Source of the DNA: Candidatus Polarisedimenticolia bacterium
GTDB lineage: Bacteria > Acidobacteriota > Polarisedimenticolia > Gp22-AA2 > AA152
Assembly: GCA_036004685.1 (NCBI GenBank)
Contig: DASYRE010000050.1
Span: 62,001-126,000 of the forward strand
Direction: 5' to 3'
Length of the DNA stretch: 64,000 nt
Shown here: positions 1 through 64,000 of the stretch, in pieces
How positions within the stretch are numbered: position 1 is the stretch's first letter
Layout: every line of letters starts with the position of its first letter
Translations under genes and position numbers: made by a program
Notes under the pieces: generated by a model
What the model was told of the DNA's origin: nothing
Seen by the model: only the letters and a program-made list of their open reading frames with translations
The model's database searches: none

Positions 1-1824
1 GGCCCCCACGACGAGCGCGAACAGAATGGCAATCCCGATATTCTGCGTGAGCCGCTGGCCGCGATCGAGCTGGAACGTCTTCATGCGCTCCGGCCGGGTC
101 CAGGGTCCGAGAATCCTGAAATAGACCGGCCGGTCCTGAAAGCTCGCCGCCTCGACCCGGATCTTGGTGCGCGTCTCGGGGAACTCCCCCTCCCAGGCGG
201 CGCGCGCGTCGGCATACGTGGGAGGCGTCCAGGTGGAGGCGGCCGGAGTGAAGCTCTGCACGTCCAACCCCGCCTGCCGGAAGAGCCGCGGCCAGTCGGG
301 TGCCTTGCCCTCCGATGCCTTGTCCGCCGCTTCTTCAACCTGCGGGGGCACGACCTCCAGGAGAAGCAGCCGGCCCCGAGGATCCAGCGCGACGGTCGCC
401 ATGCCCGAGATCGACTGAGGAGGCTCCGTCATGGTCACCCGCGTCAGACCGGGGTAACCGAGGATGGGCCGTGGACTCTGCCGGTACCAGAAGAAGAGCG
501 GCGCCGGCCGTTCCTTGGACAGCGCGTCCCAGCGCGTCACGGACGTGTCTTTTTCCTTCAGGTACTTCAGATAATCCTCGTCCACCACGAATCCTCTTAC
601 CGCGTCGGCCGCGGGAGCGGTGTGCCCCAACTCCTTCAGAATCTCTTCGGCCCGGTCCTGGAGAACCGCGGGAGACTTGTCCAGTCTCACCATGCCCAGG
701 AGGCTGTGCCGAGGGGACAACCAGAGGGCCAGGGCCGTCGAAAGCAGCGTGGCGATGAGGCACATCCAGGCGAGGCGCGGAGCGAGACCTCCTTCTTCCC
801 CCGCGGCGGCCACCACTTCCGGCGCCGGAGTCTCTCCGGCGGCCAGAGCGGCCGCCAGCGGATCGCCTCCCGGCAGGGAAGCCGCCACTGCCAAGGCGGA
901 AGCAGGGCGCTGGCGCGGATCCTTCTCCAGGCACCGCAGAATGGCCCGCTCGATCGCGGGATCGAGATCGGACACCAGCGTGCCGGGACTGACGAGCGAT
1001 TGCTCCTGGCGGTCGCGGATCAATTCCGTCAGGCTGCTGCCGCGCTTGAAAGGCGCCTTTCCCGTATACATTTGATAGAGGATGAGCCCCAGCGCGTAGA
1101 GATCGCTGCGGAGGGTGACCTCCTTCCCGGCTAGCTGCTCCGGAGCCATGTAGGCGGGCGTCCCCACCCGCACGTCCCCTTCCTTCATGTCCGCGGCCAG
1201 ACCCGCCAGGCCGAAATCGGTGATGCGAACCTTCCCCTGTCCATCGATCATGACGTTGGCGGGCTTCAGGTCGCGGTGGACCACGCCCTTGTCGTGGGCC
1301 GCGGCCAGACCGGCGCAGATCTGCCGGGCGATCTCCGTCGCCTTGTCGGGAGCGAAGCGCCCGATCCGTCGCAGCAGCGAGGAGAGGTCCTCTCCATCCA
1401 CGAATTCCATGGACAGAAAGCGCCGGCCGTCGACCTCGCCGATGTCGTAGACCCGGCACACGTTGGGGTGCGAGATGGTCCGGGCGATGCGCACCTCGGC
1501 CAGGAAACGCACCAGCCTCGCGGGGTCCTTCGCCAGAGCCTCCGGAAGGAACTTCAAAGCCACGGCCTGACTGAGCATCAGATCGTCGGCCCGATAGACT
1601 TCCCCCATGCCTCCCCGGCCGAGCAGCCCGATGATGCGATAACGGCCGGCCAGGATGGTGCCGGCCGTGAATCGTCCCTCGTCCAGCGAGCCGGAGCTCC
1701 CCGATCTGCCGGAAGGAACCAGATTGGTGGGAATCTCCGAAGTGGGAGTCAGCGCGTTGCCGCAGCGTGGGCAGAACCGACTATCGGCGGGCACCTGGCT
1801 GGAACATGCGAGGCAGGTCGGCAT
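1..1824 (-). CDS. Serine/threonine protein kinase with N-terminal zinc ribbon (3' end outside window)
   Basis: Open to the left window edge, so the C-terminus is missing (608 codons visible). The start is an ATG preceded by a purine-rich AGAAGGGCGG site. Residues 4-21 form a zinc ribbon (Cys4, Cys7, Cys18, Cys21). A Hanks-type kinase domain follows at about 60-320: glycine loop GRGGMGEVY, the lysine in VALKF, catalytic HRDLKPANV, DFGLAG and the GTPAYMAPEQ activation segment. A hydrophobic segment near residue 355 should be a membrane span, so the rest is probably extracytoplasmic. A second hydrophobic stretch begins near the window edge. The catalytic residues are intact, so an active membrane kinase is expected. 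Substrates cannot be read from the sequence. Confidence 0.93.
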   Translation of the reverse strand, partial: MPTCLACSSQVPADSRFCPRCGNALTPTSEIPTNLVPSGRSGSSGSLDEGRFTAGTILAGRYRIIGLLGRGGMGEVYRADDLMLSQAVALKFLPEALAKDPARLVRFLAEVRIARTISHPNVCRVYDIGEVDGRRFLSMEFVDGEDLSSLLRRIGRFAPDKATEIARQICAGLAAAHDKGVVHRDLKPANVMIDGQGKVRITDFGLAGLAADMKEGDVRVGTPAYMAPEQLAGKEVTLRSDLYALGLILYQMYTGKAPFKRGSSLTELIRDRQEQSLVSPGTLVSDLDPAIERAILRCLEKDPRQRPASALAVAASLPGGDPLAAALAAGETPAPEVVAAAGEEGGLAPRLAWMCLIATLLSTALALWLSPRHSLLGMVRLDKSPAVLQDRAEEILKELGHTAPAADAVRGFVVDEDYLKYLKEKDTSVTRWDALSKERPAPLFFWYRQSPRPILGYPGLTRVTMTEPPQSISGMATVALDPRGRLLLLEVVPPQVEEAADKASEGKAPDWPRLFRQAGLDVQSFTPAASTWTPPTYADARAAWEGEFPETRTKIRVEAASFQDRPVYFRILGPWTRPERMKTFQLDRGQRLTQNIGIAILFALVVGA

Positions 1825-2332
1825 CTCCGCCCTTCTCTTCGGATCGGCTCAACGCAGAACCGGCGCCAGACACGGACGCAAGATTCGCCGAGAGTCTAAT
1901 CCCCGGCGAGCCTCGACCGCAACGGGACGAGGAGCCCGACGATACGGTCAAGCACCTTGTCCTCGACTGCCTTCGTCATCACGCTCGCAAATTTGCCGTG
2001 TCGTAGGGCACACCGATGTACCGGGCGAGTCCGTTCAAGCGCCGGCGCACTTCCTCACATTTCCCGCACAGGGCGTCGCAACTACATCACAGCCGGAAGG
2101 TTGTTTTGGCACAAAGGATTGATAAGCCATGGGCCAGAGCCTGGAAACAAGCCACACCCAGGAGAGGTCTCGGCTAGAACTATGCGGGACCGCGACCCAA
2201 ACGGTCCGAGTTGCGTAAAGGACGGCTTGTCGGGAACGGTTGGGATCGTTGGGATTGTGTATGCCCGTTGTGGAAGAAAGGAAATTTGAGAGCGCATCTG
2301 GATTGGGACGTCATGCGTGCTAGGCGAGTCGA
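1825..2332. other. Gene-free interval, about 500 bp
   Basis: It lies upstream of the kinase and downstream of the small membrane-protein gene, both on the minus strand. Base composition is visibly less GC-rich than the flanks around 2090-2300, fitting a regulatory region. A short tandem GTTGGGAT repeat occurs near 2240-2256. Small open frames here have no good ribosome site or recognisable product. No convincing promoter was identified. Confidence 0.5.
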
Positions 2333-2611
2333 CTAGGCACGGTCCTTTCTTCTCGGCGCGTCCGATGTCCGGAGGCGCGGGCGAAACAGGGGGAAGACGG
2401 TGGCGGCGGTGAGGGACCAGAGGAAGAAGACGAAGCCGAGGAGGGCGCCGCGGTAGAGGAAGTAGCCGTGGGCGGCGGCGCGGCTGAAATCGGTGACCAT
2501 CGCGGGAGGGACGGTGCGGTTGAAGATGCGGAAGTACCAGTGCCCGGACAGCACACCGAGGATTTCGCTTCCGGCCAGAAGGATCAGGATTCCCCACCAC
2601 CGTCTTGACAT
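2333..2611 (-). CDS. Small membrane protein, unknown function (92 aa)
   Basis: I do not recognise a family. The start is well supported by GCAGGAGGCTCGC directly before the ATG. The protein has two hydrophobic segments, at about residues 5-22 (WWGILILLAGSEILGVL) and 50-72 (LYRGALLGFVFFLWSL), separated by a soluble loop, and ends in a very basic tail, which suggests a cytoplasmic C-terminus. It lies between the cyclase gene and the kinase gene on the same strand. The strong ribosome site and membrane topology argue that it is a real gene. Function is unassigned. Confidence 0.7.
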   Translation of the reverse strand: MSRRWWGILILLAGSEILGVLSGHWYFRIFNRTVPPAMVTDFSRAAAHGYFLYRGALLGFVFFLWSLTAATVFPLFRPRLRTSDAPRRKDRA

Positions 2612-2695
2612 GCGAGCCTCCTGCGTCGACTCCGTGACCAGCCTTCACGGGCCGATCTCTTACTCCGACTTGGCTGTCTAGTTCAACTGAGTTTC

Positions 2696-4711
2696 CTATT
2701 TCGACTCGATGACCATCACCCCGTCCCACCCTGGCGGGGGGGGCTCCGCCGCCAGGCGCTGGATGGCGCGGAGATAGAATTCGGAAGGGCCGTCCGCTCC
2801 TCCGCACAGCTCGCGCACGCTCTGGAATCCCTCGGCGGCTTCCTCGAAGCGCCGCGCCACGAAGGCCGCGAGCGCCCAATGGAACCTGTCGAGCGCGTCC
2901 GCGGGAATCCTCGCGGCCTCTCCGGCCTCCGCGAGCAGCTCGCAGACCTCCACCGCCTCGCTCCGGCCGACCACCTGGGCCCGCCCCAGCCGCCGGACCA
3001 GGAAGCCTCCGCCGGCCAGGTCCAGGGTCTCGCCGCTCACCAGGGCGCGCGTCCCCAGCGCCTTGTTCAGCCCCTCCAGCCGGGAAGCCAGGTTCACCGC
3101 GTCGCCGATGGCGGTGTAGTCGAAGCGCTGGGCCGAGCCGAGGTTTCCCACCAGCATCGGCCCGGTGTGGACGCCGATCCGCGTGATCAGCTTGCCGGCG
3201 GCCGGCGCCTCGTCCGGGCCGCCGTCGTCCTGACTCCTCGCCAGCGCCAGGGCGGCGCGGCAGGCCGCGGCCGCGTGGTCTTCGCGCCGCAGCGGCGCGT
3301 TCCAGATGGCGAAGACGGCGTCGCCGATGTACTTGATGAGCGTTCCCCCCTCCTCGAAGATGTGGCCCGTGACGCCGGAGAAGTAATCGTTGAGCAGCGC
3401 CGCGGTCTCCGGGGCGGTGAGCTTCTCGGCGATGGGGGTGAACCCTTTGATGTCGGTGAACAAGGCGGTGGCGACGATCTCCTCGCCTCCCAGGTTGAGC
3501 GTCCCGGGATTGGCCGCGATCTGCTGGATCATGTCGGGAGAAAGATAAAAGGAGAAGGCACGCCGGATGCGCTCGCGCTCGCGCGCCGTCGTCAGGTAGT
3601 ACCAGACGAGGCTCAGGACGTAGGCGGCCGGGAGCTGGACGAGCGTCGGGATAACGATCGGGATCCAAACGTGGCCGCGGGTGAAGGCGAGCAACCCGGC
3701 CACGGGCGGCAGGACCAGCAGGAGCAGGAACGCGGCGCCGCCGAGCAGGGGGCGCAGGGCCATGAAGGCCGCGATGGCGAGCAGGGGAAGGAGCAGCAGG
3801 AGGGCGGCCTCGGCCGCTCCCGGGAGGAGACCGATGCGCTTCCCTTCGAGGAGATTCGCCGCCAGGGTGGCGTGGATCTCCACGCCGAAGGTGCTCTCTC
3901 CGGAGGCGCCGCGGAAAGGAGTAAGGAACGCGTCCTTGGCCGCCGGTCCGGCCGCCGAGGAGCGGGCGATCCCGACGAACACGATCTTGCCTTTGAAGAA
4001 GCCGGCGGGAAGATGGCGCTCCGGCTCCAGCGCCTGGTAGAAGGAGACGGTGCGCACGCTGCGCGCCGGACCGTAGTAGTCGATGAGCCGGTCGGCCGCC
4101 TCGTGGAAGCGGCGGTCGGACGTCGCGACTTCGTAGGCCGCCAGCGCCAGGCTGGGACGGTCCTCATGCACCAGCCAGGCGCGGCGGATCACGCCGTCCC
4201 GATCGGTGGGCAGCCCGACGTCTCCGACGGCCGCGGCGGCGGAGGCGAAGGGAGAGTAGGGCTCGACGAGCTGGGCCCGGCGGAAGCGCGGATCCTCGGT
4301 GAGCTCCACGGTTTCGCCGAGGACGGCCTTTCCCGAGGCGCTCAAGGCCTGGCGGAAGGCTTCGTCTTCGGCGGCGTCGCGCGGCTTGTCGAACAGGATG
4401 TCGAAGGCGATGGTCCGCGCACCTTCCCGGGTAAGGGTCCGGATCAGCTCGGCGTGCAGGCGGCGCGGCCAGGGGAGAGCGGGATCGACGTCGAGGGCTT
4501 CGTAGGACTCGTCGTCGAGGACGACGACGCAGACGCCGTCCGGGGGCGCCTGCACGCCGCGCCACTGGAAGAGGAAGTCGAGCCCGTAGGTCTCGAGGCT
4601 CTCCGCGGGCGGCCAGTGCAGCAGCAGGATCCCGGCCAGGCCGGGGATCAGCGCGATCAGCAGCCCGGCCTGCAGCGCCCGCGAGCGATCCTGCCGGCTC
4701 CGGCGCGCCAT
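2696..4711 (-). CDS. Adenylate cyclase with CHASE2 sensor domain
   Basis: 671 aa. One N-terminal membrane span (about 14-31), then an extracytoplasmic CHASE2 sensor (about 35-285), three closely packed membrane spans (about 300-375), and a class III nucleotide cyclase domain from about 410. Metal-binding aspartates are Asp420 (FTDIKGF) and Asp464 (IGDAVFA). Lys460 just before the second one, and the later DYTAIGD motif, are the residues that specify ATP, so cAMP is the predicted product. A short TPR-like helical tail follows. The start lies one base after the stop of the upstream FecR-TPR-barrel gene, so the two are almost certainly co-translated. CHASE2 ligands are generally unknown. Confidence 0.93.
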   Translation of the reverse strand: MARRSRQDRSRALQAGLLIALIPGLAGILLLHWPPAESLETYGLDFLFQWRGVQAPPDGVCVVVLDDESYEALDVDPALPWPRRLHAELIRTLTREGARTIAFDILFDKPRDAAEDEAFRQALSASGKAVLGETVELTEDPRFRRAQLVEPYSPFASAAAAVGDVGLPTDRDGVIRRAWLVHEDRPSLALAAYEVATSDRRFHEAADRLIDYYGPARSVRTVSFYQALEPERHLPAGFFKGKIVFVGIARSSAAGPAAKDAFLTPFRGASGESTFGVEIHATLAANLLEGKRIGLLPGAAEAALLLLLPLLAIAAFMALRPLLGGAAFLLLLVLPPVAGLLAFTRGHVWIPIVIPTLVQLPAAYVLSLVWYYLTTARERERIRRAFSFYLSPDMIQQIAANPGTLNLGGEEIVATALFTDIKGFTPIAEKLTAPETAALLNDYFSGVTGHIFEEGGTLIKYIGDAVFAIWNAPLRREDHAAAACRAALALARSQDDGGPDEAPAAGKLITRIGVHTGPMLVGNLGSAQRFDYTAIGDAVNLASRLEGLNKALGTRALVSGETLDLAGGGFLVRRLGRAQVVGRSEAVEVCELLAEAGEAARIPADALDRFHWALAAFVARRFEEAAEGFQSVRELCGGADGPSEFYLRAIQRLAAEPPPPGWDGVMVIESK

Positions 4712-4712
4712 C

Positions 4713-7700
4713 TCAGTAGGTGAAGTTCACCCGCAGGGAGACGGTGCGGGCCGGGATCACCGTGTCCTGGATCGCCCGGTCGTAGAAGTCGAATTCCCGG
4801 TCGCTGACGTTCTGGGCCTCCAGGATCGCCGAGCCGAAGCGGCGCGGGAAGCGGTAGCCGACGTGCACGTTGCCGATCCAGAAGCGCGCGTTCACCGAGT
4901 TGCGGCTGTCGGAGGTGAGATCGTCGAACTGATCGACCTGCTGGCGGTAGAGGGTCGCGTCGCCGCCCGCGAAGAAGCCGTTGGGCAGGAAGAAGCGCGC
5001 CTGGGGCCGCAGCTTCGAAGTCCGGATGTAGTCCTGGAACAGACCGACGGGGCTGATGCGCGTGGAATCGAAATCCTCGGTGCGCAGCGCGTAGTCCACC
5101 CCGGCGGCGAAGCGCTTGCCCAGGGTCGCGTTCAGGTAGGCGCTGGAGAGAGTCTCCCGGCTGTCGCGATGGACGATGACGGTCGGGAGCTGGAAGGCGC
5201 AGCCGCTGAACGGATCCTCGGTGGTGCAGTAGGCCTCGGGGATGTCGAGCCGGCGGAAGAGCAGCGAAGCGCCGCCGAAGAGCCACTTGGCGAATTCCTG
5301 ATCGACGCCGGCCCCCCAGGAGCGGGAGCGGGTGCCGCCGGGCTCCTCGAAGAACTGGTTGAAGCCGGCGACCTGGGTCGGCTCCAGCGTCTGCAGGCGG
5401 CCGAGGTTCGGGCTGAGGCGGTAGAAGCCGGCGGCCCGCAGCGTCGTCTTCGAGCGCGCGTACCAGGAGACGCCCAGCTTCGGGCTGACGCGGGTCTCGG
5501 TGAACGGGACGTCGGCGGGCAGGATGTTCGAATCGCGCGGCGGGATCAGGCCGGCAGGCGACTCGACGCGCTCCACGGACGCTCCGGCGGTCACTTCGAA
5601 CGGCCCCATGCCGCGGAGCTTGGCGTAGGCGTAGCCGTTCCAGAACTTGTCGTCGCCGCTGTCGCTGCCGAAGGGCGACGAAAGCTCCACGTCGCCGTCG
5701 AACCCGCCCGCGCCGAAGATCCAGGCGATGCGCGAGGTCCGCCAGACGTCCTGGACCTCGAGCTGCGGCCCTTTCAAGGTACCCGTGTTGGTGATTCCGG
5801 AGCCGATAAAGCCGCCGCTCTGCTCCGTCTTGTTGTAGATCGCCGAGACGGCCAGGTCGTTGGCGGGCGTGAGGAGGTGGTGCCAGCCCAGCCCGATGTT
5901 GCTCTCTTCGGTTTCGAAGCGCTCGGGGAACTCCAGCGCCGGAATCTGGCGCAGCGGCAGATCGCCCGACTCGCGCCGGCCGCGCAGGAGATTCACCTGG
6001 AAGCTGTCGCGGTAGCCGGGGGAGTACTCGAAGAAGCCGCGGTAGACGGCGTTCTTGGCATCCGAGTTCACCCGGAAGCCTTCGTCGCGATCCTTGCGGT
6101 AGCTCAGCGCGGCGGCGTAGCGATCGCCATTGAGCGTGCCGGTGGCGTCGCCCGAGAACGAGCCGCTCTCGTCCAGCGTGATCGGATCGATGAAGGAGGG
6201 GTCGCTCGGGGACAGCTCCGAGAGATCGGTGTCGGTGCGGCGGGCTTCCACCCCGGCGAAGGCGCGCGGGCGGGGCCGGTCGAACAGCGCCGTGTACTCG
6301 TTGAACGAGACGCTCTCGTTGATCGCGTCGGGCCGCGCCGCGTTGGCGGAGACCGGCTGGTAGATGCGCGCCTGCAGGACTTCGCTCAGGAACGCGGGGG
6401 CGAAGAAGGGGACGTTGCGGTAGTTCCCCGACAGGAAATAGTGGGAGGAGAAGTTGGCCTGGTCCTGGTCGGCGCTGCGCCGCGCCGTGACCAGCCCGAG
6501 CTGCTCGAAGCCGAGGTCGTTGTAGATGCGCGCCAGGTCGGTTCCGCGCACGGCGCGGTCCTCGTCCAGGAGCAGGCGCGAGCGGTACACGCCGCGGCGA
6601 TCGTTGCGGTCGATCGATTCCTGCAGGTCCCCGAGCGCCTCCACGGGGCGGTTGTCGTTCTGCTTGCGGATGGCATCGTAGAGATAGGGCGTCGGATCGG
6701 AGGGATCCAGATCCTTGGCGGCGGCGAGCTCCTTGCCGGCTTCGGTGGTGCGCCGCTCCTCGTAATAGGCCTTCCCCAGGTACGAGCGCAGCAGGGAATC
6801 GGCCGGGTCGAGCAGCGCCGCCGTCTGCAGCTCCTCGCGGCCGGCCTGCACGTGTCCCCGCCTTATGCGGGTGATGCCGCGGCCCAGATGGGCCAGCGAG
6901 AAGTTGCCGTCGGCCGCCACCGCCTTGTCGAAGCTCTTCTCGGCCTCGTCAGTGTGGAAGTCGGCCAGCTCGACGAATCCCAGGACGGTGAGCGCGCGGG
7001 CGTCGCCGGGCGTGCGGCGCACCGCCTCCTCGGCGGCCTTCTTCGCTCCCTGGATGTCTCCTTCCGCCATGCGCAGCTCGGCGGCGCGGGCCAGCGCCAC
7101 GGAGCTTTTGGGATCGAGCTGGGCCGCTTTTTCGGCGAGCTCTCTGGCGCGCTCGATGCGGAACGAGGCTTGCGCGGCATACGAGCCCGCCAGCGCCGCG
7201 GCGGGAGACTTAGGGTCGGCTTTCATCGCCTCGTCCGCCAGGCGCGCCGCCTCTTCCTTGTGATCCATCGAAAGCTCGACGACCGAGGCGAGAGCCAGCG
7301 CCACCGGATCGGAGGGGTGCTCCTTGCGCGCCTTGCCGACGGCGGCGCGCGCTTCCTCGACCTGTCCTTCCGAGAGCATGTGGGCCGCTTTCGCCAGGGG
7401 CTTCCCGGCGTCGGCGTCGCTGCCGCCGAGCACCGGCGGATAGTAGAGCGCCCAAGCCACCGCGTCGCGCGGCTTCACCAGGATTCGCTTGACCGGCGCC
7501 TTGCCGCGCTCGACGTAGGCCTGCTCCCCTTTGCGGACCTCGAGGCTCCCTGCTTCATTCGATGCCAGGACCACTCCTTCCACCATGGTGATGGTGGTGG
7601 TGGAGTCCTCGGCGACCTCGATGGCGAATTCCGTCCCGCGGATGGCCGCCGTGACGGTCGGGGTCTCGATGCGCCCGTAGTCCTTCGGGGTGCGGCTGGA

Positions 7701-8117
7701 GAAGTAGTGCTTGCCGGAGAGGATCTGGAGCAAGGAGGGCTTTCCGGCGTCGGCCGGGACGATCTCGACCTCGCTCTTCTCGCCGATCCGGTGGAGGGTC
7801 TGATCGGAGTAGAGGATCGCGGCGCGGCTGGCGGCTCCGGTGCGCACCCGATCGCGATCGAAGAGGCTCTGTCCGACCGCGGAGGGGGACCAGGCCCCGC
7901 CCGCGCCTTGACGCGTCTCGACCTGGTTCTGCACGGCCTCGATCTTCGCCCGGCTCGGAGCCGAGTCGGCGGCTCCCCGCGCCGTCGTCGGGATCAGGAT
8001 CGATGCCGTCAGGAGAACGGCCGCGGACGCCCGGATGAGGCGTCGCACGGCAAATCCGGCGCGCGAAGATCCGGTTCGCGGTCGTTGCGCAACTCGGTCG
8101 CCCAGCGGCGCATTCAT
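4713..8117 (-). CDS. FecR-TPR-outer-membrane beta-barrel fusion protein
   Basis: 1134 aa. The basic N-terminus plus hydrophobic segment (about 25-48, ending ARGAADS) is a signal peptide. Residues about 55-200 are a FecR-type domain, with the typical IRGTEFAIEV stretch. About 245-490 are TPR repeats. From about 600 to the end the protein is rich in alternating aromatic/polar strands and terminates in RVNFTY; a C-terminal aromatic residue is usual for outer-membrane barrels. No TonB plug domain is evident, so it is not a normal TonB-dependent receptor. The start has GGGGGGAAACC before the ATG. FecR domains are known periplasmic signal relays. Coupling to the CHASE2 cyclase suggests envelope sensing, which is inference. 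Confidence 0.85.
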   Translation of the reverse strand: MNAPLGDRVAQRPRTGSSRAGFAVRRLIRASAAVLLTASILIPTTARGAADSAPSRAKIEAVQNQVETRQGAGGAWSPSAVGQSLFDRDRVRTGAASRAAILYSDQTLHRIGEKSEVEIVPADAGKPSLLQILSGKHYFSSRTPKDYGRIETPTVTAAIRGTEFAIEVAEDSTTTITMVEGVVLASNEAGSLEVRKGEQAYVERGKAPVKRILVKPRDAVAWALYYPPVLGGSDADAGKPLAKAAHMLSEGQVEEARAAVGKARKEHPSDPVALALASVVELSMDHKEEAARLADEAMKADPKSPAAALAGSYAAQASFRIERARELAEKAAQLDPKSSVALARAAELRMAEGDIQGAKKAAEEAVRRTPGDARALTVLGFVELADFHTDEAEKSFDKAVAADGNFSLAHLGRGITRIRRGHVQAGREELQTAALLDPADSLLRSYLGKAYYEERRTTEAGKELAAAKDLDPSDPTPYLYDAIRKQNDNRPVEALGDLQESIDRNDRRGVYRSRLLLDEDRAVRGTDLARIYNDLGFEQLGLVTARRSADQDQANFSSHYFLSGNYRNVPFFAPAFLSEVLQARIYQPVSANAARPDAINESVSFNEYTALFDRPRPRAFAGVEARRTDTDLSELSPSDPSFIDPITLDESGSFSGDATGTLNGDRYAAALSYRKDRDEGFRVNSDAKNAVYRGFFEYSPGYRDSFQVNLLRGRRESGDLPLRQIPALEFPERFETEESNIGLGWHHLLTPANDLAVSAIYNKTEQSGGFIGSGITNTGTLKGPQLEVQDVWRTSRIAWIFGAGGFDGDVELSSPFGSDSGDDKFWNGYAYAKLRGMGPFEVTAGASVERVESPAGLIPPRDSNILPADVPFTETRVSPKLGVSWYARSKTTLRAAGFYRLSPNLGRLQTLEPTQVAGFNQFFEEPGGTRSRSWGAGVDQEFAKWLFGGASLLFRRLDIPEAYCTTEDPFSGCAFQLPTVIVHRDSRETLSSAYLNATLGKRFAAGVDYALRTEDFDSTRISPVGLFQDYIRTSKLRPQARFFLPNGFFAGGDATLYRQQVDQFDDLTSDSRNSVNARFWIGNVHVGYRFPRRFGSAILEAQNVSDREFDFYDRAIQDTVIPARTVSLRVNFTY

Positions 8118-8138
8118 GGTTTCCCCCCTATATACGAT

Positions 8139-8173
8139 GGAGCCCCCCGCCGTTTCCCGGGGCGGAGGGCTCC
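8139..8173 (-). terminator. Strong GC hairpin between two genes, likely terminator or processing site
   Basis: Arms of 13 bases (8139-8151 and 8161-8173) pair with one G-T mismatch around a 9-base loop. It lies 20 bases beyond the stop of the Cys-rich protein gene and 20 bases before the FecR-barrel start. There is no clear U-run, so it may act as a weak terminator, an RNA stabiliser or a translation control element for the downstream gene. Confidence 0.5.
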
Positions 8174-8192
8174 ACGGTCTCGTCGCGCGAGC

Positions 8193-10412
8193 CTACTTGA
8201 TGTCCTTGAACAGCTCGAAGCCGGTCTTGAAGATCCTCGTCCCGGCGATCACGAACTTCATACGGTACTTGTGGGCCGACAGATCCTTGGTGCGCATCTG
8301 GTAGATCCATCCTCCCAGGCTGCTCTGGTAACGGAACTCAGGATCGAACTGGTTCGGAGAGTCGTTGATGTTGATTTTCGTCAGGTCCACCGGCTGGTTC
8401 GTGGTCAGGTCGAAGAGCTCGACGATCTTCGGCGGAAGCGCGTTGGTCGCGTCGAGGTTGAGGCCGCCGCAACTGAAGGTGAGCTTCAAGGGCCGCGTCT
8501 TGCCCAGCGCGAAGGGCTTCGGGGGCATGGGCAGCGAGCGCGGATCGTCCTCGGGAAAGGCGACGGCCATGGGGGCATACAGCCCCACGAAGCCGTCAAA
8601 GCCGTTCTGGATGTTGGTCGGATCGCACTTGCTGCCGATGCCGAGCGTCAGCGGCACGTCCTCGGAGACGGGGTTGCCGTTGGCCGAGCCGGTGAAGTGC
8701 AGCAGGAAGATGCGCGAGGTGTCGCCCAGGTAGTTGGCGTCCGTCGACAGGACGAACGAGCTGTTCCCCAGCTTGGGCGTCACCGCCGGAGGCGTGGAGC
8801 AGTTGCCGGTGGTGGCGGGTGTCCCCGGAATGTCGGGATAGCAGGCGGTGTCGGTCGAGATCGACACCGTCGTCGGGTTGTTGATTCCGTCGTTGGGCGT
8901 GAGATCCTGGGCGGGGCTGGAGATCTTGGCGCAGCCGCCGAAGAGGGTCGCGTACCCGGTATTGGCTACCGACACGTTGACCTTGACCGACTCGCCGGGC
9001 TGCCATAATCCGTCGCCGCTGGTGTCCTGGATGCTCACCGCGATCGGGCTGAGCGACATGGCGATCGTGCCGTTGGCCGGGCGGCTGGTATCGGGCACCA
9101 GCTGCAGGAACGGTCCGACGAAGGCGGAGCTGCCGTCGAGGCAGAGGTCGGTCGTGGGGTTCGGCGTGCTGCCGTCCAGGCAGACGTGGATGAAGCTCAG
9201 CACCTCTTTCGCCAGATAGCTCGCCGAGTTGCAGTTCAACGAGGTGCTCTGGCCCGAGGGAACCGTCTGGGTGGCCGCCTGCGTCTCGCAGACGGGCGCG
9301 GGGGGAGGCAGCGTGACGAGTACCTCCGGAGCGGCCAAAAGGTTGGAGGAGTTGGTGCCGGCTCCGGAGATGCAGAAGCAGGAGTTCCCCTGGCTGCAGG
9401 CGCCCTGTCCCGTGGACGGGCAGAGGGTGTTGCAGTTCACGCCGCAGCCGCCGCAGTTCTCGGCGTCGGTGTGGACGTTGACGCATTCGTTGTTGCAGGC
9501 CGTCTGCAAAGGCGAGATACAGGTGAAGCAGGCGGAGTTGGCGCAGATCTGGTTCGTTCCGCACGCGTGCCCGCAGGAACCGCAGTTCAGCGGATCGGAG
9601 GTGAGATCGACGCAATCGGCGCCGCACAGGGTCTGGCCGATGGGACAGGACGCCACGCAGGCACCGTTGTCGCAGAACTGGCCGTGCAGCGTGTCGCAAT
9701 GGATCCCGCAGCCCCCGCAGTTGCTCTCGTCGGTCAGGTAGTCGACGCAGGTGCCGCTGCAGTTGAGCTGGTTCGGAAACGGACAGCACCCGGGAGGTCC
9801 GGCGTCCAGATGGGCGGTCACGGCGCCGGCGGTGTAGTTGGTCAGCGTCGTGTTGTAGTTGACCTGGCCCGATCCGCCCTGCTGCGAGCTGGTCGTGGCG
9901 GTGACCAGGGTTTTCGGCGGGCTGAAGAAGGTGACCAGGCTGGAGGTGAGCGACGTGTTGGAGAGCGTCACGCCGGAGGTGCTGAGCGAGCGCCCCGGAA
10001 CAACGAACGGTCCGCGCGAAGTTCCCACGGGAAGTCCGGCCGTGGCCGTGAAGCAGATGTCATTGGTGCAGTTTTGGCCGGTGTAGGAGTAGATCGCCGA
10101 GGAAGTCTGCCAGGTCCACTTCGTGCCCACGCCCGTGGAGGTCCCGGCCGCCAGCGTGCCGTTCCAGGATCCCGGGCCCGCATTGGCCCATTTGAAAGTA
10201 AAGGCATTTCCGATCGACTTGTTCGTGAGGACGTTCTCGATCTTCGCGGGGTAGGTCGACAGCACGTTCAAGGTGACGCTGCTCTCGGCCGTCCCGTTTC
10301 CATCCAGGTCGACCGCCTTCGTAGCGGCCCGGACGATCAATCCTCCCAGAGTCACCATTGCTGCGAGGATGAGAAGGTACGTACAAGTACGTAGGACATG
10401 TCGTCGACGCAT
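8193..10412 (-). CDS. Secreted protein with Stig1-like cysteine-rich repeats
   Basis: About 739 aa from the ATG preceded by GCGGGGGATTTT; a longer open frame upstream has no supporting ribosome site. The N-terminus (MRRRHVLRTCTYLLILAAM) is a signal peptide. The centre holds three Cys-rich units of the form CxxxCVxxxxDxxNCGxCGxxC, each followed by CxxGxC-like pairs. Such units are common in secreted proteins of myxobacteria and relatives and resemble plant Stig1. The flanks are Ser/Thr/Asn-rich beta-type sequence; the C-terminal third resembles adhesin/CARDB-like domains (the IQDTSGDGLWQPGESV stretch). Probably a disulphide-stabilised surface or matrix protein. Function unknown. Confidence 0.75.
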   Translation of the reverse strand: MRRRHVLRTCTYLLILAAMVTLGGLIVRAATKAVDLDGNGTAESSVTLNVLSTYPAKIENVLTNKSIGNAFTFKWANAGPGSWNGTLAAGTSTGVGTKWTWQTSSAIYSYTGQNCTNDICFTATAGLPVGTSRGPFVVPGRSLSTSGVTLSNTSLTSSLVTFFSPPKTLVTATTSSQQGGSGQVNYNTTLTNYTAGAVTAHLDAGPPGCCPFPNQLNCSGTCVDYLTDESNCGGCGIHCDTLHGQFCDNGACVASCPIGQTLCGADCVDLTSDPLNCGSCGHACGTNQICANSACFTCISPLQTACNNECVNVHTDAENCGGCGVNCNTLCPSTGQGACSQGNSCFCISGAGTNSSNLLAAPEVLVTLPPPAPVCETQAATQTVPSGQSTSLNCNSASYLAKEVLSFIHVCLDGSTPNPTTDLCLDGSSAFVGPFLQLVPDTSRPANGTIAMSLSPIAVSIQDTSGDGLWQPGESVKVNVSVANTGYATLFGGCAKISSPAQDLTPNDGINNPTTVSISTDTACYPDIPGTPATTGNCSTPPAVTPKLGNSSFVLSTDANYLGDTSRIFLLHFTGSANGNPVSEDVPLTLGIGSKCDPTNIQNGFDGFVGLYAPMAVAFPEDDPRSLPMPPKPFALGKTRPLKLTFSCGGLNLDATNALPPKIVELFDLTTNQPVDLTKININDSPNQFDPEFRYQSSLGGWIYQMRTKDLSAHKYRMKFVIAGTRIFKTGFELFKDIK

Positions 10413-10496
10413 AAAATCCCCCGCTGAAATCGGCCCTCGCCGTCGCCCTGTCGCGATTTTGTTAGAATGCTTCCTCGATTGATCTTGCTGACCGGT

Positions 10497-10527
10497 TATT
10501 ATAACGACGGATCCGCCCCACTGGGGC
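10497..10527. promoter_or_regulatory. Divergent promoter region with palindrome
   Basis: A perfect TATAAT reads on the minus strand at 10503-10498, and an overlapping TATTAT on the plus strand at 10497-10502. Next to them the dyad GCCCCACTGGGGC (10515-10527) sits where a repressor could act. No good -35 was found in either direction, so a regulated or activator-dependent promoter for the Cys-rich protein gene is plausible but unproven. Confidence 0.4.
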
Positions 10528-10586
10528 AAGCTTTTTCAATCTTTCACGCCGAAGCCCGGGAAGACGAGCGGGGGAGGGGGACCCTT

Positions 10587-11423
10587 GTGAAGCGGCCCGT
10601 TTATCGTCTCCGGTTCTGGGGAGTGCGGGGAACCGTCCCCAGCCCGGCAGCGGACAAGCTCGAATTCGGCGGCAACACCATCTGTCTCTCCGCCGCCCTG
10701 GGGGACCGGGACTACCTGATTCTCGATTGCGGCAGCGGCCTCCGGCTGCTCGGGAGCCAGCTGGTGGGGCTGCGCAACCGCACCTCCCGCCGGTATCATA
10801 TCTTCCTGAGCCACTATCACTTCGACCACGTCGAAGGGCTCCCTTATTTTCCGCCGCTTTACGATCCCCACAGCATCATCACGTTCCATGGCTTCCGTTC
10901 CGGCCGGAAGTCGCCCCAGAAGATTCTGGAGACTCTGATAGCCCCGCCCTACTTCCCGGTCAAGCTCGCGGGGGTCCCTGCCCGGCTCCGGTACAAGACG
11001 GACGAAAGCTCTCCGTGGACGTTCAAAGATGTTCGCATCAGTTCTCTCCCCTTGCGTCATCCCAACGGCTCGCTCTCCTACCGGCTGGAGCACGCCGGCC
11101 GGCGGATCGTCTTCGCCACCGACCACGAGCACGGCGACGCCAAGACCGATCAGGCGCTGATCCGGTTCGCCGATCGCGCCGATTACCTGATCTACGACGC
11201 CACCTACATTCCGGGGGAATACGAGAGCCTGAGGCGGGGATGGGGGCACAGCACCTGGTACGCCGCGGTCCAGACCGCCCGCGCCGCCCGCGTCAAGACC
11301 CTGGTGCTCTTCCACCACCACCCCGATCACTCCGACCGGGACTTGAAGGAGATCCTGAGAGTGGCCCGCAAGGAGCTTCCGTCCACCCTGGCGGCGCGGG
11401 AAGGTATGGAACTGCCTTTTTAG
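10587..11423 (+). CDS. MBL-fold metal-dependent hydrolase
   Basis: About 278 aa from a GTG preceded by GCGGGGGAGGGGG; the open frame extends upstream to 10467 without a better start. The metallo-beta-lactamase signature is intact: SHYHFDH (HxHxDH), a later conserved FATDHEH, and a C-terminal FHHHPDHS. This arrangement (WGVRGTVPSP at the N-terminus, GGNTICL next) matches the cAMP-phosphodiesterase/RNase Z-like branch found in many environmental bacteria, often annotated as MBL-fold phosphodiesterase-like. The substrate is not established; a cyclic nucleotide is one possibility, interesting beside a cyclase two genes away. The TAG stop is the first three bases of a dispersed repeat. Confidence 0.85.
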   Translation: MKRPVYRLRFWGVRGTVPSPAADKLEFGGNTICLSAALGDRDYLILDCGSGLRLLGSQLVGLRNRTSRRYHIFLSHYHFDHVEGLPYFPPLYDPHSIITFHGFRSGRKSPQKILETLIAPPYFPVKLAGVPARLRYKTDESSPWTFKDVRISSLPLRHPNGSLSYRLEHAGRRIVFATDHEHGDAKTDQALIRFADRADYLIYDATYIPGEYESLRRGWGHSTWYAAVQTARAARVKTLVLFHHHPDHSDRDLKEILRVARKELPSTLAAREGMELPF

Positions 11424-11589
11424 TGTCGCGTCCCAGAAATCCCGTTGCATTCGACCGTCGATCCATCCCGGCTGGCTTCGTTGCACCTCGCTTACGTACC
11501 GGCTTCGGGTACGCCGCGCTCGGCGCGCCTTGCCATCCGGGGCGCCTCGAAGGTCTCGATGCTAACGTGATTTCTGAAACGCGATACTA
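11421..11589. repeat. Dispersed palindromic repeat, copy 1 (full-length, about 169 bp)
   Basis: Begins TAGTGTCGCGTCCCAGAAAT and ends with the imperfect inverse ATTTCTGAAACGCGATACTA. Its right end (CTCGATGCTAACGTGATTTC) is nearly identical to that of the 25276 copy; its left end (ATCCCGTTGCATT) matches the 14110 copy. No open frame inside. The first three bases form the stop codon of the MBL-fold gene. Confidence 0.8.
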
Positions 11590-11609
11590 TTCTATTAGTT
11601 AGCGGATAG

Positions 11610-13037
11610 TTAGGAGGGAAGGCGGCGGACGAGCAGCATCGTCATGTCGTCGATCTGAGGGCTCAGACCGCCGAAGCGCTCCACCTCCCGGACGATGAGC
11701 TCCAGAAGGCGCGACATCGGCTCCTGCTGATGGCGCCGGACCAGCTCCCCGACCCGGGCCTGCCCGAACGGCTCCGACAGGGCGTTTTCGTGCTCGAAGA
11801 TGCCGTCGGTGATCAGGGCCAGGATGTCGCCGGGGTCGAGCTGGTGCATGCGCGGAGAGGGCAGCGCCATCCCCGCGACGAAGCCCAAAGGAATCGTGGA
11901 CGCTCCGAGCCAGTCGCACTGCTCCGTGGCGGCGTGGAAGTGGAGGAGCGGCCCCTGACCTCCCGCGTGATAGATCACCCGGTGGCGCTCGGTGTCCAGC
12001 AACCCCAGGAAGGCCGTGACGAACCGGTTGTCGGGAAGGTCCTCGACCAGCTGGTCGTTGATGTGGCGAAAGGCGTCGTCCAGATCGGCGCCGAGCCGGA
12101 CGGCCATCCGCAGCATCGCCCGCACCTGCGTGACCGAAAGCGCGGGGCCGAGGCCGTGCCCGGTGGCGTCCCCGAGCAGGAGCATGAGCCGGTTTCCGTC
12201 CATGCCGATGATGTCGAAGATGTCGCCGCCGGTCTGATTGGCCGGGCGGCTCCAGCCGGCCAGGTCGTAGCCGGCGAGTCGCGGCACGGCTCGCGGCAGG
12301 ACCCTGATTTGAATGTCCCGCGCGACCGCGAGCTCCCGCTCCATCTTCTCCTTCTCCACGAGATCGGCGAGCATCTGGGTCCGCTGGATCGCCACGGCGC
12401 ACTGCGCGGCGAGGGCCGTCGCGATCCCCTGGTCCTCCTCGGTGAACACCCCGGTGTCCTTGTTCAGCACCTGCATGACGCCGACGAGCGAATCGTTGTA
12501 GCCGATCAGCGGAACGGTCAGCAGGCAGCGGGTGCGGTAGCCGGTCTTGAGATCGGATTCACGGTTGAAGCGCGAATCGGCGTAGCAGTCCGGGACGTTG
12601 ATCAGGCGGCGCGTCTCGGCGCACTCCCCGACGATCCCGCGGTTCGCCGGGAAGCGCAGCGACCCCACGCCGGTGGCGACGGTGGTGTAGAGCTCGCGGG
12701 TCCGGGGGTCGTATAGGAAGACACTGCCGCGGTCGGCGCGGAGGACGGTCCGGGCGGCGTCGATGACTTCCGTGAGCAGGGCGGTGAGATCGATCGGGGT
12801 CGCGAGCCGGCGGGTGACCTCGAGGATCCGCTCCATCGGATGGGCGCTGGGGGGCTGCCGGCGGGCTGGCGCTCCGGGAGCCTTCTTCTTCCGCGCCAGC
12901 TTCTTGGGTGCCTGCCTTCGGGTTGGCGGAGCGAGAGCCTTCTTCCGAGCCGGCGCTCGGGACGCCCGGGCTGGCGCGCTGGGAGTCTTCTTCCGGGCCG
13001 GCGCCCTGGGTGCTTGCTTCTTCCGGCCCCCCCCCAT
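11610..13037 (-). CDS. GAF-SpoIIE (PP2C-type) serine phosphatase with basic Ala/Pro/Lys tail
   Basis: 475 aa from an ATG with a very strong site (AAGGAGGAGGAGGGAC). Residues about 5-70 are a low-complexity Lys/Arg/Ala/Pro tail with recurrent APARKK-like units, resembling histone H1 tails. About 80-230 is a GAF domain (MERILEVTRRLA onwards). After a short coiled coil, the SpoIIE/PP2C phosphatase occupies about 255-475, with acidic metal sites in TGGDIFD, LLGDATGHG and the ITDGIFE and DDMTML motifs. Similar proteins dephosphorylate anti-anti-sigma factors, but none is encoded nearby. The tail could bind nucleic acid or acidic surfaces, which is inference. Confidence 0.92.
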   Translation of the reverse strand: MGGGRKKQAPRAPARKKTPSAPARASRAPARKKALAPPTRRQAPKKLARKKKAPGAPARRQPPSAHPMERILEVTRRLATPIDLTALLTEVIDAARTVLRADRGSVFLYDPRTRELYTTVATGVGSLRFPANRGIVGECAETRRLINVPDCYADSRFNRESDLKTGYRTRCLLTVPLIGYNDSLVGVMQVLNKDTGVFTEEDQGIATALAAQCAVAIQRTQMLADLVEKEKMERELAVARDIQIRVLPRAVPRLAGYDLAGWSRPANQTGGDIFDIIGMDGNRLMLLLGDATGHGLGPALSVTQVRAMLRMAVRLGADLDDAFRHINDQLVEDLPDNRFVTAFLGLLDTERHRVIYHAGGQGPLLHFHAATEQCDWLGASTIPLGFVAGMALPSPRMHQLDPGDILALITDGIFEHENALSEPFGQARVGELVRRHQQEPMSRLLELIVREVERFGGLSPQIDDMTMLLVRRLPS

Positions 13038-13082
13038 GTCCCTCCTCCTCCTTGGTTTCCTAGAGATTAGCAGAGAATGCAA

Positions 13083-13115
13083 GCGGTGCCTAACGCACCG
13101 GCGTTGTCGTATGAT
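13083..13115. promoter_or_regulatory. Divergent regulatory region: hairpin/operator plus TATGAT
   Basis: Between the divergent phosphatase and small-membrane-protein genes, a perfect inverted repeat CGGTGC-N5-GCACCG (13084-13100) is followed by TATGAT at 13110-13115 on the plus strand, a good -10 for the downstream operon. No matching -35 is present. The dyad may be an operator. Confidence 0.35.
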
Positions 13116-13154
13116 GGGGGCGCGAACCGATAGGACCGCTTGACAGGAGGCTCG

Positions 13155-13484
13155 GTGGCGAGCGCCGGCCGTCCCCCTCGAAAAGGGGTGGGCAAATCGA
13201 TCATCCTTGGCGCCGTTTTCGTGGCGGCGCTGCTGGCCCTGGTGATCTACGCCAGCTCCGGCTTGGGCCGCCACGCCTGCGAAGTCTGCCTCGACTTCGA
13301 GGGGCGGACGGCGTGCCGGAAAGCCGAGGGGAACACGGTCGAGGAAGCGCGCCGCACCGCGACCGACCTGGCCTGCGCCATGCTGTCCTCCGGCATGACC
13401 GAGAGCCTGCGATGCGCCAACACGCCGCCATCGAGCGTGACCTGCGACGGGACGCGCGCCTCAATTGCTGGGGGGCGGTACTAA
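13155..13484 (+). CDS. Small single-span membrane protein with Cys pairs (unknown)
   Basis: About 109 aa from a GTG preceded by AGGAGG four bases away; a TTG five codons upstream is less likely. A basic N-terminus precedes one membrane span (SIILGAVFVAALLALVIY). The short exported domain contains CEVCLDF, then three more cysteines, and an alanine-rich helix. It is not a family I recognise. It is the first gene of a three-gene plus-strand group with a 60-aa protein and ArfB, separated from the next start by only 9 bases. An envelope protein with disulphides or a metal site is plausible. Confidence 0.65.
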   Translation: MASAGRPPRKGVGKSIILGAVFVAALLALVIYASSGLGRHACEVCLDFEGRTACRKAEGNTVEEARRTATDLACAMLSSGMTESLRCANTPPSSVTCDGTRASIAGGRY

Positions 13485-13493
13485 GGAGCCGAC

Positions 13494-13676
13494 ATGAAGC
13501 ATGAGAGGACGCCGGGAGGGGGGCTGAAGCTGGAGCTGGACGATCGGGAGGCGCGGCTCCTGCGTTATCTCGCGGAGCGGGCGACGTTCGTCGACACCCC
13601 TCCGGAGGAGCAGGAATCGATCCTCCAGCTGGCGGAGCAGATCCTCGCCGCGCTGGGCCAGAAGCCGTCGCCGTGA
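13494..13676 (+). CDS. Small hypothetical protein (60 aa)
   Basis: An ATG with the site TAAGGAGCCGAC in front makes this a credible gene although short. The product is acidic and helical (LDDREARLLRYLAERATF, then EEQESILQLAEQILAALG). Its stop overlaps the start of arfB in a GTGA arrangement, so translation of the two is probably coupled. A role in regulating ArfB or ribosome rescue would be a guess; no domain is recognised. Confidence 0.65.
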   Translation: MKHERTPGGGLKLELDDREARLLRYLAERATFVDTPPEEQESILQLAEQILAALGQKPSP

Positions 13677-14107
13677 GCCGCGAGCCGGTCCACATTCTTC
13701 ACGGATTGTCGATCCCGGAAGACGAGCTGGAGCTCAGGACCTCGAAGAGCGGCGGCCCCGGCGGACAGAACGTCAACAAGGTGAACACCCGCGTCACCCT
13801 GCGCTTCGACGTGTTCCGCTCGCCGAGCCTGTCGGAGCAGCAGAAGCGGCGAATCGTCTCGCGCCTCGCGACGAAAATCACCGCCGCCGGCATCTTGCAC
13901 GTGACTTCCCGGAAGTCCCGCAGCCAGGCCGCCAACCGCGAAGCCGCGGAGGAGCGTTTCGCGGCGCTGCTGCGGGAGGCGCTGACCCCCAAGCTGGCGC
14001 GCCGGCGAACGGCGGCGCCGGCGGGCGCCGGGGCGGAGCGCTTGCGGGCGAAGAAGCGCCGCTCCCGGATCAAGCGGAGTCGATCCCTCCCGGGCTGGGA
14101 AGACTGA
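13673..14107 (+). CDS. arfB: Peptidyl-tRNA hydrolase ArfB (ribosome rescue)
   Basis: 144 aa. The catalytic GGQ loop is plain (SGGPGGQNVNK), followed by the typical VTLRFDV strand. The C-terminal tail is strongly basic (AKKRRSRIKRSRS), as needed to enter the empty mRNA channel of stalled ribosomes. Family members hydrolyse peptidyl-tRNA on non-stop complexes. The GTG start overlaps the upstream stop by four bases. A release factor RF1/RF2 is excluded by the short length and lack of the codon-recognition domain. Confidence 0.93.
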   Translation: MSREPVHILHGLSIPEDELELRTSKSGGPGGQNVNKVNTRVTLRFDVFRSPSLSEQQKRRIVSRLATKITAAGILHVTSRKSRSQAANREAAEERFAALLREALTPKLARRRTAAPAGAGAERLRAKKRRSRIKRSRSLPGWED

Positions 14108-14109
14108 TG

Positions 14110-14186
14110 TAGTGTCGCGTCTCCGAAAGCCCGTTAGCACCGAGGCCGACGGCCAAATGCAACGGGATTGAGGAGACGCGACACTA
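14110..14186. repeat. Dispersed palindromic repeat, copy 2 (77 bp, two identical-type ends inverted)
   Basis: Both ends are of the same type: TAGTGTCGCGTCTCC at the left and its exact inverse GGAGACGCGACACTA at the right (14172-14186), with CCCGTTAGCA and TGCAACGGG as an inner inverted pair. The right end supplies the TAG stop of the aldo/keto reductase gene (14186-14184). A long RNA hairpin is expected between two convergent genes, so it could also end transcription. Confidence 0.85.
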
Positions 14187-15164
14187 TCCCCAGGGCTCGG
14201 AAGCGCCGCGCTTGTACCAGGCGCAGTCGCTCGCGGCGGCCCGGGTGCGCGATTCGAGGGCCGCGCGCGCGGCCGCGGAGATCGGCTGGAAGCGCCGCCC
14301 CAGCGCCACGTTCTCCTCGAGCTGCCGCACCGAATCACAACCGATGATGACCGTCGAGACGGGCAGGCTCCAGACGTAGTCGACGCATTCCCTCATGGTG
14401 AGGCCCGATTTCGCCAGGAGCCTCCCGCGGGCGGGCACTTTCATGCCGATCACGCCCATCTTCTTGGCCGCCGCCGCCCCGAGGAGCTTCTCCTGGAAGG
14501 AGAGGTGATGCGGATCGGCGGCATTCAGCGCCATCAGGATGCAGTCGAAATCGAATCGCCGGATTCCCTCGAGGAGGCTGGCCGGGTCGTAATGGCCCGT
14601 GATTCCCAGGAAGCGCACCATCTTCTCCTCCCGTGCCCGCACCAGCGCCGCAAGCGACCCGTCCGGGCGGAAGATCGAATCGAGATCCTCCCGGTCGCTG
14701 ACGTGATGGAGCTGCCAGAGGTCGAGATGATCGGTGTTGAGGCGCTTCAGGCTGTTCTCCAGCAGGCGCAGCGAGCCGTCGCGGCTGCGATCGTCGGTCT
14801 TGCTGGCCAGGAAGGTCTCGGAGCGCCGCGTCTTGAGAACCTCGCCGAGGTAGTCCTGGCTCGGCCCGTACAGCGGCGCCGTGTCGCAATAGTTCACCCC
14901 GAGGTCGAGGGCGCGATGGATGATCCGCACCGCCTCCTGGCGCGCGGCGGAGCCGCGCTCCTCGAGCCGCGCCTGCCCTCCCAGGGAGAACAGCGCGACC
15001 TGATGGCCGGTGCGCCCCAGCGGGCGCTTCGGCATCGCCGCCGGCGCGGGAGTCTCGGCCGCCCGGCCCCGCGCCCGGATCGGATCGAGCGCCGCCAAGC
15101 CGAGCCCGGCGCCGCCGGCCAAGCCGATCTTCATGAACTCTCTGCGGTCCACCTTCTTGCCCAT
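14184..15164 (-). CDS. Aldo/keto reductase with Tat signal
   Basis: 326 aa. The N-terminus DRREFMKIGLAGGAGLGLAAL is a twin-arginine signal, so the folded, probably NADPH-loaded enzyme is sent to the periplasm. The AKR tetrad is present: Asp and Tyr in YCDTAPLYG, Lys in LASKTDD, His in LWQLHHV. The start has GGAGGCTCC before the ATG. It follows dinB on the same strand after about 85 bases. The substrate is unknown. Its stop codon lies inside a dispersed repeat. Confidence 0.9.
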   Translation of the reverse strand: MGKKVDRREFMKIGLAGGAGLGLAALDPIRARGRAAETPAPAAMPKRPLGRTGHQVALFSLGGQARLEERGSAARQEAVRIIHRALDLGVNYCDTAPLYGPSQDYLGEVLKTRRSETFLASKTDDRSRDGSLRLLENSLKRLNTDHLDLWQLHHVSDREDLDSIFRPDGSLAALVRAREEKMVRFLGITGHYDPASLLEGIRRFDFDCILMALNAADPHHLSFQEKLLGAAAAKKMGVIGMKVPARGRLLAKSGLTMRECVDYVWSLPVSTVIIGCDSVRQLEENVALGRRFQPISAAARAALESRTRAAASDCAWYKRGASEPWG

Positions 15165-15230
15165 GGAGCCTCCTTCGGAGATTCCGCCGAGGCGTCGTCC
15201 CGCCGGCGCCTCTCAGCAATAGCGTCAGGC

Positions 15231-15251
15231 GATTCGGGGGACGCGACTTTA
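15231..15251. repeat. Half copy of the dispersed palindromic repeat
   Basis: GATTCGGGGGACGCGACTTTA resembles the repeat end GATTTCGGAGACGCGACACTA at most positions. No partner end is visible. Its last bases form the TAA stop of dinB. Confidence 0.5.
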
Positions 15252-16484
15252 GTCGACCGCCGGAAGGCTGGAGGCCTCCGGCGCCGCGTCGTCCTTCTTA
15301 CCCCCGGGGCGGCGGACGAGGCGGGCGCGCGTCACCGCCTCTTCGCCGAAGCGCTCCCGCACGGCGTCGGACGCGATCGCGAGGCGCCGGGCCTTCTCCT
15401 CCCGGGCGTCGGGGAAGAGGAGCGCCGGCTGGCCGGCGCGCGGCGCCAGGGCGGCCGCCCCGACCCCCAGCAGGCGGACTCCCTTGCCTCGCAGCCGGAT
15501 GCGCTCGCGATAGAGCCGGCGCGCCGCCGAGACGATCGCCTCGGGAAGGTCGGTGGGCTCGGCGAGCGTGTGCGCCCGGGTCCAGGTCGTGAAGTCACCG
15601 GCGCGGACCTTGAGGCGGACCGTCCGGGCCGTCAGCCCGTGGCGCCGGAGCTGGCGCGCCACCCCTTCCGAGCGCGCCAGCAGGGCGCGATCGATCGCCT
15701 CGGGATCGACGAGATCGACGCCGTAGGTTCGTTCCTCCGAAATCGACTTCGCCTCGCGCTCCGCCTCGATCGGCCGGTTGTCCTGGCCGCGGGCGAGCGC
15801 GATGAGATGACCGGCCCGCTCGGCGCCGATCCCCTGCTCGAGCCGGCGCCGGGCGATCCGCAGCACGTCGCCGACCGACTGGATGGAGAGGGCGCGGAGA
15901 TGGCGGGCGGTCTTGGGCCCGACGCCCCAAAGCCTGTCGACGGGAAGCGGGTGAAGGCGGAGCGGCACGTCCGCAAGCGGCAAGACGACGAGTCCGTCGG
16001 GCTTCTCCAGATCCGACGCGACTTTGGCGAGGAACTTGTTCGGTGCGACCCCCACCGAAGCGGTCAACCGCTCCTCCCGCCGAATCTGCTCCTTGAGCCG
16101 GCGGGCGACGCGGCGTCCCCCCTCGAGAGAGGAAGCAATCCCGGTGAGATCCAGAAACGCCTCGTCGATCGACAGCGGCTCGACCACCGGCGAGATCCCC
16201 TCCATCATCCGGCGGATCGATCGGGAGACTTCCGCATAGAGGCTCATTCTTCCCGGCAGCCAGATCGCCTGAGGGCAGAGCCGCTCGGCCGTCACCGAGG
16301 GCATCGCCGAGCGAACGCCGAACGCGCGGGCCTCATAGGAGCAGGTCGAGACGACCCCGCGCTTGCCGCGATGGCCCACGATCAGCGGCTGGCCCGCGAG
16401 ATCGCGATTCTCGCGAATCTCGACGGCCGCGTAGAACGCGTCCATGTCCAAGTGAAGCACGACGCGGGCCGGGGAACCTCTCAT
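15249..16484 (-). CDS. dinB: DNA polymerase IV (Y family)
   Basis: 411 aa, the expected length plus a short tail. Catalytic motifs are intact: LDMDAFYAAVE at the N-terminus and LSIDEAFLDLTG for the second acidic pair. The helix-hairpin-helix stretch LWGVGPKTARHL and little-finger domain follow. It performs error-prone bypass of damaged templates. The C-terminus lacks an obvious QLxLF clamp motif; the nearest candidate is QPALLFPDA at about 370. No LexA-box-like element was recognised upstream. The stop codon is provided by a repeat fragment. Confidence 0.95.
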   Translation of the reverse strand: MRGSPARVVLHLDMDAFYAAVEIRENRDLAGQPLIVGHRGKRGVVSTCSYEARAFGVRSAMPSVTAERLCPQAIWLPGRMSLYAEVSRSIRRMMEGISPVVEPLSIDEAFLDLTGIASSLEGGRRVARRLKEQIRREERLTASVGVAPNKFLAKVASDLEKPDGLVVLPLADVPLRLHPLPVDRLWGVGPKTARHLRALSIQSVGDVLRIARRRLEQGIGAERAGHLIALARGQDNRPIEAEREAKSISEERTYGVDLVDPEAIDRALLARSEGVARQLRRHGLTARTVRLKVRAGDFTTWTRAHTLAEPTDLPEAIVSAARRLYRERIRLRGKGVRLLGVGAAALAPRAGQPALLFPDAREEKARRLAIASDAVRERFGEEAVTRARLVRRPGGKKDDAAPEASSLPAVD

Positions 16485-16525
16485 GACAGGAGACTACCCC
16501 ACCCGAAGCCGGGGCGCCAGCTGGG

Positions 16526-16577
16526 GTCGCGTCTCCGAAATCCCATTTACATGAGGCGGCTTGACCCGCGATGGGAT
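16526..16577. repeat. Partial dispersed repeat with hairpin
   Basis: GTCGCGTCTCCGAAATCCCAT matches the left end of the repeat family but lacks the outer TAGT. ATCCCAT (16540-16546) and ATGGGAT (16571-16577) can pair. It lies in the roughly 200-base gap between dinB and the downstream receiver gene; nothing else is recognised in that gap. Confidence 0.6.
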
Positions 16578-16685
16578 CGGTCGTCTGGTATCTCGCCCGG
16601 GCGAGGAATTCTTGCGGAGTGGGAACGTACGGGACATCAGGAAGGGATGCGGGCCTTCCGCCTTCTCCGTGAGGAGTGCTTCAAA

Positions 16686-17072
16686 TCAAGCCTGCACGAC
16701 GGAGGGGAGGGTCACCGGGCCGGTGCCGGAAGGCAGAGACGGCAATACGGTGGAGACCTGCGATTTCGGGATGAAGCCGTCCGCGCCGCTGCTCAGGGCC
16801 GCCTCCCGGTAAACGTCCCCGCCGAAGGCGCTCATCATGATGATCTGGATCCCGGGCTGTTTCTCCTTGATCAGACGGACCGCTTCCAGCCCGCAGATCC
16901 GCGGAATCGCCAGATCCATGAGGATCAGATCGGGCTCGAGGCTGCGAGAAAGTCGCACCGCCTCCTCCCCGTTCTTCGCTTCCCAGACCACGTCGTGGTC
17001 TCGCTTGGCGCGGAGAATCCGCTTGATGGCGGCCATGCATTTCGGATCGTCATCCACAATCAAGATTCTCAT
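16686..17072 (-). CDS. Single-domain response regulator (CheY-like)
   Basis: 128 aa, a receiver domain only. Acidic pocket Asp7-Asp9 (VDDDP), phospho-acceptor Asp53 (LILMDLAIP), the Ser of MMSAFG, and the Lys of FIPKSQ are all present, so it should be phosphorylatable. There is no output domain. The start has AAAAGGAGCTTGC before the ATG. It lies 230 bases beyond the stressosome-kinase operon, with a possible terminator between, so it may be transcribed separately. It is a plausible second target of that kinase. Confidence 0.92.
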   Translation of the reverse strand: MRILIVDDDPKCMAAIKRILRAKRDHDVVWEAKNGEEAVRLSRSLEPDLILMDLAIPRICGLEAVRLIKEKQPGIQIIMMSAFGGDVYREAALSSGADGFIPKSQVSTVLPSLPSGTGPVTLPSVVQA

Positions 17073-17173
17073 GCAAGCTCCTTTTCGCTTTCCCCACCCC
17101 AGGGCGCGGACTCAAGCGATCGGCTCAATCGAGTTCAGCGCAACGCGGACGCGCCGAAGCAAGCCAAGACCTG

Positions 17174-17207
17174 AAAAAGAGTAGCGAGCGCCACCGGCGG
17201 CGCCTAT
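17174..17207 (-). terminator. Possible terminator of the stressosome operon
   Basis: On the minus strand GCGCC-GCCGGT-GGCGC can extend through TAG/CTA, followed by CTCTTTTTC. The U-run lies somewhat far from the core stem, so efficiency is uncertain. The adjacent interval 17208-17303 shows a perfect TCTACGTAGA palindrome (17237-17246) but no gene. Confidence 0.45.
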
Positions 17208-17303
17208 AGGGTGAATACCCCATTCGCGCGCCGGAATCTACGTAGAAGCCCGGCGGTCCCGGCGCCCCGCGAAGCTTCCGGCAGCCGCTACCCTCTCGCG
17301 GTC

Positions 17304-17753
17304 TCAACGACTTGCCGGTTCTTCGGGGGCGGCCGGGTCCAGCGGGCATGGCGCCGGGGCGATCCGGGGACTGACGAAGACGCCTCCCGACCCCACCCGT
17401 CGAATCGCCGCGACCAGATCGTCGGCTGCCTGGCTCTTGAGCACGTAACCGTGCACCCCTGCTTCGAGAGCCTCCGCGACATAGGCGGCTTCGGCGTGCA
17501 TCGTGAGCAGGATGCTCTTCGTTTCGGGCAGGCTGCGCCGCAGGAGGCGGGCCACCTCCAGCCCATTGAGCAAAGGCATCTGCAGATCCAGGACGACCGT
17601 CTCGGGCCGCAGGGCCTGGGCCAGGCGGAGCGCTTCCTCGCCGTCGGCGGCCTCGCCGAGGACGGGAATCCCGTCCCGCTCCAGCAGGGCCTTCAGGCTC
17701 TTGCGGACCAGAGGGTGATCTTCCGCGATTAAAGCTCCGGCGACACGCGACAC
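17304..17753 (-). CDS. NarL-type receiver protein lacking its DNA-binding domain
   Basis: 149 aa. NarL/FixJ-like receiver: EDHPLVR, phospho-acceptor Asp56 (VVLDLQMP), Thr of LLTMHAE, Lys of YVLKSQ. Normal NarL proteins continue into a LuxR helix-turn-helix after the GG(R/V)xxSP segment; here the protein runs GGVFVSPRIA then a short Pro-rich tail and stops. No helix-turn-helix sequence can be read in the following 100 bases. The GTG start directly follows the TAA of the histidine kinase, so they are a cognate pair. The output must be through protein contact or phosphotransfer. Confidence 0.9.
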   Translation of the reverse strand: MSRVAGALIAEDHPLVRKSLKALLERDGIPVLGEAADGEEALRLAQALRPETVVLDLQMPLLNGLEVARLLRRSLPETKSILLTMHAEAAYVAEALEAGVHGYVLKSQAADDLVAAIRRVGSGGVFVSPRIAPAPCPLDPAAPEEPASR

Positions 17754-18674
17754 TTAGCTCCTCATCGGAAGCGTCACGCGGACATGGGCCCCTTCGCCGG
17801 GAGCCGACTGGATGCTGATCGTCCCGCGCAGCGCCTCGACGCGCTCCCGGATTCCCATCAATCCGAGGCCGCGACGAATCCGGCTCTCGGCCTCGGGGTC
17901 GAAGCCTTTGCCGTCGTCCCGGACCGAGGCCTGGATCTGGTTGCCTTCACGGCGCAAATCGATGCGGACCTCCTTGGCCCGGGAATGCTTCGCGGCGTTG
18001 TTCAACATCTCCTGGAAGATCCGGTAGAGCGCCGTCTCGAGCGCCGGTGGCAGCCGCTCCGCGAGTGAAGACTCCACGCTGACGGAAAGCCCGCTGCGCT
18101 TGCCGACGCTCTGTCCGAGGAAGCGCAAGGCGGGCAGCAGGCCGAGGTCGTCCAGCATCATCGGCCGCAGCTCGTGGGAGAACTGCCGCAGCCGCTCCTC
18201 GATCTTGTCCAGGATCTCCCTCAGGTCCTGCAGTTGTCCGCGCTGGGCCGGCTGCAGATCCATCCCCAGCTCCTCGAGCCCGAGGTGGACCGAGACGAGA
18301 AGCTGGGCCGCGTCGTCGTGGAGGGCGTGGGCGATGCGCTTCGCCTGCTCCTCGAGCAGCTCGTTGAGGTGTCTCAAGGCGCTGTTGGCCTCGCGAAAGG
18401 CGCGGTGCGTCATCTCATAGGAGGAGAGGCTCTCCTGGAAGAACCTGCCGGCCGCCTGGATCTTCTCCTCGCCGGGGGGAGACCCGGCCACCGAAGCCAT
18501 GAGTATCGTCTGCAGCTCGGCCATCTCCAGGATTCCCATCCCCGCGTTCATGGCTTTCCGGCCGAGCTCGTAGGCCTGCTCCAGGCCGGACTCGGGCGTC
18601 CCATCGAGGTATCGCAGCAGCGCGCCCCGGTACTCCGCCGCGAAGGCGGGTTCCACGGCGCTCACGGCTGCCAT
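17754..18674 (-). CDS. Histidine kinase with RsbU-like N-terminal domain
   Basis: About 306 aa from ATG 18674; GTG 18665, in a GTGA overlap with rsbX, is equally possible. The first roughly 90 residues (YRGALLRYLDGT, ELGRKAMNAGM, FFQESLSSYEMTH) resemble the RsbU N-terminal domain, which in Bacillus binds RsbT. Then comes a coiled coil and HisKA_3 with the phospho-acceptor in IAHALHDDAAQLL, and an HATPase domain (NNAAKHSRA N-box, DDGKGFD, GLGLMGIRER). No membrane span, so it is cytosolic. It sits directly after rsbX and before its receiver. RsbT is the likely activator: inference from domain and position. Confidence 0.9.
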   Translation of the reverse strand: MAAVSAVEPAFAAEYRGALLRYLDGTPESGLEQAYELGRKAMNAGMGILEMAELQTILMASVAGSPPGEEKIQAAGRFFQESLSSYEMTHRAFREANSALRHLNELLEEQAKRIAHALHDDAAQLLVSVHLGLEELGMDLQPAQRGQLQDLREILDKIEERLRQFSHELRPMMLDDLGLLPALRFLGQSVGKRSGLSVSVESSLAERLPPALETALYRIFQEMLNNAAKHSRAKEVRIDLRREGNQIQASVRDDGKGFDPEAESRIRRGLGLMGIRERVEALRGTISIQSAPGEGAHVRVTLPMRS

Positions 18675-19270
18675 CCCTCGTAACGGGCCGCCAGGACGAG
18701 CGCGTCGTCGTTCTCCTTCCAATGGCGCGCCATGATGCCCTTCACCATGAGGTCGACGTCCTTCTCGGAGCGGACCTCGCCGAAGAATTGCGGGGCGACG
18801 CCGTCCGTGACGAAAAGCAGGAGGTCCTTGGGCGAGAGGCGCAGGACGGAGACGTGGGGGGGAGGCAGCTGCCGGCCGACGATGCCGCCGCGCAGCGAGA
18901 GGCTCTCATGGGCCGCGGAGGCGTCGGCGTGGACGAGGAGCCCCTCGACGTTGCCGATGCCGACCCACTGGAGAGCGCCGTCGATCGTCAAGGAGGCCAG
19001 GCTCATGACGACTCCCCGCGTCCCGCGCAGCTCCTCGTGGCAGTGCTGGATCAGCTTGAGGACCGGCTCGCCGGCGTGGCGATCGAGGATCTGGACGGCC
19101 AGCGTGGAGGCGTCCGCCGCCTCGCGCCCGTGGCCGAGCCCGTCGATCGCCGCGAGCAGGACGCCCGAGGAGAAGCGCTTGACGAGGTACCGGTCCCCGG
19201 ACACCGATTCTCCCGGAAGAGCTCGCGTGGCCGCCGTCCAGACGAGCGGCCCGCAGGTCATTGCTTCCAT
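18662..19270 (-). CDS. rsbX: RsbX-type PP2C phosphatase of the stressosome
   Basis: 202 aa, a compact PP2C/SpoIIE fold with no sensor domain. Metal-site aspartates appear in AAIDGLGHG and FVTDGVAP, and near the end in ENDDALVLA. RsbX proteins reset stressosomes by dephosphorylating RsbS and RsbR. The start overlaps rsbT by 13 bases; an in-frame ATG three codons later is possible. Position in the R-S-T-X order strongly supports the call over a generic phosphatase. Confidence 0.9.
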   Translation of the reverse strand: MEAMTCGPLVWTAATRALPGESVSGDRYLVKRFSSGVLLAAIDGLGHGREAADASTLAVQILDRHAGEPVLKLIQHCHEELRGTRGVVMSLASLTIDGALQWVGIGNVEGLLVHADASAAHESLSLRGGIVGRQLPPPHVSVLRLSPKDLLLFVTDGVAPQFFGEVRSEKDVDLMVKGIMARHWKENDDALVLAARYEGWQP

Positions 19271-19659
19271 TTCTTCACCCTCACGGTGGTGCCGACGCCG
19301 ACGCCGGAGACGATCTCGAACTCGTCCATCAGGCGGCGGACGCCGGGGAGGCCGAGGCCCAAGCTCCCGGAAGTGGAATAGCCGGCCTGCATGGCCCGAT
19401 CGAGGTCCGGGATCCCGGGGCCTTGGTCCCGCGCTTCGAGCTCGATCCCTTTCCGCTCGCCGTCGTCCACGAGGCCGATGATGATCTCTCCCTGCTTGGC
19501 ATAACGCACGATGTTCCGCGCCAGCTCGGAGATCGCGGTCGCCACCAGCGTCGATTCGGTGGACGAAAGACCTATCTGGCGGGCCAGGGATCGTCCCTTC
19601 TCCCGGGCCGCCACGATGTCGTAATCGGTTCGTATGGGTAGCCGCGTCTCATCTTCCAC
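19258..19659 (-). CDS. rsbT: RsbT-type serine kinase (stressosome switch)
   Basis: 133 aa GHKL-fold kinase. The N-box SELARNIVRYA is the form typical of RsbT; ATP-lid motifs DQGPGI and GLGLPGVRRLMD follow. RsbT phosphorylates RsbS and RsbR upon stress, then leaves the complex to bind its output partner. It overlaps rsbS by 11 bases and rsbX by 13. The usual partner RsbU is absent from the window; the kinase encoded two genes downstream has an RsbU-like N-terminus instead. Confidence 0.93.
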   Translation of the reverse strand: MEDETRLPIRTDYDIVAAREKGRSLARQIGLSSTESTLVATAISELARNIVRYAKQGEIIIGLVDDGERKGIELEARDQGPGIPDLDRAMQAGYSTSGSLGLGLPGVRRLMDEFEIVSGVGVGTTVRVKKWKQ

Positions 19660-20035
19660 GACGATCCATCTCTTGTCTGCGTTGCTTGGCGCTCTTGTCC
19701 AGGAACTCGAGGCCCTCCTCGAGGTCCAGGGCGGTGGCGACTCCCTCCAGGGTGAGGCCGAGCTGGACCATGGCGAAAGCCACCTCGGGCTGGATGCCGA
19801 CGATGACCGTGTCGGCGCCGCGCAGCTTGATCATGTGCGCGATGTCCCGGAGCGTGCGGGAAGCGAAGGAATCCATCACGTCCAGGGCCGTCACGTCGAC
19901 GATCACGCCGAGGGACCGGAATTTCCCGACCCGCTCCACCAGGGCGTCCCGCAGGAGCATCAAGTCGGCGTCGGTGAGGGCCGACTGGATGCTGGCGATG
20001 AGATACGGTCCCTGCTTGAGGATGGGAACGGGCAC
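19649..20035 (-). CDS. rsbS: RsbS-type STAS scaffold protein
   Basis: 128 aa single STAS domain. Serines in the conserved DSFASRT loop (Ser56, Ser59) are the expected RsbT targets. RsbS forms the stressosome core with RsbR and holds RsbT until phosphorylated. It lies 12 bases after rsbR and overlaps rsbT. The basic tail KQRRQEMDRRGR is slightly longer than usual. Confidence 0.93.
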   Translation of the reverse strand: MPVPILKQGPYLIASIQSALTDADLMLLRDALVERVGKFRSLGVIVDVTALDVMDSFASRTLRDIAHMIKLRGADTVIVGIQPEVAFAMVQLGLTLEGVATALDLEEGLEFLDKSAKQRRQEMDRRGR

Positions 20036-20047
20036 GATGATCCTCCG

Positions 20048-20935
20048 TCAGGCGCGGGTCTCCGCGTTCAGGACGACCTTGTACCCCAGGAGCCGCTCGG
20101 CCTCTTCGATGCCTCCCTGGAGATCGCCGACGGTGGTCATCTTGATGAGGTCCACGCCGATGTTGACCAGGGTCTGGGCGATCTCCGGCGACAGGCCGGT
20201 GACGATGACCGTCGCCCCGAGGAGCCGGGACGCCTCGACCGTCTGGACCAGATGGTTCGCCACGCTCGAGTCCATCGCCGCCACGCCCGTGATGTCGATG
20301 ACCACGACGCGGGCGCGGTTCGTCCGGATCCCGCGCAGGAGCTGCTCCGTGAGCTGGCGGGCGCGCTGCGGATCGATGACGCCGATGATCGGCAGGATCA
20401 GCAGGCGCTCGCGCACCTGCAGCACCGGGGTGGAGAGCTCCCGGATCGCCTCCTGCTGCTCGCGGATCGTCCGCTCGCGCTCCTGGACGAAGCCGACCGC
20501 GACGGTGATGGCGATGCGGTTGGCGGCCGGCTCGTACGCGTCCAGGATCCGGTTGAGGGTCTGGAAGTCGGACTGGTACTTGGCGAACAGGGAGCGGGCC
20601 AGGACGTCGCGCAGGAGGAGGACGATGCCGACCACCTCGTGGGTCTCGACGCCCCGGGGGATGATCCTCTCGGAGAGGTTGCGCGCGTAGGCCTGAAGGG
20701 TCTCGAACGTCTCCGTCTCCAGGGCCTCGACGTAGTTGTCGTAGACGGAGGTCGCTTCGGCGAAGATCTCCTGCTCGGTCATCGCGGTGAGCAGCCGGGC
20801 TTCCGTGATCCGCCGGGCCCATTCCTCGCGCAGCTGGGTGCGATTCTCTCGGAGGTGCGCCACCAGCTCGCGCAGCAGGTTGGTGGTGTCGGCGCTCTCC
20901 CGGGCGCCGCGCTTTCGAGGCTCTGGTTCTTTCAT
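20048..20935 (-). CDS. rsbR: RsbR-type stressosome sensor/scaffold
   Basis: 295 aa from an ATG preceded by GGGAGGAGCGAACGTCC. An N-terminal helical, globin-like sensory region (about 25-165) without a haem-typical proximal histidine motif that I can assign is joined by a helix (RERTIREQQEAIRELS) to a C-terminal STAS domain. The motif PEIAQTLVN keeps the threonine equivalent to the second RsbT site in Bacillus RsbR; the first site is occupied by DSSVANH, serine instead of threonine. It is the first gene of the R-S-T-X-kinase-receiver operon. The ligand sensed is unknown. Confidence 0.92.
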   Translation of the reverse strand: MKEPEPRKRGARESADTTNLLRELVAHLRENRTQLREEWARRITEARLLTAMTEQEIFAEATSVYDNYVEALETETFETLQAYARNLSERIIPRGVETHEVVGIVLLLRDVLARSLFAKYQSDFQTLNRILDAYEPAANRIAITVAVGFVQERERTIREQQEAIRELSTPVLQVRERLLILPIIGVIDPQRARQLTEQLLRGIRTNRARVVVIDITGVAAMDSSVANHLVQTVEASRLLGATVIVTGLSPEIAQTLVNIGVDLIKMTTVGDLQGGIEEAERLLGYKVVLNAETRA

Positions 20936-21082
20936 GGACGTTCGCTCCTCCCTCGCCTGGGAACGACAGGTTTCCTCCCGCCATCGCCGGGAGCCCAACA
21001 GGCTGGACGCTACGTCGAAGGAGGAGGGAGCGCCATCCTTCCATTCCTGACAGGGGGGTCAGAGTTTTCCTGAGGGAACTGC

Positions 21083-22576
21083 TTAACGGGCGCTGCGCGT
21101 CCGATCTTTGGCCCAGGCGCGCAGAGAGTCGATTTTCTGGGACATCGTCCGGGCGATGGGGCGGGTCCGGGAGATCTCCTCCAGCAGCGAGTCGGTCGAC
21201 AGCTCCCGCCGGCCGGAGAACGCGGTGTAGAGGCCGGCGACGATCGCCTGTTCCACGTCGGCGCCGCCGTAGCCTTCGGTGGCGCCGACGAGCCGCGTGA
21301 GGTCGAAGGCGCCGGGATCCTTGCCGCGCTTCTTCAGGTGGATGGAAAAGAGAGCGGCGCGGGCCTCGGCGTCGGGCAGATCGAGGAAGAAGATCTCGTC
21401 GAACCGCCCTTTCCGGAGGAATTCGGGAGGCAGCCGGGAGACGTCGTTGGCGGTCGCCACGACGAAGACGTCCCCCTTGCGGTCCTGGAGCCACGAGAGA
21501 AAAGTCCCGAAGATCCGCGTGGAAACGCCGCCATCCTCCTCCCCGCCGGAGACCGCGAACGCCTTCTCCAGCTCGTCGATCCAGAGGACGATGGGAGCCA
21601 TCTTCTCGGCCGTCTCCATGGCCCGCTTGAAGTTCTTCTCCGTCTCGCCGACGTACTTGTCATAGAGACGCGTGGGATCGAGCTTCAAGAGCGGGAGCGC
21701 CCATTCGCGCGCCACGGCCTTGGCGCAAAGGCTCTTGCCGCAGCCCGGCACCCCCAGCAGGAGGACCCCTTTCGGAAACGGGAGGCCGAACTGCGCGGCG
21801 CGGGCCGGATCCCCGAGGAGAGCGCGCCGATCCGCCAGCCACCCCTTCAAGCCGGCCAGCCCGGCCACGTCGGACATCTTCTCCCCGGCGGGAAAGTACT
21901 CCAGGATCCCTTCCCGCTCCACGAGAGCTCGCTTCGCTTCGACCACTGCCTGGATGTCCTCGGAGGAAAGCTTCCCGTCCTCCACCACGACGCGCGTCAG
22001 GATCCTCTCCGCCTCGGCCAGCGTCAGCCCTTTGAGGTTGTTCAGCAGCCGGGCGAAGTCGTCCGCCTGCATCTCGACCCTCAGCGACATCCGGGCGCCG
22101 AGATCCTTGAGCACCCGCTGGAGCAGCGCCCGGTAATCGTCCGGCTCCGGAAGAGGCAGGTCCACGGTGGCGCTGACCGCCTTGAGCGCGTCCGGCAGCG
22201 TGATGCCGGTTCCCGTGAGCACGATGGCTCCGGTCATCTTGCTGAACTGTCCCGCCGCGTCGGCCAGGCGGGCCGCCACGATCCGGTCGTCGAGATACGG
22301 TCCCAGGCCGTCGAAGTGGTAGATCGCCGGAAAAGAGCTCGCTTCCACGTGCGCCAGGGCCTGGCCCGGATCGGCCGTGCCATAGACCGATCCCTCGACG
22401 CCGTCGCGCCGCAGTCCCTTCGTCCGGCTCCACAGGAAGTAGGGGAGGCCCAGCTCGACGGCCAGCCGCCGCAGCAGCGCGCCGGCGCGCTCCACTTCCG
22501 CCGTTTCGACCTGGATGACGCAGTAGCGTGACTTGATGAGAAGGAGGAGATCGTTGAGCCGGTCGTTGGCGGGCAC
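21083..22576 (-). CDS. Ycf46-like AAA+ ATPase
   Basis: 497 aa. A degenerate N-terminal P-loop-like half (about 1-200) is followed by an intact AAA module: Walker A GVPGCGKS (275-282), Walker B LWIDELE (Asp334, Glu335), sensor ATAND, and arginine fingers in RKGRFDEIF. This domain order is that of Ycf46 proteins, conserved in cyanobacteria and scattered bacteria and linked there to inorganic-carbon stress; the substrate is unknown. GTG start with GAGG upstream. It has its own sigma-70-type promoter. Confidence 0.85.
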   Translation of the reverse strand: MPANDRLNDLLLLIKSRYCVIQVETAEVERAGALLRRLAVELGLPYFLWSRTKGLRRDGVEGSVYGTADPGQALAHVEASSFPAIYHFDGLGPYLDDRIVAARLADAAGQFSKMTGAIVLTGTGITLPDALKAVSATVDLPLPEPDDYRALLQRVLKDLGARMSLRVEMQADDFARLLNNLKGLTLAEAERILTRVVVEDGKLSSEDIQAVVEAKRALVEREGILEYFPAGEKMSDVAGLAGLKGWLADRRALLGDPARAAQFGLPFPKGVLLLGVPGCGKSLCAKAVAREWALPLLKLDPTRLYDKYVGETEKNFKRAMETAEKMAPIVLWIDELEKAFAVSGGEEDGGVSTRIFGTFLSWLQDRKGDVFVVATANDVSRLPPEFLRKGRFDEIFFLDLPDAEARAALFSIHLKKRGKDPGAFDLTRLVGATEGYGGADVEQAIVAGLYTAFSGRRELSTDSLLEEISRTRPIARTMSQKIDSLRAWAKDRTRSAR

Positions 22577-22605
22577 GGCGCCTCGTGAGGTGGCGATGCG
22601 CCGCG

Positions 22606-22634
22606 AACATATCGAAAATGGGGTTTAATATCAA
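22606..22634 (-). promoter_or_regulatory. Sigma-70-type promoter of the AAA ATPase gene
   Basis: TTGATA (22634-22629), 17-base spacer, TATGTT (22611-22606). The predicted transcript begins about 23 bases before the GTG start. Confidence 0.7.
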
Positions 22635-22710
22635 GCCGCGCCGAAGCCTGCAGAAGGAGATCGCGCGATGTCGTGGGATAGGGATCGCCGAGACCCGCCA
22701 TGAGGCTCCG

Positions 22711-23529
22711 ATGGCCGTGAACGCGGAACCGTCCGGCCGCTTTCCGGAGGGAGTCGCCGGCTCGGAGGCGGCGGTATGGACCGCCGGCCTGAGAAGAACC
22801 TTCGGCGACGTCGTCGCGGTGGATGACGTCGATCTGAGCGTGCCGCGCGGCAGCGTGTACGGCTTCCTGGGGCCCAACGGGGCCGGGAAATCCACCACCA
22901 TCAAGTGCCTCACCGGATTGCTGCGGCCGTCGGCCGGCGCGATCCGGATCCTGGGGATGGATCCGGCGCGCGATCCGGTCGCCGTCAAGCGCCGCGTCGG
23001 GGTGGTCCCGGAGGATCTGGCCCTCTTCGACAGGCTGACGGGCTGGGAGACGCTCGATTTCGTGGGTGAGGTCCACGGCCTCGAGCGGGAGACGATCCGC
23101 CGGCGGGCCGAGGAGCTGCTGGAGCTGATGGACCTGCGCGACGCCGCGGGCTCGATGGTGGCCGACTACTCGCACGGGATGCGCAAGAAGATTGCGCTGG
23201 CGGCCGCGCTCCTTCCCGCGCCCGGTCTGCTGTTCCTCGACGAGCCCTTCGAAGGGATCGACGCCGTCGCCTCGCGCCAGATCAAGAATCTGCTGCAGGC
23301 CTTCGCGGGGCGCGGCGGCACCATCTTCCTCACCTCGCACATCCTCGAAATCGTCGAGCGGCTCTCCGACCACGTCGGAGTGATTCACCGCGGCAAGCTC
23401 GTGGCGCAGGGGACGCTCGCCTCTCTCAAGGCGGGACGCGAGGCGGGAAAGACCCTCGAGGAGATTTTCCTCGAGCTGGTCGGCGCCGGCGGGTCGGCGG
23501 GGCCGGCGCTGGACTGGCTGGCGGGATGA
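22711..23529 (+). CDS. ABC transporter ATP-binding protein
   Basis: 272 aa from ATG 22711 (GAGG seven bases upstream); an open frame reaches back to 22585 with no site. Walker A GPNGAGKST, Q-loop replaced by VVPEDLALF as in many ABC-2 exporters, signature YSHGMRKK, Walker B LLFLDEP, and the H-loop TSHIL. It is the CcmA/NatA-like class that works with ABC-2 permeases. Its stop overlaps the next start (ATGA), so the permease downstream is its partner. The substrate is not evident. Confidence 0.93.
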   Translation: MAVNAEPSGRFPEGVAGSEAAVWTAGLRRTFGDVVAVDDVDLSVPRGSVYGFLGPNGAGKSTTIKCLTGLLRPSAGAIRILGMDPARDPVAVKRRVGVVPEDLALFDRLTGWETLDFVGEVHGLERETIRRRAEELLELMDLRDAAGSMVADYSHGMRKKIALAAALLPAPGLLFLDEPFEGIDAVASRQIKNLLQAFAGRGGTIFLTSHILEIVERLSDHVGVIHRGKLVAQGTLASLKAGREAGKTLEEIFLELVGAGGSAGPALDWLAG

Positions 23530-25274
23530 TCCGGGTCCTCCGGGCTTTCTGCAGGCTGCGCTGGCGCCTGATGATCAACGGCCTTCGCCCCACGCGGCGG
23601 CGGGACGCGGTAGAGCGGTTTTCCCGCGCCCTGCAAGCGCTGACGCCGGCGATCCTCGCCGTGCTTTTCGTTCCAGTGATTCTGCTGACGGCGTTCCTGG
23701 CGTTCGTCGCCGGATCTTCCCTGGGAGAATCGGGACGGTTTCTGGGCCCCGCGCTGGCCGTCCTCCGGCTCCTTCTTCTCTTCGAGACGGCCTTCGCCCT
23801 GCTGGCTCCTCTATTCCGCGCGACGCTGGGGACGGGACGGAGCCCGGCGCGCCTCCTGCTCCTGCCCATTCCCGTGAGGACCCTCTATTTCGCCGAGACG
23901 GTGTCCACTCTCAGCGATCCCTGGCTCGCCATCCTGGCGTCCGGACTTGTTTTTCTTTCCGCCGGATGGTCGGCGACCGCTTCGCTGGCGCCCGGGCTTC
24001 TCCTCCTGGCCGCGGGCGGAGCCCTCCTCGCCCTGCTCGCCGGACTGGGAATGCTCTCCTCGTCGATGGCTCAGCTCGTTTTCCGGAGCCGGCGCCGCGG
24101 CGAATGGGTCAGCGTCGCCCTGCTCACGGCGTTTGGCGCGGCCGGCATGCTGCCGGCCCTCCTCGCCAGCCTGGAGCCCGCCGAAAAGCACCGGCCGCCC
24201 GCCGCTGCTCCGGGGATCGGCATCGCGGCGCCCTCGGCTCCCCGCCGCGAGATCCGGCTCGACCTTCGCGGTTGGGACGGCCGGGCGCTGCCGGCATGGG
24301 CGGCCGTCTATCCTCCGGAGCTCTACGCCCGCTGCCTCGCCCTGGTGACCGAAAGACGCGCGCCGGAAGCCCTCGCTCCGCTGGCCCTCCTGGCGCTTTT
24401 CGCGGCCGGCCTTCATGGGGTCGCCGGCCGCGTCCATGCGAGGCTGCTCGAGACTCCCGAAATCCAATCGGGACGCGGGCGGCGAGGGGCCATGCCGCGA
24501 TGGATACGGCTTCCCCGTCTGGGACAGTCCTCCTCGGCCGTGGCGCTGGCCCAGGTGCGCCTGATCTTCCGGACGGTCCAGGGGAAGATCGGATTCTCCC
24601 TGATCCCCCTGGTCGTCCTGATCGTGGGCACGCTCTGGCTCCGCCGGCCGCGCGAGCTTCTTCCCGAAGGGCTGCCGGTCCCGTTCGGGGTGATCCTGGC
24701 TCTCGGCGGCGCTCTGCTGACGCTGCTGACCCTGGAGGCCGCGGTCCTGAATCAGTTCGCGCTGGATCGATCGGGGCTTCTGCTTGCGTTCCTCTCGCCG
24801 ATCTCGGATCGGGAGTTGATCCGGGGGAAGGCCGCGGGAGCGGCCATTTTGGCGGTGAGCCGGGCCGCGCCTTGCGGGCTCATCGCCTTGCTTCTGGCGC
24901 CCGGCGGGTCGCCGTTTCTATGGATGGCCGGAATCGCTTCGGCGGCGGCGGCGTTTCTCCTCCTGGCGCCCGGCGGGGCCATCGTCTCGACGCTCCTTCC
25001 CAAGACGATGGACGCGGGACGAATCGGCCGCGAGGGGAAGCCCGACTTCTGGGCCTCCCTTCTGGGAATGCTGTTCATCGCGATCGGCGCCGGCCCGGCG
25101 ATCCTCTGCGGCCTGGGCGCGCTCCTCTTTTTCGAGAGCCCGGCTCTCGCGTTTCTGGGCAGCGCGGGATGGGCCGTCCTGTGCGCGGCGATTTCGATCC
25201 CGCTCTTCCGGCTCGCCGAGCGCCTGCTGGCGGCGCGGCGCGAGAACCTGGCGCTCGTGGCCCAGGGGCGCTGA
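23526..25274 (+). CDS. ABC-2-like exporter permease
   Basis: 582 aa with many hydrophobic segments (about 12), including AILAVLFVPVILLTAFLAFVA near the N-terminus and LLGMLFIAIGAGPAILCGLG near the C-terminus. No soluble domain is recognised. Translationally coupled to the ATPase gene by an ATGA overlap. Resembles the large integral components of NatA/NatB-type or ABC-2 exporters, but the family assignment is by context more than by motif. A dispersed repeat begins one base after its TGA. Confidence 0.8.
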   Translation: MIRVLRAFCRLRWRLMINGLRPTRRRDAVERFSRALQALTPAILAVLFVPVILLTAFLAFVAGSSLGESGRFLGPALAVLRLLLLFETAFALLAPLFRATLGTGRSPARLLLLPIPVRTLYFAETVSTLSDPWLAILASGLVFLSAGWSATASLAPGLLLLAAGGALLALLAGLGMLSSSMAQLVFRSRRRGEWVSVALLTAFGAAGMLPALLASLEPAEKHRPPAAAPGIGIAAPSAPRREIRLDLRGWDGRALPAWAAVYPPELYARCLALVTERRAPEALAPLALLALFAAGLHGVAGRVHARLLETPEIQSGRGRRGAMPRWIRLPRLGQSSSAVALAQVRLIFRTVQGKIGFSLIPLVVLIVGTLWLRRPRELLPEGLPVPFGVILALGGALLTLLTLEAAVLNQFALDRSGLLLAFLSPISDRELIRGKAAGAAILAVSRAAPCGLIALLLAPGGSPFLWMAGIASAAAAFLLLAPGGAIVSTLLPKTMDAGRIGREGKPDFWASLLGMLFIAIGAGPAILCGLGALLFFESPALAFLGSAGWAVLCAAISIPLFRLAERLLAARRENLALVAQGR

Positions 25275-25275
25275 A

Positions 25276-25336
25276 TAGTGTCGCGTCTCCGAAATGACGG
25301 CCTCGATGCTGACGTGATTTCCGAGACGCAACACTA
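25276..25336. repeat. Dispersed palindromic repeat, copy 3 (61 bp)
   Basis: TAGTGTCGCGTCTCCGAAAT at the left and ATTTCCGAGACGCAACACTA at the right are inverted repeats. The interior CTCGATGCTGACGTGATTTC is shared with the right end of the 11421 copy. It lies between convergent genes and may fold into a terminator-like hairpin. Confidence 0.85.
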
Positions 25337-25373
25337 ACGGCCTTGAAACGCCCGGCGAGCGTGCCCGACCTCC

Positions 25374-26888
25374 TTACGGACAGGCCAACGGGGAAATACT
25401 GCGCGGCGTCCCGTCCGAGGCGGCGCCGGGGCTCGTTTGCGCTCCCGCCGCGTTGAGAGCGGTCACGACGTAGGAGAACAGGCTGCCGAGCGCCGGCGTC
25501 GCCGGGTCTCCTCCCGGCCACATGGGCGCCGGGCTCTGGAAGACGCAGTTGAAGGTGCCGCTCCCGTTTCCGGAGGATCGATAGACGTGGTAGCTCGCGA
25601 TGGGGTGTCCCGACGTGGCCGCCAGATTCTCCCAGTCCCAGCCGGATAAGCCGAGATTGAAGGGCGCGGCGCCGATCCCGGACACCTGGAGATTCGGCAG
25701 GATCGGGAGGATCTTGAAGACCTCGCCGCTGCGGTCCACGATGTAGATCTCACCCCGGGCGTCTTCTCCGAACGACGTGATCGAGGTGATCGCCAGCCCG
25801 CCGCCGGGAGTCAGCTCCGCCGTGCGGTCCATCGCGGCGGTCAGGACGCCGCCCGACATCTTGAAGGATTTGATGAAATCGGCGCAGTAATCGGCGTAGA
25901 AATAGGTTCCGCCGAGCGCCGACATCCGGCAGCCCCGATAGGGATATCCCCCGGTGATCGAGCAGGCGCCGGAGCTGTGATCGTATTCCGCCACCGGCAG
26001 GACGAGACCCGGGATCGCGGGGCAAGTGCCGCCGGGGCAGGACGGATTGGGGCAGTGGGTTCCCTCATAATAGTCCCAGCCGTAATTGTCCCCGGGCGAC
26101 CGGGGCGCCGCGCGGAAGTCCACTTCCTCCCACTGAAGCTGACCCACGTCGGCGATGTAGAGATCCGACGTCAGCCGATCGAACGCCCACCGCCAGGGAT
26201 TCCTGAGCCCCAGCGCCCAGGTTTCGACCGTGACGGGCGCCGCGTCGACGTCGATCCGCAGCATTTTCCCGGACAGGGAGGCCGGGTTCTGGGCGTTGCC
26301 GTTCGGATCGCAGCCGCTGCCTCCGTCGCCGGTGCCGAGATATAGATGTGGATCGTCCGGGGCGAAGGCCAGCATCCCGCCGTTGTGGTTCCCGAAGTTC
26401 GGATGCGGGATCGTGAGCAGGATCGTGCGCGTCGTGGGATCGGCCCGATCGGGATCGAGTGCGTCGCGCGTGTAACGGACCAGGAAGTTGCTCGTGCCCG
26501 AGGTGTCGGTGTGGAAGATGTAGACGAACCCGTTCGCGGCGTAGTTCGGGTGGAAAGCGAGCCCGAGGAGGCCTTGCTCATTGTCGCCGCCGTCCGCCGG
26601 AGAGTTGGTGAGGGACGCGACATTCAAGAAGTCGTTGGCCAGCAGCGCGCCGTTGCGCAGGATCCGGATGCGGCCGTCCTGCTCGACGATGAAAAGACGG
26701 TCGACGTCGCCGGCGGGCGCCGTCACGAACAGCGGCCTGAGAAGCCCCGAGACGACGCGAACGGTCGTCAGCGGGGTCGGGGAGGCGTCGGAGATTCCGT
26801 CACAGAGGGCCGCTTCGGCCTCCGGGGCGGGGAGCAGAAGCAAGCCGGCGAGAAATGGGGCAAGGAGGAGAGATCGGGGAGTCGGCAT
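25374..26888 (-). CDS. Secreted glucose/sorbosone dehydrogenase-like protein (GSDH beta-propeller)
   Basis: 504 aa. Signal peptide at the N-terminus (SLLLAPFLAGLLLLPAPEAEA). The GSDH propeller (about 45-390) shows GLLGLAFHPNY, HNGGMLAFAPD, YLGTGDGG, GLRNPWRWAFD and IADVGQ, all typical of PQQ-dependent aldose dehydrogenase-like proteins. Residues 400-504 look like a fibronectin-type tail (YHVYRSSGNGSG). A Cys-rich insertion near 280-320 may carry disulphides. Whether PQQ is bound cannot be judged; no PQQ synthesis genes are in the window. It lies downstream of the ferritin/VIT gene on the same strand. Confidence 0.88.
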   Translation of the reverse strand: MPTPRSLLLAPFLAGLLLLPAPEAEAALCDGISDASPTPLTTVRVVSGLLRPLFVTAPAGDVDRLFIVEQDGRIRILRNGALLANDFLNVASLTNSPADGGDNEQGLLGLAFHPNYAANGFVYIFHTDTSGTSNFLVRYTRDALDPDRADPTTRTILLTIPHPNFGNHNGGMLAFAPDDPHLYLGTGDGGSGCDPNGNAQNPASLSGKMLRIDVDAAPVTVETWALGLRNPWRWAFDRLTSDLYIADVGQLQWEEVDFRAAPRSPGDNYGWDYYEGTHCPNPSCPGGTCPAIPGLVLPVAEYDHSSGACSITGGYPYRGCRMSALGGTYFYADYCADFIKSFKMSGGVLTAAMDRTAELTPGGGLAITSITSFGEDARGEIYIVDRSGEVFKILPILPNLQVSGIGAAPFNLGLSGWDWENLAATSGHPIASYHVYRSSGNGSGTFNCVFQSPAPMWPGGDPATPALGSLFSYVVTALNAAGAQTSPGAASDGTPRSISPLACP

Positions 26889-26925
26889 GGGGCACCTCGA
26901 TTCCGAAGGGGGGGATCGGCCCGGC

Positions 26926-27885
26926 TCAGGCGCTGCCGATGAAGATCCCGGCGAGAAAGACCATGACGCCTCCGACCACGACCTGAAGCGTGGCCGAGAG
27001 GAAGGGAGTGTCCATGTAGCGGTTGCGAATCCAGGCGATGACGAACAGCTCGACCACGACCACCAGAGTCGCGACCGTGGTGGCGGTGAGGAAGTGCGGA
27101 ATCAGGAAGGGGAGCGCGTGACCCACCCCTCCGACGAAGGTCATCAGTCCGCAGATCAGGCCGCGCAGCAACGGCCGGCCGCGGCCGGTCAGACTGCCGT
27201 CGTCGGACAGCGCTTCGGCGAAGCCCATGCTGATTCCGGCGCCCACCGACGCCGCCATCCCGATGAGAAAGGTCTCCCAGGTCTGGCGGGTGGCGAAGGC
27301 GGCGGCGAACAGGGGCGCCAGCGTGGAGACCGATCCGTCCATCAGGCCCGCCAGCCCCGGCTGGACCACCTGGAGCAGGAACAGCTGGCGGGAGATCCGC
27401 GCCTCCTCCGCTCTCTCCGAGACGTCCTGCCCGGCCGGATCGATGAGCGCCGAGACCTGCTCGTGCCGGCGCTCCTCTTCGGCGAGATCCCCGAGGAGCT
27501 GCCGCATCTCCGCGTCCTTGGCATTGCGGGCGGCGTGGCTGTAGAAGCGCTCGGTCTCCAGCTCGCGGAGCGCCACGCGCCGGCGCACCTCTTCCACTCC
27601 CATGGGGCGCCATACGGGAGGGGGATCGTGGCGCACGAAGCCGCGGATGTCCTCGGGGCGCACCAGCGGAATCTCCTCCCCGAACTTCTGCTTGAAGAGG
27701 TTGATCAGCCGGTGGCGGTGACCATCCTCCTCGGCGCGCATGGCGTCGAGGCCGGCCGCCGCCTTCGGGTAGTTGGGGCGCAGCAAACGCGCGTACTCGC
27801 CCAGCGTGCGGCCGTCCTCCTCTTCGAGCGAGATGGCCAGCGCCAGGACTTCGGACGCCGAGAGATCGCGGAACCGGCGTTTCAC
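26926..27885 (-). CDS. MbfA-like ferritin-VIT1 iron exporter
   Basis: 319 aa from a GTG in a GTGA overlap with the ClC gene; GGAGGAATTGGA precedes it. An N-terminal ferritin-like four-helix domain carries iron ligands (EEEDGR, EEDGHRHR, LETERFYSH, EEERRHEQ). The C-terminal half is a VIT1 family transporter with about five membrane spans (MDGSVSTLAPLFAAAF onwards). MbfA proteins export iron under excess-iron or peroxide stress, and the ferritin domain senses or loads Fe2+. The frame stays open far upstream inside the ClC gene, but the domain begins here. Coupling with a ClC channel may balance charge, which is inference. Confidence 0.9.
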   Translation of the reverse strand: MKRRFRDLSASEVLALAISLEEEDGRTLGEYARLLRPNYPKAAAGLDAMRAEEDGHRHRLINLFKQKFGEEIPLVRPEDIRGFVRHDPPPVWRPMGVEEVRRRVALRELETERFYSHAARNAKDAEMRQLLGDLAEEERRHEQVSALIDPAGQDVSERAEEARISRQLFLLQVVQPGLAGLMDGSVSTLAPLFAAAFATRQTWETFLIGMAASVGAGISMGFAEALSDDGSLTGRGRPLLRGLICGLMTFVGGVGHALPFLIPHFLTATTVATLVVVVELFVIAWIRNRYMDTPFLSATLQVVVGGVMVFLAGIFIGSA

Positions 27886-29975
27886 TCCAATTCCTCCACG
27901 GGGGCGGGGGGCGCGGCGCTTTCCGCGAGCCGCGCCGGATCGCCGAGGTTGGCGATGTCCGACGGGCGGCCCACCACGATGAGGCCGTCCCCGCCCTTCA
28001 GCTCCGTGTCGGGCCCGGGAATGATCCGATGCTCCCGCTCGCTGCCCATGTTGCGCTTCACCTCGATGACGTTCACGCCGAAGCGCCGGCGGGCATCGAG
28101 ATTCCGGAGGGTGGTCCCCCCGAACGTCTCCGGCAGCTTCACCATCGCGACGACGTACTCGCTGGGCAGCTCGACGTAGGTGGTCTCCGGACGCCCCCCC
28201 TCCGTCGGCCGCTCGAAGCGGGCGAGGCGCGATTCCTTCTTGAGGACCTCCTGACTGTACAGGAAGATGATGTCCCCAGCCGACAGCTCGCCCACGTACC
28301 GGCGGGTCTCGAGGCTGTCGACGACGGGAAGCCGGTCGCGGCTCACCTGGGCCCAGCGCGCGATCGCTTCGGTGAGGCGATCTCCGGGCTGAAGGACCGG
28401 CACGTCGGGATAGACCACCTCCCCCGCCTTGACCGATTGCAGCGCCTCCGGCCGCCCCAGGAACTGCGTCAGATCGGCCAGGGTGATGGCGCCCCGGAAC
28501 CGCCCGTTCTCCCCGACGACGAAGAGCTCCTTGCGCCCTTCGTTGAGCAGACGCTTCACGACCACGTCGAGGGACTCGTCGTCCCGGACCGGGGGGGCTC
28601 CTTCGCGCATGACGTCCCGGACCTCGATGGTGTCCATGACGAGCTGCTCGGTCCGGCCTCCGAGACGGACGCCGCGCTCCAGGAGGGGTTGGGTGTAGAT
28701 CGACTCCGGATGGACGATGCGGCTCACCACCAGCGCGACGGTGCAGCAGATCATCAGGGGAAGGATGATCTCGTAGTCGCCGGTCAGCTCGAAGATCGTC
28801 AGGATGGCGGTCAGCGGAGCCTGGGTCGTGCCGGCGATCATCGCTCCCATGCCGACCAAGGCGTAGGCGCCCGAGCCGGCGGTGATGGCGGGAAAGGCGG
28901 TGTGGCACCAGGAGCCGTACGCCGATCCGAGCACCGATCCGACGAACAGCGTCGGCGTGAAGAGTCCCCCCGAGCCGCCCGATCCCATCGTGAGCGCCGT
29001 CGCGGCCGTCTTCAGGAAGGGAAGGACGAGGACCATCTCGAGGGGAACTCCCTCCCTCAGGACGCGGTTCACCGTGTCGTAGCCGTTGCCGAAGATGTGC
29101 GGGAATCCGATGCCGATGATCCCCACCAGGGTGAATCCGAACAGCGGCTTGAGCCAAAGCGGGCCCGGAATGCGGTCGAATCCTTTCTCGGCCGCGCTCA
29201 GCGCCCAGATGAAGAAGGCGGAAGCCATGCCGATGAGGAAGCCCATCAGGATGTAGTGGCCGATCTCCCATCCCGAGACGAGAGGATCGAAGGGCGGCGG
29301 GCTGTAGGCGCGGTAGTTTCCGAGCAGCCCCCGCGAGACGAGGGTCCCCATGGCGGAAGCCACCATGATGGGACCGAAGCTCTCCAGGGCGAAGTTGCCG
29401 AGCACCACTTCGAGAGCGAACATCGCGCCGCCGATCGGGGCGTTGTAGGCCGCCGCGATCCCCGCCGCCGTGCCACACCCGACCAGGATGTTCAGGCGGT
29501 TGCCGGTGATCAGGAAGCGCCTTCCCAGGAGCGACCCCAGCGCCGCCCCGGCGCGCATCAGGGGCCCTTCCCGGCCCAGCGATCCCCCCGAGCCCACGGT
29601 GATCACCGTGGCGCCCTCCTTGATCAGGGTGCGCTGGACCGAGATGAAGCCGCGATGCCGGCTGACGGCCTCGATGATCCCGGCGGTGCCGTGGCCGCGG
29701 ACCGACTGGCGGGAGAACAGCACAATCAGCCCCACCAGCAATCCGCCGGCCGAGAGGGCGAGGACGCGATGGAGAGGCGAGGCCGCCTCGGCGGCGCGCA
29801 GCAGATCGCGGCCGCTCCCCCAGAAGAGCTTCTGGATCGCCGCGACCAGGCGCACGAGCGCCACGGCCGCCAGGCCGGTCGCCAGGCCGGTCAGGGGCAC
29901 CAGCGTCAGAAATCGCTTTTCCCCCGGCTTCGACGACCTCAGGTAGGCGATGAGGGGAAAATCCGACAGGCGCAT
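27882..29975 (-). CDS. ClC-family chloride channel/antiporter with CBS and TrkA-C domains
   Basis: 697 aa. The ClC membrane core (about 20-440) has the signature loops GSGGSLGREGP, with the gating glutamate, and GSGGSGGLFTPTLFVG. Two CBS domains follow (about 455-580; MREGAPPVRDDESL, VLQPGDRLTEAIA). A C-terminal TrkA-C/RCK-like domain (about 605-690; ELKGGDGLIVVGR) could bind nucleotides or ions. Such long ClC proteins are probably regulated by ligand binding. The next gene starts within its stop codon. Confidence 0.93.
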   Translation of the reverse strand: MRLSDFPLIAYLRSSKPGEKRFLTLVPLTGLATGLAAVALVRLVAAIQKLFWGSGRDLLRAAEAASPLHRVLALSAGGLLVGLIVLFSRQSVRGHGTAGIIEAVSRHRGFISVQRTLIKEGATVITVGSGGSLGREGPLMRAGAALGSLLGRRFLITGNRLNILVGCGTAAGIAAAYNAPIGGAMFALEVVLGNFALESFGPIMVASAMGTLVSRGLLGNYRAYSPPPFDPLVSGWEIGHYILMGFLIGMASAFFIWALSAAEKGFDRIPGPLWLKPLFGFTLVGIIGIGFPHIFGNGYDTVNRVLREGVPLEMVLVLPFLKTAATALTMGSGGSGGLFTPTLFVGSVLGSAYGSWCHTAFPAITAGSGAYALVGMGAMIAGTTQAPLTAILTIFELTGDYEIILPLMICCTVALVVSRIVHPESIYTQPLLERGVRLGGRTEQLVMDTIEVRDVMREGAPPVRDDESLDVVVKRLLNEGRKELFVVGENGRFRGAITLADLTQFLGRPEALQSVKAGEVVYPDVPVLQPGDRLTEAIARWAQVSRDRLPVVDSLETRRYVGELSAGDIIFLYSQEVLKKESRLARFERPTEGGRPETTYVELPSEYVVAMVKLPETFGGTTLRNLDARRRFGVNVIEVKRNMGSEREHRIIPGPDTELKGGDGLIVVGRPSDIANLGDPARLAESAAPPAPVEELE

Positions 29976-30036
29976 GCGATCTCCATTCCGCTCGATCCGC
30001 GAAGGCGCATTCTACTCTGTCGGAGGCCCGGCGGGC

Positions 30037-32349
30037 TTAGAAGAGATCCATCTGGCGCTCGCCGCCGAGGATGGCCCGGAAGGAGGTGCCGAGGTGGCTC
30101 AACAGGGCGTCGGCCACCGGCTCGAGCTGCTTTTCCACGTAATGCTCGTAATCGATGGGGCTTTCCCGATACCCTTCCGGCTGGGGGCCGTCGACGGTCA
30201 TCACGTAATGGATCACCCGTCCGGTGATCTTGGGCAGGAGGCGGGCCGCCTTGACGTGGGGCGGCGTGGTCTCGGTGTACTGGTCGATCGGCTTCCGGAG
30301 GGATTTGCGATAGACGAGCATGCCGTCCGAGGCGCCCGATCGAAGCTTCTCGACCGTCTCGCGGACGTAGGCCTCGACCGGCTCCTCCGAGAAAACCCGC
30401 TCGTAAAGGCCCAGCTGGAACGCCTTGCTCAACTCGGTCCAATCGCTGCGCACCGATTCCATGCCGACGAAGAGAATCTGCCGCCGGCCGTTTTCATCCA
30501 CCCAGCCCGCGTAACGCTTGCGGGCCCCGGCGATCCCGTGCCGCATCGACGGCAGGAAGAGCTTGTGGTAGAGGCGCTCGAACTCCAGCTCCAGCCGGCT
30601 GTTCACCCGGTAGGTGGCGAGAAGGTGCTTGGAGAGGTCCCGGTTGATCCGGGCAGCGAGATCCTTCCCCACCTGGATCGCGTACTCGGGGGTGGCAGCG
30701 TTCGATTCGACGAACAGGGAATCGGTGTCACCGTAAAGAACGCGGTGTCCCATCTCCTCCACGTGACGCTTCGTCCACAGGAGAATCGACTGGCCGAAGT
30801 GGGTGATGGCGTTGGCCACCGGATGGGAGTGGAAGCGGCACGCCGGAGTGGCCAGGACGCCGTAGAAGGAGTTCATGAGAATCTTGATCGCCTGGGAGGC
30901 GATGGCGTCGCCCGCCTGCCGGGCGGCCTCGCGCCGCGGGAAGAGGCGCGACAGGATCTCCGGGAGGATTCCGGGCCGGCGGCTGAAACAGGCGCCGTTG
31001 GGCGCGCGGATCACGTCCTCTTCCGGAGCGGGCCGGGGAAGGTATTCGACCGGGTCGATGTTGAACGTGAGGATCAGGCTCGGATAAAGGCTCTTGAAAT
31101 CGAAGCCGAGAATCCGCTCGTGCAGCCCGGTCACCGGCTCCAGCACCGCCCCTCCGAGCACCGGCTCGAGGCGCGAGTCGGCCTGGACGGTCGGCCCCAC
31201 GCGGCTGCGCCTGCGGATCTCGGAGAGATAGAGAAAATCGAACGACGCGATGCTCGCGGAGACGCGGTCGAGAGGCATTCCCGTGAGCAGGCTGCGCTCC
31301 ACGGCGAGATCGACCAGGCGCGTGCGCTCGAGGATGGCCGAGACGAGGCGCGCGTCGGTCAGGTTGTACCGGACGAAGGCGGGAAGATCCTCCTTGAAGA
31401 GCCGCTCGATCTCCCGGTGGCGATCGGGGCCCGCGAGCGTCTTCCCTTCTCCCAGCAAGGCGCGGGCGGCCGTCTCGAGGCGGTAGTCCTCGAGCTTCAC
31501 GAAGGCGCCTTTCAGGAGCTGGATCCCGTCGAGGACCATGCGGCCCGGGATCTCGGCGCGGGAGGTGCCCCACGCCGAGCGGTCGCGATGGATCCGCATA
31601 GGGCCCGGGATCCTCCCCAGGTCCAGCGAAAGGTCGTGCGCCCGGGCCCGGCGCTCGAGGATCGACAGATCGAACTCCACGACGCTCCATCCGGTGATCA
31701 CGTCCGGATCCTGGTGCCGGAGCGTCTCCGCCAGGCGCAGCAGGAGGTTCTTCTCGGTGCCGCAGAAGACGCTGCCGGCCGGCCTTTCCCGATCGGCGGG
31801 CGAGGAGAGGAGAACCTCCTCGAAGCCGGGACCGTGGAGCGCCGCCGAAAGGACCCGCGTCCCCCGCGTGTCGGTCTCCAGATCGAGCGACAGGATCTTC
31901 AGCTTGGGACGGAATTCGCACGGGGTCAGGCGGGGGTCGTCGTAGATCCGCGGGATCCGATTCCCCGCCCGCGACGCTCCCTCGATCGCGATGCTGCCGC
32001 GGAGGTGACGGTCGATGAGAAAACGAAGCGCGAACCGCACGTCCGCCTCGTAGCAGGGAATCCCGGCGGCCCGGAGCCGGTCGCGCAGCGGCGCCGCGTC
32101 CGGAGGAGTCGGGACCTCGACGCGCAGGACCGGCTCGAGATCGAGCGTGGTCCACCCGGTGGGAGCCTGGCGATCGGCCCCGATCTGCCAGGCCCGGGGG
32201 GCGTCGGATTCGCGAACGAAGAAATGCGGGGTGGAGCGGCCGTCACGGACCAGGAACGGCTCGCCCGTTTCCAGCTTCCCAAAGATATAGACGATCGGCT
32301 TGCCGGCTTCGATCCGGTAGGTGGGCTGAAGAATGAAGCCTCGGACCAT
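30037..32349 (-). CDS. polB: DNA polymerase II (family B)
   Basis: 770 aa, close to E. coli Pol II. 3'-5' exonuclease: Exo I Asp156/Glu158 (LSLDLETD), Exo II GWSVVEFDL (a Ser replaces the usual Asn), Exo III YNLTDARLV. Polymerase: motif A DFKSLYPSLI (Asp417), motif B KILMNSFYG, motif C YGDTDS (Asp541, Asp543). It ends QMDLF, a clean sliding-clamp-binding motif at the very C-terminus. It functions in translesion or repair synthesis. It stands apart from dinB by 14 kb. All catalytic residues are intact. Confidence 0.95.
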   Translation of the reverse strand: MVRGFILQPTYRIEAGKPIVYIFGKLETGEPFLVRDGRSTPHFFVRESDAPRAWQIGADRQAPTGWTTLDLEPVLRVEVPTPPDAAPLRDRLRAAGIPCYEADVRFALRFLIDRHLRGSIAIEGASRAGNRIPRIYDDPRLTPCEFRPKLKILSLDLETDTRGTRVLSAALHGPGFEEVLLSSPADRERPAGSVFCGTEKNLLLRLAETLRHQDPDVITGWSVVEFDLSILERRARAHDLSLDLGRIPGPMRIHRDRSAWGTSRAEIPGRMVLDGIQLLKGAFVKLEDYRLETAARALLGEGKTLAGPDRHREIERLFKEDLPAFVRYNLTDARLVSAILERTRLVDLAVERSLLTGMPLDRVSASIASFDFLYLSEIRRRSRVGPTVQADSRLEPVLGGAVLEPVTGLHERILGFDFKSLYPSLILTFNIDPVEYLPRPAPEEDVIRAPNGACFSRRPGILPEILSRLFPRREAARQAGDAIASQAIKILMNSFYGVLATPACRFHSHPVANAITHFGQSILLWTKRHVEEMGHRVLYGDTDSLFVESNAATPEYAIQVGKDLAARINRDLSKHLLATYRVNSRLELEFERLYHKLFLPSMRHGIAGARKRYAGWVDENGRRQILFVGMESVRSDWTELSKAFQLGLYERVFSEEPVEAYVRETVEKLRSGASDGMLVYRKSLRKPIDQYTETTPPHVKAARLLPKITGRVIHYVMTVDGPQPEGYRESPIDYEHYVEKQLEPVADALLSHLGTSFRAILGGERQMDLF

Positions 32350-32388
32350 GCGCCCTCGCCGGAGATCCGCCTTGTCGGAAGTGGATCG

Positions 32389-32394
32389 AGTATA
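32389..32394 (-). promoter_or_regulatory. Extended -10 upstream of polB
   Basis: On the minus strand TGCTATACT gives an extended -10 (TGN-TATACT) about 40 bases before the polB ATG. No -35 was found. Confidence 0.35.
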
Positions 32395-32418
32395 GCACCG
32401 GGATCGCCGGCCGGGCGG

Positions 32419-33747
32419 TCAGGGGGGCGGGGCGGCCGGGGCCTGCCCGAGGTGCTCCGCCTTCCAGCGCATCGCCATGAGGATGCGGTTCCGGCCGCTC
32501 GGATGATCGAAGAAGATCCATTCCTCCAGCGGCGAGGGAGAGAGCTTCCGATATTCGCCCAGCTTCAGCGCCACCTCGGCCTCGGCATCGGGGTGCCCGC
32601 TGGCGTTGAGACCGAAGATGTCGGCCTCCGCCTCGGCGGTGCGGACGGCCGTGTTGATCAGCGGCGTGCACAGGAAGAAGAAGATCGAAAAGAGCGCCCC
32701 GAGGAGCGGCAATCCCGCCACGTCGGCGATGCCGCGGATACCCCACGCCCCGCCGCGCTTCCGGACCAGCGCCTCGAAGGTCCACCGGATGAAGGCGAAC
32801 CCGGCGAAGATCAGGATCGCGAACTCCAGGTTCCCCTTGTAGACGTGATTCAGGACGTAATGTCCCATCTCGTGGCCCATCACCGACTCGATCTCCTCCT
32901 TCGTGCAGCGGTTCAGCAGGTTGTCGTTCAGGGAGATCCGCATCGTCCCCCAGAGACCGCTGACGTTCGCGCTCACCCGCTTGCTCTGCCGTGAGGCGTC
33001 GAATTGATAGACGTCGCGCGCCGGAATTCCGTTGGCGCGGGCCATGGAGAGAATCGAGTCCCGCAAGTCGCCGTCCGACAGCGGCGTGTAGGTGTTGAAC
33101 AGGGGCGCGATGTAGACCGGCCCGATCAGCGCCGTCAAGAAGACGAACAGGATCGTCACGACCGCCCCCCCGATCCACCAGCGACGAGGAGCCTTGCGAA
33201 AGACGGCGTAAAGCGCCGTCAGGCCCGCGGCGCCCAGGATCAGCCCCACTCCCAGCGCCGTCACCTGATCCTTCATCCAGGCCGCGAACGTCTGGTTCGA
33301 CAGGCCGTAGCGATGCTCGCGGAAAAAATCGGCGTACAGCGAAAGCGGAAAGGAGAACACGACGCTCAGGACGATGTAGGCGGAGGAATAGAGCAGCGTC
33401 TGGAGCCAACGCGAGCGGGTGAGGGCCTCGGCCCGGTCGCGAATCCTCGCGGAGAGGCGGGTGCGGAGGAAGATCCAGGCGACGGCCAGGCCGGCCAGGA
33501 AGATCCAGAGCTGGAGCCAGTAGCCTCCTTCGAAATAGGCGTCCGATCGGGCGCGGTCGGCGGCCGGGACTTTCGCCAGGTAATCTTCCGTCGCCCGCAG
33601 CGGATCGAAGCGCGCCTCGGCGGCTCGGGCCGGCGCTTCGACGGAGGGGGCGGGAGAAGTCTCGGAGCGAGCGGGGGTGAGCGCCGTCGAGGCGATCCAA
33701 AGCGCCAGGCCGGCGACCAGCACCCGCCGGGAGGTTCCGCGACCCAT
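32419..33747 (-). CDS. M48-family CAAX-type membrane metalloprotease (Ste24-like)
   Basis: 442 aa. Hydrophobic N-terminus, then several membrane spans between about 75 and 215 and two more near 305-365. The zinc site is HEMGH (His292, Glu293, His296), with the third ligand in AEAEADIFGL near 372. The CAAX prenyl protease/Ste24 fold in bacteria is linked to quality control of membrane proteins and is distinct from smaller HtpX. The gene is flanked on the same strand by polB and a sulfite-oxidase-like gene, with no obvious functional link. Confidence 0.92.
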   Translation of the reverse strand: MGRGTSRRVLVAGLALWIASTALTPARSETSPAPSVEAPARAAEARFDPLRATEDYLAKVPAADRARSDAYFEGGYWLQLWIFLAGLAVAWIFLRTRLSARIRDRAEALTRSRWLQTLLYSSAYIVLSVVFSFPLSLYADFFREHRYGLSNQTFAAWMKDQVTALGVGLILGAAGLTALYAVFRKAPRRWWIGGAVVTILFVFLTALIGPVYIAPLFNTYTPLSDGDLRDSILSMARANGIPARDVYQFDASRQSKRVSANVSGLWGTMRISLNDNLLNRCTKEEIESVMGHEMGHYVLNHVYKGNLEFAILIFAGFAFIRWTFEALVRKRGGAWGIRGIADVAGLPLLGALFSIFFFLCTPLINTAVRTAEAEADIFGLNASGHPDAEAEVALKLGEYRKLSPSPLEEWIFFDHPSGRNRILMAMRWKAEHLGQAPAAPPP

Positions 33748-33808
33748 CGTGACCTTCCCCGGCCTCTTCCGCGCTGCGCCGCCGCCGGCGCGCCGCGGCG
33801 AAAAGCCG

Positions 33809-34861
33809 TCAGACCGATCCGGGGCGAACGGTGACGTGGACGCGCTGGACGACGTTGTTTCCGTAGCCCAGGGCGTTCCACACCGGCTCCATCGGCTGGA
33901 CGTTTCCCCGGGCGTCGGTGGCGCGGGTCATCAGAGTGCGCGCCCCGGGAGCTGGGGGTTTCCAGGCGAACCGCCAGGCGGTCCAGGCGGCGTTGGAATC
34001 GTGCCGATCCAGCGTCGCGTCGTTCCAGGTGAGGCCGCCGTCGACGCTGACTTCCACCCGCGCGACGGGAGCGTCTCCGGACCACGCCACTCCGGAGATT
34101 TCCGCCGGCGACGAGGACAGCACGTCGCCTTCGGACGGCGCCGCGATGAGCGATCGGACGCGCATGCGGGAGACCGGCTCGCCGCCGGGCGCGCCCGCCG
34201 CGCTCCGGTAGACGTAGTGCTCGCTCTGGAAATAGCCGCGGAACGGCTGCGTGAGCGCGGTGATCCGCGTCAGCCACTTCACCGAGGCGACGCCGTACCA
34301 GCGGGGCACCACCAGGCGCAACGGAAAGCCATGAAGCGCACGAAGCGGCTCGCCGTTCATCTCCCAGGCGAGCAGGACTTCGTCGCGCCGGCACTCCGCG
34401 AGGGGCAGGCTTCGTTCGAAGGCGATCCGGCTCCCGGGTCCCACTTCTCCCTGGTCCGCGCCCGTGAACCGTAGCTCCACGGCGTCCGCGCGGGGCCCGG
34501 CCCGGTCGAGCAGCGCGCCCAGGGGAGCCCCGGCGAAATCGGCGGTGCTCACCGCTCCGAGCGCCCAGGGCGTGCTGGCGGGGGCGGGGCGCATGAGGGT
34601 CCTGCCGTTTCCGGCGCACTCCAGCGTGACGCGCAGGCGGCGGACCGGGAGCGCCTGGATTTCAGGGAGGGAGAGGCTGAGGCAGGTCTCGACCGCCCCT
34701 TCCATGACGAGGCGCCAATCGCGGGGATCGAGAGACGGCACGTCGAAATGATTCCGGACGTAGAAGGAATCGGTGGCGGTGACGCCGGCGGCGAGCCGGG
34801 GAAGCGGAGTTTCCGCGTTGTAGGGATCGCTCTGGACGGTGATCCGATCGGAGGAGCTCAA
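33809..34861 (-). CDS. Sulfite-oxidase-family molybdoenzyme
   Basis: 350 aa. The molybdopterin domain contains the molybdenum-ligand cysteine Cys82 in LECAGNGR, and pterin-binding segments such as GFPLRLVVPRWYG. The C-terminal third (from about 235) is the Mo-co dimerisation immunoglobulin-like domain (VEVSVDGGLTWNDA). There is no Tat or Sec signal and no haem domain, so this is a bare cytosolic-looking catalytic subunit; its electron acceptor is unknown. The true substrate may be sulfite, a sulfoxide or another oxyanion. Confidence 0.9.
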   Translation of the reverse strand: MSSSDRITVQSDPYNAETPLPRLAAGVTATDSFYVRNHFDVPSLDPRDWRLVMEGAVETCLSLSLPEIQALPVRRLRVTLECAGNGRTLMRPAPASTPWALGAVSTADFAGAPLGALLDRAGPRADAVELRFTGADQGEVGPGSRIAFERSLPLAECRRDEVLLAWEMNGEPLRALHGFPLRLVVPRWYGVASVKWLTRITALTQPFRGYFQSEHYVYRSAAGAPGGEPVSRMRVRSLIAAPSEGDVLSSSPAEISGVAWSGDAPVARVEVSVDGGLTWNDATLDRHDSNAAWTAWRFAWKPPAPGARTLMTRATDARGNVQPMEPVWNALGYGNNVVQRVHVTVRPGSV

Positions 34862-34898
34862 GGGCGGGCCCCGGGAGAGCCTGGACGCGAGGGCTCAA

Positions 34899-35279
34899 TC
34901 AAATCGGCTCCTGGCTGAACGTGACGTCTCCTTCCTGACCCGGGTAGTGGGGATCCAGGCGCGTCTCAGTGTAACCCTGCGCGACCAGCAGCCTGGTTCC
35001 CGGGTGGCTCTGGACGGCCGCCCAGAGGGCGTCCGAAGGATCTTTTCCGGAGCAATCCTTGCAGAGCCAGAGGGTGTGCCAGATCCATCGATAGCGCTGT
35101 ACGAATTTCTTCTTCAAGGGTCCGAAGACCAGGATGCGGTATCGCTGGGGAAGCGGGGGGGACTCTTGCTTCCCCACCGCGAAAGGGAGACGAACGGTCG
35201 CCGGCGGCTTCCCGCACAGCGCGCAGAACTGGGTCGCTCCCGCGTCCCGGGACAGCCTGGATGACGACTCGAGCTTCAT
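34899..35279 (-). CDS. Zinc-ribbon hypothetical protein
   Basis: 126 aa from an ATG preceded by GAGGAGGGCCGGTC; the open frame extends upstream without support. Two CxxC pairs (FCALCGK near residue 20 and LCKDCSG near 74) should form one zinc site across a basic, aromatic central segment (KKKFVQRYRWIWHTLW). No family recognised. It is the gene immediately upstream of the molybdoenzyme, 37 bases from its start, so co-transcription is likely. A role as accessory factor is a guess. Confidence 0.65.
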   Translation of the reverse strand: MKLESSSRLSRDAGATQFCALCGKPPATVRLPFAVGKQESPPLPQRYRILVFGPLKKKFVQRYRWIWHTLWLCKDCSGKDPSDALWAAVQSHPGTRLLVAQGYTETRLDPHYPGQEGDVTFSQEPI

Positions 35280-35455
35280 GACCGGCCCTCCTCGACCTCC
35301 GCGAAGAGATCTGCGCGCCCTCGCCAAGCGAGGCGCCGAAGCGCATCCGGCGCCCACGAGGCGCCAGTGAGTCGGGTCGGATGGGTAGACCCCTATCAGT
35401 GGGGTGAGTTTATCGCAGCGCGCCGCAGAAACTCAAGCCGCCGGCGCGGCGGGGG

Positions 35456-38400
35456 TCAGACTCTAGGCAGGTTCTCTTGGCGCAGAAGATGATCCAGCCA
35501 GAGATTGGAGAGCTTCTCGGCGACCGTATTCATCTTCAGCCGCGCGGCCAGGTTCCCGAAATCGACCTCGTCCAGCGGCTGGTCCTGGTTGTAGCAGGAG
35601 AACACCGGCTTGGTCTCCTCGCCGGTGATCGGATCGACGTGCTTCTGAAGGCACTGGGCGCAGATCTCCTTCAGCATGCACTGCATCGTGGAGTTGATGG
35701 AGCCGATGGCGACGTGATCCTTCCGCAAGTAGGGGGCGAGCACCGTCCGGCGCGCCTCCTTGACGGCCGCCATCATCCGATCCGAGCCGATGGCGATGAT
35801 GCGCGAGACCTCCCCCAGAGGCACCCGGCACTCTCCCAGGTTTCCCGCGCCGTACTCCTTCATGGCCTGGACGATATTGCCCCGGAAGTGCCGGTCCTGG
35901 GCGCGCCGGGGCTCGACGGGGGCGCCGCCGTCGGTGCTCCAGATGACCTGGTCGGTCGCGGCTTCGATCTCCTCCCGCTTGAAGAGATCCTCTCCTCGCT
36001 TGTATCCGGCGAAGTAGATCACGTGGCAGCGGTTGCTCCGGAGGGCGCGGGCGATCGAGAACAGGACGGCGTTGCCGAGGCCGCCGCCCGCCAGGAGGAC
36101 CGATTCCCCGGAGGGGATCTCGGTGGGAGCTCCGGTCGGACCCATGACGACGACGGGATCGCCGGGGCGAAGCGCCGCGCAGAGGCGCGAGGAGGTCCCC
36201 ATCTCCAGGATGATCAGGCTCAGAAGGCCGGCCGCGGGATCGTTCCAGGCCCCGGTCAGGGCGATCCCTTCCATGGTCAGCCGGGTGCCGTCGATCAAGG
36301 GCGCCCGGCTCTCGAAGCTCTGCAGCCGGTAGAACTGGCCGGGATGGAATTGTCGCGCCGCCAGAGGCGCCTTGACGATCACTTCCACGATGGTCGGCGT
36401 GAGACGCGCGACCTGATGCACCGTGGCCAGAAGCTCGCCGTCGAGCCTGTCCGCGAATCGCCGGAACGATTCCTCGCGCCACGGCTGGGCGGCGGGATCG
36501 AGCCGCGCCAGCTCCTCCCGAAAAAGGGCCGCCACGTGCGGAAAGCCGTCCCGGGCCGAGGCCATCGCCTTGACCACGCTGCCGGCGTAGAGAGGGTGGT
36601 TGTCTCCATAGTAGGTGACGAAGCGGCCGTCGCGGTGCGGCGAGGCGAAAAAGCCGACCCCCTCCCCGCTCTCGACGCGCTGGAGGGTGAAGCCGCCGTC
36701 CGGCGCCGGGACGGCGCGGTAGGCCTGGAAGAACTTCCCCTGCGGATCCTTCTGGAAGGCGCCGGGATGCTCCTTTTCGTAGGTGATGTTCGGGGTCGTT
36801 CCGGCGGCCACCAGAAGGCTCCGGCAAGGGAGGATCTCTTCGCGGCCCGTGGGCGCATACCTGCCTCCCCGCTTTCCGAGGACGAGGAACTGCACGGCCC
36901 GGACGGCCCCGTGCTCGTCGGGAATCGCCGTCATCGGGTCGAGGCCCTCGGCGAATACGATTCCCTCCTCCAGGCATTTGATGACCTCTTCGTGATTCAG
37001 GCGATAAGCGGGGGAGTCGGTCATCGATTTCCGGTAGGCGAGGGTCACGCCGCCCCACCGGCGCACCAGCTCGCGCAGCTTCGGAGGCTCCCCGGCGGCT
37101 GCGGCGCGGCGGCGCTCGGAGCGCACTTCCCGGCCGTGCTCGAGAAATTCGCGGAGAATGCCGGTTTCCTCGGGATCCAGCCGGCACCAGACCGTCTGCT
37201 CCCCCTGCTCGGCCGCCAGCGCCTCGAAGCGCTCCAGAGCCTTCTCGACTTGCAGCGGATAGTAGGCGGCGACCTCGGTGGCCGTGTCGATGGCGGTGAG
37301 GCCGCCGCCGATGACGACGGCCGGAAGCCTGATCTGGAGGTTGGCCAGCGAGTCGCGCTTGAAAGCGCCGGTGAGCTGGAGCGCCATCAGGAAGTCGGAG
37401 GCCTTGCGAATGCCGCGAATCAGGTTGTTCTTCATGTCGATGATGGTGGGACGCCCGGCGCCCGCGGCGATGGCGACGTGATCGAATCCCCGGTCCCACG
37501 CGTCCTCGAGCGTCAGCGTGCCTCCGAAACGGACGCCGCCGTAAGCCCGGAACTTGGACCGGCGCAGGAGAGCGAGATGGACGAGTGTCAGGAAATTCTT
37601 GTCCCAGCGGACCGTGATCCCGTACTCGGAGACGCCGCCGAAGCCGGCCAGAATCCGCTCGTCCAGATCGGAGGCGATCTCCGAGAAGCGCCGCACGGGA
37701 CGCGGGACGCCGCCGTGCGCGCCGGTCCATTCCGCCGGCAGAGGCTCGATCTTCAAGCCGTCGATCGCCACGACGCCGAAGCCTTCGTTGAGGAGATGCT
37801 GGGAGAGGGTGTAGCCCGCGGGACCGAGGCCGACGACCAGGACGTTCTTGCCGTTGTAGGGAAGCGCGAAAGGCCGGCGGGCGTTCAGAGGGTTCCACCG
37901 GGTGAGCAGACCATAGATCTCGACTCCCCAGGAGAGATCGAGAACTTCGGTGAGGACCCGCGTCTCGATCTGGGGAATGTTGACCGGATCCTGAGTCTGA
38001 TAGATGCATCCTTTCATGCAGTCGTTGCAGATCCGATGGCCCGTTCCGGGACACATGGGATTGTCGATCATCACCAGGGCGAGGGCGGCGAGAGGGTCCC
38101 CTTCACGGCGCAGAAAGTGCATCTCCGAGATCTTCTCGTCCAGCGGACATCCCTTGATCGTGACCCCGAGAGGGTTGATCTTGAACCGCCCGTCCTTCTG
38201 GATTCCCTTCGAGCAGGAGTCCTTGTCCCGCTCGTGGCAGTAAACGCAATAGTGAACCTCCCCGAGAACGTCCCGCAGGCTCATCCGGGGATCGGTCAGC
38301 TTGAATCCGTCGCGATCGCGAAGGTGGCCGGGCGGCGCTTCGACGAAGGGTTCTCCGGGGCCGGGACGGGCCGGGATGGTCTGCACGAGGCGGTCGAAAT

Positions 38401-39178
38401 CGAGCGGTTTCGGGAAGCGGAAGGAGACCCAGGCGGACACCTCCTCCCGCAGCGCGGGATCCAGCAGGCGCAGGCCGCACCATTCCTCCAAGACGCGCAA
38501 CAGCGACTGCACCAGCGTGAGGTCTCCGCCGTGTTCCGGGGGTGGGGCGGCCCGCAACATGGCGGTGAGGCCCTGGGGAAGCGGAGAGAAGGCCGCGAGC
38601 CGGCTCTTGAAGCTGTTGACCTTGGCGACGACGTCGGGCCGCAGCGACCCCCCGCCGGCGAGCAGGGGCGCCTCGAGGTCCATCAGCTCGCACGCGAGGA
38701 GGGCCATGGCCAGCTCGGGGTCCGCGGCGCCGCGCAGCATCGCTTCGACCACCGCGTCGACGTCGGACCGATGGAAGGAGGCGAGATGCTGCGGCTGGAT
38801 CTTGCGTTGGACACGGCGGCGAATGAAATCGACTTTGAAGCGAAAAACCGGATCCTCCCGGCGCGTGAGGGCTTGGATCCGGCTCGCCTCCTCCTCGATT
38901 CCGAACAGGCGCGCCAAGAACCGGCTCAGATGCGGGCCCATCCGGATCAGCAGGTCCGAAACGTGCCGGGCGGGAGCGGCGTCGGGTGATTGCTCGTAGG
39001 CGCGCCAGGCGGAAAGCAGCTCGGCGTCACGGCCGCCGACTTCGAGGAAGAAGATCTCCGCCAGCTCGCGCAGCCGGGCCGGATCGTAAAGGTCGGCGTA
39101 TTGGAAGCCGGGGATTCCGAGATGCAGGCCCGAGCCGGCCGCCAGGGCGGGGCCCGAACGGCGAGGTTCGGTGTTCAT
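35456..39178 (-). CDS. Large GltD/PyrK-like flavoprotein, single-chain Nfn-type oxidoreductase
   Basis: 1240 aa. Residues 1-300 are a helical region I do not recognise. About 305-400 carry eight cysteines (311, 314, 322, 344, 376, 384, 387, 391) placed like the two [4Fe-4S] clusters of GltD/NfnB. An FAD/NAD(P)-binding region follows (VVGLGPAGY at 449-457, then VVIGGGLTAID). About 945-1190 is a ferredoxin-reductase/PyrK-like module ending in a [2Fe-2S]-type set Cys1167, Cys1173, Cys1176, Cys1195. Separate NfnA and NfnB subunits perform electron bifurcation between NADH, NADPH and ferredoxin; here equivalents are fused in the order B-A. Start with CAGGGATGCC. Confidence 0.82.
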   Translation of the reverse strand: MNTEPRRSGPALAAGSGLHLGIPGFQYADLYDPARLRELAEIFFLEVGGRDAELLSAWRAYEQSPDAAPARHVSDLLIRMGPHLSRFLARLFGIEEEASRIQALTRREDPVFRFKVDFIRRRVQRKIQPQHLASFHRSDVDAVVEAMLRGAADPELAMALLACELMDLEAPLLAGGGSLRPDVVAKVNSFKSRLAAFSPLPQGLTAMLRAAPPPEHGGDLTLVQSLLRVLEEWCGLRLLDPALREEVSAWVSFRFPKPLDFDRLVQTIPARPGPGEPFVEAPPGHLRDRDGFKLTDPRMSLRDVLGEVHYCVYCHERDKDSCSKGIQKDGRFKINPLGVTIKGCPLDEKISEMHFLRREGDPLAALALVMIDNPMCPGTGHRICNDCMKGCIYQTQDPVNIPQIETRVLTEVLDLSWGVEIYGLLTRWNPLNARRPFALPYNGKNVLVVGLGPAGYTLSQHLLNEGFGVVAIDGLKIEPLPAEWTGAHGGVPRPVRRFSEIASDLDERILAGFGGVSEYGITVRWDKNFLTLVHLALLRRSKFRAYGGVRFGGTLTLEDAWDRGFDHVAIAAGAGRPTIIDMKNNLIRGIRKASDFLMALQLTGAFKRDSLANLQIRLPAVVIGGGLTAIDTATEVAAYYPLQVEKALERFEALAAEQGEQTVWCRLDPEETGILREFLEHGREVRSERRRAAAAGEPPKLRELVRRWGGVTLAYRKSMTDSPAYRLNHEEVIKCLEEGIVFAEGLDPMTAIPDEHGAVRAVQFLVLGKRGGRYAPTGREEILPCRSLLVAAGTTPNITYEKEHPGAFQKDPQGKFFQAYRAVPAPDGGFTLQRVESGEGVGFFASPHRDGRFVTYYGDNHPLYAGSVVKAMASARDGFPHVAALFREELARLDPAAQPWREESFRRFADRLDGELLATVHQVARLTPTIVEVIVKAPLAARQFHPGQFYRLQSFESRAPLIDGTRLTMEGIALTGAWNDPAAGLLSLIILEMGTSSRLCAALRPGDPVVVMGPTGAPTEIPSGESVLLAGGGLGNAVLFSIARALRSNRCHVIYFAGYKRGEDLFKREEIEAATDQVIWSTDGGAPVEPRRAQDRHFRGNIVQAMKEYGAGNLGECRVPLGEVSRIIAIGSDRMMAAVKEARRTVLAPYLRKDHVAIGSINSTMQCMLKEICAQCLQKHVDPITGEETKPVFSCYNQDQPLDEVDFGNLAARLKMNTVAEKLSNLWLDHLLRQENLPRV

Positions 39179-39331
39179 GGCATCCCTGAGATCGGGTTGT
39201 CGTGATGCGGGCGGCCGAAGAAGCGGCCGCGGAGAGCTAGTTTTTCACTCTTCGGGCTTTCCGTCAAGAAAGGCTCCCGGATCGAACTCGGCGTTGCGGC
39301 GCGCGGGCCTCCCCGTTTCCGTGGAGAAAAT

Positions 39332-40663
39332 CTAGGGCGCCGGGCGAGGCGATTCAAGCGAGGGAGAGGCGGAAAAGACAATCTTGCCGTCGAGCATGAC
39401 CCATGCCACGTTGTGCTCGAGGACGGAGATGTCCGACAGGGGATCGCCGCGGACCGCGATCAAGTCGGCATGGGAGCCGGGCGACACGCTCCCCAGGCTG
39501 CCCTCCTCTCCCAGCATCTCCGCCGCGACAATCGTCGCGGACCGGATGGCCTGCCAGGGCGTCATCCCGAGATCCACCATCCGCCGGAACTCCTCGGCCT
39601 GGTTCACCTTGTCCCAGTCGAATCCTCCCGCGTCGGTTCCGAACGCGATGGGCACCCCCGCCGCCAGGGCTTTGCGAAAATATCTCTTGCCCGCTTCGAG
39701 CAGGTCCGCCCAGACGCGATTGGTCTTCGAGCGGCCCGGAGCGACGAACGCGGTGACGCTCAGCGTGGGGCAAAGATAGACGTGACGCCGCACCATCGTC
39801 CTGATCGAGGCGTCGTCCAGGACGTCTCCGTGCTCGATGGAATCGACGCCCGCTCCCAACGCCACCTGATGCCCCGAGGGGGTCATCGAATGGGCCGCGA
39901 CCTTTTTTCCGAGCCGGTGCGACTCGTCGACGATGGCCTTCATCTCTTCGGGGGTGAAGTTGGGGATGCTCTTCCAGACGCCGTCAGCCTGACGGCGATA
40001 GCCCCGGTCGGCGTACACCTTGATCCAATCGGCGCCATGCTCCGCTTGGTCCCGGACCGCTTTCCTGCAGCCCCCGGCGCCGTCGCAAGTCTCCACGCCA
40101 ATCGGAACCTTGAGCTCCCATGCGTAGCCATGAAGAGGATAGGCGCCCGTGGGCGCCAGAGCCCTGGTGGCTACCAAGAGGTGCGGCCCTGGCAAGACCT
40201 CCGTGGAAAACGCGCGCTTCAGATCGACGTCCGCATACCCGGCCCCCTCGTTGCCGATGTCGCGCAGAGTCGTGAACCCATGGCTCAAGGCGATGCCTGC
40301 CGCTTTGACGGCCCGCAAGGCTCGAAAGGGGATCGATTCCTTCAGCAGCTGCGCATCATAATCCTCCGCGGTGACGTCTCCCTGGAGGAGCAGATGGGTG
40401 TGGGCATCGATCAACCCGGGAAGGACGGTCATCCCATCCAACCGGATCACCCGGGCTCCCGCCGGGACCTGATCGCCCGTCACGATGGAATGGACTTTTC
40501 CTTGTTGGACGAGCACCACCGCGTTTTCGATCACGCGCTGGCGCGCGGGGTCGAGGAGCCTCCCGCAACGGACGGCAAGCGTCTCTTCTGCCCGCGCGAA
40601 AGGGAAGCTCAGGGCCGCCAGGATCAGGGGGATCAGACTCTTCGAGCGATGCCTTTGTGACAT
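39332..40663 (-). CDS. Secreted amidohydrolase (imidazolonepropionase/prolidase-like)
   Basis: 443 aa from an ATG preceded by CTGGAGGAGAT. Signal peptide (SLIPLILAALSFPFARAEE). Metal site HTH in GLIDAHTHLLL, carbamylated-lysine-type region DWIKVYAD, His of KVAAHSMTP and IEHGDVL, and Asp of FGTDAGGF: the complete amidohydrolase set. This subgroup of exported enzymes often cleaves Xaa-Pro dipeptides or cyclic amides. An upstream in-frame ATG at 40732 lacks a ribosome site. Confidence 0.92.
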   Translation of the reverse strand: MSQRHRSKSLIPLILAALSFPFARAEETLAVRCGRLLDPARQRVIENAVVLVQQGKVHSIVTGDQVPAGARVIRLDGMTVLPGLIDAHTHLLLQGDVTAEDYDAQLLKESIPFRALRAVKAAGIALSHGFTTLRDIGNEGAGYADVDLKRAFSTEVLPGPHLLVATRALAPTGAYPLHGYAWELKVPIGVETCDGAGGCRKAVRDQAEHGADWIKVYADRGYRRQADGVWKSIPNFTPEEMKAIVDESHRLGKKVAAHSMTPSGHQVALGAGVDSIEHGDVLDDASIRTMVRRHVYLCPTLSVTAFVAPGRSKTNRVWADLLEAGKRYFRKALAAGVPIAFGTDAGGFDWDKVNQAEEFRRMVDLGMTPWQAIRSATIVAAEMLGEEGSLGSVSPGSHADLIAVRGDPLSDISVLEHNVAWVMLDGKIVFSASPSLESPRPAP

Positions 40664-40978
40664 ATCTCCTCCAGTAATGCCTTTGAGCCGGTTGCGAGCA
40701 CGCAGGAAGTGCGGACTCTTGAGAGGGTTCAAAGATCTCTGATACCCGATCGGCCAGCCGAATTCGCCGTGTCATCCATAGCGATGTCATGAGGATTCAA
40801 AGAGTTCCCCGTATTTCTGCCTGAGAATGTCATAAAAGCAAAAAATTCTTCTGGGCGGATACTTGACAAAATTGGCTCGCTAATATTGTATATTCACTTC
40901 GTTCTTGTCCCGGCAATGCGTAGCTTGGACAGGTATACGTGGGCAGTCCAATGTAAGGCCTTTCGCGCAGGAGCTCTT
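40664..40978. promoter_or_regulatory. Divergent regulatory region and leader of the RRM gene
   Basis: An AT-rich island in a GC-rich genome. On the plus strand TTGACA (40863-40868) is followed by AT-rich candidates TGTATA (18-base spacer) or TATATT (20-base spacer, 40889-40894). The leader is then about 80 bases and contains a 6-bp hairpin TTGGAC/GTCCAA (40925-40930 and 40946-40951). Long leaders are usual for cold-induced RNA-binding proteins. No gene is seen here. Confidence 0.55.
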
Positions 40979-41287
40979 GTGAGGATCTACGTCGGAAACC
41001 TCTCGTACCAGGTCACGGATGAGGAACTCAGGCAGGCGTTCGAGTCTCACGGTGAAGTCTCGTCCGCCAACGTGATCATGGACAAGTTCAGCGGTCAATC
41101 GAAGGGATTCGGCTTCGTCGAAATGCCGTCGAAGACCGAAGCGGAATCCGCGATCAACTCGCTGAACGGCAAAGAACTAAAGGGTCGCGCCTTGAATGTC
41201 AATGAGGCCCGCCCCCGGCCGGGACCGGGTGGCGAGGGTGGAGGCGGCCGGGGCGGAAACCGCGGTGGAGGCGGCCGGCCCTGGTAG
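40979..41287 (+). CDS. RRM-domain RNA-binding protein (cold-shock type)
   Basis: 102 aa from GTG 40979, with AGGAG six bases before it. One RNA recognition motif: RNP2 IYVGNLSYQV and RNP1 KGFGFVEM. A glycine/arginine-rich tail (GGGGRGGNRGGGG) follows. Bacterial Rbp proteins of this type are often cold-induced RNA chaperones in cyanobacteria and others. The gene is monocistronic, bounded by its own promoter and a strong terminator. Confidence 0.93.
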   Translation: MRIYVGNLSYQVTDEELRQAFESHGEVSSANVIMDKFSGQSKGFGFVEMPSKTEAESAINSLNGKELKGRALNVNEARPRPGPGGEGGGGRGGNRGGGGRPW

Positions 41288-41323
41288 CCGAATCCGGTCC
41301 ATTGACCCTGACATAGCATCTCG

Positions 41324-41356
41324 AAAAGGCCGGGGGGCCCAGGCCCCCCGGCTTTC
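41324..41356 (+). terminator. Rho-independent terminator of the RRM gene
   Basis: Stem GCCGGGGGG (41329-41337) and CCCCCCGGC (41344-41352) with a 6-base loop, flanked by AAAA before and TTT after. Confidence 0.78.
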
Positions 41357-41457
41357 CCGCCTGAAACTTCTTGATCTTGCTCCCCGTTCAACGTATATGG
41401 CTGGCATCAAAGCGCTGCCCACTCTACCGGCTCAGCGAAACGCCCCGGGAGTATGCC

Positions 41458-41775
41458 ATGGTCCGAAAGCCTGTCTCGCTGTTTCTCGCGCTTCTTCTCG
41501 CCGTTCTCGTCGCGACCCATGCTCCCGCCCGGGTCGGGGACGCGGAGGGCGATCATCGCCACGGCCCGCCGCCCAACGCATCGGCGAGGGTCTATTCCAA
41601 CATGGGGGCCTGCGTCAAGTTCATCTCGATCTACGTCCCCTCCCACGACGGCCAGTACGTGGTCGGGGTCAGCCTGGCGTATCGGGACGTGAACGGAGAC
41701 GGTCATTACACTCCGGGGGTCGACCGGATGCAGGCATGCATCAACTGCGCCGACGCTTGCGGTTACGGGCCCTGA
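41458..41775 (+). CDS. Small secreted protein with Ca-binding-like loop
   Basis: 105 aa from ATG 41458 (CGGGAG upstream). Signal peptide (SLFLALLLAVLVATHAPA). The mature part contains a loop DVNGDGHYTPGVD, matching a dockerin/EF-hand calcium site, and cysteine pairs in CINCADACG. No family recognised. Exported, probably calcium-bound and disulphide-stabilised. A weaker upstream frame start has no signal peptide and is rejected. Confidence 0.7.
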   Translation: MVRKPVSLFLALLLAVLVATHAPARVGDAEGDHRHGPPPNASARVYSNMGACVKFISIYVPSHDGQYVVGVSLAYRDVNGDGHYTPGVDRMQACINCADACGYGP

Positions 41776-41853
41776 GCGGGTCCCATCCCTCCCGGCAACC
41801 CCGATTGACCATTCCTCAAATCCCGGTTACGCTCATCCCGGGTCCCGGTGGTG

Positions 41854-43470
41854 ATGCGTGAAGACGCGAATGCGTTCGATCGGATTTGCTCTCCGATGAA
41901 TCCTGCCCATTGTCACAGTCACAGGCGGCGCGCGCTATTTTGGAGCACGTGCGGGACGGCGGTCGCCTTCCTGGTGGCCGCCGCGCTTCCAGGCGGCGAG
42001 CCCAGCGCTGCCTCCGGCGGCCCCGATTCCGAGGCCTCCAAGATCGGCGTCGAGCTCCGGGAGGTGCTGTTGGGCCGCGGAGAGCCGATCCTCTGTCCCG
42101 GCTGTCCCGCGGAGCCGCCGATCCGGGTCGACGTCGCCTCCGGGTTGTCCACCGAGGTGTCGCTTCCCTACGAGCGGATCGATCAGGTCGCGATCTTTCC
42201 GGACGGCAAGCGAATTCTCGCCGCCGTTTCCTCCGAGAAGGGAAAGCACGGTCTCCTCCTCGTTCTTTCGACCCAGACCCTGTTGCCCTTGGGCAGGCTG
42301 GATCTCCCGGGCATCGGCGATCGCCTCGCTGTTTTCCCCGATGGATATTCCGCCGCCGTGCTGTGCCATCGCGCGGGGCGGGGCCGCTCCGCCGGAGAGG
42401 AGGGGGAGCGCTCGGAGCTGGTCATCGTTGATCTCGGCCGGAGCGCCGTGAAGGAATCCTTCCCGCTTCCCAAGGCGGCCTACGATCTGGCGATCTCGGA
42501 AAACGCCGGCCGGATTTTCGTCGGCATGGAGGACCGGCTCCTCAGCTTCACCACCGCTCCTCTTACCGCCTCATGGTTCTACCGCTCCCCGGGGGTCAAT
42601 CGGCGCGTCTGGGTCCGGCCGCGCCAGGGGGAGATCTACGTCCTCCGGGATTCATCGATCGCCGTCTTTCCGGCGGAGCCGAAAGCGAATCCGGAGGACT
42701 CCTCGGCCCGCGACGACGACGCCGCGGCGGTCCTGCAGCCCCCCTTCCGCCTGGATCGGCTCCGTTTTTCGGACGACGGCCGCGCCGCGGTCGCGGCCGG
42801 AAGGGGATTGGACGTGATGATCTTCCTCGACGCGCAGAAGCGCCGGTTCGCCGGGGTCTGGCCGGAGGACGCGCCCGCCATCCGGGCGGTCCTGGATTCG
42901 CTGGCGGAGGAGAAGCCCCGCGGTCCGCGCGGCAGGCTCGTGACGGGCACCGGCTTCGGACCCCCGCTTCAACCCGTTCCCAAGCCTTCTCCGGCGCCGC
43001 CCTCCGAGCCGATTTTCAGGATGCCGGAAAGCGGCCCCTCTCGCCCTGCCCCCGAGCCGGAGCGCGAACTCTCGGTTCCCCCTCCACGAGTCGTCCTGCC
43101 GCGGACCGGAGCCAAGGAGCCGGTCCCCGCCGAGACGCCGGAGAATGCCTCCCTGGAGGAGGTGAACGATCCGATCTTGAGCGGCGGCCTGTCCGGCGAA
43201 CGCAGTCTCGTGAGTTTCGTGGTGCTGTTGGGACCAAACAGTCTGACGACGATCCAGGATCAAGCGGCGCCGGCGCCGGACGGGACCTATTCGTTCAAGC
43301 TCCCGCGCAAGGGGCGCTATCGCATCATGCTCATGGCTCCGAAAGGAGTCACCCTCTCGGTCACCCCGCCGTTCAGGACCGTCGACGTCGAGGAATTCGG
43401 TTTCCGCGGACTCGACTTCCGGATCCTCGGCGCGATCGGCGCGGCGCCGAGAAATCCGCCGATTCCCTGA
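41854..43470 (+). CDS. Secreted propeller-like protein with Pro-rich linker
   Basis: About 538 aa; start uncertain (ATG 41854, or ATG 41896, which gives a more usual signal peptide). After the signal (ALFWSTCGTAVAFLVAAALPG) comes a repeat-like beta region (about 50-330; IFPDGKRILAAVS, FPDGYSAAVL, FSDDGRAAVAA) resembling YVTN/WD propeller blades. A Pro-rich linker (about 365-430) leads to a C-terminal beta-sandwich like the carboxypeptidase regulatory domain (YSFKLPRKGRYRIML). Similar architecture to the protein at 44454. Function unknown. Confidence 0.75.
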   Translation: MREDANAFDRICSPMNPAHCHSHRRRALFWSTCGTAVAFLVAAALPGGEPSAASGGPDSEASKIGVELREVLLGRGEPILCPGCPAEPPIRVDVASGLSTEVSLPYERIDQVAIFPDGKRILAAVSSEKGKHGLLLVLSTQTLLPLGRLDLPGIGDRLAVFPDGYSAAVLCHRAGRGRSAGEEGERSELVIVDLGRSAVKESFPLPKAAYDLAISENAGRIFVGMEDRLLSFTTAPLTASWFYRSPGVNRRVWVRPRQGEIYVLRDSSIAVFPAEPKANPEDSSARDDDAAAVLQPPFRLDRLRFSDDGRAAVAAGRGLDVMIFLDAQKRRFAGVWPEDAPAIRAVLDSLAEEKPRGPRGRLVTGTGFGPPLQPVPKPSPAPPSEPIFRMPESGPSRPAPEPERELSVPPPRVVLPRTGAKEPVPAETPENASLEEVNDPILSGGLSGERSLVSFVVLLGPNSLTTIQDQAAPAPDGTYSFKLPRKGRYRIMLMAPKGVTLSVTPPFRTVDVEEFGFRGLDFRILGAIGAAPRNPPIP

Positions 43471-43561
43471 GTTGATGCCCGGCTCGAACTGCCGCCTTGA
43501 TGTGTGGGGAAGCCTCGCGGTCTGGTGGAGACCCGTCCTGGAGGGGCTGCCGGAGAGGAAT

Positions 43562-43639
43562 TGGCGGGGCCGACGGGGTTCGAACCCGCGACCTCTGGCT
43601 TGACAGGCCAGCGTTCTAACCAAACTGAACTACGACCCC
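43562..43639 (-). tRNA. tRNA-Asp (GTC)
   Basis: Full cloverleaf: acceptor GGGGTCG/CGGCCCC, D-arm GTTCAG, anticodon stem CTGGC/GCCAG with GTC in the loop, T-arm GGTTCGAACC, discriminator G and encoded CCA. It follows tRNA-Val by 56 bases on the same strand and is probably co-transcribed with it. Confidence 0.95.
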
Positions 43640-43695
43640 GCTTGGAACGACCCACCGAACCGCGCCCATGGCTCTTCACCCGGTCTGAAGAGCGA

Positions 43696-43770
43696 TGGTG
43701 GGCAGTGCGGGATTCGAACCGGCGACCCCCTGCGTGTAAGGCAGGTGCTCTACCGCTGAGCTAACTGCCC
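43696..43770 (-). tRNA. tRNA-Val (TAC)
   Basis: Acceptor GGGCAGT/ACTGCCC, D-arm GCTC/GAGC, anticodon stem CCTGC/GCAGG with TAC in the loop CTTACAC, T-arm GGTTCGAATC, discriminator A and encoded CCA. Confidence 0.95.
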
Positions 43771-43848
43771 TCCTGACCGATGTCCCAGCGCGCGGCCCCG
43801 ATCGGGCGGTGGGCGTCTTTCGGAGCTGAGTCTCGGATAGGCCGGTGA

Positions 43849-43878
43849 ATTCTATGCTTCCCCCTTTCGGCCTGTCAA
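43849..43878 (-). promoter_or_regulatory. Strong promoter of the tRNA-Val/tRNA-Asp operon
   Basis: TTGACA (43878-43873), 18-base spacer, TAGAAT (43854-43849) on the minus strand, about 72 bases before tRNA-Val. The -35 overlaps the stop of the Mut7-C gene. The sequence around the -35, GAGTCTTGACAGG, is identical to that of the tRNA-Met promoter at 57352. Confidence 0.78.
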
Positions 43879-44453
43879 GACTCGTCTCGCCGGATCGGCG
43901 TCCGCGGCGCGGCTTTGGCTCTCCTCTCTTCCATCCATTCCTGAACAGCGGGACCCAGAGTCCGTCGGAGTCGCCGGAGCATCCCACGGACGTGGGTGGC
44001 CTTCCAATAAACGCGTTGGCAGCGCGGACACGCGCGAAATCGCGCCTGAGTCCTCATCACGAAGAGCGGAACCCGGTCCTCGACCGTCTCCTTCTCCGCC
44101 GGGAGGGTCGGCTCGTTGCACTCGGGGCACCTCGGGCAGAGATCGGGGGCCAGGAAGCCGGTCCCGCCCCATCGAGCCAGCTGGCGGAGCTGCGGCTCGA
44201 GATAGGGGCTTTCGACGAGAAGGGCATGGCGCGCGGCGCGCCGTTCTACGAGTCGGGTATCGCGCGTCAGGAGGATGCGCCCCTCGTCTTGGGCGAGCTC
44301 CACCAGATCGGCGTCCTCGATGGCCCGAAAATAGACGGTGTCGTGTCCCAGGATTCTCAGCCACCGGGCGAGCCGGCCGAGCATGCAGTCGGCGGCGAAG
44401 CGGAGCGGGGTGTTTTTGACTCGCCCGGGGCCCTGTGCTAGTTTGGCTTCCAC
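43875..44453 (-). CDS. Mut7-C RNase-domain protein (DUF82)
   Basis: About 192 aa from GTG 44453; an ATG at 44483 is possible but would overlap the divergent gene. The N-terminal PIN-like Mut7-C domain shows the typical FAADCMLGRLARWLRILG-like opening with the first acidic residue, then ILLTRD. The C-terminal half carries a zinc ribbon (CPRCPEC and CPRCQRVYW). Such proteins are predicted RNases; substrates are unknown. The gene lies back to back with a secreted-protein gene and its 3' end contains the -35 of the tRNA promoter. Confidence 0.87.
   Translation of the reverse strand: MEAKLAQGPGRVKNTPLRFAADCMLGRLARWLRILGHDTVYFRAIEDADLVELAQDEGRILLTRDTRLVERRAARHALLVESPYLEPQLRQLARWGGTGFLAPDLCPRCPECNEPTLPAEKETVEDRVPLFVMRTQARFRACPRCQRVYWKATHVRGMLRRLRRTLGPAVQEWMEERRAKAAPRTPIRRDES
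44416..44444 (+). promoter_or_regulatory. Promoter placing the ATG at the transcript start (leaderless candidate)
   Basis: TTGACT (44416-44421), 17-base spacer, TAGTTT (44439-44444). The next gene's ATG begins only 9 bases after the -10, and no Shine-Dalgarno precedes it, so the mRNA may be leaderless. The -10 is only a partial match. Confidence 0.5.
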
Positions 44454-45221
44454 ATGTTTTCCCCGTCTTTCCTTTCCCTTCATCGAGCGTCCCGCTGGCG
44501 GATCCATGGCTGCATCCTCGTCATCCTGGCGCTCTCAGCGGGCTTTTCCCACGCGGCGGGAGGCCTGAAAGGCCGGATTCGCGGCACGGCGCGCGACTTG
44601 AACGGCAAACCGGTGGCCGGTCTTCTGGTCAGGCTGATCGCCTCTGGAAAAGGGCTGTCGAACGTCACGAACACGGACGACAAGGGAATCTACGCCTTCG
44701 AGGACCTGGAGGCGGGAAACTACGACGTCGAAATGAGCGGCTCGGGATACCAGCGGCAGATCAAGAAAGAAATCCGGGTCCAGCCCCCTTTCCGGAACAT
44801 CGTCGATTTCACGCTTCCGCCGGGTCCCTTGGGCGCCGCCTCTCCGGTCGTCTACCTTTCCCCGGCCGGTGAGGCGCCGTTGGAGGAGGTGACCGGCCTT
44901 TTCATCGACAAGGAGCGGCGGCCGATCGCCGACGTCGCCCTGAGCCTGGTGAATCCCGCCACCGGGGCGTGGTTCCGGGCCCAGTCCGACCGGGAAGGCA
45001 AGGCCCGGATCCTGGGAGTGCCGGCGGGCGTCTACCGGGCGCTGATCTCCTCCCCCGGCTACGTCACCGTGGATCTCAAGGACGCGGAGGTGAAGCCTGG
45101 ATCCGGATTGAACCTGAAGCTCTCGCTGGTCGAATATCCCCTGAACTTCAAGGGACGTCCGGAGGACCTCACCCCCGAGGAAAAACCGGTTCCCCCCGAT
45201 TATCGTCCTCCCGGCTCCTGA
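44454..45221 (+). CDS. Secreted protein with two carboxypeptidase-regulatory-like domains
   Basis: 255 aa. The N-terminus is a signal peptide (GCILVILALSAGFSHAAG). Two beta-sandwich domains follow: about 38-125 (IRGTARDLNGKPVAGL, YAFEDLEAGNYDVEM) and about 150-230 (GLFIDKERRPIADVAL, GVPAGVYRALISSPGY), both typical CarboxypepD_reg units used in surface adhesion or as barrel-associated domains. The 3' end overlaps the convergent VWA gene by 22 bases. No ribosome site is visible before the ATG. Confidence 0.82.
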   Translation: MFSPSFLSLHRASRWRIHGCILVILALSAGFSHAAGGLKGRIRGTARDLNGKPVAGLLVRLIASGKGLSNVTNTDDKGIYAFEDLEAGNYDVEMSGSGYQRQIKKEIRVQPPFRNIVDFTLPPGPLGAASPVVYLSPAGEAPLEEVTGLFIDKERRPIADVALSLVNPATGAWFRAQSDREGKARILGVPAGVYRALISSPGYVTVDLKDAEVKPGSGLNLKLSLVEYPLNFKGRPEDLTPEEKPVPPDYRPPGS

Positions 45222-46432
45222 GAAGGCGAGCGGGCCGCCGGCGCCCCTTCGGTCTCGGAGACCCGGCGCACGGCGTAATACCCCCGCCGCGTTCGAATCT
45301 CCAGCTCCTTCCTGCCCGGAGCCGCCAGCTTGATCTTCCGCCACTTGCCGTCCCATTGATCGTTGGTCGGCGAATACGTCAGGTAGTACTGGCTCCTCAG
45401 CTCTTCGGCGATCTGCTTGTAGATCCCCGCGAGCTCCTCGGCGCGGCCGGGGAAGAAGGAGCGCCCCCCGGTTTCTTCCGCCAGCTCCTTGAGGACGGAG
45501 TGCGTGGAGACGTCGAGGAACGAGACGCCCAGCCCGATGGAGTAGATGAGCACTTCGTTCGTCTTCGCCGCCTCCAGGACGCGCTGGTAAGAGAACTTGC
45601 TGTTCGTGTCCTCGCCGTCCGACAGAAGGATGATCGCTTTCCGGCCCGGACGATCCCGCACCTTGCGAAACGCGGCGTACAGGGCGTCGTAAAGGGCCGT
45701 GCCTCCCTCGGCGTAGGTGCTGTCGATGGCCTCTTTGAGGAGCTTCGCGTCGCGCGTGAAATCCTGCAGGAGAAAGACCTTCTCGTCGAAGTCGATGACG
45801 AGCGCCAGGTCGTCCTTGCCCAGGGCGTCGACGAACTTGTCCGCGCCCAGATGGACCTTGTCCATCCGGCCCTGCATGCTTCCGCTGCTGTCCAGGAGAA
45901 GGCACAGGACGACGGCTCTCTGCTCCAGGTAGAAATCGATGATCTGTTGGGGCGCACCATCTTCCAGGAGCTGAAAGTCCTCCTTTTTCAGGTCCAGCGC
46001 GAAACGGCGATTGGGATCCTCGGCCGTGGCGTTCAGCACGACGCGATTGACGTTCATCTGGGAGTTCAGGATGACCCGCCGCGTGATCGAGGTGGCGGTG
46101 ACGGTCACTCCTCCCCGGTGGACCGCTTTGGCCTTGATGACGAAAGAGTGCGGAGCCGTCCCGAAATCGTAGACGCAGGCATAGGGAGGCTCCTTGTCGA
46201 TGAACACCAGCTTCTCGTCCACGGTGAACTCCACCCGATCGACGAGAGAAGGATCGTCGATCTTCACTTCCGCGGTGATCTCGGCCCTGCCGAAACGGAA
46301 CTCGCCGGAGCGGGGCGACGTGAGGATAATCTCGAACCCCTTCCGCTTGGAGACCTCTTCGGCGAAGAGAGCGGAAAGGCAGGCGGCGAGCACCAGGCCG
46401 CCGGCAGCCAGGATCCGGACCGGAGGGTTCAT
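45200..46432 (-). CDS. Secreted VWA-domain protein (Acidobacterial VWFA-related type)
   Basis: 410 aa. A signal peptide (ILAAGGLVLAACLSALFAEE) is followed by an Ig-like region (about 35-150), then a VWA domain with the MIDAS motif DSSGSMQ near 183, Thr in EGGTALYD and Asp in LLSDGEDTN: a complete metal site. The order and the C-terminal RRGYYAVR segment match the VWFA-related family frequent in Acidobacteria. The ATGA start overlaps the upstream TPR gene. Likely extracytoplasmic adhesion or assembly role. Confidence 0.88.
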   Translation of the reverse strand: MNPPVRILAAGGLVLAACLSALFAEEVSKRKGFEIILTSPRSGEFRFGRAEITAEVKIDDPSLVDRVEFTVDEKLVFIDKEPPYACVYDFGTAPHSFVIKAKAVHRGGVTVTATSITRRVILNSQMNVNRVVLNATAEDPNRRFALDLKKEDFQLLEDGAPQQIIDFYLEQRAVVLCLLLDSSGSMQGRMDKVHLGADKFVDALGKDDLALVIDFDEKVFLLQDFTRDAKLLKEAIDSTYAEGGTALYDALYAAFRKVRDRPGRKAIILLSDGEDTNSKFSYQRVLEAAKTNEVLIYSIGLGVSFLDVSTHSVLKELAEETGGRSFFPGRAEELAGIYKQIAEELRSQYYLTYSPTNDQWDGKWRKIKLAAPGRKELEIRTRRGYYAVRRVSETEGAPAARSPSQEPGGR

Positions 46433-47928
46433 TTCGCCTCCGCCTCCTGGAGAAGCCGGACCAGACGGCGGACCTTCCCCGTCTTTTCGTCGCCGGCCAC
46501 TAGATCGAGATAAGCGCGATAGGAGGCCTCCGCCTGCCCGGGGCGGGCGAGACGCATGAGGCTGTTTCCCAGGTAGAGGTGCGCGAACGGATCTTTCGGG
46601 TGCGCCTCCAGGTACTTGCGGTAGGTCGCCACCGCCTCTTCGTCGCGGCCGAGGGCGGATTGGGTCAATCCGAGATCGATCTGCGCGGGGGCCGATCCCC
46701 GGGAGGCGAGATCCTGGAAGAGCGGCAGCGCCGACGAATAGCGCCGCCCCAACAGGAGGTAGTAGCCGAGGCGCAGGCGGGTGGCGTCGTCCGGCGCGAG
46801 CTGGGAGGCCCTCTCGGCCAGCTCGGCCGCTCGATCCTGGGCCCCCGCCTCGGACAAGACGGTGGCCAGATCGAGATAGAGGCGCGGATCATCCGGATTC
46901 TTGCCGAGCGCGGCGGTGAGCTCCGACAGGCGGCCGGACATCGCCTTGTAACGGTCTCTCGCCTTCTCCAGCTCCTGCCGTCCGAAGGCCTCGCGAATCT
47001 CGGAGGCGAGAGCCTTCTCGACGACCTCGACGGCGCCGGCAAGGTCCTGCTCCGCGAGCAGCAGCCGCGCCTTGAGCAAGGGGCCTTCGTATCCCGCGGG
47101 GTCCCGGACGAGGGCCGCTTCGATTTCCGATTCAGCGCGCTGGAGGTTCCCGAGGTCGAGGAAGATTCGGCCGAGGGACAGGTAGGGGAGCGGATCCTGG
47201 GGAGCGATCGTCTTGGCCCGGCCGATCGCGGCGATGGCCTGATGGTAGAGTCCTTCCCGGCTGAAGGCGATCCCGAGGCGGCTGTATCCCAGCGAGAAGT
47301 CGGGCTTGATCTCGATCGCCTTGCGGAAAAGATCGATGGCGTCGTCCAGCCGGCCCCGCCGGAGATAGAGCTCCCCGAGACTGGCGTAGGCGTCGGGAAA
47401 GGCGACGTTCAACTCCAGGGCCTTCGAATACTCGTCCATCGCCCGGTCGTCGTCGCCCTCCGCTTCCAGGACCCTCCCCAGTCCTTCATGCGCCGGCGCA
47501 TAGTTGTCCTGAAGCGTCAGCGCCCGGAGGTATTCGGCGCGGGATTCGGACAGGTCCCCCAGCTTGAGATAAGCGTCGCCGAGGGCGATGTGGGCCTGGA
47601 TGTGGCCGGGCTCGAGCTCCAGCGCCGTCTTGAGCGGCTCCAGAGCGGCCGAGTACTGCCGGTCCGCCGACAGCGAGATTCCGAGATAGTAGTAGGCGAG
47701 GAAGGAGTTCAGCGACAGGTTCGTGACCTGCCGGAGGAGGTCGATCGCCTTCTTGAAGTCGCCGTCCTTGTAAAGGCGCATGGCTTCCGACTGCAGCTTG
47801 AAGGCGGTGTTGCGAGCGGCCAGCGCGGTGACGGCGGAGGCGGTTCGCGTCCCCGCGAAGGCGAGCCACGCCGTCAGCAGCAACGTCAGGCATCGCCGGC
47901 CGGAGGACCGTCTGAGCAGTTTTCGCAT
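46429..47928 (-). CDS. Exported TPR-repeat protein
   Basis: About 499 aa from ATG 47928; the upstream ATG 47952 lies within the predicted -10 and is therefore unlikely. Signal peptide (CLTLLLTAWLAFAGTRTASA). At least ten TPR units follow (LGISLSADRQYSAALEPL, LGDAYLKLGDLSESRAEYL and similar). It is a scaffold for protein interaction, presumably in the periplasm, and is translationally coupled to the VWA protein, so the two probably act together. Confidence 0.88.
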   Translation of the reverse strand: MRKLLRRSSGRRCLTLLLTAWLAFAGTRTASAVTALAARNTAFKLQSEAMRLYKDGDFKKAIDLLRQVTNLSLNSFLAYYYLGISLSADRQYSAALEPLKTALELEPGHIQAHIALGDAYLKLGDLSESRAEYLRALTLQDNYAPAHEGLGRVLEAEGDDDRAMDEYSKALELNVAFPDAYASLGELYLRRGRLDDAIDLFRKAIEIKPDFSLGYSRLGIAFSREGLYHQAIAAIGRAKTIAPQDPLPYLSLGRIFLDLGNLQRAESEIEAALVRDPAGYEGPLLKARLLLAEQDLAGAVEVVEKALASEIREAFGRQELEKARDRYKAMSGRLSELTAALGKNPDDPRLYLDLATVLSEAGAQDRAAELAERASQLAPDDATRLRLGYYLLLGRRYSSALPLFQDLASRGSAPAQIDLGLTQSALGRDEEAVATYRKYLEAHPKDPFAHLYLGNSLMRLARPGQAEASYRAYLDLVAGDEKTGKVRRLVRLLQEAEAK

Positions 47929-47948
47929 GGGGGGAGGCGCCCTCGGAG

Positions 47949-47978
47949 ACATTATCCGGGATCGGTGGGCGTTTTCAA
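47949..47978 (-). promoter_or_regulatory. Promoter of the TPR-VWA operon
   Basis: TTGAAA (47978-47973), 18-base spacer, TAATGT (47954-47949). The predicted start is about 14 bases before ATG 47928. Confidence 0.5.
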
Positions 47979-48081
47979 AACATCCGGGAATGGCGCGCCG
48001 GGCTTTGCCGGCCGGCGGGAGGCGTCGCGGGCGCGAGTGGAGGCGAAAGCGCCGGCAACGATCCTGCCCGGCGGGCGGAGC

Positions 48082-48813
48082 TCAGCGTCCGGAGCGGGCC
48101 TCGCCGTCCAGGAGCGCCCTCATCTCGCGGACCGCCCGCTCGATCCCCACGAGCGTGGCTCGGGCGATGATGGAGTGGCCGATGTTCAGCTCTTCGATCT
48201 CGGCGATGGCGGCAATGGGGCGGACATTGTGATACGTCAGTCCGTGACCGGCCACCACCCGCAGGCCCAGCTTGCGCCCCGCGCGGGCCGCGTTCACGAC
48301 CTTGTTCAGCTCCAAGGAGCCGAGATCCTCGGTCTTGGCGTCGGCATAGCGGCCGGTGTTGATCTCGATGATCCCGGCGTCGATCTTGGTGACCGCCTTG
48401 ATTTGATCGAAGTCGGTGTCCACGAAGACGCTCACGAGGAGGCCGCTTTCCCTCAGGGCGCTGACCATCCGCTTGAGGTGGCTCTGATTGAGGACGACGT
48501 CCAGCCCTCCTTCGGTGGTGACTTCCTCCCGGCGCTCCGGGACGAGCGTGACGCAGGCCGGCTTGATGGCGGCGGCGAGCTTGACCATCTCCTCGGTCGC
48601 GGCCATTTCAACGTTCAGCCGGGTGCGGACCGTGCGCCGGAGGATCTCGAGATCCCGCTCCTTGATGTGCCGGCGGTCGCCTCGCAGGTGGACGGTGATC
48701 TGATCGGCCCCCGCCAGCTCGGCCAGGGCGGCTGCCACCACCGGATCGGGCTCGCCCGCCCGGCGGGCTTCCCGAAGCGTGGCGACGTGATCGACGTTGA
48801 CTCCGAGTCTCAT
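48082..48813 (-). CDS. pdxJ: Pyridoxine 5'-phosphate synthase
   Basis: 243 aa, usual length. The opening [16 protein letters not shown] is the family signature; [12 protein letters not shown] and the C-terminal [14 protein letters not shown] are also conserved. It condenses 1-deoxyxylulose 5-phosphate with 3-amino-1-hydroxyacetone phosphate in vitamin B6 synthesis. It is the last gene of the minus-strand housekeeping group, 25 bases after glmM. PdxA is not in the window. The GlmS and HemL enzymes here are unrelated to its chemistry, though HemL uses the product cofactor. Confidence 0.96.
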
Positions 48814-48838
48814 GCGACGCTCCCCGCGCGTGCCGCGC

Positions 48839-50197
48839 TCAGCTCCCTTTTCTCCCCAGGCGCTCCGCCACGATATCCTGCAGCTCGCCGGCGCACTTTC
48901 GGATCCGTGCCTCGTCCTCCCCTTCGACCATCACCCGCAGGATCGGCTCGGTGCCCGAGTAGCGCAGCAGGACACGTCCCGTGCCGCTGAGCTCCGTCTC
49001 GATCCGTCCCAAGGCTGCCTGCAGATCCGGAAGACTCTCCAGCGGAGGCTTCGAAGCGACCGGCACGTTCATGACGATTTGCGGGCAACGCACGACACCG
49101 CGGGCCCACGCGGCCAGGTCGGTCCGGCGCTTGTGGAGCAGGTCCAGGAGCTTGAGCGCCGTGAGGACCCCGTCGCCGGTCGTGGCTTCCCGAAGAAAGA
49201 TGATGTGTCCCGACTGCTCGCCGCCGAGGAAGCATCCGCCGCGCTGCATCTCTTCCAGGACGTATTTGTCGCCCACGGGTGCGCGGTGCATCTTCACGCC
49301 AATCGACTCGAGCGCCCTCTCGAGCCAGAGGTTGCTCATCACCGTCGCGACCACTCCCCGGTCTTCGAGCTCTCCGCGCTCCTGCATGTATTCGGCCGCC
49401 AGGTAGAGGACGTGATCGCCGTCCAGAATCCGCCCGCTTCGATCCACGACCACGACCCGATCGCCGTCGCCGTCGAAGGCGAAGCCGATGTCGGCCTGCG
49501 ACCGCAGCACCAGGGAGGCGAGAGATTCGGGATGCAGCGAGCCGCAGTTCGCATTGATGTTCCTGCCGTCCGGATCGTTGCCCATGACGATCGTCTCGGC
49601 TCCGAGGCGGCCGAAAATCTCCGGCGCGATCCGGCAGGCGGCCCCGTGGGCGCAGTCGAGCGCGACCTTCACCCCCTGGAACGGACGGTCGGCCCCCACC
49701 ATGCGAGACAGGGCATGCAGGTAGCCCTCGAGGAGGTCCTCGGCGTCCACGGGAAGGGGAGCGTCCCGCGCGGAAGGGCTGAAATCGCCCGCCAGGATTC
49801 TCCGCTCGATCCCGAGCTCCTCCCGATCGGGGAGCTTCATGCCCTTGCGCGAGAAGATTTTGATGCCGTTGTCCCGGTAAGGATTGTGCGATGCGGAGAT
49901 GACGACGCCGGCGTCGCACGCGCCGTGGCGCGTCATGTAGGCCACCGCGGGCGTGGTCACGATCCCGGTCAGCACGGCCTGGCCGCCGCCGCGCCGTATC
50001 CCGGCGACGAGGGCGGTCTCGAGTCCGGACCCCGACTCCCGCGTGTCGCGCCCGATCAACACGCGCGGGAAGTCGATACGCTCCTCTTCGCGCAGGGTCC
50101 AGATCAGGGCGAGCCCGATCCGCTCGACCGTCGCGGCGTCGAGAGGATATTCGCCCGCCACGCCGCGGATGCCGTCCGTGCCGAAGAGATGTCTCAC
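48839..50197 (-). CDS. glmM: Phosphoglucosamine mutase
   Basis: 452 aa. N-terminal FGTDGIRG, active-site serine Ser103 in [14 protein letters not shown], metal-binding DGDGDR loop ([10 protein letters not shown]) and the C-terminal phosphate loop [12 protein letters not shown]: all complete. It makes glucosamine-1-phosphate for peptidoglycan. It overlaps the cdaR stop by four bases. The c-di-AMP genes cdaA and cdaR next to it form the conserved trio in which CdaR and GlmM modulate CdaA. Confidence 0.97.
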
Positions 50198-51156
50198 GGC
50201 TTCTCCGCGAGAGGCGGCGCGATCTTCACCGAAACGGTCCGGGAAGCCGGCTCGGCCTGGAGGTCGCTGGAGCTTCCCGGGGGCAGTCCGATGAGGGTGA
50301 CGCGGGGGAACAAGCGGTACTCCTTCTCGCGCGCGGCCAATCCCTCCAGATGAATCTCCACCAGGAGGTTCCCGCGGTCCAGGGCGTTCACCAACGAGGC
50401 CGGACCGGAGACTCTCACGTCGATCGACTCCGGCTTCACGCGGGCCGGGCCGCCTCCGCCCCGGGCCCGCACCGGCACCCCCTTCAGGACGCGCCGGATC
50501 CGCTTCTCCCGGATTCCGACGCGCACGGCGACGTCGCGATCGGAATCTTCCTTGAGGCGAACCTGGCCGCTCTCCTCCCCTTCGAGGTAGGGATGGACCT
50601 TGATTTCCCGGGAGGTCGTGAACCCGCCGACGAAAATGCTGCCGGTCGTCGCTCGCTGGACTTCCCGAACTGAGTCCTCGGGTCCGACGACGGTCACGGT
50701 CGCCGGATCGACCCGGTAGTCTACCACTTCATAACCCTCCGGCGGCCTTCCCTCGAGGCGCGGGACGATGGGGACTTCCTTCTCCGACCGCCGTACGAGG
50801 TGCAGCGGAAGCACCGGGGGTTCGACGCGGATCACGGTGGCGCCGGAAACATGGAAGCGGTCGGGAGAGAGCGTCAAGTATTGATCGCCCATCTGGAGCT
50901 GGGAGAGATCGAGGCGGGCGTCGACCTGATCTTCGCTGATTCGCTGCAGGATTGGCTCGGGGGCCTGGATCCGCAGGGAGACTTTGTCGGGGGTCTCTCC
51001 CGTGAGCGCCATTCCCGGGGGAAGGTGCGTGTATTGGAGGGGGACCACAAGGTCCTTGACCTTCTGGCTCTCTCCTGTCGTCAGGATCCACACGAGGAGC
51101 GCCAGCACCAGGGAGAAGAACTTGAGGGCGAGGTTCCGGCGGAAATCAACCTGCAT
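50194..51156 (-). CDS. cdaR: YbbR-domain regulator of the diadenylate cyclase (CdaR)
   Basis: 320 aa. An N-terminal membrane anchor (FFSLVLALLVWILTT) precedes three or four YbbR repeats (about 35-310) with the usual VPLQY, VPIVPRLEG and VRARGG segments. CdaR proteins sit outside the membrane and regulate CdaA. The start overlaps cdaA by 11 bases and the stop overlaps glmM. Ribosome access through coupling is likely. Confidence 0.93.
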   Translation of the reverse strand: MQVDFRRNLALKFFSLVLALLVWILTTGESQKVKDLVVPLQYTHLPPGMALTGETPDKVSLRIQAPEPILQRISEDQVDARLDLSQLQMGDQYLTLSPDRFHVSGATVIRVEPPVLPLHLVRRSEKEVPIVPRLEGRPPEGYEVVDYRVDPATVTVVGPEDSVREVQRATTGSIFVGGFTTSREIKVHPYLEGEESGQVRLKEDSDRDVAVRVGIREKRIRRVLKGVPVRARGGGGPARVKPESIDVRVSGPASLVNALDRGNLLVEIHLEGLAAREKEYRLFPRVTLIGLPPGSSSDLQAEPASRTVSVKIAPPLAEKP

Positions 51157-51988
51157 GCCCGCGCTCCCTCGAGGGGACGGCGGCCGCCGCGGGCCGGATC
51201 GCCTTGCCGCGGGCCGGAAGGAGGCGCTCGCGCAGTTGATCGCGCAGGCCGCGCGCGTCCAGGCCGCGCAGGATGTGGGGGCCGTCGCAAATCGAGATGG
51301 TTCCCGTCTCCTCGGAGACCACGATGGCCAGGGCGTCAGTCTCTCCGCAGATTCCCAGGGCCGCCCGGTGACGAGTTCCCAGCTCCCGGGTCAGCTCGCC
51401 CTCGCCCCCCAAGGGCAGGAAACAGGCGGCGGCGCGAATCCGGCCCTCCGCGAGAATCACCGCCCCGTCGTGCAGCGGCGTATGGGGGGCGAAGATGTTG
51501 ACGAGGAGATCGTAGGAGAGCGCCGCGTCGATCCGGATTCCGGTCTCCGCCTGGTCCCGCAGCCCCTGCTCCCGCTCCACCACGATGAGCGCTCCGTGCC
51601 GCCGGGCCGCCAGCGTGGTCGCCGCCAGGGCGATGTCTTGAATCATGGGGTCCGTCAGCGGTGATGCGAGGAGGCGAAAGGGATTCCTCGCGAGTCCCGC
51701 GAGGGCGCGCCGAATCGTGTCCTGAAAGATGACGATCAAGGCGAAGGGAACGTAAAACAGGAAGGAGCCCAGCACGCGGTGAACCGTCCGCAGATGGTTG
51801 CCTTCGGGAAGGCCCGAAATCCAGTAGGCGAGGACGAGGACGATGACCCCGACCAGCATCTGGACGGCCCGGGTCCCGCGGATGAGCAGGACGACGTAAT
51901 AGATGATCACGGCCAGGAGGAGGACGTCGAGGAGATCCACCCAGCCGAATTGATCGAGATGCGTCAGGTCGAGGAGACTGCGGAGCAC
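51146..51988 (-). CDS. cdaA: Diadenylate cyclase CdaA (DacA)
   Basis: 280 aa. Three membrane spans occupy about 20-110 (LLLAVIIYYVVLLI and onwards). The DAC domain carries the catalytic LHDGAVIL and GTRHRAALG motifs. It makes c-di-AMP from two ATP, controlling potassium/osmolyte balance and wall integrity in known bacteria. The tail RGKAIRPAAAAVPSRERGHAG is slightly long. It begins 9 bases after folP. Confidence 0.96.
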   Translation of the reverse strand: MLRSLLDLTHLDQFGWVDLLDVLLLAVIIYYVVLLIRGTRAVQMLVGVIVLVLAYWISGLPEGNHLRTVHRVLGSFLFYVPFALIVIFQDTIRRALAGLARNPFRLLASPLTDPMIQDIALAATTLAARRHGALIVVEREQGLRDQAETGIRIDAALSYDLLVNIFAPHTPLHDGAVILAEGRIRAAACFLPLGGEGELTRELGTRHRAALGICGETDALAIVVSEETGTISICDGPHILRGLDARGLRDQLRERLLPARGKAIRPAAAAVPSRERGHAG

Positions 51989-51997
51989 CGCGGACCT

Positions 51998-53194
51998 TTA
52001 TCCTTTCCCGGCGCGGAGGGCGGCGTCGCGGACGGCTTCGGCAACCCGGGCCGCGCGGACGGTTTCCGCCACGTCGTGGACGCGCAGCGCCGCGGCGCCG
52101 TTGTATACGGCCAGCGCCGCGACGGCAAGGCTTCCTTCGAGTCGCTCTTCGCTTCCCCCCTCCAGGGTTCCCCCCTCGCGGCCCAGCGCCATCGAGAGAA
52201 AAGACTTCCGTGAGGCCCCGACGAGGATCGGACGCCCCGCCGACTGCAGGACGCGGAGGTGCCGCAAGAGAAGGAGGTTGTGGCCTGCCGTCTTGCCGAA
52301 CCCGATGCCGGGGTCGACCAGGATCGATTCCGGATGGACGCCCGCCTCGGTGGCTCGGCGGATGGCGCGCCTCAGGAACGCCACCACCTCGGGAAGCAGG
52401 TGACGGTAGCGCGGGCGGCGCTGCATGCTCCGCGGCCTCCCCTGGATGTGAGACAGCACGAGGCCCGCGTCGTGGCGGGCGACCACCGATGCCAGGCGCG
52501 GATCGAAGGTCAGTCCGCTGATGTCGTTGACGATCTCGGCGCCGGCGTCGAGAGCGGCCGCCGCCACGGAGGATTGGGTCGTATCCACCGAGATCGGGAC
52601 CGTCAATCGTCCCGCGAGAGCCTTGAGGACGGGCAGGATGCGGCGGGCCTCTTCCCGCGCCGGAATCGATCGAGAGCCCGGCCGGGTCGAGGCGCCGCCG
52701 AGGTCCACGACGCCGGCCCCTTCCTCGGCCATCCGGAAGGCGCGCTCAACGGCGCGGCCGGGCTCGAGCCACTGGCCGCCGTCGTGGAAGGAGTCGGGCG
52801 TGACGTTGAGGATGCCTTGGATGAGGGTGCGCCGCCCGAGGCGAAGCCGCCGTCTGCCCAGTCGCAGGTTGCGGGCGGGAAGGCGGCCGGCCCGCAGGAG
52901 GGCGCGCAGCTCCCGGGAGATTTCGGCAAGCGCCGGCGAGGCCGGCGCCAGGCTCCGGAGGAAAGAATCCCATCCTTCCCCGGAGATTCCCGCGACCCAG
53001 GTCGTCCCGCCTTTTTCCCGGAGCGCACGGACGCTCCCGCCCGATTCGCCGGAGAGCCGGCTGAGAAGAAGCGCCGTCTCGGCGCGCAACCCTTCGAGCC
53101 GGACGAAGATCCCGGCCGGCGGGAGGGGAAGGTCGTCGGGTATCCCGAGACCCTCGCGTTCCTCGCGGCCCAAAGGAGTGGCCGGGCCCGTCAT
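51998..53194 (-). CDS. folP: Dihydropteroate synthase with N-terminal extension
   Basis: 398 aa from ATG 53194; a GTG at 53215 is an alternative, neither with a good ribosome site. Residues about 130-398 form the DHPS barrel: GILNVTPDSFHDGG, GGASTRPGS, ISVDTTQ, NDISG, LVDPGIGFGKT, VGASRKSFL and RVHDV. The pABA-loop equivalent reads SHIQGRPRSMQRRP rather than the usual MHMKGTP type. The first roughly 125 residues are an unrecognised Leu/Arg-rich extension. It joins pterin pyrophosphate with p-aminobenzoate in folate synthesis. Confidence 0.93.
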   Translation of the reverse strand: MTGPATPLGREEREGLGIPDDLPLPPAGIFVRLEGLRAETALLLSRLSGESGGSVRALREKGGTTWVAGISGEGWDSFLRSLAPASPALAEISRELRALLRAGRLPARNLRLGRRRLRLGRRTLIQGILNVTPDSFHDGGQWLEPGRAVERAFRMAEEGAGVVDLGGASTRPGSRSIPAREEARRILPVLKALAGRLTVPISVDTTQSSVAAAALDAGAEIVNDISGLTFDPRLASVVARHDAGLVLSHIQGRPRSMQRRPRYRHLLPEVVAFLRRAIRRATEAGVHPESILVDPGIGFGKTAGHNLLLLRHLRVLQSAGRPILVGASRKSFLSMALGREGGTLEGGSEERLEGSLAVAALAVYNGAAALRVHDVAETVRAARVAEAVRDAALRAGKG

Positions 53195-53273
53195 GAAAAG
53201 GACGAGTGATATCACCGCTTGATTGGGGAAAATCGAAAACAGAGATCGAGGAAGTCCGGGACGCCGCCGGCGC

Positions 53274-55208
<1,935 letters not shown>

Positions 55209-55231
55209 GCCGACTCCCTCGCTGCCGCCCT

Positions 55232-55260
55232 AATATATCCTCTTCCGACCGGGCTTTCAA
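55232..55260 (-). promoter_or_regulatory. Promoter of ftsH
   Basis: TTGAAA (55260-55255), 17-base spacer, TATATT (55237-55232) on the minus strand. The predicted start is about 17 bases before the TTG codon. Confidence 0.75.
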
Positions 55261-55318
55261 TGCCGCGGGAATCAGGGATTTGCTTCAAGAAAAGGCCTTC
55301 GGAGGAAGGCGACTTCCG

Positions 55319-55828
55319 CTATTCCACGTAGGTGAGGTAAGGGAGGTTGCGGAACCGGCCTTCATGGTCGAGCCCGTAGCCGACGACGTGCCGGTTGGGA
55401 ACGGTGAAACCCAGGTAATCGGGCTGGATGTCCACCTTGCGCTTCTGGGGCTTGTCCAGGAGCGTGCAAACCCGGATCGATTTCGGCTTCTTCGATTCCA
55501 GCTGCTGGCAGAGATACGCGAGGGTGATTCCGGTATCCAGGATGTCCTCGACCACGAGAAGGTTCGTCCCTTCGACGCGGAAGCTGGACGAGAATAGGAT
55601 CTCCGTGAGGAACTCCGATTTCGGCGAGTGGGTGATTTCGAGGAACCCCACCTGCTGGGGAAGATCGATCTGCCGGATCAGATCCGCCAGGAACACGAAG
55701 GACCCCTTCAGGATCCCAAGGACCGCCAAGTCCTTCCCCTCATGGTCCGCCGTGATCTGGCCGCCGAGCTGGCGGACGCGGTCCGCGATCTCGGCCTCCG
55801 ACTTCAGAATCTCCTTCGCGAGGTTCAT
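55319..55828 (-). CDS. hpt: Hypoxanthine phosphoribosyltransferase
   Basis: 169 aa. The PRPP-binding motif LLVVEDILDTGITL is clear, as are ILKGSFVFLADL and the C-terminal YLGFTVPNRHVVGYG. It salvages hypoxanthine/guanine to IMP/GMP. The start overlaps tilS by four bases. The tilS-hpt-ftsH order is widely conserved in bacteria and supports the call. Confidence 0.97.
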   Translation of the reverse strand: MNLAKEILKSEAEIADRVRQLGGQITADHEGKDLAVLGILKGSFVFLADLIRQIDLPQQVGFLEITHSPKSEFLTEILFSSSFRVEGTNLLVVEDILDTGITLAYLCQQLESKKPKSIRVCTLLDKPQKRKVDIQPDYLGFTVPNRHVVGYGLDHEGRFRNLPYLTYVE

Positions 55829-57225
55829 GGCGTCTCCTTTGAGAGGACGAGGATGCGGCGAGTCCCCGCGGTCACCTTGTAGCGGTCGTCAATCTGAAAT
55901 CCCACGACCCAGGCGATGCGGTGACCGGCCAGGACGAGAGGAATCCTCTCCCGGGCGGGCCGAGGCACCTTCCGGTCGATCAAATAGGCCTTGAGCTTCG
56001 ACTCGCCGGCGCTCCCCAGGGGCATGAAGGCGTCCCCCGCCCGGCGCGAGCGCACCAGGAGGGGGCCCGGCAGGGTGTCGGCGTCGAGCAAGGCGCGCTC
56101 GGTGGCGGGAGCGCCGGCGAAATCAGGCGGTCCTGCCACCTCCGAGGCCGTCAGGCGAACGCCCAGCTGGGGCAGCGAGACGGCTCCCGGAACCGCCAGG
56201 GGCACCTCCTCCTCGAAGCGCGCGAGATCGGGGTTCACCAAGGTCAGATCGGAGTAATAGACGCGCGCCTGGTTCCCGCCGGGAAGCGTGATCGCCGCGC
56301 CATGGTGCCCGACCCGGATCAGCTCCTCGAGGCGTTCCATCGACTCGAAGTCGGGGGGAGGCGCGCCCCTGCCGTTCCCGAAGCTCTGCTCGAAGGCCGA
56401 CCGCAGGAGCCGTCGCCGGAGGGCCCGGGGAAGCACCCGGATCGCCGGGATCGAGAGGGAGAGGCCAAGCGGATCCCGCTTCAGAAGGCGCTCCGCCACC
56501 CGGGAAGTCACTTCGTTGAGGTAGGCGTCGTCCTCACGCAAGATCTCGGTCGCGCGGGCGAGCGCGGAGCCGATCTCGGCATTGAAGTCCTCCCGGAGCA
56601 TGGGGACGAGCCGGGCCCGGATCCGGTTCCGCGTCCGCGACAGGTCCGCGTTCGTGGAATCCTCGCGCCAGGGGAGGCTCCTCTCCCGGAGGTACGTCTC
56701 CACGTCCGCTCGTCCCGCGTCGAGCAAGGGCCGGATGAAGCGCCCTTCCACGATCGGATAGATTCCCGAAAGTCCGCGCGTGCCGGCCCCGCGCAGGAGG
56801 CGCATCAGGAAGGTCTCGGCCTGATCGTCGCGCGTATGGCCCAGCGCCACGCGATTCGCTCCCGTCGAGCGCGCCGTCTCTTCGAGAAAGGCGTAACGGG
56901 CCCTGCGCCCGGCGGCTTCGAGCCCCTCCGGCGCCCCGGACAGCTCGCCGGGCGCGAGTTTTTGAGCATGAAAAGGCAGGCCGTGGCGGAGAGCGAGCGC
57001 GGCGACGAATTCCTCGTCCCCATCGGACTCCGGGCCTCTCAGGCCATGATTGAGATGGGCCACGGCCAGGGGGAACGACGAGGACTCCCTCAGGCGGCGG
57101 AAAAGGTCGAGCAGGCACACGGAATCGGCGCCGCCGGAGACGGCGACGAGCACGCTGGTGCCCTCGGCCCACATGGCGCGACGGGCAAGGGTGATTCGGA
57201 AGGCATCGAAGAGGTCAAGGGCCAT
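55825..57225 (-). CDS. tilS: tRNA(Ile)-lysidine synthetase
   Basis: 466 aa, with the N-terminal PP-loop SGGADS (30-35), the HxxDDQAET-like GHTRDDQAETFLMR motif, and an extended C-terminal domain (TilS-C, about 385-466). It adds lysine to C34 of tRNA-Ile(CAT). The start lies five bases beyond a tRNA gene with a CAT anticodon on the same strand, and the stop overlaps hpt. Confidence 0.96.
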   Translation of the reverse strand: MALDLFDAFRITLARRAMWAEGTSVLVAVSGGADSVCLLDLFRRLRESSSFPLAVAHLNHGLRGPESDGDEEFVAALALRHGLPFHAQKLAPGELSGAPEGLEAAGRRARYAFLEETARSTGANRVALGHTRDDQAETFLMRLLRGAGTRGLSGIYPIVEGRFIRPLLDAGRADVETYLRERSLPWREDSTNADLSRTRNRIRARLVPMLREDFNAEIGSALARATEILREDDAYLNEVTSRVAERLLKRDPLGLSLSIPAIRVLPRALRRRLLRSAFEQSFGNGRGAPPPDFESMERLEELIRVGHHGAAITLPGGNQARVYYSDLTLVNPDLARFEEEVPLAVPGAVSLPQLGVRLTASEVAGPPDFAGAPATERALLDADTLPGPLLVRSRRAGDAFMPLGSAGESKLKAYLIDRKVPRPARERIPLVLAGHRIAWVVGFQIDDRYKVTAGTRRILVLSKETP

Positions 57226-57230
57226 CGTAA

Positions 57231-57307
57231 TGGTAGCGGTGCAGGGATTCGAACCCCGGACGCCGCGGATATGAGCCGCGTGCTCTGACCATCTGAGCTA
57301 CACCGCC
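57231..57307 (-). tRNA. tRNA-Met (CAT), elongator-like
   Basis: Acceptor GGCGGTG pairs with CACCGCT (a G-T first pair), D-arm GCTC/GAGC, anticodon stem CGCGG/CCGCG with CAT in CTCATAT, T-arm, discriminator A and encoded CCA. It is not an initiator (no mismatched first pair with GGG/CCC anticodon stem). The TilS-substrate tRNA-Ile(CAT) remains an alternative given its neighbour, but the acceptor matches the common elongator type. Confidence 0.9.
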
Positions 57308-57323
57308 TCCGGTCGGGATCTTC

Positions 57324-57352
57324 ATTCTAGAGAAGAGGCCCATTCCTGTCAA
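57324..57352 (-). promoter_or_regulatory. Strong promoter of tRNA-Met and tilS-hpt
   Basis: Perfect TTGACA (57352-57347), 17-base spacer, TAGAAT (57329-57324), about 10 bases before the expected start upstream of the tRNA. It shares GAGTCTTGACAGG with the tRNA-Val/Asp promoter. Confidence 0.85.
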
Positions 57353-57403
57353 GACTCGGCATCGGCTAACTGGTTTAAAGCGCTGGATTTCGGCGAAAGC
57401 GTT

Positions 57404-57412
57404 TGCTATGAT
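57404..57412 (+). promoter_or_regulatory. Extended -10 promoter for the zinc-finger/hemB/hemL operon
   Basis: TGCTATGAT is an extended -10 (57404-57412), 25 bases before the ATG at 57437. The -35 is weak (TGGATT at a 17-base spacing). Confidence 0.5.
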
Positions 57413-57436
57413 CCGGCCACCTGGGAAAGGAAAGAA

Positions 57437-57628
57437 ATGACCCGCGAATGCGTGGAATGCGGCGTCGGGGACGAAGAGGCCTACCTCTATCAATGTCCCA
57501 TCTGCCACAAGTTCGTGTGTGAGGAATGTCGCTTCACCAAGAGCGGGCAGACTTTCTGCAGCCGCGGCTGCGGCGAGATGTTTTTCCATCAGGACGAGGA
57601 CGAGGCGGACGAGGAGGATGGAGGATGA
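57437..57628 (+). CDS. Small zinc-finger protein coupled to hemB
   Basis: 63 aa from an ATG with AAAGGAAAGAA upstream. Eight cysteines ([25 protein letters not shown]) suggest two zinc sites, followed by an acidic tail ([13 protein letters not shown]). Family not recognised. The stop overlaps the hemB start (ATGA), so it is translated with hemB. A chaperone or regulator of haem synthesis would be speculation. Confidence 0.8.
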
Positions 57629-58602
57629 GCTTTCCGATCCAGCGTCCCCGGCGGCTGCGCCGGACCCCCGTGCTGCGGAAAATGATCCGGGAGACCGAGC
57701 TGTCGCCCGGCGATTTCATCCTGCCGCTTTTCGTCTGTCCCGGAAGAGGGGTGCGCACCGAGATTCAGGCCATGCCGGGCTGTCATCGCCTGTCGGTCGA
57801 CGAGACGGTCGCCGAATGCGAGGAGGCGCTTTCGCTGGGGGTGCCCTCCGTCATCCTGTTCGGCCTTCCCCCGTCGAAGGATCCCGAGGGGAGCGGCGCC
57901 TGGAAAGAGGACGGCATTGTTCAGCAGGCGGTGCGCGCCTTGAAGAAGAGCGTTCCGGATGTTTTCGTGATCACCGACGTGTGCCTGTGCGAATACACCG
58001 ACCACGGCCATTGCGGCAGGATCGAGAAGGGCGAAGTTCTCAACGATCCGACGCTGGAGCTGCTGGCGGAGACGGCGATCTCGCAGGCGCGGGCCGGCGC
58101 CGATCTCATCGCGCCGTCGGACATGATGGACGGCCGCGTCGCCGCCATCCGCCGCGGCCTCGATGCCAACGGCTTCAGCCACCTTCCCATTCTCTCCTAC
58201 GCCGCGAAGTACGCGAGCGCCTTCTACGGGCCCTTCCGGGAGGCGGCCGATTCCCGACCGCAGTTCGGGGACCGGCGCTCCTACCAGATGGATCCGGCGA
58301 ACGCGCGCGAGGCGATGCGTGAGGTGCAGCTCGACATCGAAGAGGGCGCCGACATGGTGATGGTGAAGCCCGCCATGCCGTGCCTCGACATCGTTCGCAG
58401 GGTGCGCGAGGCCTTTCCGGTTCCGTTGGCGGCCTATCAGGTCAGCGGGGAGTACTCCATGATCGCGGCCGCGGCGCTCAACGGCTGGATCGATCGAAAT
58501 CTCGTGATCCTGGAATCTCTCACCGCCATTCGGCGCGCCGGCGCCGATTTGATCCTCACCTATTTTGCCAAGGAGGCGGCCCGTCTCCTGAAGGCCGGCT
58601 GA
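57625..58602 (+). CDS. hemB: Porphobilinogen synthase (5-aminolevulinate dehydratase)
   Basis: 325 aa from the ATG within the upstream stop (GGAGG before it). The zinc-type site is present ([13 protein letters not shown]), the two Schiff-base lysines lie in [12 protein letters not shown] and MVMVKPAMP, and the family region [11 protein letters not shown] is intact. It condenses two 5-aminolevulinates into porphobilinogen. hemL, making the substrate, follows 25 bases later. Confidence 0.97.
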
Positions 58603-58627
58603 CCGGATCGGACTCCACGGGTCTTCC

Positions 58628-59914
58628 ATGTCCGCTACTTCACGCGATCTCTTCGAGGAAGCGCTCCGCTTCATCCCCGGGGGCGTCAACTCTCCCGTGC
58701 GCGCCTTCAAGGCGGTGGGGGGGAACCCCGTGTTCCTGGCACGCGGCAAAGGATGCCGCGTCTGGGACGTCGAGGGGCGGGAATACCTCGATTACGTCGG
58801 CTCGTGGGGGCCGCTGATTCTCGGCCATGCCCGCGAAGAGGTGCTGGACGCGGTCACCGAAGCGATGCAGCTCGGGACCTCCTTCGGCGCGCCCACCGAG
58901 GCCGAGGTGGAGATGGCCCGGGCGCTCACCGAGGCGATTCCCTCGATGCGGAAGGTCCGCCTGGTCAGCTCGGGGACGGAGGCGACTCTCTCCACGGTGC
59001 GGCTGGCGCGGGCCGCCACCGGCCGGGACCTGATTGTGAAGGCGGAGGGATGCTATCACGGTCACGTGGACGCCCTGCTCGTGGCGGCGGGGTCCGGAGT
59101 GGCGACGCTGGGGATCCCCGGGACCCCCGGCGTTCCGCGCGAGGTCGCTGCCCAGACCCTCGTCGTGCCTTATAACGACAGTTCGGCCCTTGAAGAGGTC
59201 TTCCAGCGGCACGGCGAGCGGATCGCCCTGTTGATCCTCGAGCCGGTGGCGGGAAACATGGGGGTGGTGATCCCCCAAAAGGGCTATCTCGGGACGGCCC
59301 GTGAGCTGACCCGGCGATACGGCTCCCTGCTCGCCCTGGACGAAGTCATCACCGGCTTTCGGCTGCTGTACGGCGGAGTGCAGTCCCTTTTCGGGATCGA
59401 GCCGGACCTGACCACCCTCGGGAAGGTCATCGGCGGGGGTTTTCCGGTCGGGGCCTATGGCGGCAGGGCGGATCTGATGGACCGGATCGCCCCCGCAGGA
59501 CCCGTCTATCAGGCCGGGACCCTGTCGGGGAACCCCATCGCCATGCGGGCCGGGCTGACGACCCTCCAGCTCCTGAAGCGGCTCGATCCCTACCCCCGGC
59601 TGGAGCAGCTCGGGAAGAGTCTCGCGGCGGGCCTCGCGGCGGGCGCCCGGGAGGCTGGGATTCCATTGACCGTCAACGTGTTCGGGTCGATGCTCACGCC
59701 GTTCTTCACGGCCGCGCCGGTGACCGACTTCCGGTCGGCCGCCCGTTCCGACGTGACCCGTTACGCCGAATTCTTCCGGAAAATGCTGCAGCGGAACATC
59801 TACCTCCCGCCGGGTCAGTACGAGGCGCTTTTCCTCTCCACCGCCCATGGCGAAAGCGACCTGGATCGAACGTTGAGCGCGGCCCGGGAGGCATTCGCGG
59901 AGATGGCGGCCTGA
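58628..59914 (+). CDS. hemL: Glutamate-1-semialdehyde 2,1-aminomutase
   Basis: 428 aa, usual length. PLP lysine Lys266 in TLGKVIGGGFP, SSGTEATLS, and the AEGCYHGHVD segment are typical. It converts glutamate-1-semialdehyde to 5-aminolevulinate, so this organism uses the C5 pathway. It follows hemB in the same operon. No hemA is present in the window. Confidence 0.97.
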   Translation: MSATSRDLFEEALRFIPGGVNSPVRAFKAVGGNPVFLARGKGCRVWDVEGREYLDYVGSWGPLILGHAREEVLDAVTEAMQLGTSFGAPTEAEVEMARALTEAIPSMRKVRLVSSGTEATLSTVRLARAATGRDLIVKAEGCYHGHVDALLVAAGSGVATLGIPGTPGVPREVAAQTLVVPYNDSSALEEVFQRHGERIALLILEPVAGNMGVVIPQKGYLGTARELTRRYGSLLALDEVITGFRLLYGGVQSLFGIEPDLTTLGKVIGGGFPVGAYGGRADLMDRIAPAGPVYQAGTLSGNPIAMRAGLTTLQLLKRLDPYPRLEQLGKSLAAGLAAGAREAGIPLTVNVFGSMLTPFFTAAPVTDFRSAARSDVTRYAEFFRKMLQRNIYLPPGQYEALFLSTAHGESDLDRTLSAAREAFAEMAA

Positions 59915-59957
59915 ATACGAGGCGGGAGGCGGCGGGGCTGGGTGACGAATTTCGACG

Positions 59958-59987
59958 TTGACACCCTTCGGATCGCGGGTCTAGGAT
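59958..59987 (+). promoter_or_regulatory. Promoter of the VOC-family gene
   Basis: Perfect TTGACA (59958-59963), 18-base spacer, TAGGAT (59982-59987). The transcript start would be about 37 bases before the ATG at 60031. Confidence 0.75.
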
Positions 59988-60030
59988 GAACAGACTCTTC
60001 CCGGCAGAGCCGACTTGAAAGGAGACTGCA

Positions 60031-60414
60031 ATGGTCAGCAAAGTAGGTTATAGCCGGATCATCGTTTCGGACTTGAAACGCTCGGTCGAGTTCTATCGCG
60101 ACATCCTCGGTGTTCCTCTGAAATTCGAAACCGATGGGTGGGCGGAGTTCGCCACCCTGGGGACCCGCCTCGCCCTGAAGGCGGGTGCGCCCCCCATCGC
60201 CGCGATCCCCGAAAAGAACGCGGACGGCAAGCCCATCGCGGGGCGAGTCGGAATCGCTTTCGAGGTGAAGAATCTCGATCAACTTTACCGGGATCTCAGC
60301 GCCAAGGGCGTGACGTTCACCCAGGCTCCCACCGAGGAGGGACACGCCGGTCGCACCGCTACCCTGCTCGACCCCGACGGCCTGGAAATCGCGCTCGGCG
60401 AAAGCCATCACTAG
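60031..60414 (+). CDS. VOC-family glyoxalase-like protein
   Basis: 127 aa from an ATG with GAAAGGAGACTGCA. Two beta-alpha-beta-beta-beta units of the vicinal-oxygen-chelate fold: SRIIVSDLKRSVEFYRD in the first, and IAFEVKNLDQLYRD plus LLDPDGLEIALGE in the second, with the terminal glutamate as a probable metal ligand. The substrate (methylglyoxal, an antibiotic, or a dioxygenase substrate) is not determinable. It has its own promoter and is monocistronic, convergent with uvrD. Confidence 0.9.
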   Translation: MVSKVGYSRIIVSDLKRSVEFYRDILGVPLKFETDGWAEFATLGTRLALKAGAPPIAAIPEKNADGKPIAGRVGIAFEVKNLDQLYRDLSAKGVTFTQAPTEEGHAGRTATLLDPDGLEIALGESHH

Positions 60415-60535
60415 AGCCCAGGCCCATCAGGCAAGACGACAGCCGCTCCGGAGACCCCCCCGCTACGGAATTCGCTGGGATCTGGTCTTCCAGACCCCCG
60501 TCCTTCTCGGGTGGGCGGGGAGCGCGTCCACCGCC

Positions 60536-62719
60536 TCAGATCGGCTCGAGGGGAGCATATTTTGGAAGGAACTTCTTGGAGCCGTAAACCGAGAAGGAGA
60601 CCGTGAGCTTCAGGGCATCCCCGGATCCTTCGACCTGGATGATCGTGCCGATTCCATACTCCGGATGATGGACCCGCCTGCCCAGTCCGAACGCCCCCGA
60701 TGCCGTCCCGGACTCTCCGCTCTCCGAGGCCGGCGCGCGTGGGGGCCGCGATCCATAGAACGGCAGGGCCGGACGCCCGGAGCCTTCGCGTGAGACGGTC
60801 CGGAGCAGGTGGGGCGGGATTTCCTCGAGAAAACGGGAAGGCTCGTTGAATTCGCGGCGCCCGAACACTCTCCGGCAGACCGCCCGGGTCAAAATGAGCC
60901 GTTCCCGGGCGCGCGTCATCCCCACATAGCAAAGTCTTCTCTCTTCCTCCACCTCGCTGGCGCTCTCCAGGCTTCGGGCATGCGGGAAGAGATTCTCCTC
61001 CATGCCGATCAGGAAGACGACCGGAAATTCGAGCCCCTTCGCGCAATGCAGGGTCATCAGGGACGCGCCTCCCGCGCCTTGCCGGTTCTCCACTTCGGAT
61101 ATCAAGGCGGCCCGTTCCAGGAACTCCTGGAGCCCTTCCGCGCTCCCGGAGTGTTCTCCGACGGCCGCCACCAGCTCCTCGAGGTTCTCCAGGCGTGAAG
61201 GGAGGTCGTCCGGGCTGGTTCTCTCCAGGTGCTCGCGGTAGCGTATCCGATCGAGCAGGCTCGCCACGAAGCTCCCCGCGTCCATTTCCTGCGCCGACGC
61301 GCGGAGCTCGTCGAGCAGGGCAAGGAAGCCCCGGAGCGCCCGTTCGCTCCGGGCGGTGAGCGCCGACGTCTCCAGAGCCCGCGCCGCGGCGGCCGGGAAA
61401 GGGAGGCGCTCGCGGGACGCGAGCGCCTCGAGCACCTCCGCCGCTCCCTTGCCGAGCTCCCTCGAGGGCACGTTGAAGATCCTCTTCCAGGCCACTTCGT
61501 CGGCCGGATTGACCACCAGCTTCAAATAGGCCAGAACGTCCTTGATCTCCCGCCGGTCGTAGAAGCGCACGCCTCCGAAAATGGCGTAGGGGATGCCGCG
61601 CCGGGCAAGGGCCTCTTCCAGCAGCCGCGATTGCGCGTTGGTCCGATAAAGCACGGCCGCCCGCTCGGGCCCGCCGGCCGCCGCATCGATCCGGTTCGCC
61701 ACGAAGGAGGCCTCCTCCAAATCGTCGGCGGCGCAGTAGAGGTCGATCGATTCGCCTGCCGGATTGTCGGTCCACAGCGCCTTCCCGATCCGGCTCGTGT
61801 TGTTCCCGACGACCGAGGAGGCCGCCTCCAGGATGACTTTCGTGGAACGGTAGTTCTGCTCCAGCTTGATGATCCGCGTTCCGGCGAAGTCCCGCTCGAA
61901 GCAGAGGATGTTGTTGATGTCGGCGCCGCGGAAACGGTAGATGGACTGGTCTTCGTCCCCGACGCAACAGACGTTGCCGTGCGCCCCCGCGAGGGATCGG
62001 ATGAAAAGGTATTGGGAGTGATTCGTGTCCTGATACTCGTCGACGAGCAGGTAGCGGCAGAGGCCGCTCCAGCGGCTGGCCGCCTCGGGCTCTTTCTCGA
62101 AGATCTCCAGGGGGCGGAGAATCAGATCATCGAAATCCATGGCGTTGGCCGACCGGAGGCGCTCGGAGTAGCGGGCGTAGAGATCGCCGAGGATCTCCCC
62201 GCCCGGGCCCGGATGGCCCGCCCGGTAGGCGTCGGGGCTCACGAAGAGGTTCTTGGCGCCGCCGATCGCGGAGAGCACGCGGCGCGCGGGCAAGGATTTG
62301 TCGTCGACGCCGAGCTCCTGCTGGAGATCCCGGATCAGGGAGAGCTGATCGGAATCGTCGTAGATGACGAACCCGCGCCGGTAGCCCAGCCGGTGGGCCT
62401 CGCTGCGGAGGATCCGAAGACCCAGCGAATGAAAGGTGGAGATCCAGGCCCCGCAGCGCGGCGTGCCCAGCAGGTCGGCCACGCGGCCCTTCATCTCGTC
62501 CGCCGCCTTGTTCGTGAAGGTGACCGCGAAAATCTGGTCGGGAAACGCCTTTCCCGCTCCGATCAGATGGGCCACGCGATGGACGATCACCCGCGTCTTG
62601 CCGGATCCCGCTCCGGCGAGGATCAGGAGAGGGCCTTCGGTCGCGAGGACGGCCTCCTTCTGCGGTCCGTTGAGATCGTCGAGAGGCATCGAGACGGAGG
62701 GTCCGGCCGGGGTGGCCAC
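60536..62719 (-). CDS. uvrD: UvrD/PcrA-type superfamily 1 helicase
   Basis: 727 aa from GTG 62719, which shares one base with the glmS stop; an ATG at 62689 is possible. Motif I GAGSGKTR, motif II VDEYQDTN, motif III GDEDQSIYRFRGA, and QNYRST, TLHCAKGLEFP and YVGMTRAR: the complete set. It unwinds DNA in repair and replication restart. The C-terminal region (GRRVHHPEYGIGTI) is the Tudor-like RNA-polymerase-binding domain typical of PcrA. Confidence 0.95.
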   Translation of the reverse strand: MATPAGPSVSMPLDDLNGPQKEAVLATEGPLLILAGAGSGKTRVIVHRVAHLIGAGKAFPDQIFAVTFTNKAADEMKGRVADLLGTPRCGAWISTFHSLGLRILRSEAHRLGYRRGFVIYDDSDQLSLIRDLQQELGVDDKSLPARRVLSAIGGAKNLFVSPDAYRAGHPGPGGEILGDLYARYSERLRSANAMDFDDLILRPLEIFEKEPEAASRWSGLCRYLLVDEYQDTNHSQYLFIRSLAGAHGNVCCVGDEDQSIYRFRGADINNILCFERDFAGTRIIKLEQNYRSTKVILEAASSVVGNNTSRIGKALWTDNPAGESIDLYCAADDLEEASFVANRIDAAAGGPERAAVLYRTNAQSRLLEEALARRGIPYAIFGGVRFYDRREIKDVLAYLKLVVNPADEVAWKRIFNVPSRELGKGAAEVLEALASRERLPFPAAAARALETSALTARSERALRGFLALLDELRASAQEMDAGSFVASLLDRIRYREHLERTSPDDLPSRLENLEELVAAVGEHSGSAEGLQEFLERAALISEVENRQGAGGASLMTLHCAKGLEFPVVFLIGMEENLFPHARSLESASEVEEERRLCYVGMTRARERLILTRAVCRRVFGRREFNEPSRFLEEIPPHLLRTVSREGSGRPALPFYGSRPPRAPASESGESGTASGAFGLGRRVHHPEYGIGTIIQVEGSGDALKLTVSFSVYGSKKFLPKYAPLEPI

Positions 62720-64000
62720 TATTCGACGGTGACGCTCTTCGCGAGGTTTCGAGGCTGATCCACGTCGCAGCCGCGCCGCAGGGCGATGTGATAGGCGAGG
62801 AGCTGGAGCGGCACGACCGCCAGGATGGGCGTCAGCAGCTCGGACGTCTTGGGGATGGTGATGACGTGGCTCGCCATCTTCGCCAGGTCGTTCTTGCCCT
62901 CGTCGGTGACGGCGATGATCCGTCCCTCCCTCGCCCGGACTTCCTCGATGTTGCCCATCATCTTGTCATACACCTTGTCGCCGAAAGCGAGCGCGACCAC
63001 CGGCAGGTTCTTGTCGATGAGCGCGATGGGCCCGTGCTTCATCTCGCCGGCCGGATATCCCTCGGCGTGGATGTACGATATCTCCTTGAGCTTCAACGCG
63101 CCTTCCAGCGCGATGGGATAATTGACGCCGCGCCCGAGGAAAAGGAAATCGGAGGCCCGGTAGTACTCCTTGGCGATCTCCTCGATCAGGGGATCCATCC
63201 CGAGAATCTGCTCGATCTGCGCCGGCAGGTGCAGGAGACGGGCGATCTCCTCCTTCGCGACTCCCGGGGTTGCGCTCCCGCGGACCTCTCGCAGATGAAG
63301 CGCCAGGAGATGAAGAGCCGCCAGCTGGGCGGTGAAGGCTTTGGTGGAGGCCACCCCGATCTCGGGACCGGCATGGGTGTAGATCACGCCGCTCGCTTCA
63401 CGGGTGATCATGCTTCCCACGACGTTGCAGATGGCGATCGTCTTGAGTCCCTTGGCCCTCGCTTCCCGCTGCGCGGCGAGCGTGTCGGCCGTCTCGCCCG
63501 ACTGGCTGATGACCACCACCAGATCGTCGGGGTGAAGGATCGGATCGCGGTAGCGGAACTCGGAGCCGATGTCCACTTCGACCGGAACCTTGACCACGCT
63601 CTCCAGAAGGAATTTCCCCACGAGCGCCGCGTGCCATGAGGTTCCGCACGCCACCAGCGCGATGCGCCGCACCTTGCGAAAGTCCTCGGCGCTGATTTCC
63701 ATCTCTTCCAGGAAGATGCTCCCCGACTCGCGGGAGACGCGCCCGAGCAGGGTGTCCCGAATAGCCCTGGGCTGCTCGTAGATTTCCTTGAGCATGAAGT
63801 GCTTGAATCCGCTCTTTTCGGCCATGATCGGATCCCAGGTGATCCGCTGCACCTTCCGGGCGATCGGATGCCCCTGCAGATCCCGGATCTGGACCCCCTG
63901 CTCGGTGACGACCGCGAGCTCCCCATCGTCCAGGAAGAAAACGTCGCGCGTGTGATTGAGGATGGCAGGGATGTCGGAGGCGACGAAGTATTCGTCCTTT
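62719..64000 (-). CDS. glmS: Glucosamine-fructose-6-phosphate aminotransferase, 3' part
   Basis: The 5' end lies outside the window; 427 codons are visible. The end of the glutaminase domain ([18 protein letters not shown]) is followed by two SIS sugar-isomerase domains ([42 protein letters not shown]-like segments) and the conserved C-terminal [10 protein letters not shown]. It makes glucosamine-6-phosphate from fructose-6-phosphate, the substrate for GlmM encoded 12 kb away. Confidence 0.96.

Follow-up and report, generated by a model that had tools for sequence, protein, structure and literature searches.

An acidobacterial FecR-TPR-barrel protein and its adjoining CHASE2 adenylate cyclase are a counterpart of the NsrA-CyaK pair

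Two adjoining minus-strand genes of the window (the whole stretch of 64,000 nucleotides of Candidatus Polarisedimenticolia bacterium DNA analysed here) encode an outer-membrane protein, in which a FecR domain, TPRs and a large beta-barrel are joined in one chain, and a class III adenylate cyclase with a CHASE2 sensor. We conclude that this pair, from a soil member of the Acidobacteriota, is the counterpart of NsrA-CyaK of the plant symbiont Sinorhizobium meliloti, and that the type of system is already known. It is probable that the two genes form an NsrA-CyaK-type receptor-cyclase unit acting across the envelope, in which a ligand of the barrel would act through the FecR/TPR part on CHASE2 and, ultimately, on cAMP. 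What makes the pair of value is the breadth of barrel-CHASE2 conservation over several phyla, together with a testable hypothesis on how FecR and CHASE2 are connected.

The cyclase (2696..4711, minus strand, 671 aa) is CyaK-like, as judged from its Pfam domains, its residues and 35% identity to CyaK (BLASTP, E 1e-78). CHASE2, which is periplasmic, occupies residues 28-312 (Pfam, E 6.5e-46) and Guanylate_cyc residues 415-585 (Pfam, E 3.5e-20); the first membrane helix lies at about residues 10-31 and three more at about 298-386. The class III catalytic set is intact (D420, D464, K460, D531, N540 and R544) and is also kept in relatives of the cyclase. In class III cyclases, D420 and D464 stand for the metal aspartates, K460 and D531 for the adenine-specifying pair, and N540 and R544 for the transition-state residues. 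One base separates the stop of the barrel gene from the start of the cyclase gene (TGA-G-ATG at 4709..4715, minus strand; TAC TGA G ATG GCG on the coding strand), an arrangement which is consistent with translational coupling. The junction is kept tight in relatives from the window's class, with an overlap of at most 4 nt or a gap of at most about 5 nt. No NCBIfam equivalog scored over its cut-off for either the cyclase or the barrel protein.

The barrel protein (4713..8117, minus strand, 1134 aa) was delimited from the open reading frame list, Pfam and an AlphaFold2 model, which was built from ten homologues and has a mean pLDDT of 71.7. Its start ATG at 8117 is preceded by a good Shine-Dalgarno sequence (AGGGGGGAAACC-ATG), and a signal peptide is found at about residues 24-52. 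The FecR domain (PF04773, E 1.8e-15) spans residues 89-183, that is 7569..7853 on the minus strand as computed from the residues, and in the model it lies within a beta domain of residues about 57-212; a sequence search of the PDB returned no solved relative of it. TPRs are recognised by Pfam at about residues 250-475, and the model shows the paired helices of a TPR array from about 240 to 585. Ahead of the first barrel strand there is a linker of residues about 500-617 (about 6267-6620, minus strand), where the NDRR-VYRSRLLLDED and FNEYTALFDRPR motifs are found; they are strongly conserved as NDxRAVYRSRxxLDxD and FNEYTxLF. Model confidence is partly low in this linker, which could be a stand-in for the missing plug.

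The C-terminal part of the protein has no Pfam match; in the model, however, residues 618-1133 (4719..6266, minus strand) form 22 successive strands up to the chain end ...VNFTY. Residues 520-1134 fit TonB-dependent receptors, including FecA, PirA, FoxA, BtuB and Cir (Foldseek and VIA-align; Z about 18-21, rmsd 3.4-4.5 over 410-485 residues), and barrels of this class rank top by structural alignment (PirA Z 21.2, FoxA 20.1, Cir 20.1, BtuB 19.6). Two relatives also exceed the cut-off of 27 bits for the TonB-receptor family PF00593 (L182 with 46.4 bits, L164 with 28.1 bits). The Plug domain PF07715, on the other hand, was found neither in the window protein (complete Pfam list, E<=1) nor in six of its relatives (E<=0.01), so that the protein combines the modelled 22-strand barrel of a TonB-dependent receptor with the absence of its plug family. 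The preliminary description had named a CHASE2 adenylate cyclase, a chain fusing FecR, TPRs and an outer-membrane barrel, and a barrel stop one base ahead of the cyclase start, and all three of these proposals are borne out.

The pair resembles FecA-FecR-FecI, where an outer-membrane TonB-type barrel and a FecR domain also carry a surface signal inward. It differs in that barrel and FecR are one chain, no plug is recognised by sequence, no sigma factor adjoins and the output is a CHASE2 cyclase; no FecI gene adjoins the barrel gene, which is flanked by the cyclase gene on one side and by a STIG1-like gene on the other. With a Fec anti-sigma regulator the protein shares the PF04773 domain, while the cytoplasmic anti-sigma segment with its inner-membrane anchor, as well as FecI, are absent; in the window protein, which is an outer-membrane chain, the signal peptide precedes FecR.

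A homologous pair was recovered when plasmids were searched with the window barrel protein. S. meliloti pSymB carries a barrel gene (1219 aa; FecR at 85-179, TPR, barrel) followed by a CHASE2-cyclase gene (649 aa), the two overlapping by 1 nt, and a near-identical pSymB record annotates them as nsrA ("signal perception protein") and cyaK. The latter agrees with the 2018 JB paper on NsrA, in which nsrA is said to lie immediately upstream of cyaK. The CHASE2 half of CyaK has a single match on pSymB, and CyaK is SMb20776 (PMC5498481). A profile comparison (hhalign) aligned 981 columns of the window barrel family with the NsrA family (100% probability, E 6e-41); the match of the barrel-only profile was weak (95.7% probability, 211 C-terminal columns). 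The two systems thus share a chain of about 1200 aa with FecR, TPR and a large barrel in the same order, a tightly adjoining same-strand gene for a CHASE2-class III cyclase of about 650 aa, and homology of both proteins. They differ in that one belongs to Alphaproteobacteria and the other to Acidobacteriota, and in that the barrel sequence has diverged here, so the ligand likely differs from that of NsrA. Moreover, S. meliloti has many class III cyclases (PMC5498481), whereas only one was found in the window genome.

NsrA is an outer-membrane protein with a barrel at aa 600-1200, which is needed for plant signal 1 via CyaK and for signal 1' via CyaD1/D2 (PMC7529298). The ribosomal uL2 protein is a candidate for signal 1 (PMC7529298, PMC13001267), and the S. 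meliloti CHASE2 cyclases sense through NsrA (PMC13001267). By analogy, the window's outer-membrane protein would act upstream of its CHASE2 cyclase, a direction that is supported by experiment in the homologous NsrA-CyaK system. The relay from barrel to CHASE2 to cAMP, which had been suggested from the letters of the window, therefore stands in outline, though not as something new, since a system of this kind has been described (PMC7529298).

Conservation of the pairing was assessed with the linker and barrel only (alignment A3), so that the TPRs would not mislead the search. Among 247 Acidobacteriota genomes, 11 have a strong barrel homologue, and in nine of these a CHASE2 gene directly adjoins it. 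In one genome (G201) both genes of the barrel-CHASE2 pair are cut by contig ends, and in another (G172) CHASE2 is found on a different contig from the barrel, beside another FecR gene. All 11 barrel genomes contain CHASE2, in comparison to 62 of the 236 others (Fisher p 8.5e-7). In named genomes the same alignment yielded 80 loci, mostly from Pseudomonadota, Thermodesulfobacteriota, Nitrospirota and Myxococcota (three are from Acidobacteria, two of them repeats from the 247-genome sample). CHASE2 lies within 1 kb of the barrel in 52 of these loci, and in 32 of the 38 that have complete flanks (at least 2.5 kb on both sides), which leaves six without it within that distance. Where the genomes of non-adjacent loci were searched, CHASE2 was present elsewhere in all nine.

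Neither the order nor the output of the pair is fixed. The CHASE2-cyclase gene lies upstream of the barrel in 40 loci, which is the order in most other phyla; the window's class and S. meliloti have the reverse order, with the barrel gene leading. Eight gammaproteobacterial barrels that form one clade (97/93 support) have a CHASE2-histidine kinase downstream in place of the cyclase; the kinase was confirmed by Pfam in five of the eight and is assigned in the rest by the absent cyclase domain. In L109, provisionally counted among the kinases in the tree, the contig breaks off inside the CHASE2 gene. Gene order thus flips and the output (cyclase or histidine kinase) varies between groups, and the barrel-CHASE2 pairing stays. 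The preliminary description had assumed that the two genes work together and would have been contradicted by rare adjacency elsewhere; the co-occurrence analysis gave the opposite result, both in Acidobacteriota and in the full-flank loci of other phyla, and persistence through flipped order and swapped output strongly supports a functional coupling. As a separate observation, two tandem FecR-containing barrel-type genes are present in L128, L156, L165, L167, L170 and L193 (Nitrosomonas, Methylomonas, Thiodiazotropha and others); a single CHASE2 gene is visible in four of these six loci.

It could be argued that the barrel is a substrate transporter or exporter, either a TonB-type uptake barrel or a TPR porin like PgaA or BcsC, that the cyclase regulates its expression or activity, that the two genes are merely co-regulated, and that CHASE2 senses alone. 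The barrel fold does match TonB-dependent transporters, and TPR-barrel export porins exist, with weak matches of PgaA and BcsC TPRs to the barrel protein. However, no Plug family match was found in the window protein, and porins of the PgaA type are expected to have 16 strands rather than 22. Furthermore, NsrA acts upstream of cyclases in S. meliloti (PMC7529298), and the CHASE2-histidine kinases beside the same barrel family indicate that CHASE2, and not cAMP, is the constant partner. We thus regard the transporter explanation as rather unlikely. A PgaA/BcsC-type exporter had also been considered as the main idea and was rejected on its strand number and on the homology to NsrA; that porins of this kind are absent from the structural matches listed for the barrel does not count against it.

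FecR is found beside CHASE2 also without a barrel, and this has to be weighed separately. Barrel-less FecR partners of CHASE2 in Acidobacteriota comprise proteins of about 230 aa and others. In the BiofilmReg operon of Burkholderia contaminans, the gene of a periplasmic FecR-domain protein likewise lies directly beside a CHASE2 sensor gene; it differs from the window pair in that the protein is a LysM-FecR without a barrel and that the sensor is a CHASE2 histidine kinase with a response regulator and no cyclase (PMC5192318). A neighbourhood of FecR and CHASE2 has been described as well for the CHASE2 adenylate cyclase clusters of Campylobacterota, where, unlike the fused chain of the window, FecR-OMP and TPR are reported to be distinct proteins and a phosphodiesterase is present (PMC9239204). 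The barrel-less partners in Acidobacteriota and the LysM-FecR in Burkholderia would suit a reading in which FecR-TPR itself senses the state of the periplasm or peptidoglycan, with the barrel as a mere anchor, and a mechanical or envelope-stress signal is passed to CHASE2. We nevertheless find this improbable, as NsrA responds to an added extracellular protein, which according to the authors' proposal is recognised by the external loops of the barrel (PMC7529298). For the same reason the "envelope state", which the preliminary description had taken to be the signal, is not supported.

Some of these FecR-CHASE2 loci have features of their own. In twelve Acidobacteriota loci (L054, L055, L057, L058, L067, L070, L095, L097, L102, L108, L111 and L112) CHASE2 and a downstream FecR gene, whose product is mostly of about 230-260 aa (301 aa in L070), stand at a constant distance of about 1.35-1.40 kb, and this is a different, conserved FecR-CHASE2 architecture. 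Giant FecR-domain proteins are encoded directly 3' of CHASE2 genes in L064 (2462 aa, 10334-17722) and L079 (2208 aa, 1550-8176). The CHASE2 protein of L090 (5389-9152), whose gene overlaps an upstream FecR gene, has a C-terminus that reads HD-GYP-like and is possibly a third output type of the FecR-CHASE2 pairing.

That the genes are chance neighbours or passive hitchhikers without a functional link, as the few non-adjacent barrel homologues might suggest, is strongly contradicted and very improbable, since the genes stay adjacent in different phyla even where their order is flipped and the output exchanged, a partner that switches side and output yet keeps CHASE2 not being explained by two-gene hitchhiking, and since a FecR gene lies within 3 kb of 31 of 80 Acidobacteriota CHASE2 loci, on the same strand in all 31, against 0.46 expected from genome-wide FecR density (Poisson about 1e-45 with relatedness ignored; the loci span many families).

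In the receptor-cyclase reading, which we prefer, the protein would be held in the outer membrane by its 22-strand barrel of the TonB-receptor type, for which no plug is recognised, and its TPR and FecR parts would lie in the periplasm. Binding of an external ligand to the surface loops of the barrel would alter how the periplasmic FecR/TPR part is positioned or exposed. This part would then contact CHASE2 of the inner-membrane cyclase, the cyclase dimer would be altered and cAMP would rise, presumably acting via one of the two cNMP-binding proteins that the genome encodes. That the FecR domain, and not the barrel itself, contacts CHASE2 is the best remaining inference, because FecR and CHASE2 are what the pairings with a barrel-FecR, a LysM-FecR or a small FecR protein have in common. 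In a mirror-tree analysis the partial correlation of FecR, TPR and barrel with CHASE2 given the cyclase was 0.44-0.58, and with the cyclase given CHASE2 0.30-0.32, the bootstrap intervals of the difference including zero. On a broader scale, we tentatively propose, with slightly less than even confidence, that FecR-CHASE2 is a general trans-envelope joint: FecR, carried on barrel, LysM or other periplasmic chains, would be the common ligand of CHASE2, and the output would be interchangeable (cyclase, histidine kinase, possibly HD-GYP). The window pair would then be one instance, in effect a FecA-like barrel and FecR joined in one chain, with the output redirected from a sigma factor to cAMP.

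The surroundings of the pair are as follows. Directly upstream lies a gene (8193-10529, minus strand) whose 778-aa product contains a cysteine-rich stretch resembling STIG1 (PF04885, 3.6e-10). The intergenic stretch between this gene and the pair (8118..8192, minus strand) holds a strong GC-rich hairpin, GGAGCCCTCCGCC...GGCGGGGGGCTCC (-39 kcal/mol for 76 nt), without a T-run; given this hairpin, the pair may be its own unit. A simple promoter scan gave no match for the pair, and no phosphodiesterase gene was noticed adjoining it. A GAF-SpoIIE phosphatase encoded nearby (11610-13274, minus strand; PF07228, 4.2e-39) is likely a partner-switching regulator. Four FecR genes are present in this genome; its one CHASE2 protein (PF05226) and its one detected class III cyclase (PF00211) are both the window cyclase, and no class I cyclase (PF01295) was found.

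The ligand of CHASE2, a common sensor domain, has been reported as unknown (PMC5192318), and the FecR pairing, kept despite changed order and output, offers a concrete candidate partner for it. The single case of NsrA-CyaK is thereby extended to a widespread design, in which signals from the cell surface cross the envelope and are handed on to a second messenger. In the bacterium studied here, the pair would control the only class III source of cAMP detected in the genome.

Follow-up and report, generated by a model that had tools for sequence, protein, structure and literature searches.

A six-gene operon in the window

The window, which is the whole 64,000-nucleotide stretch of DNA analyzed, belongs to a genome of the phylum Acidobacteriota. 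It carries a tight operon of six genes on the minus strand (20935-17304), in the order rsbR-rsbS-rsbT-rsbX-kinase-receiver. All six genes that a preliminary description had placed in one operon, the kinase being cytosolic, were found where it had put them. The features are as follows.

20048..20935, minus strand: rsbR, with a sensor-like N terminus (RsbRD_N, 25.3 versus 24.3 bits) and a STAS domain (60.8)
19649..20035, minus strand: rsbS, STAS scaffold protein, phospho-Ser retained
19258..19659, minus strand: rsbT, GHKL switch kinase (HATPase_c_2), equivalents of R19, R23, N49, and D78 retained
18662..19270, minus strand: rsbX, PP2C/SpoIIE feedback phosphatase (SpoIIE/PP2C, 32.1 versus 25)
17754..18674, minus strand: histidine kinase, 306 amino acids from the ATG, with RsbU_N at residues 14-88, HisKA_3, and HATPase_c
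18411..18635, minus strand: RsbU_N domain of the kinase (profile match), the predicted RsbT dock
17304..17753, minus strand: response regulator consisting of a receiver domain alone, the LuxR HTH of its relatives missing
16686..17072, minus strand: CheY-like single-domain receiver, possibly associated, with relatives adjoining the operon in two related genomes

The rsbR and rsbS genes are separated by 12 nt, the three following junctions overlap by 11 (rsbS-rsbT), 13 (rsbT-rsbX), and 13 nt (rsbX-kinase), and the kinase and receiver genes abut. Translation of the kinase could begin at TTG 18722, but ATG 18674 has gagg in front of it and is the preferred start. All six frames are open with their catalytic residues retained, and the STAS-bearing RsbR, the STAS protein RsbS, the GHKL kinase RsbT, and the PP2C protein RsbX encoded together make up an RsbRSTX module. 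Upstream, an AAA ATPase gene (21083-22576) matched nothing among the related operons collected first and was set aside.

The phosphorylation sites of the scaffold proteins were compared among relatives. The phospho-Ser of RsbS (Ser59 equivalent) was kept in 32/32 sequences. In RsbR, the equivalent of T171, the main phosphothreonine, was Pro in 28 of the 32 sequences, the window included, and the T205 equivalent was Ser or Thr in 27/32 and Ser in the window. A search of the literature found no description of Pro at the main phosphothreonine across most of a clade.

The RsbU_N domain and its place behind rsbT

The first roughly 90 residues of the kinase had been described as RsbU_N-like, and lack of similarity to PF08673 had been named as the result that would speak against this. 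A profile search showed that residues 14-88 match Pfam RsbU_N (PF08673) with 32.2 bits, above the cut-off of 25.5 (E 1.2e-7), and in the genome-wide search the kinase scored 35.1 bits (E 4.9e-8). A leave-one-out profile built from relatives gave the domain 88 bits, compared with at most 10.5 for 200 shuffles. When a profile of 13 N-terminal domains was run against the PDB, the sole matches with E up to 1 were B. subtilis RsbU entries (2j70, 2j6z, 1w53, and 2j6y; E 9e-7 to 1.5e-5). The match above the cut-off and RsbU as the only PDB family recovered argue for docking of RsbT on this domain. A single-sequence AF2 model of the domain, weak at pLDDT 66, has four helices, the last continuing into the linker. 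Foldseek, for which this model was too weak, returned no match at E ≤ 0.001 and no RsbU entry among the best matches listed; the weakness is a point against docking, but we do not read the outcome as negative.

B. subtilis RsbU is activated directly by RsbT through its N-terminal domain and linker, and E24 of RsbU and R19 and R23 of RsbT are implicated in the binding (PMC12143880). Residue numbers of the B. subtilis RsbU and RsbT reference sequences used here agree with the published ones (PMC12143880), and RsbU 8-88 equals PDB 2j70 except for that entry's own substitution near 78. For the RsbT-RsbU R91/D92 pairing, the linker alignment is ambiguous. The equivalents of E24, L27, A30, R35, and E75 are kept in the window kinase, that of E24 in 32/32 of the Acidobacteriota and Methylomirabilota set. 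The RsbT equivalents of R19 and R23 were kept in 35/35 sequences, as were those of N49 and D78. Conservation of R19/R23 could, on the other hand, serve stressosome binding instead. Y28, on which binding depends in Bacillus, has no Tyr equivalent anywhere in the set (Glu in the window), and I74/I78 are variable and not kept; these losses count against RsbT docking on the kinase, as does the Ala at the D92 equivalent of the window RsbT.

The missing Y28 contact, together with the retained kinase residues of RsbT, would suit a different route in which RsbT, instead of docking, phosphorylates Ser or Thr residues of the kinase or the receiver. Transient phosphorylation was proposed for Vibrio, where RsbU_N is absent (Heinz 2022, PMC9237108). 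We consider this route very unlikely here, because it leaves the invariable presence of RsbU_N behind rsbTX without a reason and because, going by the title of Kang 1998 as cited in PMC9237108, the kinase activity of Bacillus RsbT is not required for RsbU activation.

The preliminary description had also proposed a survey of how often RsbU_N-HisKA_3 proteins adjoin rsbRST. In Acidobacteriota, 13 of the 15 RsbU_N proteins found sit directly behind rsbT or rsbTX, and at close rsbS loci whose contig extends past rsbX an RsbU_N protein was there in 11/11. Among Methylomirabilota, 18 of the 19 genomes bearing the domain have an rsbR-S-T-X-kinase-LuxR-regulator operon. A locus search with the whole kinase mostly recovered NarL/DesK-type kinases, matched over the catalytic core alone, and the 19 genomes of these kinases that were searched gave one RsbU_N match. 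The arrangement of a stressosome module with an RsbU_N kinase is thus a conserved operon across dozens of genomes and two more phyla. The genes, domains, catalytic residues, operon structure, and conservation are established at the level of sequence. The conserved position of RsbU_N behind rsbT or rsbTX and the invariance of E24 and R19/R23 count in favor of docking.

Because the N-terminal domain of RsbU is a dimer in isolation (PMC12143880), RsbU_N might merely dimerize the kinase, which would answer another signal, and its location beside rsbRSTX would reflect coregulation without RsbT contact. Two RsbU_N kinases in the sample indeed have no adjoining rsbT, namely L109 and a kinase on contig C42 of the window's own genome. 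However, every rsbT-linked kinase has the E24 equivalent and L109, which is unlinked, has lost it; in the C42 kinase, also unlinked, much of the conserved AYELGR stretch is gone. The domain also stands behind rsbTX on several unrelated outputs (HisKA_3, HisKA hybrid, and sigma54 activator), and dimerization without RsbT contact is accordingly improbable in our judgment.

Kinase core, receiver, and the rest of the genome

As had been described, HisKA_3 and HATPase_c stand in place of the PP2C phosphatase: both were scored (25.4 versus 24 and 68.3, respectively), and no PP2C was found on the RsbU_N protein. The His box and the N/G boxes of a HisKA_3 kinase of the NarX/DesK type lie at residues 118, 225, 253, and 269, and the HDxxxQ motif of the kinases and the receiver residues are conserved. 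The response regulator is REC alone, lacking the GerE HTH of the NarL/LuxR type, and lies on a long branch; the first regulator in the other HisKA_3 operons examined carries a LuxR HTH. Kinase and receiver keep their catalytic residues, but the receiver at the end of the proposed His-Asp relay has no DNA-binding or output domain. A search for a decayed HTH downstream of the receiver gave a score of 25 against a shuffle mean of 22.9, with 53/200 shuffles equal or higher. A simple frameshift in the receiver gene was ruled out, since no downstream frame reads as an HTH and no remnant rises above the shuffles. We found no published description of a receiver-only regulator behind an RsbU_N HisKA_3 stressosome kinase.

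Statements on the whole genome rest on a profile search of its contigs. It recovered nothing of the SigB/F/G sigma type that reached the curated cut-off (best SigBFG match, 132.6 versus 234.35 bits), in line with the earlier claim that sigma-B is missing. With no PP2C on the RsbU_N protein of the operon either, the SigB partner-switching cascade is not matched. An RsbW-like ATPase gene (97.7 bits) adjoins a STAS gene elsewhere in the genome, so the lack of sigma-B does not equal a lack of partner switching. Contig C42 carries the second RsbU_N kinase, more diverged in that domain and without HDxxxQ, together with two LuxR regulators; no description of such a kinase with LuxR regulators and without its own rsbT was found in the literature.

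The receiver on its long branch without the HTH of its relatives, and this second kinase with LuxR regulators, would be expected if the operon were decaying in the lineage, HTH loss having uncoupled the relay and signaling having moved to the C42 pair. Yet the six genes are open, overlapping, and catalytically intact, the C42 kinase is itself the more diverged of the two in RsbU_N and lacks HDxxxQ, and REC-only partners also accompany other RsbU_N kinases (L102 and L180). We regard decay as unlikely.

Proposed mechanism and relation to known systems

We favor, at a probability of about three in four, the reading that the window holds a stressosome output operon in which docking of RsbT on RsbU_N switches the adjacent kinase and phosphate passes to the receiver. 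We know of no demonstration that freed RsbT binds and switches a histidine kinase. The RsbR and RsbS scaffold would hold RsbT sequestered; upon stress, RsbT would phosphorylate RsbS, and perhaps RsbR at its remaining Ser site, and phosphorylation of RsbS is proposed to release RsbT, with RsbX resetting the complex. Free RsbT may then dock on RsbU_N in the dimer of the neighboring cytosolic kinase and stiffen the helical linker, thereby switching the kinase/phosphatase balance of HisKA_3, and the kinase would hand phosphate to the adjacent receiver. We infer docking and linker switching from RsbU biochemistry, and the direction of the switch and the final output are conjectural. In nearly all relatives, the LuxR-type HTH on the regulator would change transcription directly. 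Because the HTH is gone in the window's genome, its receiver probably works through contact with other proteins or as a competitor for phosphate. It is possible, if doubtful, that one RsbT has a split output, the operon kinase charging single-domain receivers alone (17304-17753 and perhaps 16686-17072) that act by protein contact or compete for phosphate with the paralogous C42 RsbU_N kinase and the LuxR regulators there; the stressosome would then gate a second two-component system with no direct promoter control.

Wiring of a stressosome to a kinase through RsbU_N is a published concept. In Proteobacteria, stressosome operons that include RsbU_N histidine kinases have been reported (Heinz 2022, PMC9237108, Fig. 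3; eLife 2025, PMC12143880), the latter with an AF2 model of the NreB-like kinase MBI3545564.1 (Fig. 5E). Those operons likewise have rsbRSTX followed by a signaling protein with an RsbU_N-like N terminus and a histidine kinase and REC output, and an RsbT-linker mechanism is proposed for both. In contrast, the Heinz survey covers globin-coupled RsbR loci, whereas the window RsbR has RsbRD_N, its phylum is Acidobacteriota, and its receiver has lost the HTH. The window shares homologues of RsbR, RsbS, RsbT, and RsbX and the RsbU_N domain with the RsbRST-RsbU-RsbV-RsbW-SigB pathway of B. subtilis but has HisKA_3/HATPase for PP2C, no RsbV/RsbW/SigB cascade in the operon, Pro for T171 of RsbR, and no Y28. 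The diguanylate cyclase MtG of Moorella thermoacetica, reportedly RsbT-controlled (Quin 2012, as cited in PMC12143880), also has RsbU_N grafted onto a different output, which is GAF-GGDEF and not a histidine kinase. Vibrio, which had been offered as an example, fits in part: V. vulnificus has two-component genes (D1/D2) behind rsbRSTX and no sigB, but it is not a case of RsbU_N wiring, because kinase D1 lacks the domain and an RsbT-D1 interaction was not detected (PMC9237108).

Altogether, Acidobacteriota and Methylomirabilota have the RsbU_N link between a stressosome and a two-component system as an established, conserved operon, and the wiring is no mere oddity of Proteobacteria. Some 30 natural pairs of RsbT and kinase are at hand for testing the proposed mechanism of an exchangeable docking domain, and the Pro in place of the main RsbR phosphothreonine across the clade offers a natural test of the degree to which RsbT release depends on RsbR phosphorylation.

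Operon architecture and genomic setting

The minus-strand interval 20935-17304 carries rsbR, rsbS, rsbT, rsbX, a cytosolic histidine kinase gene and a receiver gene in that order. The junctions are, in succession, a 12-nt gap, overlaps of 11, 13, and 13 nt, and an abutting pair, which bears out the single operon seen in the preliminary description.

Domain content of the operon genes (Pfam, all above curated cut-offs)
rsbR, minus strand: RsbRD_N and STAS
rsbS, minus strand: STAS
rsbT, minus strand: HATPase_c_2
rsbX, minus strand: SpoIIE/PP2C
histidine kinase (306 residues), minus strand: RsbU_N, HisKA_3, and HATPase_c
receiver, minus strand: Response_reg

The kinase start was placed at ATG 18674, within the end of rsbX, in preference to TTG 18722. 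Kinase residues 14 to 88 matched RsbU_N (PF08673), the domain by which Bacillus subtilis RsbU docks RsbT, with 32.2 bits against a cut-off of 25.5, and the RsbU-like N terminus described earlier was thereby upheld. With a profile of relatives from which the window was left out, the domain scored 88 bits, compared with at most 10.5 for 200 shuffles. The PDB matches to a profile of 13 such domains were four RsbU sequences only.

A rival explanation is that the operon is decaying. The HisKA_3 H-box (LHDDAAQ) retains HDxxxQ, a motif associated in this family with kinase as well as phosphatase activity. The kinase also has intact N, G1, and G2 boxes, and the receiver keeps the acidic pair, the phospho-Asp, the Thr, and the Lys. 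The receiver has no GerE/LuxR HTH, the downstream sequence shows no detectable HTH remnant, and its REC domain lies on a long branch in the tree. Regulators in the same position carry a GerE/LuxR HTH in seven Acidobacteriota HisKA_3 operons and in an rsbT-kinase-regulator trio (L098), and a LuxR HTH in 18 of 18 Methylomirabilota operons searched with an HTH query. REC-only partners accompany HisKA-type RsbU_N kinases at two compared loci (L102 and L180), and thus a receiver-only output has precedent. About 230 nt downstream of the operon, a CheY-like receiver (16686-17072) groups with receivers adjoining the operon in two relatives.

The window genome (3.84 Mb, 100% complete) falls inside Acidobacteriota with full support in the rpoB tree and encodes one close RsbT and two RsbU_N proteins. 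None of its sigma factors reaches the SigBFG cut-off, in agreement with the proposed absence of sigma-B. On its contig C16 (L124, 1097-1911), an RsbW-like ATPase gene adjoins a STAS anti-anti-sigma-like gene, with a mutS-like gene beside them on the opposite strand; partner switching as such is therefore not missing.

The second RsbU_N kinase, on contig C42 (L106, 5523-9561), is followed by a LuxR regulator gene, with another upstream on the opposite strand, and no rsbT adjoins it. It keeps the E24 equivalent (RsbU numbering), AYELGR is replaced by ASDLGL and HDxxxQ by HNEAGG, and its RsbU_N signature is decayed. In the tree, it is sister (support 99/99) to the kinase of the L098 trio (7436-9484 in genome G145). 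No RsbS match was found in G145, whose RsbT, with a divergent G-box, occurs without a detectable stressosome.

Distribution of the RsbU_N wiring

PF08673 was found in 14 of 396 Acidobacteriota genomes (15 proteins), and 13 of the 15 proteins lie directly behind rsbT or rsbTX. An RsbS close to that of the window occurs in 15 Acidobacteriota genomes. In 11 of these the contig continues beyond rsbX, and an RsbU_N protein follows in all 11. Most are HisKA_3 kinases; there is also a PAS-PAS-HisKA_3 kinase (L104), a kinase of the HisKA type (L102), a hybrid with the architecture PAS-GAF-HisKA-REC (L101) and, at a single locus, a GAF-sigma54-activator-HTH_8 protein (L107). In three further genomes (L216-L218) the contig stops at rsbT or rsbX, and G289 (L219) is an exception, with rsbT missing from its expected place.

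At L107 (G317:C303, 3645-5906), rsbRSTX and a second rsbT-like gene precede the RsbU_N-GAF-Sigma54_activat-HTH_8 gene, and RsbR is a Protoglobin-STAS protein. The RsbT target of this stressosome would be a sigma54 enhancer-binding protein, an output for which a literature search surfaced no published report.

RsbU_N was not detected in a second, more distant Acidobacteriota RsbS group (about 40% identity; L221-L229 and L231), which represents a different output design. There, rsbR-S-T is followed by ORFs matching both RsbT and RsbX queries, apparently GHKL and PP2C fusions, and by further GHKL/receiver proteins.

Among 95 genomes from the phylum of one named Methylomirabilota record, 19 matched the N-domain profile, and in 18 of the 19 the gene order is rsbR-S-T-X-kinase-LuxR regulator, most often with another regulator present as well. 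PF08673 was rare in the phylum that includes a Gallionella record (by name, Pseudomonadota), occurring in 9 of 399 genomes; one locus there (L180) reads rsbRSTX-RsbU_N-HisKA-REC. RsbU_N proteins stand in tandem by an rsbT-like gene at L176 and L178, one being RsbU_N-PAS-HATPase-REC.

Conserved residues and the proposed switch

Most likely, RsbT freed from the stressosome would dock on the kinase RsbU_N domain and order a helical linker, shifting the kinase/phosphatase balance so that phosphate is moved on or off the receiver. For RsbU, docking and linker ordering have experimental support (PMC12143880), and by analogy we infer both for the window kinase. Rival explanations are that RsbU_N merely serves as a dimeriser or that RsbT acts through phosphorylation.

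Across 32 RsbU_N domains, the E24 and R35 equivalents were invariant and that of E75 was kept in 31; R19, R23, N49, and D78 were invariant in 35 RsbT sequences. RsbU E24 and RsbT R19/R23 are among the residues implicated earlier in RsbT-RsbU binding (PMC12143880). Because R19/R23 may also be used for stressosome binding, their conservation by itself is no proof of docking. Loss of Y28 abolishes binding in Bacillus RsbU, whereas this position is never Tyr in the 32 domains, and the I74/I78 equivalents are variable; the details of the interface cannot be the same as in Bacillus.

The RsbR phospho-site positions were located from Ala-substituted PDB entries. The RsbS phospho-Ser was kept in 32 of 32 sequences, whereas 28 of the 32 stressosomes in the clade have Pro at the RsbR T171-equivalent position, among them the one encoded in the window (rsbR, 20048-20935). 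Thus, the release signal in this clade is likely carried by RsbS, plus at most one RsbR site; the T205 equivalent was Ser/Thr in 27 of 32.

Relation to known stressosome outputs

Like the window operon, Proteobacterial rsbRSTX loci have RsbU_N-bearing signalling proteins downstream, and HisKA-REC phosphorelays were also described (Heinz et al. 2022; PMC9237108), so the wiring is of a known kind. Nothing relevant to stressosomes in Acidobacteria was among the literature matches listed, nor to stressosomes or RsbT in Rokubacteria/Methylomirabilota among the best six listed. What is new is the RsbU_N kinase wiring as a fixed operon in two further phyla, the RsbR Thr-to-Pro replacement across the clade, and the HTH-less receiver of the window genome.
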